Origin: Polaromonas sp.
Lineage (GTDB): Bacteria > Pseudomonadota > Gammaproteobacteria > Burkholderiales > Burkholderiaceae_C
Reading direction: 5' to 3'
NCBI GenBank assembly: GCA_021153985.1
Contig: JAJKJM010000100.1
Coordinates: 1-32,958 of the forward strand
Length of the DNA: 32,958 nucleotides
The notes under the pieces were generated by a model. The model saw nothing but the letters and a program-made list of their open reading frames with translations, did no database searches and was not told where the DNA came from. Made by a program: the position numbers and the translations under genes. How positions within the stretch are numbered: the stretch's first letter is position 1; each line of letters begins with the position of its first letter. Below, piece after piece: positions 1 to 32,958 of the stretch.

Positions 1-459
1 GGCTGCCACGGCCACCAAGCCGTCGGCGCCTTTTTCAATCGCCTTGCGCGCGAACTTGTTGTTGATGATGTCGTGCAGCACCACGCCGCCGTAGCTGTGC
101 GCTGCCGCGTTGATGTCTTCACGCGCGCCCAGGCTGGTGATGTAGATGGGCACCTTGTACTTCACGCACATCTCCATGTCGTGCTCTAGCCGGTCGTTGG
201 ACTTGTGCACGATCTGGTTGATGGCGAAGGGCGCGGCGGGCTTGTCGGGATTGGCCTTGTTGTGGGCAGCCAGCGCTTCGGTGATTTCGGCGAGCCATTC
301 GTCGAGCTGCGATGCCGGCCGTGCATTGAGCGCGGGCATGGCGCCGACCACGCCGGCTTTGCACTGCGCGATCACCAGCTTGGGGTTGCTGATGATGAAG
401 AGCGGCGAGCCGATGATGGGCAAAGGCAGCTTGTTCAATGCGCCGGGCAGTCTGGACAT
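1..459 (-). CDS. Nitronate monooxygenase (2-nitropropane dioxygenase family), N-terminal part
   Basis: This open frame runs off the left edge, so only the first 153 residues are visible. The ATG at 459 begins MSRLPGALNKLPLPIIGSPL, followed by a segment reading SNPKLVIAQCKAGVVGAMPA. That is the usual opening of NAD(P)H/FMN-dependent nitronate monooxygenases: first beta strand, then the loop before the FMN-binding TIM barrel. These cytoplasmic enzymes oxidise alkyl nitronates, and some relatives act as enoyl reductases. The catalytic His and the C-terminal phosphate-binding loop lie outside the window, so the exact reaction cannot be judged. It is transcribed in the same direction as the upstream acyl-CoA dehydrogenase, but 100 bp containing a dispersed repeat separate them, so co-transcription is uncertain. 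Family assignment is from motif recognition. Confidence 0.82.
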   Translation of the reverse strand, partial: MSRLPGALNKLPLPIIGSPLFIISNPKLVIAQCKAGVVGAMPALNARPASQLDEWLAEITEALAAHNKANPDKPAAPFAINQIVHKSNDRLEHDMEMCVKYKVPIYITSLGAREDINAAAHSYGGVVLHDIINNKFARKAIEKGADGLVAVAA

Positions 460-484
460 GATGGCTCCGTGTGTCTCTTGGTTT

Positions 485-548
485 TAAGTAAAAACGTGCT
501 CTAGCCCAATAACAGCATGGGCCAGCAGCTACTGATTTAATAGCAGTA
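485..548 (-). repeat. Copy of the ~60 bp dispersed 'GCTAT/TAGCTGCT' repeat
   Basis: Read on the minus strand, this intergenic stretch gives GCTATTAAATCAGTAGCTGC, then a variable middle, then ATTGGGCTAGAG and a T-rich end. The same order of blocks occurs at 8979-9035, 29398-29451 and, more degenerate, at 20203-20260, 12515-12552 and 31376-31432. The first block is a small imperfect hairpin (GCTATTAAAT...AGTAGC). It lies between the acyl-CoA dehydrogenase stop codon and the next start codon. Confidence 0.65.
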
Positions 549-559
549 GCGGCCGCGAA

Positions 560-2350
560 TCAGAACGCCTCGAGCGCCAGCGCGGTCACGCTGTCCGCGC
601 CTTCAACAATGCTGTCGCGCACACCGGGTGCCTTGGTCAGCAAGTGGTCGGCATAAAAGCGCGCGGTGGTGATCTTGGCTTGCATGAAGGCGACGTCGAC
701 ACCTTGCGCAATTTGTTCTTGCGCCACCAGCAGTGAACGCGCCATCTGCCAGCCGGCGACCACATTGCCCGCGAGCATGAGGTAAGGCACGCTGCCGGCA
801 AAGACTGCGTTGGGGCTGGCCTTGGTGTTGCCGGCCACAAAGTCGACCACGTCGATGAAAGCCAGGCGCGCGGCCTTCAGGCGCTTGGCCACGGCCACCG
901 CGTCGGCGCTGCCCTGCTTGAGCAGCTCGCCTTCGGTTTTTTCAATCTGCGCGGCAATCGCCTTGGCCGTCTGGCCGCCGTCGCGCGAAGTCTTGCGGCC
1001 GATCAGGTCGTTGGCCTGGATGGCCGTGGTGCCTTCGTAGATCGTCAAAATCTTGGCATCGCGGTAGTACTGGGCCGCGCCGGTCTCTTCAATAAAACCC
1101 ATGCCGCCATGCACCTGCACGCCCAGCGAGGTGACTTCCAGGCTCATCTCGGTGCTGTAGCCCTTGACGAGCGGAACCATGAATTCGTAGAAAGCCTGGT
1201 TCTGTTTGCGCACGTCGGCATCGGGGTGGTGATGCGTCGCGTCGTAAGCGGCAGCTGCCACCGAAGCCATGGCGCGGCAGCCTTCGATGTAGGCGCGCAT
1301 GGTCATCAGCATGCGTTTGACATCAGGGTGGTGAATGATGGGCGCGCTGGCTTTGATGGAGCCGTCGACCGGTCGGCTTTGCACGCGGTCTTTGGAGAAT
1401 GCCACGGCTTTTTGATAAGCCCGCTCGGCAATCGCGATGCCTTGCATGCCGACGGCGTAGCGGGCGGAGTTCATCATGATGAACATGTACTCGAGGCCGC
1501 GGTTTTCTTCACCGACGATGTAGCCGACGGCGCCGCCGTGGTCGCCATACTGCAGCACGGCGGTGGGCGATGCCTTGATGCCCATCTTGTGCTCGATGCT
1601 GACGCAGTGCACGTCGTTGCGCGCGCCGAGTGTGCCGTCTTTGCCGACCATGAATTTGGGCACGACAAACAGGCTGATGCCTTTGACGCCTTCAGGCGCG
1701 CCGGTGACGCGGGCGAGCACCAGGTGCACGATGTTCTCGGCCATGTCGTGCTCACCATAGGTGATGAAAATCTTGGTGCCGAAAATTTTGTAGGTACCGT
1801 CGGGTTGCGGCTCGGCACGGCTGCGCACCATGGCGAGGTCGGAGCCTGCTTGCGGCTCGGTCAGGTTCATGGTGCCTGTCCATTGGCCGCTCACCAGCTT
1901 TTCGAGGTAGACCGCCTTGAGATCGTCTGAACCGGCCGTCAGCAGCGCTTCGATCGCGCCGTCGCTCAGCAGCGGGCAGAGCGCAAAGCTCATGTTGGCG
2001 GAGTTGAGCATCTCGCCGCAGGCTGCGCCAATGGTTTTGGGGAGGCCCTGGCCGCCAAAATCCGCCGGATGTTGCAGGCCCTGCCAGCCGCCTTCGACGT
2101 ACTGTTTGAATGCTTCCTTGAAACCGGGCGTGGTGGTGACTTCACCGTTATTCCAGCTCGACGGATTGATGTCGCCATCGCGGTTCAGTGGCGCGAGCAC
2201 CCCTTCGTTGAACTTGGCGCATTCTTCAAGCACCGCCTGCGCGGTGTCGAAACCGGCTTCTTCAAAGCCCGGGATTTGCGCGATCTGTTCGATATTGGCC
2301 AGATGTTTGATGTCAAACAGCATGTCCTTGAGGGGGGCGGTGTAGCTCAT
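560..2350 (-). CDS. Acyl-CoA dehydrogenase, long DmdC-like form
   Basis: A 596-residue FAD-dependent acyl-CoA dehydrogenase; it oxidises an acyl-CoA to the 2-enoyl-CoA and passes electrons to ETF. The ~600-residue length is that of the subfamily with an extra N-terminal segment (YTAPLKDMLFDI near residue 3) and an extra C-terminal domain, which includes 3-methylmercaptopropionyl-CoA dehydrogenase DmdC. The FAD/substrate loop MNLTEPQAGSDL and the catalytic region IYEGTTAIQANDLIGRK are present, with the presumed base Glu439. I chose the ATG at 2350 (MSYTAPLKDM): GGAG lies 9-10 bases upstream, and a longer reading would start inside GC-rich hairpin repeats. It follows etfBA on the same strand, so its likely electron acceptor is encoded next door. 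The true acyl substrate cannot be read from sequence. Confidence 0.93.
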   Translation of the reverse strand: MSYTAPLKDMLFDIKHLANIEQIAQIPGFEEAGFDTAQAVLEECAKFNEGVLAPLNRDGDINPSSWNNGEVTTTPGFKEAFKQYVEGGWQGLQHPADFGGQGLPKTIGAACGEMLNSANMSFALCPLLSDGAIEALLTAGSDDLKAVYLEKLVSGQWTGTMNLTEPQAGSDLAMVRSRAEPQPDGTYKIFGTKIFITYGEHDMAENIVHLVLARVTGAPEGVKGISLFVVPKFMVGKDGTLGARNDVHCVSIEHKMGIKASPTAVLQYGDHGGAVGYIVGEENRGLEYMFIMMNSARYAVGMQGIAIAERAYQKAVAFSKDRVQSRPVDGSIKASAPIIHHPDVKRMLMTMRAYIEGCRAMASVAAAAYDATHHHPDADVRKQNQAFYEFMVPLVKGYSTEMSLEVTSLGVQVHGGMGFIEETGAAQYYRDAKILTIYEGTTAIQANDLIGRKTSRDGGQTAKAIAAQIEKTEGELLKQGSADAVAVAKRLKAARLAFIDVVDFVAGNTKASPNAVFAGSVPYLMLAGNVVAGWQMARSLLVAQEQIAQGVDVAFMQAKITTARFYADHLLTKAPGVRDSIVEGADSVTALALEAF

Positions 2351-2369
2351 TTTTTGTCTCCGAGATTGC

Positions 2370-2530
2370 TTCTTGCTCCCTCCCCATTGGGAAGGGTTGG
2401 GATTGAGGCCCATTCTTGCTCCTTCCCCCTTTGGGGGAAGGTTGGGATGGGGGCCTGCGGCTGCGGCAAAAGCGCTTATTCAACCGCCGCGCGGCCCCCA
2501 CCCCTGCCCTCCCCCAGCGGGGGAGGGAGT
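2370..2530. repeat. Cluster of three GC-rich hairpin repeats (REP-like)
   Basis: Between etfA and the acyl-CoA dehydrogenase lie three copies of a ~40 bp unit of the form TTGCTCC, C-rich arm, short loop, G-rich arm, TTGGGATGGGGGCC. Copies 1 (2370-2410) and 2 (2413-2455) are direct; copy 3 (about 2493-2530) is inverted. Copy 2 has a perfect 9-bp stem (2421-2429 with 2433-2441, loop TTT). Copy 3 has a perfect 9-bp stem (2507-2515 with 2519-2527, loop AGC). No U-run follows on the minus strand, so these are not ordinary intrinsic terminators, though they could reduce read-through or protect the etf mRNA 3' end. Confidence 0.75.
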
Positions 2531-2541
2531 TAATTAACAGA

Positions 2542-3474
2542 TCACAGTGCAGCGACCAGCTCGGGCACGGCCGTAAACAGGTCCGCTTCCAGGCCGTAAT
2601 CAGCCACGCTGAAAATCGGTGCTTCCGGGTCTTTGTTGATCGCGACGATGACCTTGCTGTCTTTCATGCCGGCCAAGTGCTGGATCGCACCGGAGATACC
2701 GGCAGCGATATACAGCTGAGGTGCGACGATCTTGCCGGTCTGGCCCACTTGCCAGTCGTTGGGGGCGTAGCCCGCATCGACGGCTGCACGCGAAGCACCG
2801 AGGGCCGCGCCCAGCTTGTCGGCCAGAGGCGTCAGCACTTCATTGAACTTCTCGCTGGAGCCCATGGCGCGGCCGCCGGAGACGATGATCTTGGCTGCCG
2901 TCAGTTCTGGGCGGTCGCTCTTGGCGATTTCGGAGCCGAGGAAGGTCGACTTGCCGCTGTCGGCTACGCCTGCTGGCGTTTCGATCGATGCGGAGCCGCC
3001 AGTAGCAGCTGCGGCGTCAAAGCCGGTGGTGCGCACGGTGATGACTTTGGTCGCGTCCAGGCTTTGCACGATGGCGATCGCGTTGCCGGCGTAGATGGGG
3101 CGCTCGAAGGTATCGGCAGCATCGACCTTGGTGATGTCGGAAATCTGGCCAACGTCCAGCGTCGCGGCCACGCGGGGGGCGATGTTCTTGCCCGATGCGG
3201 TGGCTGGAAACAGGATGTGCGAGTAGCTGCCGGCGATGGCCAGCACCTGCGCGGCCATGTTCTCAGCCAGGCCGTGGGCGAAGTGCTCGCCTTCGACGTG
3301 GATGACTTTGGCCACGCCGGCGATGGCGGCGGCAGCCTTGGCTGCTGCTTCGGCGCCCTTGCCGGCCACCAGCACGTGCACGTCGCCGCCGCACTGGGCG
3401 GCTGCGGTGACGGTGTTGAGCGTCGCTGGCTTGATGGAGTTGTTGTCGTGTTCTGCGATTACGAGTGCGGTCAT
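2542..3474 (-). CDS. etfA: Electron transfer flavoprotein subunit alpha
   Basis: A 310-residue ETF alpha subunit. With EtfB it forms a soluble heterodimer carrying FAD and AMP that collects electrons from acyl-CoA dehydrogenases and delivers them to ETF:ubiquinone oxidoreductase. The N-terminal domain opens [14 protein letters not shown]. The C-terminal FAD domain shows the family signature as [20 protein letters not shown], followed by [20 protein letters not shown] and a DYGLEADLF end. Length is normal. I use the ATG at 3474 (GGAG nine bases upstream); an in-frame TTG three codons earlier is the alternative. It starts 13 bp after etfB ends, so the two are co-transcribed. No missing residues were noticed. 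Confidence 0.97.
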
Positions 3475-3487
3475 TTCAATCAACTCC

Positions 3488-4237
3488 TTAGATAACTTTG
3501 GCTTCGTTCTTGAGCTTGTCCACCAGGGCGGCCACGTCGGCCACCTTGATGCCGGCGCTGCGCTTGGGCGGCTCGCTGACCTTCAGAGTCTTGATGCGCG
3601 GCTTGACGTCGACACCGAGCTCTTCGGGCTTGATGTTGTCGAGCTGCTTCTTCTTGGCCTTCATGATGTTGGGCAAGGTGACGTAGCGCGGCTCGTTCAG
3701 GCGCAGGTCGGTCGTGATGATGGCGGGCAGCGTGAGCGAAAGCGTTTCCAGGCCGCCATCGACTTCGCGCGTGACCTTGGCGGTGCCGCCTTCGACTTCA
3801 ACCTTGGAGGCGAAGGTGGCCTGGGGCCAGCCCAGCAGCGCGGCCAGCATCTGGCCGGTCTGGTTGCAATCATCGTCAATCGCCTGCTTGCCGAGGATGA
3901 CGAGCTGGGGTTGTTCTTTTTCGACCAGCGCCTTGAGCAGTTTGGCGACGGCCAGCGGCTGCAGTTCTTCGGCGGTTTCAACCAGGATGGCGCGGTCGGC
4001 GCCGATGGCCATGGCGGTGCGCAGGGTTTCCTGGCACTGCAGCACGCCGCAGCTGACGGCAATGACTTCGGTCACGACGCCCTTTTCTTTCAGGCGGGTC
4101 GCCTCTTCGACGGCGATCTCGTCAAACGGGTTCATGCTCATCTTGACGTTGGCGATGTCGACACCAGTGCCATCGGATTTGACGCGGACTTTGACGTTGT
4201 AGTCCACAACGCGTTTGACAGGAACCAAGACCTTCAT
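3488..4237 (-). CDS. etfB: Electron transfer flavoprotein subunit beta
   Basis: A 249-residue ETF beta subunit, the AMP-binding partner of EtfA, in the cytoplasm. It begins [20 protein letters not shown]. It carries the expected [19 protein letters not shown] segment and the AMP-site region around [20 protein letters not shown]. The C-terminal part contains the [10 protein letters not shown] segment, the recognition loop that docks to acyl-CoA dehydrogenases; its Lys that is trimethylated in some organisms is within AKKK. A GGAG sits upstream of the ATG at 4237. It is the first gene of the etfBA unit, and the 328-bp region before it holds a promoter-like TATAAT and two operator-like palindromes. 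Length and motifs are ordinary. Confidence 0.97.
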
Positions 4238-4326
4238 GAGAGGACTCCAGAGTTGATGGATTGAGTACGAATTGAAATCAGAAATCAGAAATCAAAAATC
4301 GAAATGAAACCGGGACCGAATTGACG

Positions 4327-4341
4327 TTGACGTAAACGTAA
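4327..4341 (-). promoter_or_regulatory. Palindromic ACGT-AA-ACGT operator candidate upstream of etfBA
   Basis: The plus strand reads TTGACGTAAACGTAA, two ACGT half-sites in an inverted arrangement, with an additional TTGACGT just before it (4321-4327). From memory this resembles the sites predicted for MerR-type LiuR regulators of branched-chain amino acid and acyl-CoA catabolism in proteobacteria, whose regulons can include etfBA. The link to LiuR is inference. Confidence 0.45.
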
Positions 4342-4424
4342 GCTTTGCATTCTATGCTGCGGCGCCCCTGTTGCGGGCGGCGGAACTGGTTGCCGGAGGG
4401 TATCCAGACGGACCAGGCAGAAAA

Positions 4425-4438
4425 AGAACGGTCGTTCT
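4425..4438 (-). promoter_or_regulatory. TetR-type operator candidate over the etfBA start site
   Basis: AGAACGGTCGTTCT is a 6-bp inverted repeat with a 2-bp centre, flanked by A/T runs. It lies a few bases downstream of the TATAAT at 4446-4451, so a bound protein would cover the transcription start. The size and form suit a TetR-family repressor; fatty-acid-degradation regulators of this family in betaproteobacteria are the natural guess, but the identity is inference. Confidence 0.5.
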
Positions 4439-4445
4439 ATTTTTC

Positions 4446-4451
4446 ATTATA
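4446..4451 (-). promoter_or_regulatory. -10 element of probable etfBA promoter
   Basis: The minus strand reads TATAAT, a perfect sigma-70 -10 hexamer, about 210 bp before etfB. The matching -35 position (about 4469-4474, CTAATT) is poor, which would fit a promoter controlled by the adjacent operator sites. No experimental support. Confidence 0.45.
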
Positions 4452-4565
4452 GAGGGCCGGGCACAGGGAATTAGAGCATCCTGCCCAACCCCTGTCCTGC
4501 AGGTGTCTTTCAGGCGTCAGTTGAAGCGGAGTAAAGGCTGAAACAGGTGGCGGCCGGGGGCTTGT

Positions 4566-5939
4566 TCAGGATGGTTTGGCCTGAGCGGCGCCGCCAGCGT
4601 CACCAGCGCTGCCAGCGTTACCGGCGGCTTTTTCTTTGGCGCCTTCGGTGACAGCTACACGCGTATGCACCACGCGCTGCGGGTAAGGAATGTCGATGCC
4701 ATGCGCGCGCAGGGACTCAAGAATCGCCAGGTTGACGCGGGAGCGGAGGTTTTGCTGGCCGTTTTCCGGGTCCGTCATCCAGTAGTTGAGCGTGAACTCC
4801 AGCCCGTCGGCGCCGAAATTGGTCAGGTTGACGCCTGGGCCCGGGTCGCGCATCACGCGCTCCTGCTTGAGCGCCGCCTCGTTGAGCAGGCGCATCACCA
4901 GCTCGACGTCGCTGTCGTAGCCGACCGATACCACGGTGGACTGCAGCACCTGCGTATCGCTGAGCGAGAGGTTTTCAATCCGGGTGCTGATGAACATTTC
5001 ATTGGGCACGATGGACTCGCGACCCGAGGGTGCACGCACCACGGTGTAGCGCGCGTTGATGTCGGTGATGCGCCCTTCGAAAGTATCGACCCGCACGTTG
5101 TCGCCGATGCGCACGCTGCGCTCGGCCAGCATGACAAAGCCGCTCACGTAGTTTGCGGCGAGCTTCTGCAGGCCAAAACCCACGCCCACACCCACCGCAC
5201 CGCCCAGCACCGACAAGGCCGTGAGGTCAATGCCCACTGACGACAGCGCCATCAACAAACCCACAAACATCAGCACCGCACGCACGGCATTGGCGACCGC
5301 CTTGCGCAGCGACAACTCATTGCCGGTGGCCTTGCGCAGCAGGCGCGCCTCGATGGCCGACGAAATCCACAAGGTGATCAACAGCACCACGCCGGCCGTC
5401 AACGCGCCTTCCAGCATGGTGCGCACCGACAGGTTCGAGTTGCCGACCTTCCACTTGATGTCGTCCAGCTCATCGAGCACCACCGGCAGCAAGCCGCTGA
5501 CCCAGAGCACCATGGCGATCCAGGCCAGCCAGGAAATGGTGCGCTCCATCGCCCGCACCAGCGGCGCGTCTTTGAAAGCCACCTGCAGCACCTTGACGCC
5601 GAGCCGGATCACCGCCAGCGACAGCAGCACCGGAATCGCAACCTTGAACACCGCCAGCGGAAAGACGCGCGCCAGCAGCGCCTGGGAGGTATACGCAAAG
5701 AAAAGCAGCAGCAGCGGAAACAGCACGCCGTCAATCACGCGCCGCCCGAAGAGGATGGACGTGGCGTCGACCGCCATGCGTGCGCGGCCCGCCAGGCGCA
5801 CCACCAGCCAGGCCAGCAACGCGCAGCCGATCAGCGTGGCGAGCTCCGTCAGGGACGTGGGCTGGGCCAGCGCGGCAAACCAGCTGTCCAGCGTCTCGAT
5901 GCGGGCGGGGGGGCGGTTCGTCAGGGCGCCGGCGGCCAT
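4566..5939 (-). CDS. MscS-family mechanosensitive ion channel
   Basis: A 457-residue inner-membrane protein of the small-conductance mechanosensitive channel family, which releases solutes on osmotic downshock. The N-terminal half has several hydrophobic segments (for example around residues 34-50, 70-110, 135-155 and 185-200) before the channel core. The pore helix and following region are clear: LGGAVGVGVGFGLQKLAANY, then VSGFVMLAERSVRIGDNVRV, the typical TM3 to beta-domain junction. GREIVPN-type loop residues appear as GRESIVPNEMFI. The C-terminus ends in a Gly/Ala-rich tail. The ATG at 5939 lies inside the last codons of the crotonase gene (19-bp overlap), indicating translational coupling. 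Compared with E. coli MscS (286 aa) it has extra N-terminal helices. Ion specificity is not predictable. Confidence 0.92.
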   Translation of the reverse strand: MAAGALTNRPPARIETLDSWFAALAQPTSLTELATLIGCALLAWLVVRLAGRARMAVDATSILFGRRVIDGVLFPLLLLFFAYTSQALLARVFPLAVFKVAIPVLLSLAVIRLGVKVLQVAFKDAPLVRAMERTISWLAWIAMVLWVSGLLPVVLDELDDIKWKVGNSNLSVRTMLEGALTAGVVLLITLWISSAIEARLLRKATGNELSLRKAVANAVRAVLMFVGLLMALSSVGIDLTALSVLGGAVGVGVGFGLQKLAANYVSGFVMLAERSVRIGDNVRVDTFEGRITDINARYTVVRAPSGRESIVPNEMFISTRIENLSLSDTQVLQSTVVSVGYDSDVELVMRLLNEAALKQERVMRDPGPGVNLTNFGADGLEFTLNYWMTDPENGQQNLRSRVNLAILESLRAHGIDIPYPQRVVHTRVAVTEGAKEKAAGNAGSAGDAGGAAQAKPS

Positions 5940-6724
5940 TGGGGTTTCCTTTTTTCGATGAAGGCTTGCACGCCCTCTTGTGCGACGGCATGGGCCATGT
6001 TGCAGGCCATGGACTGGCCCGCCAGCTGGTAGGCGGCCTCGATGCCGGTTTCACGTTGTTGGTAGAAAAGCGCCTTGCCCATGGCAAGCGCTTCGCGCGG
6101 CTTGAGGAGCAGCGACTGCAGAAGTTTTTCGACTTCGGCGTCCAGCGAATCCAGTGGGACGACACGGTTGACCAGCCCGCGCACGCGTGCTTCATCGCCG
6201 GTGATGAAGTCGCCTGTCATCAGCATTTCCATGGCCTGCTTGGCGGGCATGTTGCGCACCAGCGGCACACTGGGCGTGGCACAAAAAAGGCCGACGTCAA
6301 TGCCGTTGACGCCAAAGCTGGCGTTGCCAGCCGCCACAGCCAGATCGCACTGCGCCACCAGCTGGCAGCCCGCCGCCGTCGCCAGGCCCTGCACTTGCGC
6401 AATGACAGGCACGGGCAGCTTCTGGATGCTGAGCATCATGCGCGTGCATTGGACAAACAGCTTCTGGTAGTAGGCGAGTTCTGGCTGGGTGCGCATGTCT
6501 TTCAGGTTGTGGCCGGCGCAGAAGGCCTTGCCCTGCGCCGAGATGACCACGGCGCGCGCCAGAGGGTCAACCGCAATCACGTCCAGTGCGGCCTGCAGCG
6601 TCGCCAGCACGTCTTCGCTCAGGGTGTTGAAAGTGGCAGGCCGGTTCAGCACCAGTCGGTGCACGCCGCGCGCATCCTGCGTATGAAGCACGGGGGCCGA
6701 AGCGTCGGCGGTCGCGGCACTCAT
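5921..6724 (-). CDS. Enoyl-CoA hydratase/isomerase (crotonase) family protein lacking both usual Glu residues
   Basis: A 267-residue crotonase-fold protein. The oxyanion-hole segments are present (AFCAGHNLKDM and QGLATAAGCQLVAQCDLAVA). However, the two Glu residues that act in classical enoyl-CoA hydratase are not where expected: the first site reads AAGCQLV (Gln) and the second reads FGVNGIDVGLF (no PE motif). The pattern GLATAAGCQLVA...FCATPSVPL recalls the ECHDC3-like branch, whose reaction is poorly defined. It is therefore probably not a standard 2-enoyl-CoA hydratase. It begins 16 bp after the HDAC-like gene ends, with a purine-rich GAGGCGAGGGG upstream, and overlaps the MscS gene. Function beyond CoA-thioester chemistry is unknown. 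Confidence 0.88.
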   Translation of the reverse strand: MSAATADASAPVLHTQDARGVHRLVLNRPATFNTLSEDVLATLQAALDVIAVDPLARAVVISAQGKAFCAGHNLKDMRTQPELAYYQKLFVQCTRMMLSIQKLPVPVIAQVQGLATAAGCQLVAQCDLAVAAGNASFGVNGIDVGLFCATPSVPLVRNMPAKQAMEMLMTGDFITGDEARVRGLVNRVVPLDSLDAEVEKLLQSLLLKPREALAMGKALFYQQRETGIEAAYQLAGQSMACNMAHAVAQEGVQAFIEKRKPQWPPAP

Positions 6725-6740
6725 GAAAAGCCCCTCGCCT

Positions 6741-7694
6741 CTACAGATCGGCCAGGACGCGAATGTGGGCTTCCACGCTGCGCGCCAGCGCGTTGAGGTT
6801 GTAGCCGCCTTCGAGCGACGAGACGATGCGGCCCTTCGAATGGCGATTGGCGACGTCTTTCAGGCGCTGGGTGATCCAGGCATAGTCCTGCTCGACCAGG
6901 CCCATCTGGCCCAGGTCGTCGTCGCGATGCGCGTCGAAACCGGCACTGATAAAAATCATCTCGGGCTTGAACTCTTCGAGGCGCGGAATCCACGTGGCCT
7001 CAATCATCTCGCGCACAGCCATGCCCTTGGTGTAGGCCGGCACGGGCAGGTTGAGCATGTTGCCGGCGTGGCCTTCAGTGCCGGTGTAGGGGTAGAACGG
7101 GTGCTGGAAAAAGCTCACCATCAGCACGCGGTCATCGCCGCTCAGGATGTCTTCGGTGCCGTTGCCGTGGTGCACGTCGAAATCGACCACCGCCACGCGC
7201 TTCAGGCCGTGGCGCTCAACCGCATATTTGGCGGCAATGGCTACGCTGTTGAAAATGCAAAAGCCCATGGACCTGCGATGGGTCGCGTGGTGGCCGGGCG
7301 GGCGCACGGCGCAAAACGCGTTTTCCATCTCACCCGCCATCACGGCGTCGGTGGCCGACAGTACGGCGCCCACGGCGCGCACTGCGGAGTTCCAGCTGTG
7401 GATGTTGAGGGCGGTGTCGGGGTCAATCTGGGCGTATGCCGGCCCGCCCGCGTTGATGTCGTCGCCCAGGCTGTCGCTCAGGCCACGGATTGCCGCCACC
7501 ATCATGCGGTCATGCCCCAGTTCGATGTCGCCAATCGACGCCAGGGGCGCCTCGCGGACGTCCAGAGCGTCCTTGACGCCGGTGGCCAGCAGCCAGTCTT
7601 CAATGGCGTCAAGCCGCTCCGGGCACTCGGGGTGCCCGGGGCCCATTTCGTGTTTGTGGCAATCGGGGTGGCTGAAATAACCAGTCGTGCTCAT
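6741..7694 (-). CDS. Histone deacetylase family hydrolase (class II HDAC-like / acetylpolyamine amidohydrolase-like)
   Basis: A 317-residue zinc amidohydrolase of the arginase/deacetylase fold that would remove acyl groups from an acylated amine such as lysine or a polyamine. Diagnostic motifs in order: PGHPECPERL (residues 19-28), VRPPGHHA with His135/His136, GFCIFNSVAIAA, VDFDVHHGNGTED with Asp173 and His175 as zinc ligands, ISAGFDAHRDD with Asp254 as third ligand, and the catalytic Tyr in LEGGYNL. All key residues are intact. No signal peptide, so cytoplasmic. It is the first gene of a three-gene unit (HDAC-like, crotonase, MscS) and diverges from moxR over only ~40 bp. The physiological substrate is unknown in bacteria of this type. 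Confidence 0.92.
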   Translation of the reverse strand: MSTTGYFSHPDCHKHEMGPGHPECPERLDAIEDWLLATGVKDALDVREAPLASIGDIELGHDRMMVAAIRGLSDSLGDDINAGGPAYAQIDPDTALNIHSWNSAVRAVGAVLSATDAVMAGEMENAFCAVRPPGHHATHRRSMGFCIFNSVAIAAKYAVERHGLKRVAVVDFDVHHGNGTEDILSGDDRVLMVSFFQHPFYPYTGTEGHAGNMLNLPVPAYTKGMAVREMIEATWIPRLEEFKPEMIFISAGFDAHRDDDLGQMGLVEQDYAWITQRLKDVANRHSKGRIVSSLEGGYNLNALARSVEAHIRVLADL

Positions 7695-7735
7695 CGGGAA
7701 ATAATTTGTAAAAAATTACGGTATGGTTGACGCCC
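7695..7735. promoter_or_regulatory. Short A/T-rich divergent promoter region
   Basis: Only 41 bp separate the divergent HDAC-like and moxR start codons. It contains the markedly A/T-rich stretch AAATAATTTGTAAAAAATTA in otherwise GC-rich DNA, including a small palindrome GTAAAAAATTAC. It probably holds promoter elements for one or both genes; precise -10/-35 boxes could not be fixed. Confidence 0.4.
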
Positions 7736-8656
7736 ATGAACGTCAAAGAAAAACTTCAAGCGCTCCTGAATCAGCTTAACACGGTCATCGTCGGCAAGCC
7801 GGTACAGGTGCAGGATTGTGTCGCCTGCCTGCTGGCCGGCGGCCACCTGCTGATTGAGGACGTCCCCGGGGTGGGAAAAACCACGCTGGCCCACGCCCTG
7901 TCGCGCTCCTTCGGCCTGCAATTCTCGCGGGTGCAGTTCACCGCCGACCTGATGCCCAGCGATTTGTCCGGCGTGTCAATTTACGAGCGGCAAAAGGAAA
8001 GCTTTGTGTTTCACCCGGGGCCGGTTTTCGCCCAGGTGCTGCTGGCCGACGAAATCAACCGGGCCAGCCCCAAGACCCAAAGCGCCCTGCTGGAAGCCAT
8101 GGAGGAAAAGCAGGTCACCGTGGAAGGCGAAACCCGCCCCCTGCCCCTGCCGTTTTTTGTGATCGCCACGCAGAACCCGCACGATCAGCTCGGCACCTAC
8201 GCCTTGCCCGAATCGCAGCTGGACCGCTTTCACATGCGGATTTCGCTGGGCTACCCCGACCGGGCGGCCGAGCGCGAGCTTCTGCGCGGCGCCGACCGGC
8301 GCGACATGGTTGAGCAACTGCCCGCCCTGCTAACGCCGCACGACCTGCTGGAGCTGCAACAAATGGTGAGCCAGATTCACGCAGCGGAGCCCTTGCTCAA
8401 TTACCTGCAGGACCTGGTAGCGGCGACCCGTTCAGGCCGCTGGTTTTTGCAGGGCCTGAGCCCGCGGGCCGGCATCGCCATCATGCGGGCCGCCAAAGCG
8501 CAGGCTTTTCTGAACAAACGCGACTATGTGGCGCCGGACGATATTGCCGCCGTGCTGCCACAAACCGCCGCGCACCGGCTCGTCCCGGTCAGTGATGCCG
8601 GCCGGGGGCCGGTTGAGCAAGTACGTGCCATGCTCGAAGCCGTTCCGCTGCCGTGA
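7736..8656 (+). CDS. MoxR-family AAA+ ATPase
   Basis: A 306-residue MoxR-type AAA+ ATPase, a cytoplasmic chaperone-like enzyme thought to help assemble or activate partner proteins. Walker A is DVPGVGKTT (Lys48), Walker B is VLLADEINRA (Asp105, Glu106), followed by SPKTQSALLEAMEEKQVTVE and sensor-1 ATQNP (Asn147). The C-terminal lid includes the Arg-rich SPRAGIAIMRAAKAQA segment. I chose the ATG at 7736 (MNVKEKLQAL); an in-frame TTG at 7727 is possible but lacks support. It is followed by a DUF58 gene and a DUF3488/transglutaminase gene, the standard MoxR-DUF58-TgpA arrangement, so its likely client is that membrane system. Confidence 0.95.
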   Translation: MNVKEKLQALLNQLNTVIVGKPVQVQDCVACLLAGGHLLIEDVPGVGKTTLAHALSRSFGLQFSRVQFTADLMPSDLSGVSIYERQKESFVFHPGPVFAQVLLADEINRASPKTQSALLEAMEEKQVTVEGETRPLPLPFFVIATQNPHDQLGTYALPESQLDRFHMRISLGYPDRAAERELLRGADRRDMVEQLPALLTPHDLLELQQMVSQIHAAEPLLNYLQDLVAATRSGRWFLQGLSPRAGIAIMRAAKAQAFLNKRDYVAPDDIAAVLPQTAAHRLVPVSDAGRGPVEQVRAMLEAVPLP

Positions 8657-8696
8657 CGGCTTAACCCCTTAAGCCCGCCCGAAAGCCGCTCTTTCT

Positions 8697-9716
8697 ATGG
8701 CCGCCCTGGCATCCATCCCCAATCCCTTCGCCTTCGTTCGCGGGCGCTTTCAAAAATGGTGGCAAAGCAAGCTGCCCTTTGCCGACAGCGTCACGCTCAC
8801 CCAGCGCAATGTCTACATCCTGCCGACGCGGCCGGGCCTGATGCTGGGTGTGACCTTGCTGACACTGCTGGTCGCCTCCATCAACTACCAGCTCAACCTG
8901 GGGTACATGCTGACCTTCCTGCTGGCCGGCAGCGCGCTCGTAGGCATGCATGTCTGCCACGGAACGCTGCGCGGGCTTGCTATGAATTTAGTAGCTCCTC
9001 ATGCACAGTACGCGGGGGCTACAGCCATTTTTGACATCAAACTCATGAACACCAGGCGCAGCACCCGCCACGGCATCGGCCTGAGCGTGCTCGACCCGCA
9101 CGACGTGGACCCGCAAAAAGGCAGCGAGCAGCACTGGGCCTGGACCGACGTGCCCGCGCAAGGCAGCAGCGTGGTGCAGGTGGCCTTCACACCGCCCCAG
9201 CGCGGCCTGCACCGCTTGCCCACGCTCACCGCTGAAACGCGCTTTCCGCTCGGCACCTTCCGTGTCTGGACGGTCTGGCGGCCGGCGGCGCAAATCCTGG
9301 TCTACCCCGCACCTGAACTCCACCCGCCGCCCCTGCCGCCCGGCGAACCCCGCTCCGGCGGCGCCGCTGCCGCTATGCGCGCGCAAAACAGCGGCGAATT
9401 CGACGGCGTGCGCGGTTACCGCCGCGGTGACCCGATGAAGCTGGTGGTCTGGAAAAAAGCGGCGAAAGATGATGGGCAAGGCAACGGCCTGGTGGTGCGC
9501 GACACGCAGCAGGCCCAGCGGCACGAACTCTGGCTGGACTTCGTCAACGCCGGGTCTGCGGGCGTTGAGCACAAGCTTTCGCGGCTGTGCGCGTGGGTGT
9601 TGATGGCTGACAAACTCTCTTTGGACTATGGACTGCGGTTGCCTGCGTTGGAGATCAAGCCTGCTAGTGGGGAGGCGCATAAGAGGCTTTGTCTTGAGGC
9701 GTTGGCGGTATGCTGA
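8697..9716 (+). CDS. DUF58-domain protein (MoxR partner)
   Basis: A 339-residue protein with two adjacent hydrophobic segments near residues 40-80 (LMLGVTLLTLLVASINYQLN and a following LTFLLAGSALVGM) and a cytoplasmic C-terminal part carrying the DUF58 hallmark GEFDGVRGYRRGDPMKLVVW (about residues 232-251). DUF58 proteins are encoded beside moxR and resemble von Willebrand A-type domains; the molecular role is not settled. It starts 40 bp after moxR. Residues ~95-113 are encoded by DNA that matches a dispersed genomic repeat. The last ~90 bp use codons unlike the rest (AGG, CTT, TGT, TTG), just before the large palindromic element, but the C-terminus (KRLCLEALAVC) still looks family-like, so the gene appears intact. 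Confidence 0.9.
   Translation: MAALASIPNPFAFVRGRFQKWWQSKLPFADSVTLTQRNVYILPTRPGLMLGVTLLTLLVASINYQLNLGYMLTFLLAGSALVGMHVCHGTLRGLAMNLVAPHAQYAGATAIFDIKLMNTRRSTRHGIGLSVLDPHDVDPQKGSEQHWAWTDVPAQGSSVVQVAFTPPQRGLHRLPTLTAETRFPLGTFRVWTVWRPAAQILVYPAPELHPPPLPPGEPRSGGAAAAMRAQNSGEFDGVRGYRRGDPMKLVVWKKAAKDDGQGNGLVVRDTQQAQRHELWLDFVNAGSAGVEHKLSRLCAWVLMADKLSLDYGLRLPALEIKPASGEAHKRLCLEALAVC
8979..9035 (+). repeat. Copy of the ~60 bp dispersed repeat, inside a coding region
   Basis: The DNA reads GCTATGAATTTAGTAGCTCC, then CGGGGGCTACAGCCATTTTT. It follows the same block order as the intergenic copies at 485-548 and 29398-29451. Here it is read in frame as residues ~95-113 of the DUF58 protein (LAMNLVAPHAQYAGATAIFD). 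A/T content is higher than in the flanking codons. Confidence 0.6.
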
Positions 9717-9786
9717 GGGGTGTTTTTTTTCGACCGGAGTGGCCTTTGCTGAGTGCGGCTGGCCGGGGGTTGCCCGGCGGCAACTC

Positions 9787-9814
9787 ACTTTCTCTTGCTT
9801 CGCCAAGAGAAAGT
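9787..9814 (+). repeat. Stem-loop in left arm of the large palindrome
   Basis: ACTTTCTCTTG, loop CTTCGC, then CAAGAGAAAGT: a perfect 11-bp stem with a 6-nt loop. Its counterpart in the right arm keeps the loop and the pairing while changing three base pairs. Confidence 0.8.
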
Positions 9815-10053
9815 AAGCAAAGAGAAGGCGACCCTACTTGCTGCGTCCCTTCGCTTCGCTACGGGCAACCTGCGGTGCTCGGTCCAGACGGGGTCTCGCT
9901 AAACTCGCTTCGCTCAAACAACGCGATCCCTGATCCGTCTGGCCCTGCGCTCCTCGGCGCATCCAGAAGGGGTGGGGAGATGGAATACCAATACCGAATA
10001 CCCAAACAACCGAACTCCCAACAGCCGAAGACAGAACCCCGAATACCTGAAGA

Positions 10054-10083
10054 AACAAGGACTCGCCATGGCGAGTCCTTGTT
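10054..10083. repeat. Perfect 30-bp central palindrome
   Basis: AACAAGGACTCGCCA is followed directly by its exact reverse complement, with no spacer. It marks the symmetry centre of the large element, and on RNA would extend the long hairpin to its tip. Confidence 0.85.
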
Positions 10084-10292
10084 GGTATTGGATTTGGTTT
10101 TGGTATTTGTCCCCGCTCCCGATCCCGATTGCCCCTTGTGGATGTGCCGAGGAGCGCAGGGCCAGACGGATCAGGGCAAAAACTTGTTTGAGCGTAGCGA
10201 GTTGTTTTTGACCCCGGCTGGACCGAGCACCGCAGGTTGCCCCGGAGCGAAGCGCAGGGGACGCAGGAACCAGGGTCGCCTTTCTTTTGCTT

Positions 10293-10320
10293 ACTTTTCT
10301 TTGGCGAAGCAAAGAAAAGT
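10293..10320 (-). repeat. Stem-loop in right arm of the large palindrome
   Basis: The plus strand reads ACTTTTCTTTG, loop GCGAAG, CAAAGAAAAGT, a perfect 11-bp stem. Read in arm orientation it matches the left stem-loop with the same loop and three compensated base-pair changes. Confidence 0.8.
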
Positions 10321-10419
10321 GAGTTGCCGCCGGGCAACCCCCGGCCAGCCGCCCCCAACAAAGACCCCTGCAACAAGAGCAACCACAGCCAAAAGCCCAA
10401 GCGGCCAGCAGGAGACCCC

Positions 10420-12435
10420 ATGCTGAAACGCCTCAACGCCTTGCCCCGCGACACCCGCGACACCCTGTTCCTCCTGCTGGTAATCGCCTGGGTTCTGCTG
10501 CCGCAGGTCAACGAACTACCACTGTGGTGCAGCGCACTCGCGGGTGCGGTGCTCGTCTGGCGCGGCTGGCTGGCGCTGAAAGCCCGCCCGTTGCCTGGCC
10601 GGTGGTGGCTGCTGGCCTTGCTGGCCATCACCATCGCGGCGACCGCTGCGACCTACCGCACCTTGCTGGGCCGTGATGCCAGCGTCACCCTGCTGGTGGT
10701 GCTGCTGACGCTCAAGACACTGGAATTGCGTGCGCGGCGCGATGCCTTTGTGGTTTTTTTCCTCGGCTTTTTCTGCATGCTGAGCAACTTCTTTTATTCG
10801 CAGTCCCTGCTCACTGCCTTCAGCATGTTGCTGGGCTTGTTGGGCCTGCTGACGGTACTGGTGAATGCCCATCTGCCGGTCGGCAAGCCGCCGCTGTTGC
10901 AGGCCGCCAGGACAGCCGGTGGGATGGCGCTGCTGGGTGCGCCCATCATGCTGGTGCTGTTTCTGTTCTTTCCGCGCCTGGAACCCTTGTGGGGCGTGCC
11001 GGGCGACGCCATGACGGGCCGCAGCGGCCTGAGCGGGTCGATGCAGGTGGGCACCATTGCCACGCTGGCGCTGGACCAGAGCGTGGCCATGCGCATCAAA
11101 TTTGAAGGCCCCCCGCCGCCGGCGCAAGACCTGTATTTTCGCGGCCCTGTGATGTCCAGTTTTGACGGACAGCAATGGCGCCCGCCCCGCTTCAACAGCG
11201 CGGAGCGCTACGGCGTCACGGCCAACCTCACTCTTCTGGGCACGCCAGTCAGCTACGAAGTCACGCTGGAGCCTACCAACCGCCCCTGGTTGTTTGTGAT
11301 GGAAGCAGCCGCGCAAAACCCTGCGCCCCCGGGATACCAAAGCCTGATGCAGGCCGACTTGCAGTGGCTGGTGAACCGCCCCATTACCGACCTTGTGCGC
11401 TACAAGGCGCAAAGCCATGTCGACTTCAGGCACGGGCCGTTGCAGCGCGTTCCCGGGCTGCAGGAATTCCTGGACCTCCCCGCCGGCTTCAATCCACGCA
11501 CGCGGATACTGGCCGCTGAAATTCTCCGCGATCCCCGCAATGCGGGCGCGAACACCGCAGGCCTGGTGCGCGCCGTGATGGACCGCCTGCGCACGGGCGG
11601 CTACGCCTACACCCTGAACCCCGGCGTCTACGGCGTGCACACGGCCGACGAATTCTGGTTCGACCGCAAGCAAGGGTTCTGCGAACACATCGCCTCGTCC
11701 TTCGTAATCCTGATGCGGGCCATGGACATCCCGGCGCGCATCGTCACCGGCTACCAGGGCGGCAAGATGAACACCGTGGACGGCTTCTGGACGGTGCGGC
11801 AAAGCGATGCCCACGCCTGGGCCGAAGTCTGGCAGGCGGGCCAGGGATGGGTGCGGGTTGACCCGACCTCCGCCGTCGCGCCGAGCCGCATCGGGGACTT
11901 CGAGCGGCTGGCCGCGCCGGACGGCGTGATGGCACAGGCCCTGAGGTCATTCAGCCCTACCTTGCTGGCCCAGCTGCGCTCATCCTGGGAAGCCATCAAC
12001 AACAGCTGGAACCAGTGGATCCTCAACTACACGCAGGAAAGGCAGCTTGACCTGCTCAAGGACTTCGGTTTTGAGTCGCCCAGCTGGGAAGACCTGAGCC
12101 ATCTTCTGCTGGGCATCATTGTGGTGGCCGCGCTGCTGGGCGCCGGCTGGACGCTCTGGGACCGCGCGCAGCACGACCCCTGGCTGCGCCTGCTGGCCCG
12201 TGCGCGCAAGCGGCTTGTACCGGCCGGCATTGACAGCACGCCGGCCACGTCGCCGCGCCAGCTGGCCGTGCTGGTGCAGCAAAAGTACGGCACCGGGCCC
12301 GGCGGGCAAGGCCAGGCCCTGCATGACTGGCTGGTGCGGCTGGAGCTGCAGCGCTATGCGGGCGCGTCCGGCGATGAGCGGCTTGAGTTGAACCGGCTCC
12401 GGCAGGAATTCGACCAGCTGGCATGGCCCGCTTAA
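10420..12435 (+). CDS. tgpA: TgpA-like membrane transglutaminase (DUF3488 - transglutaminase - DUF4129)
   Basis: A 671-residue inner-membrane protein. The N-terminal ~190 residues form about six hydrophobic segments (DUF3488/TgpA_N). A periplasmic transglutaminase-like domain follows, with the papain-type triad: Cys421 in KQGFCEHIASS, His465 in SDAHAWAEVW and Asp481 in VRVDPTSAVAP. A further TM segment near residues 560-580 and a DUF4129-like C-terminal domain complete it. TgpA of Pseudomonas aeruginosa has this layout and is reported essential there; its substrate is not firmly known. I chose the ATG at 10420, with CAGGAG eight bases upstream. A longer frame upstream only reads through the palindromic repeat. 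It belongs with moxR and DUF58 but is displaced by the 626-bp element, so expression may depend on read-through or its own promoter. Confidence 0.93.
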   Translation: MLKRLNALPRDTRDTLFLLLVIAWVLLPQVNELPLWCSALAGAVLVWRGWLALKARPLPGRWWLLALLAITIAATAATYRTLLGRDASVTLLVVLLTLKTLELRARRDAFVVFFLGFFCMLSNFFYSQSLLTAFSMLLGLLGLLTVLVNAHLPVGKPPLLQAARTAGGMALLGAPIMLVLFLFFPRLEPLWGVPGDAMTGRSGLSGSMQVGTIATLALDQSVAMRIKFEGPPPPAQDLYFRGPVMSSFDGQQWRPPRFNSAERYGVTANLTLLGTPVSYEVTLEPTNRPWLFVMEAAAQNPAPPGYQSLMQADLQWLVNRPITDLVRYKAQSHVDFRHGPLQRVPGLQEFLDLPAGFNPRTRILAAEILRDPRNAGANTAGLVRAVMDRLRTGGYAYTLNPGVYGVHTADEFWFDRKQGFCEHIASSFVILMRAMDIPARIVTGYQGGKMNTVDGFWTVRQSDAHAWAEVWQAGQGWVRVDPTSAVAPSRIGDFERLAAPDGVMAQALRSFSPTLLAQLRSSWEAINNSWNQWILNYTQERQLDLLKDFGFESPSWEDLSHLLLGIIVVAALLGAGWTLWDRAQHDPWLRLLARARKRLVPAGIDSTPATSPRQLAVLVQQKYGTGPGGQGQALHDWLVRLELQRYAGASGDERLELNRLRQEFDQLAWPA

Positions 12436-12484
12436 AATCAGGCCTGCTCCAGCCCATGCCGTTCTCCCCACACCGCACTGCCCA

Positions 12485-13573
12485 ATGCCCTTTTACCGCG
12501 CCGGATCTGCTCTTTTATTGATAGCTGCTTGCACAAGCGCCGCCTGGGCTGGCGACGGAAAACCTGCAAAAAAAACCGTGGCCGCCAAACCGGCGCAGGC
12601 GCAAGGCCCCTTGTATTCCACACGCCCGGATGCCATGCAGTTTGCCGACGACATGGCCGCGCGCCGCGACCTTGACCCGGACTGGGTGCGTGACGCCATC
12701 GGCCAGTCGCGCTACAACGCCACCGTCGTGCGCCTGATGCAACCGCCCACCAAGGCTTTCGTCAAGAATTGGCGGGTTTACCGCAGCCGTTTTATCGACC
12801 CTGTACGCATCGAGGCCGGCCGGCGCTTCTGGCTGGAAAACCAGCAGACCCTGGAGCGCGCCGAAAAAGAGTACGGCGTGCCCGCTGAAATCATCGTCGG
12901 CATCATTGGCGTAGAGTCCATCTACGGCCGCGACACCGGCAGCTTTCGCGTGATGGACGCCCTCACCACGCTGGCCTTCGATTTCCCGGCCAACCATCCG
13001 CGCGCCAAAGAGCGCAGCGAATTCTTCAAAGGGGAAATCGAGCAATTCCTGACCCTGCAAAACCGGCTTGAGGCCAACCCCTTCGACGCGCGCGGCAGCT
13101 TCGCCGGCGCGATGGGCATGCCGCAGTTCATGCCCTCCAGCCGGGTCAAATACGCGGTGGACTTCGACGGCGACGGCAACATCGACCTGACGGGCAGCCC
13201 CGCCGACGTGATCGGCTCGGTCGCCAGTTATTTCAAGGCCTTCAACTGGCAGCCCGGCATGCCCACGCACTACCCGGTGAGCTTTGACAAAAGCCGCCTG
13301 GACATGGACGCGCTGATGGCGCCGGACATCCTGCCCACCTTCAACGTGGCCAGCTTCACCGCCAAAGGCGCGGTGCTCGAAGGCCCGGCCCTGCAGCATC
13401 AGGGCCCGCTCGCCTTGGTCGAGTTGCTGAACGGGCAGGACGCGCCGCAGTACGTCGCCGGCACTGAAAACTTCTATGCCATCACCCGCTACAACTGGAG
13501 CAGTTATTACGCGATGGCGGTGATTGAGCTGGGGCGGGAAGTGGCGGCCCGGGCGAAGTCAACCACACCGTAA
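12485..13573 (+). CDS. mltB: Lytic murein transglycosylase B (MltB-like)
   Basis: A 362-residue peptidoglycan lytic transglycosylase, which cleaves the MurNAc-GlcNAc bond with 1,6-anhydro product. The catalytic Glu is Glu144 in IIGVESIYGRDTG, and the later GSFAGAMGMPQFMPSS and DFDGDGNIDL segments (the latter EF-hand-like) are standard MltB/SltB1 features. The N-terminus RAGSALLLIAACTSAAWAG is a signal peptide. IAAC at 13-16 fits a lipobox (Cys16), so a lipoprotein is likely, although AWA at 19-21 could be a signal peptidase I site. This signal-peptide region is encoded by sequence resembling the dispersed ~60 bp repeat. It starts 49 bp after tgpA on the same strand and converges on the next gene. 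Confidence 0.93.
   Translation: MPFYRAGSALLLIAACTSAAWAGDGKPAKKTVAAKPAQAQGPLYSTRPDAMQFADDMAARRDLDPDWVRDAIGQSRYNATVVRLMQPPTKAFVKNWRVYRSRFIDPVRIEAGRRFWLENQQTLERAEKEYGVPAEIIVGIIGVESIYGRDTGSFRVMDALTTLAFDFPANHPRAKERSEFFKGEIEQFLTLQNRLEANPFDARGSFAGAMGMPQFMPSSRVKYAVDFDGDGNIDLTGSPADVIGSVASYFKAFNWQPGMPTHYPVSFDKSRLDMDALMAPDILPTFNVASFTAKGAVLEGPALQHQGPLALVELLNGQDAPQYVAGTENFYAITRYNWSSYYAMAVIELGREVAARAKSTTP
12515..12552 (+). repeat. Partial dispersed-repeat match encoding the MltB signal peptide
   Basis: TTATTGATAGCTGCTTGCAC followed by AAGCGCCGCCTGGGCTGG resembles the first and last blocks of the dispersed repeat (compare 29398-29451). It encodes the hydrophobic core and candidate lipobox of MltB. The match is shorter than the other copies, and coincidence with a Leu/Ala-rich signal sequence is possible. 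Confidence 0.4.
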
Positions 13574-13603
13574 CGGGCGGGGCCGAGGCCGCGCTACTCG
13601 GGC

Positions 13604-14575
13604 TTACTCGGGCTTGATGTTCGCGCTCTTGACCAGCTTGCCCCAACGGTCCGCTTCCGACTTGATCAGGGCCGCGAACTGCTCAGGTGTGCCGCCACCG
13701 AGTTCGTTGCCCTGGCCCAGCATCTGCTCCCTGATGGTCGGGTCGGCCAGCGCCTTGTTGACGGTTTCGTTGAGCAACTTGATGAGAGCCGCGGGCGTAC
13801 CGGCCGGCGCGACCAAGCCTTGCCAGTTCTGCACCTCGAATCCCGGCACGCCGGCCTCAGCCATGGTGGGCAAATCAGGAAACAGCGGCGAACGCGTCTT
13901 GCTGGTGATGGCCAGTGCACGCAGCTTGCCGGCACGGACCGACGGCGCGGCCGAATACATCTGCTCGAACATCATGTCCACCTGGCCACCCATCAGGTCC
14001 GTCGTGGCGGGCGCGCCGCCTTTGTATGGAATGTGGACGATGGACAGTCCGGCCAGCGACTTGAACATTTCGCCCGACAGGTGGTGCGACCCACCCAGCC
14101 CGCCCGAGGCATACGACAGCTTGCCGGGGCTGGCCTTGGCGGCGGCGATGACGTCCTTGACGTTCTTGAAGGGCGAGTTTGCGGGAACCATCAGCACCAG
14201 CGGCCCCTTTTCGATCAGGCAGACCGGCACCAGATCCTTGGCCGGGTCAAAGTTGATCTTCTTGAACATGGTCGGATTGACCGCCAGGGGAGCAAAGTTA
14301 CCCATGCCGAGGACGTAGCCGTCTGGCTTCGCATGGGCAACTGCCTCGGTGCCGATGTTGCCGCCGGCGCCCGGCTTGTTGTCCACCAGCACCGGCTGGC
14401 CCAGCGCCGTGGAGATGAACCGGCCGATCTGGCGCGAACGCTGGTCGGCATTGCCGCCGGCCGAATAGGGGCAAATGAAAGTGATGGGTTTGCTGGGGTA
14501 TTTGTCCTGGGCCCAGGCCAGTGAAGGCAATGCGACGGCAATCGAAGTGGCTTGCAGGAGGTGGCGGCGTTTCAT
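13604..14575 (-). CDS. Bug/TctC-family tripartite tricarboxylate transporter substrate-binding protein
   Basis: A 323-residue periplasmic solute-binding protein of the Bug family, which is strongly expanded in Burkholderiales. It starts MKRRHLLQATSIAVALPSLA with an AWA cleavage site near residue 22. The mature part opens YPSKPITFICPYSAGGNADQ and carries VDNKPGAGGNIG, the family ligand-loop motif, plus PDGYVLGMG. Such proteins bind carboxylates or small aromatic acids for a TctAB-type transporter. No tctA/tctB lies nearby, so it is an orphan whose ligand cannot be told. It is convergent with mltB across 30 bp. Its 3' end carries an 11-bp tandem duplication (AAGCCCGAGTA twice) that spans the stop codon. 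Confidence 0.94.
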   Translation of the reverse strand: MKRRHLLQATSIAVALPSLAWAQDKYPSKPITFICPYSAGGNADQRSRQIGRFISTALGQPVLVDNKPGAGGNIGTEAVAHAKPDGYVLGMGNFAPLAVNPTMFKKINFDPAKDLVPVCLIEKGPLVLMVPANSPFKNVKDVIAAAKASPGKLSYASGGLGGSHHLSGEMFKSLAGLSIVHIPYKGGAPATTDLMGGQVDMMFEQMYSAAPSVRAGKLRALAITSKTRSPLFPDLPTMAEAGVPGFEVQNWQGLVAPAGTPAALIKLLNETVNKALADPTIREQMLGQGNELGGGTPEQFAALIKSEADRWGKLVKSANIKPE

Positions 14576-14795
14576 CGGGAATCCTTGTTATGAATGGTGT
14601 TCCCCAACCTTAATGAGCGTAGCTGTCAATCTGCTGCCATTGCGGACTGGTGGTTTCCCGTAGGGGTGGCCATGGCCATCCGGATCTTGAGTCCGGCAGA
14701 CGCCCAGTTCTCGGGACGAGACCCGCCCGGCGGGCAACGCTTCACCAAAGGCTGCGAATGAAAACCGCGGTCTGGCTCGATCCCGGGCGAAGAGG
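14576..14795. other. Intergenic region with short inverted repeats
   Basis: A 220-bp gap between the TIGR02594-like gene's stop and the Bug gene's start. It contains a TTGACA on the minus strand (14624-14629) without a well-placed -10, a GGCCATGGCC palindrome (14668-14677) and a 5-bp stem CCGGA/TCCGG (14680-14696). The downstream part may contain a terminator for the minus-strand unit above; nothing decisive was seen. Confidence 0.35.
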
Positions 14796-15230
14796 TCAGG
14801 CCGTCTTTTGCGAAGGCCAGCGATAGCCCAACACCGCGCTCAGCGGATAGAAATGCTCACGCACCTCATCTAGCTGGTTGCCGCCCCACAAATACACATA
14901 CTCCGCATCCGTGCGAAGAAAGAATCCGACGTGGCCCTTCCAGCCGGTGGGGTCTTCGCGCGACAAAACGGCGATGCAGCCGGGCACAGGTTCAGGGAGC
15001 GGTTCCCCCCACTCCAGCCATGAACGCGCCAGCGCGGACCCGGTGCCGGCGATGCCGACCTGGGCCAATGACCAATTCACGAATGAAGAACACCACGAGG
15101 CCTTGTCGTCATAGCCGGGAATATTGGTGAGTGCGTGGTACTCGGTGACACGGGGGTTGCTCTGACCCGGGGGGAATGTGCGCACGCCGGCTTCGGCGCG
15201 GGCGACTGGCATCCAGGAGGCGTGTTGCAT
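14796..15230 (-). CDS. TIGR02594-like Cys/His hydrolase (CHAP/NlpC-type fold)
   Basis: A 144-residue protein matching the TIGR02594 pattern. An opening WMPVARAEAGVRTF is followed by SNPRVTEYHALT, then DDKASWCSSFVNWSLAQVGI, ARSWLEWGEPL, KGHVGFFLRTD, LWGGNQLDEV and a VLGYRWP end. The likely nucleophile is Cys47 and the His is His100, as in CHAP/NlpC amidohydrolases that cut peptidoglycan peptides. Similar domains are also found as phage-type endolysins and secreted effectors. There is no signal peptide, so export would need another route. It follows a small membrane protein gene by 23 bp. Start site: no strong ribosome-binding site before ATG 15230; a second Met is at residue 7. Confidence 0.82.
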   Translation of the reverse strand: MQHASWMPVARAEAGVRTFPPGQSNPRVTEYHALTNIPGYDDKASWCSSFVNWSLAQVGIAGTGSALARSWLEWGEPLPEPVPGCIAVLSREDPTGWKGHVGFFLRTDAEYVYLWGGNQLDEVREHFYPLSAVLGYRWPSQKTA

Positions 15231-15253
15231 GGGGTTTGTGATGGAGACCGAAT

Positions 15254-15487
15254 CTATGAAGACAGCACGCCGCCGGTAATCAACAGCGCAACGCCCGCGT
15301 ACCAGCCCCGCATCAGCCAGACGCCGACTTTGTGCTTTCGGGCATAGACATAAACATACAACGGAACCAGAAAGCAGAGCAGGCCCGACAGGGGATTGTC
15401 GGTGAAAGCGTGCAGGGCAATTGCCAGTTGCGAGCCCGCGAGAAGCGCCAAGCCGATCAGTAGCAATACGGGGCCAATCGATGTCAT
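15254..15487 (-). CDS. Small membrane protein, unknown function
   Basis: A 77-residue protein starting MTSIGPVLLLIGLALLAGSQ. Three hydrophobic stretches are visible: residues ~4-22, ~30-47 (LLCFLVPLYVYVY) and ~57-75 (GWYAGVALLITGGVL), with the basic KHK between the last two. I recognise no family. The ATG at 15487 has AAAGGC upstream; a longer version from GTG 15544 would overlap the transglutaminase gene's stop and has no ribosome-binding site. It sits between a transglutaminase-like gene and a Cys/His hydrolase gene, all on the minus strand and probably one transcript. Confidence 0.6.
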   Translation of the reverse strand: MTSIGPVLLLIGLALLAGSQLAIALHAFTDNPLSGLLCFLVPLYVYVYARKHKVGVWLMRGWYAGVALLITGGVLSS

Positions 15488-15540
15488 GGATAAATGCCTT
15501 TGTCTCAGGCGGTCGAGGTTACCAGAGCGCCCCCACCAAC

Positions 15541-16359
15541 TCACACCGGCTGGATCGTGATCTCCACCGTCATCGACTCTTCGCCCCCGCCCTGCCGCAC
15601 GCCTTTGATGGGTGGGCAGGCGTTGTAGTCGGTGCCCATGGCCAGGCGTACGTGGCGCTCGTCGATCAGGCAGCTGTGGGTCACATCAATGCTGACCCAG
15701 CGGCGCGAGGCGACGTCCAGGCAGACATCGCACCAGGCGTGGCTGGCCAGGTCGGGCTCATTCGCGGCGTAGAAATAGCCGCTGACATAACGTGCCGGAT
15801 AGCCCAGGCTGCGGCAGATGGCGACCATCACGTGGGCCTGGTCCTGGCAGACGCCTGCGCCGGACTTGAAGGCTTGAAGTGCGGTGGTGGTTACGGTGGT
15901 ACTGTTTTTGAGATAGCTCACAGCCCCCGCCACGCCCCGGCTCAGCGTCAGCAAGGCCGGCAGGCTGGCGGTGCCGTCCACGCTTTGCGCCATAAAGCGG
16001 CGGCCGAATTCGGCGAGTTCAAAGTGCGGTTCGGCCAGGTGGGTGGCGCGCAAAAAGAAGTACGGATGCGGCAAGATCTCGGCATCGTTGAACTCGGCCA
16101 CGCCAAAAGTTTCGACATCGCCGGCCGCATTGACCAGGCTCCAGCGCACGTTGTCCGCATCCTTGCCGACAAAGGTGTAAGAGCTGATGGTGTTGCCGAA
16201 GGTGTCGCGCTGGGTGAAGAGTTTCTCAGGCGCGCCCAGGCTCCAATAGTTCACCGTTTGCGCCGGGCCGGACTGCGGTGTGAGCCACAGGGTTTGCAGC
16301 GCGTAGCGTAAAGGCTCGGTATAGCGATAGTCGGTAATATGCCGGACGTGAAGTTTCAT
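15541..16359 (-). CDS. Transglutaminase-like protein of the ATP-grasp/alpha-E module A
   Basis: A 272-residue protein with a Bact_transglu_N beta domain (MKLHVRHITDYRYTEPLRYA) followed by a transglutaminase-like papain fold. Triad: Cys171 in GAGVCQDQAHVMVA, His207 in LASHAWCDV and Asp225 in WVSIDVTHS. There is no signal peptide or TM segment, so it is cytoplasmic. Proteins of this type most likely hydrolyse or transfer peptide/isopeptide bonds; no substrate is known. It is third in the minus-strand unit ATP-grasp - alpha-E - transglutaminase, 28 bp after alpha-E. Its paralogue at 28364-29293 holds the same place in module B. All catalytic residues are present. Confidence 0.92.
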   Translation of the reverse strand: MKLHVRHITDYRYTEPLRYALQTLWLTPQSGPAQTVNYWSLGAPEKLFTQRDTFGNTISSYTFVGKDADNVRWSLVNAAGDVETFGVAEFNDAEILPHPYFFLRATHLAEPHFELAEFGRRFMAQSVDGTASLPALLTLSRGVAGAVSYLKNSTTVTTTALQAFKSGAGVCQDQAHVMVAICRSLGYPARYVSGYFYAANEPDLASHAWCDVCLDVASRRWVSIDVTHSCLIDERHVRLAMGTDYNACPPIKGVRQGGGEESMTVEITIQPV

Positions 16360-16387
16360 GAGGCTCCCGCGCCGGCATCACGGCTCA

Positions 16388-17350
16388 TCAATGTGTTGCC
16401 GGCACAAGAAATTCCCGGCTGATGTGTGCACCGATCTCGTTGACGCGGTCCAGGAACTGGGTCAAAAAGGCGTGCAAGCCGGTGGCCAGGATCTCGTCAA
16501 TGCGGGCGTACTGCAGGTCGGCCCGCAGCTTGCCGGCGCGGCGCTGGGTTTCGCTGCCGGTATCGCTGGTCACCATGGCGAGGTTGCTCATGAGTTCGTT
16601 CAGGCAGGCCAGCAGCGAACGCGGCATGTCGGGCCGCAAAATCAGCAACTCGGCCACGCGCTCAGGCTTGATGACGTCGCGGTAGACCTTGCGGTAGACC
16701 TCGAAGCCCGACACGCTGCGCAAAATCGCACTCCAGTGATAGAAGTCGTACTCCTGGTCTTTCTCGCCGTCGGTGCCCAGAAAGTCGTTTTGCACCGCAT
16801 GGAATTTCACGTCCACCAGGCGGGCGGTGTTGTCGGCCCGCTCCAGGAAAGTGCCCAGGCGCAGGAAGTGAAAAGCCTCGTCTTGCAGCATGGTGCCGGC
16901 CGTCACGCCGCGCGACAGGTGGGAGCGGAACTTGACCCATTCAAAAAACTGGCCGGGGTCGCGCTCAAAGTCGCCGTTGCGCAGCATGCGAATGACTTCA
17001 AGATAGGTCTGGTTCTGCGTTTCCCAGACTTCGGTGGTCAAGGTGCCGCGCACGGCGCGGGCGTTTTCGCGGGCGTTCTGCAAGCACGAGACGATGCTGG
17101 AAGAGTTCTGCTCATCGCGCACCATGAAATCCATGACTTCGCGCGGGTTGATGTTCTCACCGTATTTGGCGGCGAAGGAAGGCTTGAGCTCACTGATACT
17201 CAGCAGGCTTTGCCAGCCGCCTTGCACAACCGCAGCCGATTGCGGCAGCAATGATGTCTGGTAGTTGACGTCGAGCATGCGTGCGGTGTTCTCTGCGCGT
17301 TCCGTGTAGCGGGACATCCAGAAGAGGTGATCGGCAGTGCGTGACAACAT
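16388..17350 (-). CDS. Alpha-E domain protein (DUF403)
   Basis: A 320-residue all-helical protein of the alpha-E family. It opens MLSRTADHLFWMSRYTERAE, the invariant start of the family, and keeps the conserved helical segments HFLRLGTFLERADNTARLVD and DMPRSLLACLNELMS. Alpha-E domains are found almost only next to, or fused to, circularly permuted ATP-grasp domains, and are thought to be their structural or substrate-binding partner. No catalytic residues are known. Its start codon is 2 bp after the ATP-grasp stop codon, and its ribosome-binding site (GGAGGGAA) lies in the last codons of that gene, indicating tight translational coupling. The equivalent domain is fused to ATP-grasp in the module B protein (25532-28339). 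Confidence 0.94.
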   Translation of the reverse strand: MLSRTADHLFWMSRYTERAENTARMLDVNYQTSLLPQSAAVVQGGWQSLLSISELKPSFAAKYGENINPREVMDFMVRDEQNSSSIVSCLQNARENARAVRGTLTTEVWETQNQTYLEVIRMLRNGDFERDPGQFFEWVKFRSHLSRGVTAGTMLQDEAFHFLRLGTFLERADNTARLVDVKFHAVQNDFLGTDGEKDQEYDFYHWSAILRSVSGFEVYRKVYRDVIKPERVAELLILRPDMPRSLLACLNELMSNLAMVTSDTGSETQRRAGKLRADLQYARIDEILATGLHAFLTQFLDRVNEIGAHISREFLVPATH

Positions 17351-17352
17351 GA

Positions 17353-18861
17353 TTATTTCCCTCCTTGAGTCTGCGACTGCGATTGCGATTGCGATTGAGA
17401 CTGGAATGCCACGGGCGATGACGGGCCTTCCAGAATCCAGGTGTCTTTGGTGCCGCCGCCCTGCGACGAATTGACCACCAGCGAGCCGTCTTTGAGCGCC
17501 ACGCGCGTGAGGCCGCCGGGCACCATCTGCACTTCCTTGCCGCTCAGCACAAAGGGCCGCAAGTCGATGTGGCGCGGTGCAATGCCGCTTTCCACATACG
17601 TCGGGCAGGTTGAAAGGCTCAGCGTGGGCTGGGCGATATAGCCCGAGGGGTTGGCTAGCAACGCCGCGCGGAAATCTTCAATCTCGGCCTTGGTGGAGGC
17701 TGGCCCCACCAGCATGCCGTAGCCGCCGGCGCCGTGCACTTCCTTGACGACCAGGTCTTTGAGGTTGGCCAGTGTGTACTGCAAGTCTTCGTTGTTGCGG
17801 CACATATAGGTCGGCACGTTTTTCAGGATGGGTTTTTCGCCGAGGTAGAACTCGATCATCTTGGGCACGTAGGGGTAGATCGATTTGTCGTCGGCCACCC
17901 CGGTGCCGATGGCGTTGCACAGCGAGACATTGCCGCTGCGGTACACATTGAGCAGGCCCGCGCAACCGAGCGTGGAATTGGGCCTGAAGGCCAGCGGATC
18001 CAGGAAGTCGTCGTCAACGCGGCGGTAGATCACGTCAACGCGGCGGGGGCCGCGCGTGGTACGCATGTAGACAAAGTTGTCCTTGACGAAAAGATCCTGG
18101 CCTTCGACCAGCTCGACGCCCATCTGCTGCGCGAGGAAGGCGTGCTCAAAGTAGGCCGAGTTGTACATGCCGGGCGTGAGCACCACCACCGTGGGCTCGG
18201 CCGTGGCGGGCGGCGCCATGCCGCGCAAGGTTTCGAGCAGCAGGTCGGGGTAATGCGCCACCGGGGCCACACGGTTCTGGCTGAAGAGATCAGGGAAAAG
18301 CCGCATCATCATTTTGCGGTCTTCCAGCATGTAGCTCACGCCGCTGGGCACGCGCAGGTTGTCTTCCAGCACGTAGTACTCGCCCTCGCCCTGTGCATTG
18401 GGCGCGCGCACGATGTCGATGCCGCTGATGTGCGAATAGATATTGCCGGGAACGTCCACACCCATCATCTCGGGGCGGAACTGCGCGTTCTGGAAAATCT
18501 GCTCCGAAGGGACGACACCGGCCTTGATGATGTCCTGGCCGTGATAGACGTCGTGGATAAAGCGGTTGAGGGCCGTGACGCGCTGGACCAGGCCTTTTTC
18601 CATGCTGGCCCATTCGTGGGCGGGAATGATGCGGGGGATCAGGTCAAAGGGAATCAGCCGTTCGGTGCCGGCGCCGTCTTCGTCTTTGGCGCCATACACG
18701 GCAAAGGTGATGCCGACCCGCCGGAAAATCATCTCCGCTTCGGCGCGGCGCGCCTCCATCACATCAGCCGGCTGCTGGGCCAGCCAGCGATGGTAGCCCT
18801 GGTAGTGCTCACGGACGCTGGATTCCGTGGCGTTCATTTCGTCAAACATCGGTCGGCTCAT
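17353..18861 (-). CDS. Circularly permuted ATP-grasp type 2 protein (COG2308 family)
   Basis: A 502-residue predicted ATP-dependent carboxylate-amine ligase. Recognisable segments: MFRRVGITFAVYG-like opening (here IFRRVGITFAVYGAKD), LIPRIIPAHEW, VPGNIYSHISGIDIVR, VLEDNLRVPSGVSYMLEDR (metal/ATP site with the E-D-N set intact), LTPGMYNSAYFEHAFLA, VDVIYRRVDDDFLDPLAF and the Gly-rich VKEVHGAGGYGMLVGP. The start at 18861 has GGAG nine bases upstream; an in-frame ATG six codons earlier is less likely. The last ~18 residues are a Ser/Gln repeat (SQSQSQSQSQTQ) made by a 6-bp tandem repeat. First gene of module A, 92 bp after comEC. Such ligases are predicted to make a small peptide or modified peptide, identity unknown. 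Confidence 0.94.
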   Translation of the reverse strand: MSRPMFDEMNATESSVREHYQGYHRWLAQQPADVMEARRAEAEMIFRRVGITFAVYGAKDEDGAGTERLIPFDLIPRIIPAHEWASMEKGLVQRVTALNRFIHDVYHGQDIIKAGVVPSEQIFQNAQFRPEMMGVDVPGNIYSHISGIDIVRAPNAQGEGEYYVLEDNLRVPSGVSYMLEDRKMMMRLFPDLFSQNRVAPVAHYPDLLLETLRGMAPPATAEPTVVVLTPGMYNSAYFEHAFLAQQMGVELVEGQDLFVKDNFVYMRTTRGPRRVDVIYRRVDDDFLDPLAFRPNSTLGCAGLLNVYRSGNVSLCNAIGTGVADDKSIYPYVPKMIEFYLGEKPILKNVPTYMCRNNEDLQYTLANLKDLVVKEVHGAGGYGMLVGPASTKAEIEDFRAALLANPSGYIAQPTLSLSTCPTYVESGIAPRHIDLRPFVLSGKEVQMVPGGLTRVALKDGSLVVNSSQGGGTKDTWILEGPSSPVAFQSQSQSQSQSQTQGGK

Positions 18862-18874
18862 CGGCTTGTTCTCC

Positions 18875-18914
18875 AGCAAGTTATGCGCATGGTGTAGCTT
18901 AGCAAGTTATGCGC
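18875..18914 (-). repeat. 14-bp direct repeat upstream of module A
   Basis: AGCAAGTTATGCGC occurs at 18875-18888 and again at 18901-18914, 26 bp apart start to start, just before the ribosome-binding site of the ATP-grasp gene. Two identical sites at 2.5 helical turns could be regulator sites or a small duplication. Confidence 0.55.
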
Positions 18915-18953
18915 CAAGGCGGTGCACCCTCGCCTTATTTTTCAGAAGCTGTC

Positions 18954-21500
18954 CTAACGCTCAGGCACATGATGCCAGTAGCGCTTGCCCTCTTCCCGCT
19001 GGCAACGAAAAATGTCCGGTTGCCGGCTTTGCCACGTGGCCGCCCCGCACTGCGGCGACTTCACAAGGCGTATGCCGCGCTCTTCATACCGCGCCACCAC
19101 CGAATCGACCGGATGGCCAAAACGGTTGCGGTAACCGGCCTGGACCACCGCCCACTGCGGTTTCACGGCGTCCAGAAATACCGCGCTGGACGATGTCTTG
19201 CTGCCATGGTGGGGCACCAGCAGCACATCGGCCTTCAGAGCGGCTGGGTTGGCTGTGGCCAGCCGAAGCTCCTGCGGCGACTCGATATCACCCACCAGCA
19301 GGGCGGTGCGGTTGCCGTTAGAGATGCGCAGCACGCAGCTCATGGCGTTGGATTTGTTGCCGGCGCCGTAGTCTTCGGCGGCCGGGTGCAACACCTCAAA
19401 CGCCACGCCATCCCATTCCCAGCGCTGGCCGGCCACGCAGCGGCTGGCTTTGCGCAAGGCCTGCAAAGGGTGGGTCTCTTCAATCGAGCTCATCAGGCGG
19501 GCGCCGGGCTGCATGGCCAGCACGGCGGCCGCTCCGCCAATATGGTCGATGTCGCGGTGGCTGACCATGAGCACATCCAGCCGGTCTCCCAAGGCCCGCA
19601 GCAGCGGCACCAGCACCCGGTGGCCGGCATCGCTTTCGCGGGAAAACTTTGGCCCGGCGTCATAAAGCAAGGTGTGGTTCGCCGTGTGTACGAGCACGGC
19701 ATTGCCTTGGCCGATGTCGGCTGCCAGTAGCTCAAACTGGCCGGCCGGCACACTGGCCGGCTGCCATAGCAGCACCGGCAGCAACAAGGGAATGCCCAAA
19801 GCGCGCCAGCCCCATGGCAGACGGGTGGCCAGCAAACCGCCGCCCGCCACGCCGGCCACGGCACACCACAGCGGCGCCGCCGCCACGCTGACGGAAGCCC
19901 ACGGCCAGCTTGCCAGCCACTGCAGGAAAAGCACCAGCACGCTCACGACCCACGCCGCCGCCAGCCATACCGGTGCCCACAGCACGCCCAGCAAGGCCAG
20001 TGGCGTGACAACCAGGGTCACCAGGGGAATCGCCACGGCATTGGCCAGCAGGCCGACCAGCGACACCTGGTTGAACAGCAGCAGGGACAAGGGCGTGAGC
20101 GCCAGCGTGACCACCCATTGCTCCCGCAGGGCGCCGGCAAGGCCCGCCAGCCACGCAGGCCAGCGCAGCAGTTTCCAGCGGCTGTCCGGTTTTTCTTCGG
20201 TGCCAGATCGGCCTCCAGCCCAATCCCCGTCTTGACTTGATGCTCCTGAATCTGTAGCAAACAACACGCCGACCGCCACAAAGGAAAGCCAGAATCCGGC
20301 CTGCATCAAGGCCCACGGGTCCAGCACCACCACCACGGCCATGGCAAGCAGCCAAGTCTGCGCCCACGGCCACTGCCGCCCGCCCTGCCGCAGCAAAATA
20401 ACGACGGCCAGCATCCAGATGGTGCGTTGCGCCGGCACACCCCAGCCGGAAAACAGCGCGTACAACGTGGCCAGCGCAAGCCCGCCCAAGGCACCGGCGG
20501 CGCCGGCCGGCAAGGCCAGGCACAGCCTGGGCGTCAAGCGTGCCGACTTTCGCCACAGGCCACCGATCAGCAGCGATGCGGCCCAGGCGAACATGGTTAT
20601 GTGAAGGCCCGAAATGCTCATCAGGTGCGCCACACCGGTTGCGCGGAAGACATCCCAGTCGGCGCGCTCAATCGCGTTCTGGTCGCCCACCACCAGCGCG
20701 GCGATGACACCCGCCATTTGCCGGTTCTCAATCCGCTGGAAGATGGCGTCGCGTACCGTCTGCCGGGCCTGCTCGATCGGATACTGCCAACTGGTGGAAA
20801 GCCGGGTGGGCGGCGCATCGTGCACGCCGGCACGCACATAGCCGGTGGCCTGAAGGCCTTGCTCCCAGAGCCAAAGCTCGTAGTCAAAGCCATTCGGGTT
20901 GCTGTTGCCGTGCGGCGCCTTGAGCCGAACCGTCATTTGCCAGCGCTCGCCGGCACGCAGCGGTTGCGGCTGGCGCTGCAGCGCGAGCGCCGCCTCGAAG
21001 GGGTCGGCGTCCTGCGCCGGCACGGGGGCTTCACGCCCGGCAAAGCCCGAATACCAGCCGAGCAGGATTTGCGGCGGCAAGGTGACCGTGCGGCCATCCA
21101 GCCGCGCCGATTCAATTCCCAGGCGAAAGCGCACACCGTCTTCCCCAGGCTGCGGCATCGCCAGCACGCTGCCGGTCACCTCGATGTCACGGCCTTCAAG
21201 GGCCGGGCTCAGTGCCGACGACTGGAACACGCCGGCCCGCCAGCCCGTTACGCCAAAACCCAGCATGGCGGCGAGCGTGAACATCAGGCCGGCACGGCAC
21301 CACCAGGCCATCTGCGCGCGGCCGCCAAAGCACAAGAGCAAGCCCGCAGCCGCGCAGCCCGGCAAGATGGCCGCCCCGTACCAGCCGGCGGGCCACAGCG
21401 CCGGCTGCTGAAGTTGCAGGGCAATGCCCACGATGAAGCCGGCACACGCCGGCCCCGGGCTCATAGCGCTCAGCCAACGCCCGCTTGATTCTGGTCGCAT
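18954..21500 (-). CDS. comEC: ComEC/Rec2-family DNA internalisation protein
   Basis: An 848-residue polytopic inner-membrane protein that carries transforming single-stranded DNA into the cytoplasm. Parts in order: N-terminal TM segments and DUF4131 region (residues ~1-200); the Competence domain with LMSISGLHITMF near residue 290, then many TM helices; and a C-terminal metallo-beta-lactamase-like domain with DIGQGNAVLVHT, SHRDIDHIGG near residue 650 and VPHHGSKTSS. All metal-site motifs are present. ATG 21500 has GGGGAGG eight bases upstream; a TTG directly before it is the alternative. A hydrophilic insert at residues ~414-433 is encoded by a dispersed-repeat copy. It is divergent from the 1202-aa gene and upstream of module A on the same strand. 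Confidence 0.94.
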   Translation of the reverse strand: MRPESSGRWLSAMSPGPACAGFIVGIALQLQQPALWPAGWYGAAILPGCAAAGLLLCFGGRAQMAWWCRAGLMFTLAAMLGFGVTGWRAGVFQSSALSPALEGRDIEVTGSVLAMPQPGEDGVRFRLGIESARLDGRTVTLPPQILLGWYSGFAGREAPVPAQDADPFEAALALQRQPQPLRAGERWQMTVRLKAPHGNSNPNGFDYELWLWEQGLQATGYVRAGVHDAPPTRLSTSWQYPIEQARQTVRDAIFQRIENRQMAGVIAALVVGDQNAIERADWDVFRATGVAHLMSISGLHITMFAWAASLLIGGLWRKSARLTPRLCLALPAGAAGALGGLALATLYALFSGWGVPAQRTIWMLAVVILLRQGGRQWPWAQTWLLAMAVVVVLDPWALMQAGFWLSFVAVGVLFATDSGASSQDGDWAGGRSGTEEKPDSRWKLLRWPAWLAGLAGALREQWVVTLALTPLSLLLFNQVSLVGLLANAVAIPLVTLVVTPLALLGVLWAPVWLAAAWVVSVLVLFLQWLASWPWASVSVAAAPLWCAVAGVAGGGLLATRLPWGWRALGIPLLLPVLLWQPASVPAGQFELLAADIGQGNAVLVHTANHTLLYDAGPKFSRESDAGHRVLVPLLRALGDRLDVLMVSHRDIDHIGGAAAVLAMQPGARLMSSIEETHPLQALRKASRCVAGQRWEWDGVAFEVLHPAAEDYGAGNKSNAMSCVLRISNGNRTALLVGDIESPQELRLATANPAALKADVLLVPHHGSKTSSSAVFLDAVKPQWAVVQAGYRNRFGHPVDSVVARYEERGIRLVKSPQCGAATWQSRQPDIFRCQREEGKRYWHHVPER
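20203..20260 (-). repeat. Dispersed-repeat copy inside comEC
   Basis: On the minus strand this reads GCTACAGATTCAGGAGCATC, then AAGACGGGGATTGGGCTGGA and GGCCGATCTGG. The middle block matches AAGATGGGTATTGGGCTGGA of the intergenic copy at 29398-29451 at 18 of 20 positions. Read in frame it gives a hydrophilic loop (ATDSGASSQDGDWAGG) between predicted TM segments. Confidence 0.6.
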
Positions 21501-21760
21501 CAAGGCGGCCTCCCCTTTTCAAGATTATTTTTATCTGCCTTCTACGGCCTCGCTGACCACGATTCGCAAGGCAATCCAAAAGGCAACCCGCAACCCTGCC
21601 TGCAAGAACGCTAAAGCGCCAGAGAAATGTGCGTGAAATGTGCGTGGCGCAGCTCTTGCTTTCAGAACATCGCCAAATGCGGGTAAGCTGCTCGCATGGT
21701 GTTTTCCCAAGGCCGCAATGATGTGGCGGCCGTGTTGTCATTTTTTAAAGCGAGGCTGCC
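21501..21760. other. Divergent intergenic region, comEC / module B
   Basis: A 260-bp gap with divergent genes on both sides, so it should hold promoters for comEC and for module B. An A/T-rich patch (about 21519-21540, TTTTCAAGATTATTTTTATC) lies next to comEC, and a T-run with TTTTTTAAAG lies at 21741-21750 before the module B start. No clear operator, hairpin or open frame was identified. Confidence 0.4.
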
Positions 21761-24700
21761 TTGTCCATCCACGTTGCCCTGAGCCACATCACCCACTACA
21801 AATACGACCGGCTGGTCAAGCTGGGTCCCCAGGTCGTCCGGCTGCGGCCCGCACCGCACAGCCGTACCCAGGTCCTGTCTTATTCCCTCAGGGTCGAGCC
21901 CGCCGGGCATTTCATCAACTGGCAGCAGGACCCGTTTGCCAACTACCAGGCCCGGCTGGTGTTTCCGGAGCCCACGCGCGAGTTCAAGGTCACGGTCGAC
22001 CTGGTGGTGGAAATGGCGGTGTTCAACCCGTTTGATTTCTTCCTGGAGCCGGCCGCCGAAGAGTTTCCCTTCACCTACAACGCGCTGCAGGCCCGCGAGC
22101 TCGCGCCCTACCTGGCCACCCAGCCGGCGACGCCGCTGCTCAAGCGCTACCTCGAGAAAATCGACCGCACGCCCAAGCGCACCATCGACTTCCTGGTCGG
22201 CCTGAACCAGGGCCTGCAGTCCGACATCAAATACTCCATCCGCATGGAGCCCGGTGTACAGACGCCTGAAGAAACCCTGCGCCTGGCCTGCGGCTCCTGC
22301 CGCGACACGGGCTGGCTGCTGGTGCAACTGCTGCGGCACATGGGCCTGGCCGCGCGCTTTGTCTCGGGCTACCTGATCCAGCTCAAGGCCGACGTCAAAT
22401 CGATCGACGGCCCCAGCGGCGCCGAGACCGATTTCACAGACTTGCACGCCTGGTGCGAGGTGTTTTTGCCGGGCGCCGGCTGGGTCGGCCTGGACCCGAC
22501 CTCCGGCCTGATGGCGGGCGAAGGCCATATCCCGCTGGCCTGCACGCCCGAGCCATCAAGTGCCGCGCCGGTCGAAGGCGGCGTCGACAAATCCGAAGTT
22601 GAATTCGAGCACCACATGGCGGTGCAGCGCATTTACGAGTCGCCACGCGTGACCAAGCCCTACACCGAAGAGCAATGGCAAGAGGTGCTGGCGCTCGGTG
22701 AAAAGGTCGACAAAGACCTGGCCGCCGGCGATGTGCGCCTGACCATGGGCGGCGAGCCGACCTTTGTGGCCACCACCGACCGCGATGCGGCCGAGTGGAA
22801 CATCGACGCCCTGGGCCCCACCAAACGGGGCTATGCGACCGAGCTGGTGCAAAAACTGCGTGCCGAATACGGCGAAGGCGGCTTCCTGCATTTCGGCCAG
22901 GGCAAGTGGTACCCGGGCGAGCAGCTGCCGCGCTGGGCGCTGAGCATTTTCTGGCGCAAGGACGGCCAGCCCATCTGGCAGAACCCGGACCTGTTTGCCG
23001 ACGAGCGCCAGCCCTGCAACTACACCAGCGCCGACGCGCAGCGTTTTGTGCAGACGCTGGCGGGCAAGCTGGGCCTGGCCACGACCTACATCACGCCGGG
23101 CTATGAAGACACCTGGTACTACCTCTGGCGTGAGCGCCGCCTGCCGGTCAACGTGGACCCGTTTGATTCGCGGCTGGACGACGCCATGGAGCGGGAGCGC
23201 CTGCGCCGTGTCTTCATGCAGGGGCTTGACTCGGTGGTGGGCTATGTTTTGCCGCTGCAGACCAAGGAGCAGCTCAAGCAGAGAAACGCCGGTGCATCGC
23301 CTTCCCTGGCGGGGCCCAAATGGACCACCGGCCCCTGGTTCTTCCGTGATGAACGCATGTACCTGATGCCGGGCGATTCGCCCATGGGTTACCGCCTGCC
23401 GCTGGACTCCGTGCCCTGGGTGTCCAAGACCGACTACCCCTACATGATTGAGGCCGACCCGTTTGCGCCGCGCCAGAACCTGCCGGCGGCTTCGGCGCTT
23501 GCCGCGCGCTACAACGGCAGCGTGGGCGCAGCCCGCGGCGCCGTGCCCGCAACAGGCACCCCTCCTGCAGGCGGCAGTGCCAATGCGTTGGCGCAATACA
23601 TGGCGCGCTACCTGACGGGCAACACCGCACTGACGCAAGCCAGCCGCATTTTGCAGTTCCGCCCGCTGGGCAACAACGGAACGAACGGAACGGGCGGCGC
23701 GAACGGCAAGCCGGCTGCGGAGGCCGCGACACCTGCCGACGACCGCGCGCCCGAACCCTTTGAATCGGCCGCCTGGCTCACCCGCACCGCGCTCTGCGTC
23801 GAAGTGCGCGACCCGCAACGCGCCAACGGCCCCAAAGACAAACCCAAGGCCGACCCTGACAGCAAGGCCAATAAGTCGGGGCGCGGCGAGGTCGGCGCGA
23901 TTTACGTCTTCATGCCGCCCATGGAAAGGCTGGAGGACTACCTGGATTTGCTGGCTGCGGTGGAAGCCACGGCGCAATCGCTGGGCGTCAGCATCGTGCT
24001 CGAAGGCTACCCGCCGCCGCGCGACCCGCGCCTGAAAATGCTGCAGGTCACGCCCGACCCGGGCGTCATTGAAGTCAACATCCACCCGGCCTACAACTGG
24101 GGCGAACTGGTCGAGCACACCGAGTTCCTCTACAAGATCGCGCACGAGACACGCCTGTCGGCCGAGAAGTTCATGACCGATGGCCGGCACACCGGCACCG
24201 GCGGCGGCAACCACTTTGTGCTGGGCGGCGCCACACCGGCCGACAGCCCCTTCCTGCGCAAGCCCGAGGTGCTGGGCAGCCTGATCGCCTACTGGCACAA
24301 CCACCCGTCGTTGAGCTATTTGTTTTCGGGCATGTTCATTGGCCCCACCAGCCAGGCACCGCGCGTGGATGAGGCCCGCAACGACCAGCTGTACGAGCTG
24401 GAAATTGCCTTGCGCGAGATCGAGAACAACCGCAAAAAATACGGCGCCGACATGCCGCCCTGGCTGGTCGACCGCACGCTGCGCAACATCCTGGTCGACG
24501 TGACCGGCAACACGCACCGCAGCGAATTCTGCATCGACAAGATGTACTCGCCCGACTCCACGACAGGCCGACTGGGCCTGCTGGAGTTGCGCGCCTTTGA
24601 AATGCCGCCACACGCGCGCATGAGCATCGCCCAGCAACTGCTGCTGCGCGCACTGGTCGCACGTTTCTGGAACAAGCCCTACCACGGCCGCGTCACGCGC

Positions 24701-25369
24701 TGGGGCACTGAGCTGCATGACCGTTTCCTGCTGCCGGGCTTTATCCGCATGGATTTTGAAGACGTGCTGACCGAACTGCGCGAAGCCGGATATGACTTCG
24801 ACATGGCCTGGTTCGAACCGCATTTCGAGTTCCGCTTCCCGCTGATCGGGCAAGTCAAGTCCAACAGCATTGAGCTGACATTGCGCAGCGCGCTGGAGCC
24901 CTGGCATGTGATGGGCGAGGAAGGCTCGGCCGGCGGCACCGTGCGCTATGTGGATTCATCGCTCGAGCGTATCGAGGTGCACGTGACCGGCCTGAACGAC
25001 AACCGCTACGTGATCACCGTCAACGGCCGCGCGCTGCCGCTGCAGAGCACCGGGCGCGTCGGCGAATACGTGGCCGGTGTGCGCTACAAGGCCTGGAACC
25101 CGCCTTCAGCGCTGCACCCCTCTATCGGCGTGCATGCGCCGCTCACCTTTGACATCGTCGACACTTGGATGGAGCGCTCCTTGGGTGGCTGCCAGTACCA
25201 CGTGGCGCACCCGGGCGGGCGCAGCTACGACACGCTGCCGGTCAATTCGTACGAGGCCGAAAGCCGCCGCCTCACGCGCTTTTTCCGCATGGGCCACACG
25301 CCCGGCAAGATGCGCGTGGCGCCGGCGCAGGCGAGCCGGGAGTTCCCATTCACGCTGGACTTGCGCTAA
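21761..25369 (+). CDS. Transglutaminase-DUF2126 protein (module B, predicted amidoligase component)
   Basis: A 1202-residue cytoplasmic protein. Residues 1-~290 are Bact_transglu_N plus transglutaminase core with Cys180 (CGSCRDTGWLL), His229 (DLHAWCEVF) and Asp245 (GLDPTSG). The rest is DUF2126, beginning VRLTMGGEPTFVATTDRD near residue 326, with GKWYPGEQLPRW, MTDGRHTGTGGGNHFVLGG (~805-823), YWHNHPSLSYLFSG and GGRSYDTLPVNSYEAESRR near the end. DUF2126 has been placed in the glutamine-synthetase/GCS2-like COOH-NH2 ligase superfamily by sequence analysis. A Gly/Asn/Ala-rich linker lies at ~637-662. The start is TTG (21761), with GAGG five bases upstream and a family-like MSIHVALSHITHYKYDR N-terminus. 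First gene of module B; the product is unknown. Confidence 0.93.
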   Translation: MSIHVALSHITHYKYDRLVKLGPQVVRLRPAPHSRTQVLSYSLRVEPAGHFINWQQDPFANYQARLVFPEPTREFKVTVDLVVEMAVFNPFDFFLEPAAEEFPFTYNALQARELAPYLATQPATPLLKRYLEKIDRTPKRTIDFLVGLNQGLQSDIKYSIRMEPGVQTPEETLRLACGSCRDTGWLLVQLLRHMGLAARFVSGYLIQLKADVKSIDGPSGAETDFTDLHAWCEVFLPGAGWVGLDPTSGLMAGEGHIPLACTPEPSSAAPVEGGVDKSEVEFEHHMAVQRIYESPRVTKPYTEEQWQEVLALGEKVDKDLAAGDVRLTMGGEPTFVATTDRDAAEWNIDALGPTKRGYATELVQKLRAEYGEGGFLHFGQGKWYPGEQLPRWALSIFWRKDGQPIWQNPDLFADERQPCNYTSADAQRFVQTLAGKLGLATTYITPGYEDTWYYLWRERRLPVNVDPFDSRLDDAMERERLRRVFMQGLDSVVGYVLPLQTKEQLKQRNAGASPSLAGPKWTTGPWFFRDERMYLMPGDSPMGYRLPLDSVPWVSKTDYPYMIEADPFAPRQNLPAASALAARYNGSVGAARGAVPATGTPPAGGSANALAQYMARYLTGNTALTQASRILQFRPLGNNGTNGTGGANGKPAAEAATPADDRAPEPFESAAWLTRTALCVEVRDPQRANGPKDKPKADPDSKANKSGRGEVGAIYVFMPPMERLEDYLDLLAAVEATAQSLGVSIVLEGYPPPRDPRLKMLQVTPDPGVIEVNIHPAYNWGELVEHTEFLYKIAHETRLSAEKFMTDGRHTGTGGGNHFVLGGATPADSPFLRKPEVLGSLIAYWHNHPSLSYLFSGMFIGPTSQAPRVDEARNDQLYELEIALREIENNRKKYGADMPPWLVDRTLRNILVDVTGNTHRSEFCIDKMYSPDSTTGRLGLLELRAFEMPPHARMSIAQQLLLRALVARFWNKPYHGRVTRWGTELHDRFLLPGFIRMDFEDVLTELREAGYDFDMAWFEPHFEFRFPLIGQVKSNSIELTLRSALEPWHVMGEEGSAGGTVRYVDSSLERIEVHVTGLNDNRYVITVNGRALPLQSTGRVGEYVAGVRYKAWNPPSALHPSIGVHAPLTFDIVDTWMERSLGGCQYHVAHPGGRSYDTLPVNSYEAESRRLTRFFRMGHTPGKMRVAPAQASREFPFTLDLR

Positions 25370-25371
25370 AG

Positions 25372-25404
25372 GCTGGCGGGGTGCTTTGCGGAGCCCCCGC
25401 CAGC
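25372..25404 (+). terminator. GC-rich hairpin just after the DUF2126 gene
   Basis: GCTGGCGGGG (25372-25381) pairs with CCCCCGCCAGC (25394-25404) around a 12-nt loop, two bases after the stop codon. No U-run follows, so it is a weak or Rho-assisted terminator, or an mRNA-processing/stabilising hairpin between the first two genes of module B. Confidence 0.45.
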
Positions 25405-25531
25405 AGCGGTCATCAGTCTGTCTTATGGGTGCAACATTTGCATGCGCATGCGGCATAAATAGGCGCTTTGGCCGGCAAACGCTCCCTGTTTGAGGCTTTG
25501 CGCCTCTGGGCCGCAGGCATACTCGCAAGAC

Positions 25532-28339
25532 GTGGAAAATAACACCGAGTCACTTTTTGCCGCCCAGGCGCTTGAATCTCCCTGTGCCCTGGCCGCCGCG
25601 CTGGCGCCTCATGCGGCGTCGGGGCACTTCGACGAGTTGCGGGGCCGGCCTTCCGACGGGCCCGCAGAAGCGGCCGCACCGGCACAGCCTGTACTACGCT
25701 CGGCCGATAGCACGCCTGAGCCCGCCGCCTCGCCTGAGCCCCCGCCCGCCGCCGACGACACCTTGTCGCCCGAGTGGACGCGCTTCTTCAACTTCCTGGG
25801 CACCGATGGTTTCTACGACCTGAACCACCGCACCGCCAACCTGCGCCGCCAGATCCGCGACAACGGCGTGACCTACAACGTCTATGCCGACGCCAATGGC
25901 CCGCAGCGGCCCTGGGCGCTGGATCTTTTCCCGATGATGGTGTCGGCCAGTGACTGGGCGCACATCGAGGCCGGCATCCAGCAGCGTGCCCGCCTGCTGG
26001 ACCGCGTGATGGCCGACATTTACGGCCCGCAGGAGTTGCTCTCCAAAGGCCTGTTGCCCAGCGCACTGGTGCATGCCCACCCCGGCTATCTGCGCGGCAT
26101 GCAGGGCGTCAAGCCCGCCGGCGGCACCTACCTGCACATTGCCGCTTTCGACATCGCGCACGGCCCTGATGGCCGCTGGTCGGTGGTGTCGCAACGCACA
26201 CAGGCGCCTTCCGGCCTGGGCTACCTGCTGGAAAACCGCCTGACCATTTCCCTGCTCTTCCCCGAAGCTTTCCGCGAAATGAAGGTGGAACGGCTGGCCG
26301 CGTCGTACAAAGCGCTGGTCGACGGGCTCAAGGCCATGAGCCCGGCCGACAGCAATGAAGAAAGCCGCGTCGTGCTGCTCACACCCGGCCCCTACAACGA
26401 AACCTATTTCGAGCACGCCTACCTCGCGCGCTTCCTGGGCCTGACGCTGGTCGAAGGCAGCGACTTGCTGGTGCGCGACGACAAGCTCTACCTCAAGACG
26501 CTGCGCGGCCTGGAGCCGGTGCACGGGCTGCTCAAGCGGCTGGACGATGAATTCCTCGACCCGCTGGAGCTGCGCTCGGACTCCACGCTGGGCGTGCCCG
26601 GCCTGTTGCAGGTGATACGCGCCGGCAATGTGCTGGTGGTCAACACACCGGGCTCGGCCTTCCTTGAATCGAGCGCATTGCTCGGCTTTCTTCCCGCGCT
26701 CTCCGAACACCTGCTCGGTGAAACCTTGGCCTTGCCCTCGCTGGCCACCTGGTGGTGCGGTGAGCAGGCCGTCATGCAGGACGTGTTGAGCCAGCTCAAG
26801 AATTCCGTGATCAAACCGACCTACCCCGGCTCGGGCATGGAATCGGTCATTGGCCACACGCTGTCGCGCCGCGCACTGGACGAGTGGGCTGGCCGCATTG
26901 TGCGCCGCGGCGAAGACTACACCGTGCAGGCCTACCTGCCGCTGCCGCAAACGCCGACCTGGCAAGGCGAGCGGATTTCCCCGCGATCGGCCATGTTGCG
27001 TGTGTTCGCCGTGGCGGACGGCAACGGCTCCTGGCAAGTGCTGCCCGGCGGCCTGGCGCGGCTGGCCGGCAAGAACGAAAACATGTCGTCGATGCAGCAC
27101 GGCGGCAGCAGCGCCGATGTGTGGGTGCTGGGCGACCCGTCCGCCGGCAAGGCGACGGCCCCGCGCACCGAGCAGCCCGCGCCCGCCTGGGCGACAGCGC
27201 CGCTGCGCCACCGCCCGCCCGTCACCAGCCGCGCGGCCGAAAACCTTTTCTGGCTGGGCCGTTATACCGAGCGCGCCGAGAACTCCACGCGCCTGGCGCA
27301 AATCACGCTGCAATGCCTGGGCGGCGAAGACCAGACCTCGCAGCCGCTGCTGGCCTGGCTGACCAGCATGGCCGTCGGCAATGCCTTGGTGCTGGACACC
27401 GTGCCGCCGGCCACCCAAGCGCGCCGCGTGTTCGAGCGCGCCCTGATCGCCAGCCTGGCCGACACCGAACAAGCCGCCAGCGTGGGCTACAACCTGCGCG
27501 CGCTCAAAAGCGCGGCTTCGGCCGTGCGCGAACGCCTGTCGCAAGAGCAGTGGCACATGATTGTGCGCACCGAAGCAGATTTCTTCCAGCGCTGCGCGAT
27601 TTTCAGTGCCGTCAGCCCGGGCGGCGCAGCAAGCCAAAGCCAGCACCAAGGCGGTCAGCATCAAAGCCAGACCCAAAGCCAAAGTAGCCAAAGCCCGATG
27701 ACCCCCTACCCGCCCGAGTATTCGTCGGTCGAAGCCCTTCGCGCGCTGGAGTCGGCCAGCGGCTTTCTCTCGGCCATGACAGGCGCGCAAACCGACCGCA
27801 TGACGCGCGACGACGGCTGGCGGCTTTTGAGCATGGGCCGGCTGATCGAACGCCTCAACGCACTGGCGGGGGCGCTGGTGCGCGGCTTTGAAACCGGATC
27901 AGTCTTTGAAGAAGGCGGCTTCAACGCGATGGTGGCGCTCTTTGACAGCACCATCACCTTCCACGCGCAGTACCAGCAGCGCCGCGACATCCCCGCGCTG
28001 CTTGATCTGCTGGTGCTCGACCGCGACAACCCACGCTCGCTGGGCTGGGTGGTGCAAACCCTGCGCGGGCGCCTGGCCAAGCTGGCCGGCAGCGCGCCGG
28101 GCTATATGCCCGACGTGGCCATGGAGCTCCCTGACCCCGGCAGCTGGGCGCTGGCCGATCTGTGCCAGGACTCGCCTGTGGGCGAAGACGGCGAAGGCTC
28201 CGGAACCGGTGCCCGGCATTACGGGCATTTGGTCCAGTTGCTGGAGCAATGCTGCGACGCGGCGCTGGAACTGTCGGACACGCTGAGCCGGCGCTACTTC
28301 AGCCACGCGGCATCCGGCAGCCAGAGCCTGGGCGCTTGA
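25532..28339 (+). CDS. Fused circularly permuted ATP-grasp - alpha-E protein (module B)
   Basis: A ~935-residue protein joining the two domains that are separate in module A. After a Pro/Ala-rich N-terminal ~75 residues, the ATP-grasp part runs to ~540 (FFNFLGTDGFYDLNHRTAN, LTPGPYNETYFEHAYLA, LKRLDDEFLDPLELRSDSTL, VIKPTYPGSGMESVIG). The alpha-E part begins near 567 (RAAENLFWLGRYTERAENS) and continues to the end. At the site where module A has EDNLRVPSG, this protein reads SQRTQAPSG (residues 220-228), so the acidic metal-site residues are replaced. A Ser/Gln/His-rich stretch (~698-723) interrupts the alpha-E part. The start is uncertain: I use GTG 25532; TTG 25490 is possible, and neither has a strong ribosome-binding site. 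Confidence 0.9.
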   Translation: MENNTESLFAAQALESPCALAAALAPHAASGHFDELRGRPSDGPAEAAAPAQPVLRSADSTPEPAASPEPPPAADDTLSPEWTRFFNFLGTDGFYDLNHRTANLRRQIRDNGVTYNVYADANGPQRPWALDLFPMMVSASDWAHIEAGIQQRARLLDRVMADIYGPQELLSKGLLPSALVHAHPGYLRGMQGVKPAGGTYLHIAAFDIAHGPDGRWSVVSQRTQAPSGLGYLLENRLTISLLFPEAFREMKVERLAASYKALVDGLKAMSPADSNEESRVVLLTPGPYNETYFEHAYLARFLGLTLVEGSDLLVRDDKLYLKTLRGLEPVHGLLKRLDDEFLDPLELRSDSTLGVPGLLQVIRAGNVLVVNTPGSAFLESSALLGFLPALSEHLLGETLALPSLATWWCGEQAVMQDVLSQLKNSVIKPTYPGSGMESVIGHTLSRRALDEWAGRIVRRGEDYTVQAYLPLPQTPTWQGERISPRSAMLRVFAVADGNGSWQVLPGGLARLAGKNENMSSMQHGGSSADVWVLGDPSAGKATAPRTEQPAPAWATAPLRHRPPVTSRAAENLFWLGRYTERAENSTRLAQITLQCLGGEDQTSQPLLAWLTSMAVGNALVLDTVPPATQARRVFERALIASLADTEQAASVGYNLRALKSAASAVRERLSQEQWHMIVRTEADFFQRCAIFSAVSPGGAASQSQHQGGQHQSQTQSQSSQSPMTPYPPEYSSVEALRALESASGFLSAMTGAQTDRMTRDDGWRLLSMGRLIERLNALAGALVRGFETGSVFEEGGFNAMVALFDSTITFHAQYQQRRDIPALLDLLVLDRDNPRSLGWVVQTLRGRLAKLAGSAPGYMPDVAMELPDPGSWALADLCQDSPVGEDGEGSGTGARHYGHLVQLLEQCCDAALELSDTLSRRYFSHAASGSQSLGA

Positions 28340-28363
28340 GCCTCGGGCCTGCTAACGCTATTT

Positions 28364-29293
28364 ATGCTGCTGCACGTCGTTCACGAAACCCGCTACCGCT
28401 ATGCGCCGGCGGTAGAAAACGCGCACCATGTGGTGCACCTCAAACCCGCCAACCGCAACGGGCAAAGCCTGCTGAGCTACGACCTGCGCATAGCCCCCGC
28501 GCCCGTGCAGCTGCGCGAAACCGTCGATGTATACGGCAACACCCGCAGCTATTTCTCGCTGCAGGCCGCGCATGAAAGCCTCACCGTGGTGGCCGACAGC
28601 ATCGTGTCTACTTCAGTGGCCAACCCGCTGCAGTCAGAGGCGTCGCTGTCTACCAGCCGGCCCGCCTCGCCGCCCTGGGAACAGGTGCGCGATCAGTTCC
28701 GCTACCGCGCCGGCGCCGCCTACGACAGCGCCTCTGAGTTCCTCTTCGCGTCGCCCTATGTGCCGCGCGACGAAGCCTTTGTCGAATTTGCCCGGCCCAG
28801 CTTTCTGCCCGGCAGGCCCTTGCCTGAGGCCGCGCGCGACCTGATGGAACGCATCCACAGCACGATGACCTACGAAAGCGAAAGCACCGAGGTCAGCACG
28901 CCGGCACTCGAGGCGCTTCAGCAAGGCAAAGGCGTCTGCCAGGATTTTGCGCACATCATGGTGGCCTGCTGCCGCGCGATGGGCTTGCCGGCGCGCTATG
29001 TCAGCGGCTATTTGCTGACCAGCCCACCGCCCGGCCAGCCCCGCCTGGTCGGTAGCGACGCCTCGCACGCGTGGGCCTCGGTGTACTGCCCGGGTTTGGG
29101 CACCTGGCTGGATTTCGACCCCACCAACAATCGCGCGCCGGGCGAAGACTATGTGACGCTGGCCACCGGCCGCGACTTCCTGGACGTATCGCCCATGCGC
29201 GGCGTGATTCGCGGCGGGGCACAGCACATCCTGGACGTGGCGGTGACGGTGGAGCCTTTATCCGACACGGCGGTAGCAGGCACTGCGAGCTGA
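28364..29293 (+). CDS. Transglutaminase-like protein of module B
   Basis: A 309-residue protein paralogous to 15541-16359. Bact_transglu_N comes first (MLLHVVHETRYRYAPAVENA), then the papain-like core with Cys192 (GKGVCQDFAHIMVACC), His235 (SDASHAWASVYCPG) and Asp252 (WLDFDPTNN). The C-terminus ends GVIRGGAQHILDVAVTVEP, as in the family. It is cytoplasmic, with no signal peptide. It begins 24 bp after the ATP-grasp/alpha-E fusion gene and so should be co-transcribed. No clear Shine-Dalgarno sequence precedes ATG 28364, so coupling to upstream translation is plausible. It completes module B; no Anbu-type peptidase gene, a common neighbour elsewhere, follows. Confidence 0.92.
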   Translation: MLLHVVHETRYRYAPAVENAHHVVHLKPANRNGQSLLSYDLRIAPAPVQLRETVDVYGNTRSYFSLQAAHESLTVVADSIVSTSVANPLQSEASLSTSRPASPPWEQVRDQFRYRAGAAYDSASEFLFASPYVPRDEAFVEFARPSFLPGRPLPEAARDLMERIHSTMTYESESTEVSTPALEALQQGKGVCQDFAHIMVACCRAMGLPARYVSGYLLTSPPPGQPRLVGSDASHAWASVYCPGLGTWLDFDPTNNRAPGEDYVTLATGRDFLDVSPMRGVIRGGAQHILDVAVTVEPLSDTAVAGTAS

Positions 29294-29397
29294 CAGGCCA
29301 GCGTCTTCCATCACTTCCTTTCATGCCGCTACAGGCCCCACAGGCAAGGGGCCTGTCCTACAATTCCCTGCACCACCGGCCTCCCCAAGCTCGCAGT

Positions 29398-29451
29398 TGC
29401 TATGAAAAATATAGCTGCTTGCCAAGATGGGTATTGGGCTGGAGATCTTTT
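29398..29451 (+). repeat. Copy of the ~60 bp dispersed repeat upstream of the RidA-like gene
   Basis: GCTATGAAAAATATAGCTGC, then AAGATGGGTATTGGGCTGGA and GATCTTTTTCATCATC. It contains the small hairpin GCTATgaaaaATATAGC and ends about 20 bp before the start codon of the RidA-like gene, so it probably forms much of that gene's 5' leader. Confidence 0.65.
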
Positions 29452-29471
29452 TCATCATCAAAGGATTCCTC

Positions 29472-29924
29472 ATGAGCGCCCATGACAAGCTGAAAGCACT
29501 GAACATCACCCTGCCCCCTGTGGCCATCCCCGTCGCCGCCTACCTGCCCTTTGTGCAGACCGGCAATCTGGTGTTCCTGAGCGGCCACATCGCCAAGAAG
29601 GACGGCAAGCCCCTGGTCGGCCAGTTGGGCAAGAACATGACGACGGAAGAAGGCAAGGCGGCGGCACGCTCCATCGCCATCGACCTGATGGGCACCCTCG
29701 AAGCCGCTGTGGGCCTGGGCAAAGTCAAACGCATCGTCAAGCTGATGAGCCTCGTCAACTCCACCGGCGACTACACCGAGCAGCACTTGGTGACCAACGG
29801 CGCCAGCGAGTTGTTTGCCGAAGTCTTCGGCGACGCCGGCAAACATGCGCGCAGCGCGTTCGGCGTAGCGCAAGTGCCGATGGGCGCCTGTGTTGAGATC
29901 GACCTGATTGCCGAAGTCGAATAA
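29472..29924 (+). CDS. RidA/YjgF-family protein
   Basis: A 150-residue RidA-superfamily protein. The archetype hydrolyses reactive enamine/imine intermediates to ketoacids and ammonia. The visible parts are VQTGNLVFLSGHIAKKDGKP, a GTLEAAVGLGKVKRIVKL helix and the C-terminal HARSAFGVAQVPMGACVEID. In the last segment Arg127 matches the Arg that holds the substrate carboxylate in RidA (R105), so deaminase-type activity is possible. It is longer than RidA proper (~128 aa) and belongs to another branch of the family. ATG 29472 is preceded by AAAGGA; a TTG/ATG-like longer start upstream would lie inside the dispersed repeat. It is followed 9 bp later by a cysteine hydrolase gene, so the two are an operon. 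Confidence 0.92.
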   Translation: MSAHDKLKALNITLPPVAIPVAAYLPFVQTGNLVFLSGHIAKKDGKPLVGQLGKNMTTEEGKAAARSIAIDLMGTLEAAVGLGKVKRIVKLMSLVNSTGDYTEQHLVTNGASELFAEVFGDAGKHARSAFGVAQVPMGACVEIDLIAEVE

Positions 29925-29933
29925 GTCTTCGGG

Positions 29934-30479
29934 ATGAAAAAGGCGCTGCTCGTCATCGATGTGCAGCGCGGGCTGTTCGACGCGGCGCCGCGCCCCTTTG
30001 AGGCCGATCTTGTCGTCAGTCGTATCAACGCCTTGACAGCAAAGGCACACGATGCCGGAGCTCCGGTCTTCTTTGTCCAGCATGAGAACGCCGCCGAACT
30101 AGCGCATGGTTCCAGCAACTGGCAGCTGGAACAAAACCTGACGGTCGGCGCAAAAGACACCACGATCCGCAAGACCACACCGGATTCATTCCTCGGCACG
30201 GACTTGCAGGACCTGCTCACGCAAAAGGGCATTGAACAGCTGGTGATCTGCGGCTATGCCTGCGAGTTCTGCGTCGACACCACCGTGCGGCGCGCTGCGG
30301 CGCTGGGCTATCCCGTGATCCTCGCCGCCGACGCGCACACGACGCACGACAAGGCCCATGCCTCGGGTGCGCAAATCAGGGCTCATCACAACGCCACGCT
30401 GGCCGACATCGCCAGCTTCGGGCCGGTCATCGAGGCCAGGCCGGCGGCGGAAATCCTGTTCGGCCAGCAGGCTCAATAA
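29934..30479 (+). CDS. Isochorismatase-family cysteine hydrolase
   Basis: A 181-residue alpha/beta hydrolase of the isochorismatase-like cysteine hydrolase group, which cleaves amide or ether bonds in small molecules (nicotinamide, ureidoacrylate, isochorismate, N-carbamoyl compounds). The triad is Asp9 (LLVIDVQRGLF), Lys80 (TIRKTTPDSF) and Cys113 (CEFCVDTTVRRA), with the usual strand ICGYACEF before it. All residues are present. The specific substrate cannot be decided. Pairing with a RidA-like gene recalls RutB/RutC of pyrimidine degradation, but no other rut gene is here, so that is only an analogy. It ends 66 bp before the FMN riboswitch. Confidence 0.92.
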   Translation: MKKALLVIDVQRGLFDAAPRPFEADLVVSRINALTAKAHDAGAPVFFVQHENAAELAHGSSNWQLEQNLTVGAKDTTIRKTTPDSFLGTDLQDLLTQKGIEQLVICGYACEFCVDTTVRRAAALGYPVILAADAHTTHDKAHASGAQIRAHHNATLADIASFGPVIEARPAAEILFGQQAQ

Positions 30480-30485
30480 AACCCC

Positions 30486-30517
30486 TTGCAACGGCCGGCG
30501 ATCACGCGGCCTAAAAT
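30486..30517 (+). promoter_or_regulatory. Probable promoter of the riboswitch-ribH transcript
   Basis: TTGCAA (30486-30491) and TAAAAT (30512-30517) lie 20 bp apart, slightly longer than ideal, about 28 bp upstream of the riboswitch start. Position rather than consensus is the main support. Confidence 0.4.
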
Positions 30518-30544
30518 CCAGACCGTCCCGGCCATTTCGCCGGG

Positions 30545-30706
30545 GCAGCGTTCTCAGGGCGGGGTGAAATTCCCCACCGGCGGTGTTTGCAGGCAACTGC
30601 ATCAGCCCGCGAGCGCCTTATTGCTACGGTTAACGCGGCAACAAGGGTCAGCAGATTCGGTTCAACTCCGAAGCCGACGGTCACAGTCCGGATGAAAGAG
30701 AGCGCG
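30545..30706 (+). ncRNA. FMN riboswitch (RFN element)
   Basis: The conserved RFN blocks are all present in order: GTTCTCAGGGCGGGGTGAAA, TTCCCCACCGGCGGT, a short arm, AGCCCGCGAGCGCC, a variable arm (about 30618-30647), GGTCAGCAGATTCGGT, then CCGAAGCCGACGGTCACAGT and CCGGATGAAAGAGAGC. These form the six-helix junction that binds FMN. The ~130 bp between the aptamer and ribH would be the expression platform. No clean hairpin plus U-run was seen there, so the mechanism (termination or start-site masking) is undecided. High FMN should lower ribH expression. Confidence 0.96.
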
Positions 30707-30835
30707 ATGCAAACGGCTGTGCCGTGGGCGGCGTGTTGCCGGCGTGGAGTTCTTCCGCACCGGTGAGCCGTGTGCCCGCGCGCCGCCGCAGGCTCGTGCG
30801 CCCTGATTCTGGTAACACCTCAATAAAGGCCATCC

Positions 30836-31348
30836 ATGAGTCAGTCAATTAAATCCCCAGCTTCCGCCATTGCATCGGGCGGCACATCGCACAAGGCGCG
30901 TTTCGCCTTTATCCAGTCGTCCTGGCACGAAGACATCGTGGACCAGGGCCGCGGCGCTTTTCTGGCCGAAATGGCCCGACAAGGCGTCAGCGCGGAATCC
31001 ATCGACACGTTTGAAGTGCCGGGTGCGTTTGAAATCCCCTTGCATGCCAAAAAACTCGCGCAATCGGGCCGCTATGCGGGCGTCGTCTGCTGCGGGCTGG
31101 TAGTGGACGGCGGCATTTACCGCCATGAGTTTGTGGCGGATGCGGTCATCAGCGCGCTGATGGGCATCCAGCTGGAAACCGGCGTGCCGGTGTTTTCAGC
31201 GGTGCTGACGCCGCAGCACTTTCATGAGCATGAAGAACACCGCAAGTTCTTCACGGCGCACTTTGTGACCAAGGGCAAGGAAGTGGCGCAGGCTTGCCTG
31301 GAGACGGTGGCGGGCCTGAAGAAGCTGGAGTCGCTGCTCGCGGCCTGA
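30836..31348 (+). CDS. ribH: 6,7-dimethyl-8-ribityllumazine synthase, type II (RibH2-like)
   Basis: A 170-residue lumazine synthase that condenses 5-amino-6-ribitylaminouracil with 3,4-dihydroxy-2-butanone 4-phosphate in riboflavin synthesis. Key segments are RFAFIQSSWHEDIVDQ, FEVPGAFEIPLHAKKLAQSG, LVVDGGIYRHEFVADAVISA and VPVFSAVLTPQHFHEHEEH. The FIQ-x-x-WH opening, VDGGIYRHEFVA and LTPQHFHEHEEH patterns match the Brucella/Mesorhizobium RibH2 type, which forms decamers, rather than the icosahedral RibH1 type. It lies directly behind an FMN riboswitch and has no other rib gene beside it in the window; the GTP cyclohydrolase and riboflavin synthase genes must be elsewhere. ATG 30836 is preceded by AAAGGCCATCC. 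Confidence 0.95.
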   Translation: MSQSIKSPASAIASGGTSHKARFAFIQSSWHEDIVDQGRGAFLAEMARQGVSAESIDTFEVPGAFEIPLHAKKLAQSGRYAGVVCCGLVVDGGIYRHEFVADAVISALMGIQLETGVPVFSAVLTPQHFHEHEEHRKFFTAHFVTKGKEVAQACLETVAGLKKLESLLAA

Positions 31349-31375
31349 TACCGTGTGCGGGCCAGGCAAGCCAGT

Positions 31376-31432
31376 TGCTACCAAATCAATAGCAAATAGC
31401 CCAGATACTATCTGGGCTAGCCTGCCCCGGAC
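31376..31432 (+). repeat. Degenerate dispersed-repeat copy with hairpin, after ribH
   Basis: TTGCTACCAAATCAATAGCA followed by a hairpin and CTGGGCTAGCCTGCC follows the block order of the other dispersed repeats. The first part pairs with itself (TTGCTAccaaatcaaTAGCAA). Confidence 0.5.
31397..31419 (+). terminator. Hairpin downstream of ribH
   Basis: TAGCCCAGAT, loop ACT, ATCTGGGCTA: a perfect 10-bp stem with a 3-nt loop, 48 bp after the ribH stop. No U-run follows directly, so it is a possible (not classical) terminator for ribH and, being symmetrical, for parC from the other side. Confidence 0.45.
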
Positions 31433-31440
31433 CGTTTTCA

Positions 31441-31506
31441 ATCTGCGTCAATCTGCGTAATCTGTGGATGAATTTTTATCCGCAGATTACGCAGATTTAC
31501 GCAGAT
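31441..31506. repeat. Inverted repeat built from 'ATCTGCGTAA' direct repeats
   Basis: Left arm 31441-31469 and right arm 31478-31506 are reverse complements at 27 of 29 positions around an 8-nt A/T loop. Each arm is itself made of ~10-bp units (ATCTGCGTCA, ATCTGCGTAA, TCTGTGGAT), and further units lie just outside (CAATCTGCGT before, TTTACGCAG after). It sits between the converging ribH and parC genes. The same kind of repeat is, as I recall, present in many unrelated bacterial genomes. Confidence 0.8.
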
Positions 31507-31575
31507 TTACGCAGCTTAAAGAAAACAGAATGGATACCAGATACCTGATCTGACTCAATCGGCTCGGCTTGTTTT

Positions 31576-32958
31576 CTATTCAACCCGGGTGATGCCGCTT
31601 GGCTTGAAGCCCAGGTCGGCTGCCTTGCCTTTGCGTGCGCGGGCAGCTCTGGCGTTGTTCAGCGAACGGATCTCCAGCGTCTCTTCACGCGCCTTGCCGC
31701 CGCGGCCAATGCCTTCGATTTTCACGCTGCGGGTGTAGGCCGCGGCGCCTGCTAGCGTGTCTTTGGCTTCAAGGTCGATCAGCATCAGGCCGCGTCCGCC
31801 GGCGGCCTGCATTTTCAGTTCGCCGATTTCAAAGGTCAGGATGCGGCCGCCTGTGGAAGCACAGGCCACATGCGTGGCGGGAACCAAGGGCACCGTACCG
31901 CTGCTGAAGGCCGCATGCGACGGCCTGCAGATGGTTTCACCTTCAGCGCAGCTGATGAAGGCCTTGCCGGCTTTGAGGCGGGAAGTCATGTTCTCCACCG
32001 TAGCGAGGAAACCATAACCGCCACTGGCACTGAGCAGCAGCGCGGCGTTGGCCGGGCCTGCGAAGTAATGCACCAGCTGGGTGCCGGACTCCAGGTCGAT
32101 CAGTGTGGTGAGCGGCTGGCCGTCGCCGCGCGCACCGGGTAGCGCAGACACCGGCACCGAATAAATGCGGCCGCGCGAACCGAAGGCCAGCAAGGTGTCG
32201 ACAGTGCGGCATTCAAACGTGCCATACAAGCCGTCGCCAGACTTGAAGGCAAAGCCCGCCGCGTCGTGCCCGTGGCCGCTGCGCGCGCGCACCCAGCCTT
32301 TGTCGCTGATGACCACGGTCACAGGCTCGTCCAGCACCTTGACTTCAAGCACGGCTTTCTTTTCGGCCTGGATCAAGGTGCGGCGCGCATCGGCGAACTG
32401 TTTGGCGTCAGCCTCAATCTCTTTGATCAGCAGGCGACGGAGCGCCGCCGGGCTGCCGAGGATTTCCTCCAGCCGGCCCTGCTCTTCGCGCAGGTTTTTC
32501 AGGTCCTGCTCAATCTTGATGGCCTCAAGCCGCGCCAGCTGGCGCAGGCGGATTTCGAGGATGTCTTCGGCCTGGATTTCGCTGAGCTTGAAGCGTGCAA
32601 TCAGCGCCAGCTTGGGCTCGTCCGACTGGCGGATGATGGCAATCACTTCATCGATATTGAGCAGCACCAGCTGGCGGCCCTCAAGGATGTGAATGCGGGC
32701 GAGCACCTTGTCGAGCCGGTGCTGCGAACGCCGCTGCACCGTGGTCTGGCGGAACTCGATCCATTCCGTCAGCATCTGGCGCAGGTTTTTCTGCGTCGGC
32801 TTGCCGTCCAGCCCGACCATGGTCAGGTTGATGGGTGAAGAGCTTTCGAGGCTGGTGTTGGCCAGCAGGGTGTTGATGAGTTCGGACTGGCTGATCTTGC
32901 TGGTCTTGGGCTCGAACACCAGGCGCACGGCGGCGTCCTTGCTGGACTCGTCGCGCAC
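31576..32958 (-). CDS. parC: DNA topoisomerase IV subunit A, C-terminal part
   Basis: The frame is open to the right edge, so 460 C-terminal residues are visible and the N-terminal breakage-reunion part with the catalytic Tyr is outside. The visible protein begins at RDESSKDAAVRLVFE. It continues through the tower and coiled-coil region (EWIEFRQTTVQRRSQHRLDK, then IIRQSDEPKLALIARFKLSE and an E/L-rich helix), and ends in a beta-pinwheel domain with repeats such as VVISDKGWVRARSGHG, LLAFGSRGRIYSVPVSALPG and VACASTGGRILTFEIGEL. The lack of a GyrA box and the pinwheel repeat pattern fit ParC rather than GyrA. Topoisomerase IV decatenates daughter chromosomes. It converges with ribH over 227 bp of repeats. 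Confidence 0.93.
   Translation of the reverse strand: MRDESSKDAAVRLVFEPKTSKISQSELINTLLANTSLESSSPINLTMVGLDGKPTQKNLRQMLTEWIEFRQTTVQRRSQHRLDKVLARIHILEGRQLVLLNIDEVIAIIRQSDEPKLALIARFKLSEIQAEDILEIRLRQLARLEAIKIEQDLKNLREEQGRLEEILGSPAALRRLLIKEIEADAKQFADARRTLIQAEKKAVLEVKVLDEPVTVVISDKGWVRARSGHGHDAAGFAFKSGDGLYGTFECRTVDTLLAFGSRGRIYSVPVSALPGARGDGQPLTTLIDLESGTQLVHYFAGPANAALLLSASGGYGFLATVENMTSRLKAGKAFISCAEGETICRPSHAAFSSGTVPLVPATHVACASTGGRILTFEIGELKMQAAGGRGLMLIDLEAKDTLAGAAAYTRSVKIEGIGRGGKAREETLEIRSLNNARAARARKGKAADLGFKPSGITRVE

Follow-up and report, generated by a model that had tools for sequence, protein, structure and literature searches.

The two gene modules that flank comEC in a Polaromonas sp. contig probably form two transcription units of a single sigma54-controlled system that ligates and cleaves amides, most likely switched by NtrC under nitrogen scarcity. 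The window, that is the whole stretch of 32,958 nucleotides analysed here, carries module A on one strand and module B on the other (Table 1). A first-pass annotation had described them as two versions of an uncharacterised ATP-grasp/alpha-E/transglutaminase system; open reading frames and Pfam matches bear out both the family assignments and the position of comEC between the modules, and we read A and B more readily as a single system than as a pair of versions. We found no product or substrate for this system in the literature. The families themselves are widespread, with alpha-E present in 171 of the 299 genomes sampled from the phylum.

Table 1. Features discussed in the text (positions in the window).
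Feature	Position	Strand	Match or content
TctC receptor gene	13604-14575		
CHAP/TIGR02594 gene	14796-15230		
Module A	15541-18879	minus	
Module A transglutaminase-fold protein	15541-16359	minus	Transglut_core 2.9e-18 + Bact_transglu_N
Module A Alpha-E	16388-17350	minus	3.1e-103
Module A CP_ATPgrasp_2	17353-18861; mechanical ORF to TTG 18879	minus	6.8e-167; 3n6x type
sigma54-like -24/-12 element, upstream of module A	18901-18916	minus	TGGCGCA-N4-TTGCT
comEC	18954-21503	minus	Competence 4.8e-57, DUF4131, Lactamase_B
sigma54-like -24/-12 element, upstream of module B	21645-21660	plus	TGGCGCA-N4-TTGCT
Module B	21761-29293	plus	
Module B transglutaminase-DUF2126	21761-25369	plus	Bact_transglu_N + Transglut_core + DUF2126 (PF09899, E=0)
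Module B ATP-grasp/alpha-E fusion	25490-28339	plus	CP_ATPgrasp_2 1.7e-143; Alpha-E 6.2e-56
Module B second transglutaminase-fold protein	28364-29293	plus	1.7e-24

The CP-ATP-grasp, alpha-E and transglutaminase genes of module A adjoin in that order, and the ATP-grasp gene is more likely to start at the ATG than at the mechanical TTG. Since comEC shares the strand of module A and lies 74 bp upstream of this mechanical start, the layout is one of comEC and A diverging together from B. A role for the modules as accessories to DNA uptake would agree with this shared direction and with the closeness of comEC to either the ATP-grasp gene of A or the DUF2126 gene of B, at most 1.2 kb away in 36 of the 57 loci with a standalone alpha-E from the window's family. 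We regard such a role as highly improbable: comEC was not detected in the stretches fetched around A-B pairs that are linked in genomes beyond the family, the only locus among L087-L106 to contain it (L089) belonging to the window's own family, and a sigma54-like site (at least 10 of 12 positions) was found in none of the 30 comEC genes tested. To all appearances comEC is no more than a neighbour in the genome. A Rid-family gene behind module B is also the nearest gene to comEC in 14 of 49 loci and was therefore not counted as a module member.

The distribution of the modules argues for their association. Among 75 genomes of the window's family, drawn from 75 genera and counted after 8 fragment rows had been left out, the standalone alpha-E (A) was found in 65, the fusion (B) in 51 and both in 50, and DUF2126 accompanied the fusion in 49 of 51. 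In the sole genome with B but no A (G343), a separate contig carries a fragment of alpha-E. Forty-two of the 52 B copies in the family lie within 30 kb of A, either divergent (20), A-then-B (14) or B-then-A (8); these three arrangement labels need just two changes on the DUF2126 tree, so the link between A and B either survived at least two rearrangements or was re-established following them. DUF2126 occurs in 92 of the 299 phylum genomes, and all 92 also contain alpha-E. Beyond the family the modules are frequently distant from each other: with split DUF2126 genes merged in 12 genomes and one 21.8-bit piece dropped, 60 of these 92 genomes have no A within 30 kb among the matches listed, and the phylum-wide linkage is a lower bound based on the 150 alpha-E matches listed. 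Runs of A and B on the same strand were found in Burkholderia (L183, L212), Marinobacter (L233, L236) and Verrucomicrobia (L235, L244), the Burkholderia loci having the order GA-EA-TA-TDUF-GB+EB-TB, where GA and GB are labels given by similarity to the two ATP-grasp domains of the window. The fusion of L212 is missing from the gene map but listed in the promoter survey.

Two independent systems with two products, brought together by chance or because comEC marks a hot spot, would be compatible with the 15 of 65 family A genomes that have no called B (one of which, G366, has B fragments), with the separate promoter that each half often has, and with the many unlinked modules outside the family. 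Such independence is quite unlikely given the near-constant presence of A wherever B occurs in the family, and given that linked runs also exist in other orders and in Verrucomicrobia, in stretches where comEC went undetected. Of the two outcomes that the first-pass annotation had entertained, joint action is favoured over the making of two different products. That annotation had named an independent distribution of A and B as grounds for refutation, and the counts spoke against independence. Gene distances at 17 loci correlated more closely between GA and GB (r 0.75) than between either and comEC (0.04-0.27); we set this aside as proof of co-inheritance, the loci being few and comEC a poor vertical marker.

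Both modules are also preceded by the same sigma54-like element. Its pattern matches the window twice against 0.02 expected, both times in promoter regions, the exact form having been formulated after the two sites had been seen; of the initial scans of the window with sigma54 patterns, one had yielded 0 matches and the other 8, where 7.8 were expected. Because the shared element was spotted by eye after those scans, the weight is carried by relatives and controls. Across the window and L027-L146, sigma54-like sites were found at 41 of 93 first genes of A and at 19 of 59 of B, compared with 18 of 685 other genes, 12 of 355 in the intergenic-only control, and 1 of 93 (A) and 0 of 59 (B) for the reversed motif. 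In the 35 of these loci where A and B start separately, a site of at least 10/12 positions was present at both starts in 8, at A only in 7, at B only in 5 and at neither in 15, so dual sigma54 control is not universal. The genome contains rpoN, and a sigma70 promoter scan returned 1 candidate against 2.6 expected.

Nitrogen control is suggested by published relatives. In Burkholderia cenocepacia H111, genes I35_5080-83 depend on NtrC and sigma54, with expression 6.0- to 9.4-fold lower in an ntrC mutant, and are regulated together with urea, nitrate, polyamine and peptide uptake genes (PMC5491218); PMC8050072 and PMC3325844 are further publications in support, and induction under nitrogen limitation has been published for Pseudomonas putida. 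The H111 genes are described as an ATP-grasp, an alpha-E, a transglutaminase and a large transglutaminase protein, in a gene order like that of A plus B (PMC5491218); from the order in L183 and L212 we infer that this large protein contains DUF2126. The window differs in that its B is divergent, has its own sigma54-like element and is separated from A by comEC. By analogy with H111, NtrC would most likely switch on both modules of the window when nitrogen is scarce. The nesting of the modules, together with sigma54-like sites before each of them, points to a condition worth examining and to genes worth deleting jointly.

Module A would be the core of this system, its canonical ATP-grasp activating a carboxylate as an acyl phosphate and joining it to an amine, in concert with alpha-E. 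The motifs E166-D-N168-x-R170, D324-D-K326, K373, H431-x-D433 and N464-SSQ are all present in the ATP-grasp protein, which has 3n6x as a close PDB relative, and phosphate release from ATP has been published for a Yersinia relative. The alpha-E model is all-helical and confident (pLDDT 89.4), with no significant match in the PDB by sequence or by fold. The transglutaminase, with the triad Cys170/His206/Asp224 (extracted-domain numbering, as for the triads below), was found in the window and three Polaromonas relatives; no transglutaminase follows alpha-E in 40 of the 42 family loci holding B, the exceptions being the window and L036. In the gene maps an ORF was dropped where a larger labelled one covered it, so that some genes are missing there; the transglutaminase counts were made without that filter.

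The equivalence implied by "two versions" breaks down at the ATP-grasp domain of the module B fusion, which has S, R and Q at the positions of E166, N168 and R170 of A. The E-x-N presumed to bind Mg is present in 145 of 145 A rows (104/104 and 41/41; 143 distinct sequences), whereas its E and N are each found in 0 of 143 B rows (0/70 and 0/73; 142 distinct sequences), two rows of each second alignment set duplicating the first. The role of this motif is taken from E. coli glutathione synthetase, as given in PMC11117183, and was matched here by motif rather than by superposition. The B domain conserves other residues, with R-x-Q for N-x-R and E for D324, and arginine-rich motifs are conserved in the alpha-E part of the fusion. 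Many B rows retain some A residues (D473 and W475 in 66/70 each, R281 in 59/70, K373 in 31/70 and 50/73), and loss of nucleotide binding is therefore not proven. The GA/GB split tracks fusion to alpha-E (69/70 and 71/74 GB-labelled proteins fused, 0 GA-labelled), and 3n6x was the sole significant PDB match of the fusion profile. Since the B domain is without residues that are invariant in A, A alone resembles a canonical ATP-grasp ligase; the ATP machinery of the fused domain appears to have been replaced long ago. We found no report of an inactive ATP-grasp in this system in the literature; Iyer et al. 2009 and Hervas et al. 2008 may mention residue loss.

A similar alteration of ATP and Mg residues is described for the PEARLs (peptide aminoacyl-tRNA ligases), which descend from ATP-grasp enzymes (PMC11117183); we liken them to the fusion from this description, not from sequences. 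In an unlikely extension of this parallel, the fusion would be an anciently repurposed, ATP-independent ATP-grasp that arose as PEARLs did, with A, DUF2126 and the fusion forming an assembly line induced by nitrogen starvation. The substrate bound by its new residues would be another activated or charged one, and might be an acyl phosphate supplied by A, what DUF2126 makes, or a donor that is aminoacylated or carries a nucleotide. Under the one-system explanation that we prefer, the ATP-grasp half, fused to an alpha-E of its own and without the presumed Mg/ATP residues, would act as a scaffold, a substrate binder or a regulator. The non-canonical domain indicates which enzyme to assay and advises caution against annotating the ATP-grasp of B as a ligase.

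The ligase of module B is likely to be DUF2126. As the first-pass annotation had supposed, DUF2126 looks glutamine synthetase (GS)-like: GS or its relatives account for 47 of the 50 PDB fold matches listed for its model (pLDDT 76.7), many of them chains from the same entries and none significant (best E 0.07, none below 0.001). Among these nearest folds are 1-naphthylamine GS and GmaS, amidoligases that amidate amines. Residues E495, N497, G536-TGGGN-H542, R644 and E666-x-R668 are invariant, and we take them to resemble GS motifs. Unlike GS, the DUF2126 protein has extra regions and an N-terminal transglutaminase domain, with the triad Cys177/His226/Asp242. Module B would be a dependent branch, contributing this second ligase fused to a transglutaminase-fold Cys enzyme and also a second transglutaminase-fold enzyme (triad Cys191/His234/Asp251).

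The grouping of ATP-grasp, alpha-E, transglutaminase and Anbu as a predicted peptide-synthesis system reportedly goes back to Iyer et al. 2009. No Anbu was found among the window ORFs of at least 60 aa, in line with the first-pass annotation, and a search of the genome, as it had proposed, located one beside mutS (G000:C69:20518-21255, 364 bits), with the designed Anbu 5loy as best PDB match (2.2e-88). PF00227 was misleading as a test for Anbu, finding only the beta-proteobacterial homologue BPH, true Anbu scoring below its cut-off. The operon of these four genes is described as a predicted peptide-synthesis system with Anbu as the peptidase (PMC5666114, PMC6376114), and the families as including a proposed proteasome precursor (PMC5666114). 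Module A matches that operon in its three genes and their order, and Anbu is encoded in the genome; the differences are that Anbu is not the fourth gene, A is coupled to B, and the A transglutaminase is missing from most B-holding family loci. Replacement of Anbu by B was ruled out, Anbu being present, mostly unlinked, in the family B genomes and independent of DUF2126 within alpha-E genomes (p 0.42).

Peptide or protein tagging, one published hypothesis for the Anbu system (PMC6376114), would have the ligases attach tags and Anbu act as a chambered hydrolase, recycling protein nitrogen under starvation. The peptidase role cited above would suit this, as would the near-restriction of Anbu to alpha-E genomes (113 of the 115 phylum genomes with Anbu, among 299). 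It seems rather unlikely, because the same paper found neither peptidase activity nor a specific complex with operon partners for the Anbu proteins tested, and because 2 of 46 family genomes with B have Anbu at most 10 kb from A, compared with 9 of 15 without B.

In the one-system explanation, a single compound containing an amine or a peptide would be the substrate of the ligases, one after the other, and the Cys enzymes together with Anbu, a further hydrolase of the set, would cleave or transfer it. Gamma-glutamylputrescine and gamma-glutamylmethylamide synthetases cap amines with a glutamyl group. A sub-case naming the chemistry is nitrogen scavenging, in which the ligases would attach a glutamyl or peptidyl cap to an amine or polyamine, and freeing the nitrogen would later fall to the Cys enzymes and Anbu. 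The regulatory company of the H111 genes, the co-variation with urea metabolism seen across marine metagenomes (PMC3597751) and the amine-amidating enzymes among the non-significant DUF2126 fold matches are consistent with this route. We hold it only tentatively, the fold evidence being weak, no amine oxidase occurring among the window genes scanned, and the TctC receptor, the only transport-related gene near A, recurring in just 6 other loci.

CHAP amidase is a feature associated with glutathionylspermidine synthetase/amidase. The CHAP gene downstream of module A was ruled out as an amidase of that type, being unfused to ATP-grasp and having relatives in 0 of 200 other loci searched. Glutathionylspermidine synthetase was likewise rejected as the identity of the module A protein, which is a CP_ATPgrasp; GSP_synth (PF03738) was found in 0 of 21 genomes, its own included. 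Terminator-like sites numbered 33 against 15.4 expected.

The kind of system encoded here has been predicted before; what the window holds is a real variant of it, in which, to go by sequence, the two halves are coupled, both carry sigma54-like promoters, and one ATP-grasp appears to have been repurposed. The six genes that the first-pass annotation had placed in modules A and B were all recovered at their positions by ORF calls and Pfam. The window is one contig of a 4.51 Mb genome (230 contigs, 88.9% complete), and its closest named relatives by DUF2126 protein are Polaromonas (identity up to 83%). The comEC gene lies directly upstream of module A on the same strand, with module B divergent, and this layout, including the A transglutaminase, is repeated in three Polaromonas loci (L167, L168 and L232). 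A third, distinct transglutaminase neighbourhood lies 3 kb from module A, and just downstream of A is a CHAP/TIGR02594 family gene, of which no relative was found across 200 other loci searched. Behind module B stand Rid/YjgF-family and isochorismatase-family genes; the nearest system gene within 600 bp of the Rid gene was a module B gene in 29 of 49 loci and comEC in 14 (window counted).

Features in the window and elsewhere in the same genome
Feature	Position	Strand	Remark
Third transglutaminase neighbourhood	6723-12435	plus	
MoxR-type AAA ATPase	7727-8656	plus	within third neighbourhood
TgpA (TgpA_N + Transglut_core)	10237-12435	plus	within third neighbourhood
CHAP/TIGR02594 family gene	14796-15230		
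Sigma54-like element of A, TGGCGCA-N4-TTGCT	18916-18901	minus	~40 bp before ATG 18861
Sigma54-like element of B, TGGCGCA-N4-TTGCT	21645-21660	plus	100 bp before TTG 21761
Rid/YjgF-family and isochorismatase-family genes	29427-30479		
Anbu	C69:20518-21255		adjoins MutS
Proteasome homologue BPH	G000:C163:30581-31114		locus L011
Transglutaminase with Bact_transglu_N_2	L013:2880-3746		contig C85
Transglutaminase with Bact_transglu_N_2	L015:3123-3977		contig C83

Among 52 copies of module B in the family, 42 lie within 30 kb of module A on the same contig and ten have no A on their contig; in two of the latter (genomes G350 and G361) the DUF2126 match begins at contig base 1. The linked modules are divergent in 20 cases, mostly with comEC between them, ordered A then B in 14 and B then A in eight. 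A 47-row tree of DUF2126 needs only two changes to account for these three labels; on it, B-then-A forms one clade, divergent loci form one clade save for one unlabelled row, and A-then-B is found also in deep branches. A and B share a strand as one run in loci from Burkholderia, Marinobacter, a member of the Rhodocyclaceae and Verrucomicrobia (L183, L212, L233, L236, L225, L235 and L244), and at least 32 of the 92 phylum genomes with DUF2126 have A within 30 kb. This link, which has outlived rearrangement or been remade after it, is the strongest reason to think that the modules work together.

In the phylum sample (299 genomes, taken as Pseudomonadota), alpha-E was found in 171 genomes, DUF2126 in 92, all with alpha-E, and Anbu in 115, 113 of them with alpha-E. 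Where alpha-E is present, DUF2126 and Anbu occur independently of each other: of the genomes with DUF2126, 58 have Anbu and 34 lack it, and of the others 55 have it and 24 do not (p 0.42). Because of these counts and this independence, ATP-grasp and alpha-E look like the core of the system, with DUF2126 and Anbu as separate additions. Genomes with DUF2126 mostly carry two alpha-E copies (83 of 92; one in six, three in three), and alpha-E genomes lacking it mostly one (68 of 79; two in 11). Across the 75 family genomes, each from a different genus, standalone alpha-E occurs in 65, the fusion in 51, both in 50, DUF2126 in 50, and fusion together with DUF2126 in 49. Only G343 has B and no A, and a fragment of alpha-E lies on another of its contigs. 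A divergent second DUF2126 protein, in a 750-aa frame, was seen in two family genomes (G356:C39:41221-43344 and G343:C38:5519-7549), and partial short repeats of the first ~20 alpha-E codons stand directly upstream of the full gene in four (G307:C1:673091-674339, with 149 bp spacing, G319, G330 and G312).

Identical sigma54-like elements precede both modules, and rpoN is present in the genome. On the minus strand, GCGCATAACTTGCT occurs twice within 18875-18914, inside the A element and a second time immediately ahead of the start codon of the ATP-grasp gene. The window pattern with R at two positions has 10 occurrences in the genome, against one for its reversed control; since it was chosen after both sites had been seen, relatives were scored with a published-type consensus (TGGCACG-N4-TTGCW, GG and GC required, at least 10 of 12 positions), PMC5491218 quoting GGcacg-N4-ttGC. 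Sites passed before the first gene of A in 41/93 cases and of B in 19/59, and before other genes in 18/685 (Fisher 2e-28 for A and 4e-13 for B, upper limits of the evidence given that related genomes are non-independent). Controls gave 12/355 for intergenic-only sequence, 0/30 for comEC, and 1/93 (A) and 0/59 (B) for the reversed motif. Where A and B start separately (35 loci), a site precedes both in eight, A only in seven, B only in five and neither in 15. Published work reports nitrogen-responsive expression: I35_5080-83 fell 8.2-, 9.4-, 9.4- and 6.0-fold in a Burkholderia cenocepacia H111 ntrC mutant (PMC5491218), P. putida PP_2685 and PP_2688 rose by log2 4.4 and 4.0 on nitrate versus ammonium (PMC8050072), and PP2685-2687 rose under nitrogen limitation (PMC3325844). 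An RpoN site has been predicted for a CP_ATPgrasp gene of Bradyrhizobium (PMC13207237), and one paper describes operon expression as unchanged in a number of other conditions (PMC5666114).

The ATP-grasp proteins of A and B are not alike. Invariant across 104 A domains are E166, D167, N168, R170, D324-D-K326, K373, H431, D433, N464 and Q467 (numbered on the window A protein). None of 70 B domains keeps E166 or N168; instead B has R at N168 (62/70), Q at R170 (66/70) and E at D324 (68/70). In a second set of named genomes, which includes Verrucomicrobia, Acidobacteria and Planctomycetes and repeats two rows of each group from the first, both residues of E-x-N were present in 41/41 A rows and neither of them in any of the 73 B rows. 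The fusion profile aligns with the CP-ATP-grasp structure 3n6x along its length, its consensus reading 'sdrtq' opposite 'EDNlR'. In E. coli glutathione synthetase, two Mg ions are held by Glu281 and Asn283 (PMC11117183); E166-D-N168 is presumed, by motif only, to be the equivalent Mg-binding E-x-N. Because the replacement residues are themselves conserved, they speak for a changed role of the B protein and not decay, and retention of D473 (66/70), W475 (66/70), R281 (59/70) and K373 (31/70) counts against full divergence. Each of the three transglutaminase-fold proteins of the window retains its triad, as do almost all of the relatives.

The AlphaFold2 model of alpha-E is all helices (pLDDT 89.4); since no PDB entry matched significantly by sequence, or with E below 0.1 by fold, the modelled protein may represent a new helical fold. 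For the DUF2126 region (pLDDT 76.7), 47 of the best 50 matches listed were to glutamine synthetases or a relative; TM-scores were low and no match reached significance. As read from the genes, the ATP-grasp is intact in A and altered in B, three Cys-His-Asp sites are intact, sigma54-like elements are present, and B depends on A. In the proposed scheme, A and DUF2126 would make one amide bond after the other, the intermediate would be held or handed on by alpha-E and the fusion, and cleavage or transfer would fall to Anbu and the Cys enzymes; candidate roles would be amine nitrogen assimilation, protein tagging or peptide building. We lean towards a small-molecule or peptide route because PMC6376114 reports no detectable peptidase activity and no complex for Anbu; the same paper describes how the Yersinia ATP-grasp releases phosphate from ATP.

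Module A itself differs where B is present. A transglutaminase directly follows alpha-E in 2/42 family loci with B (the window and L036) versus 8/9 with Anbu and no B, and, in loci L087-L146, in 4/20 versus 16/18. Anbu and A are no more than 10 kb apart in 2/46 family genomes with B versus 9/15 without. Around unlinked Anbu genes, no other system members were detected in 20 fetched loci, 15 of which have a MutS relative within 7 kb. The Anbu gene that the first-pass annotation had noted as missing from the window and proposed to seek elsewhere was indeed found in the same genome, and matches solved Anbu structures. Two more transglutaminases with Bact_transglu_N_2 are encoded there, with no other system genes detected within the fetched stretches, as is a beta-proteobacterial proteasome homologue, BPH (PDB 5ovu, 2.2e-66).
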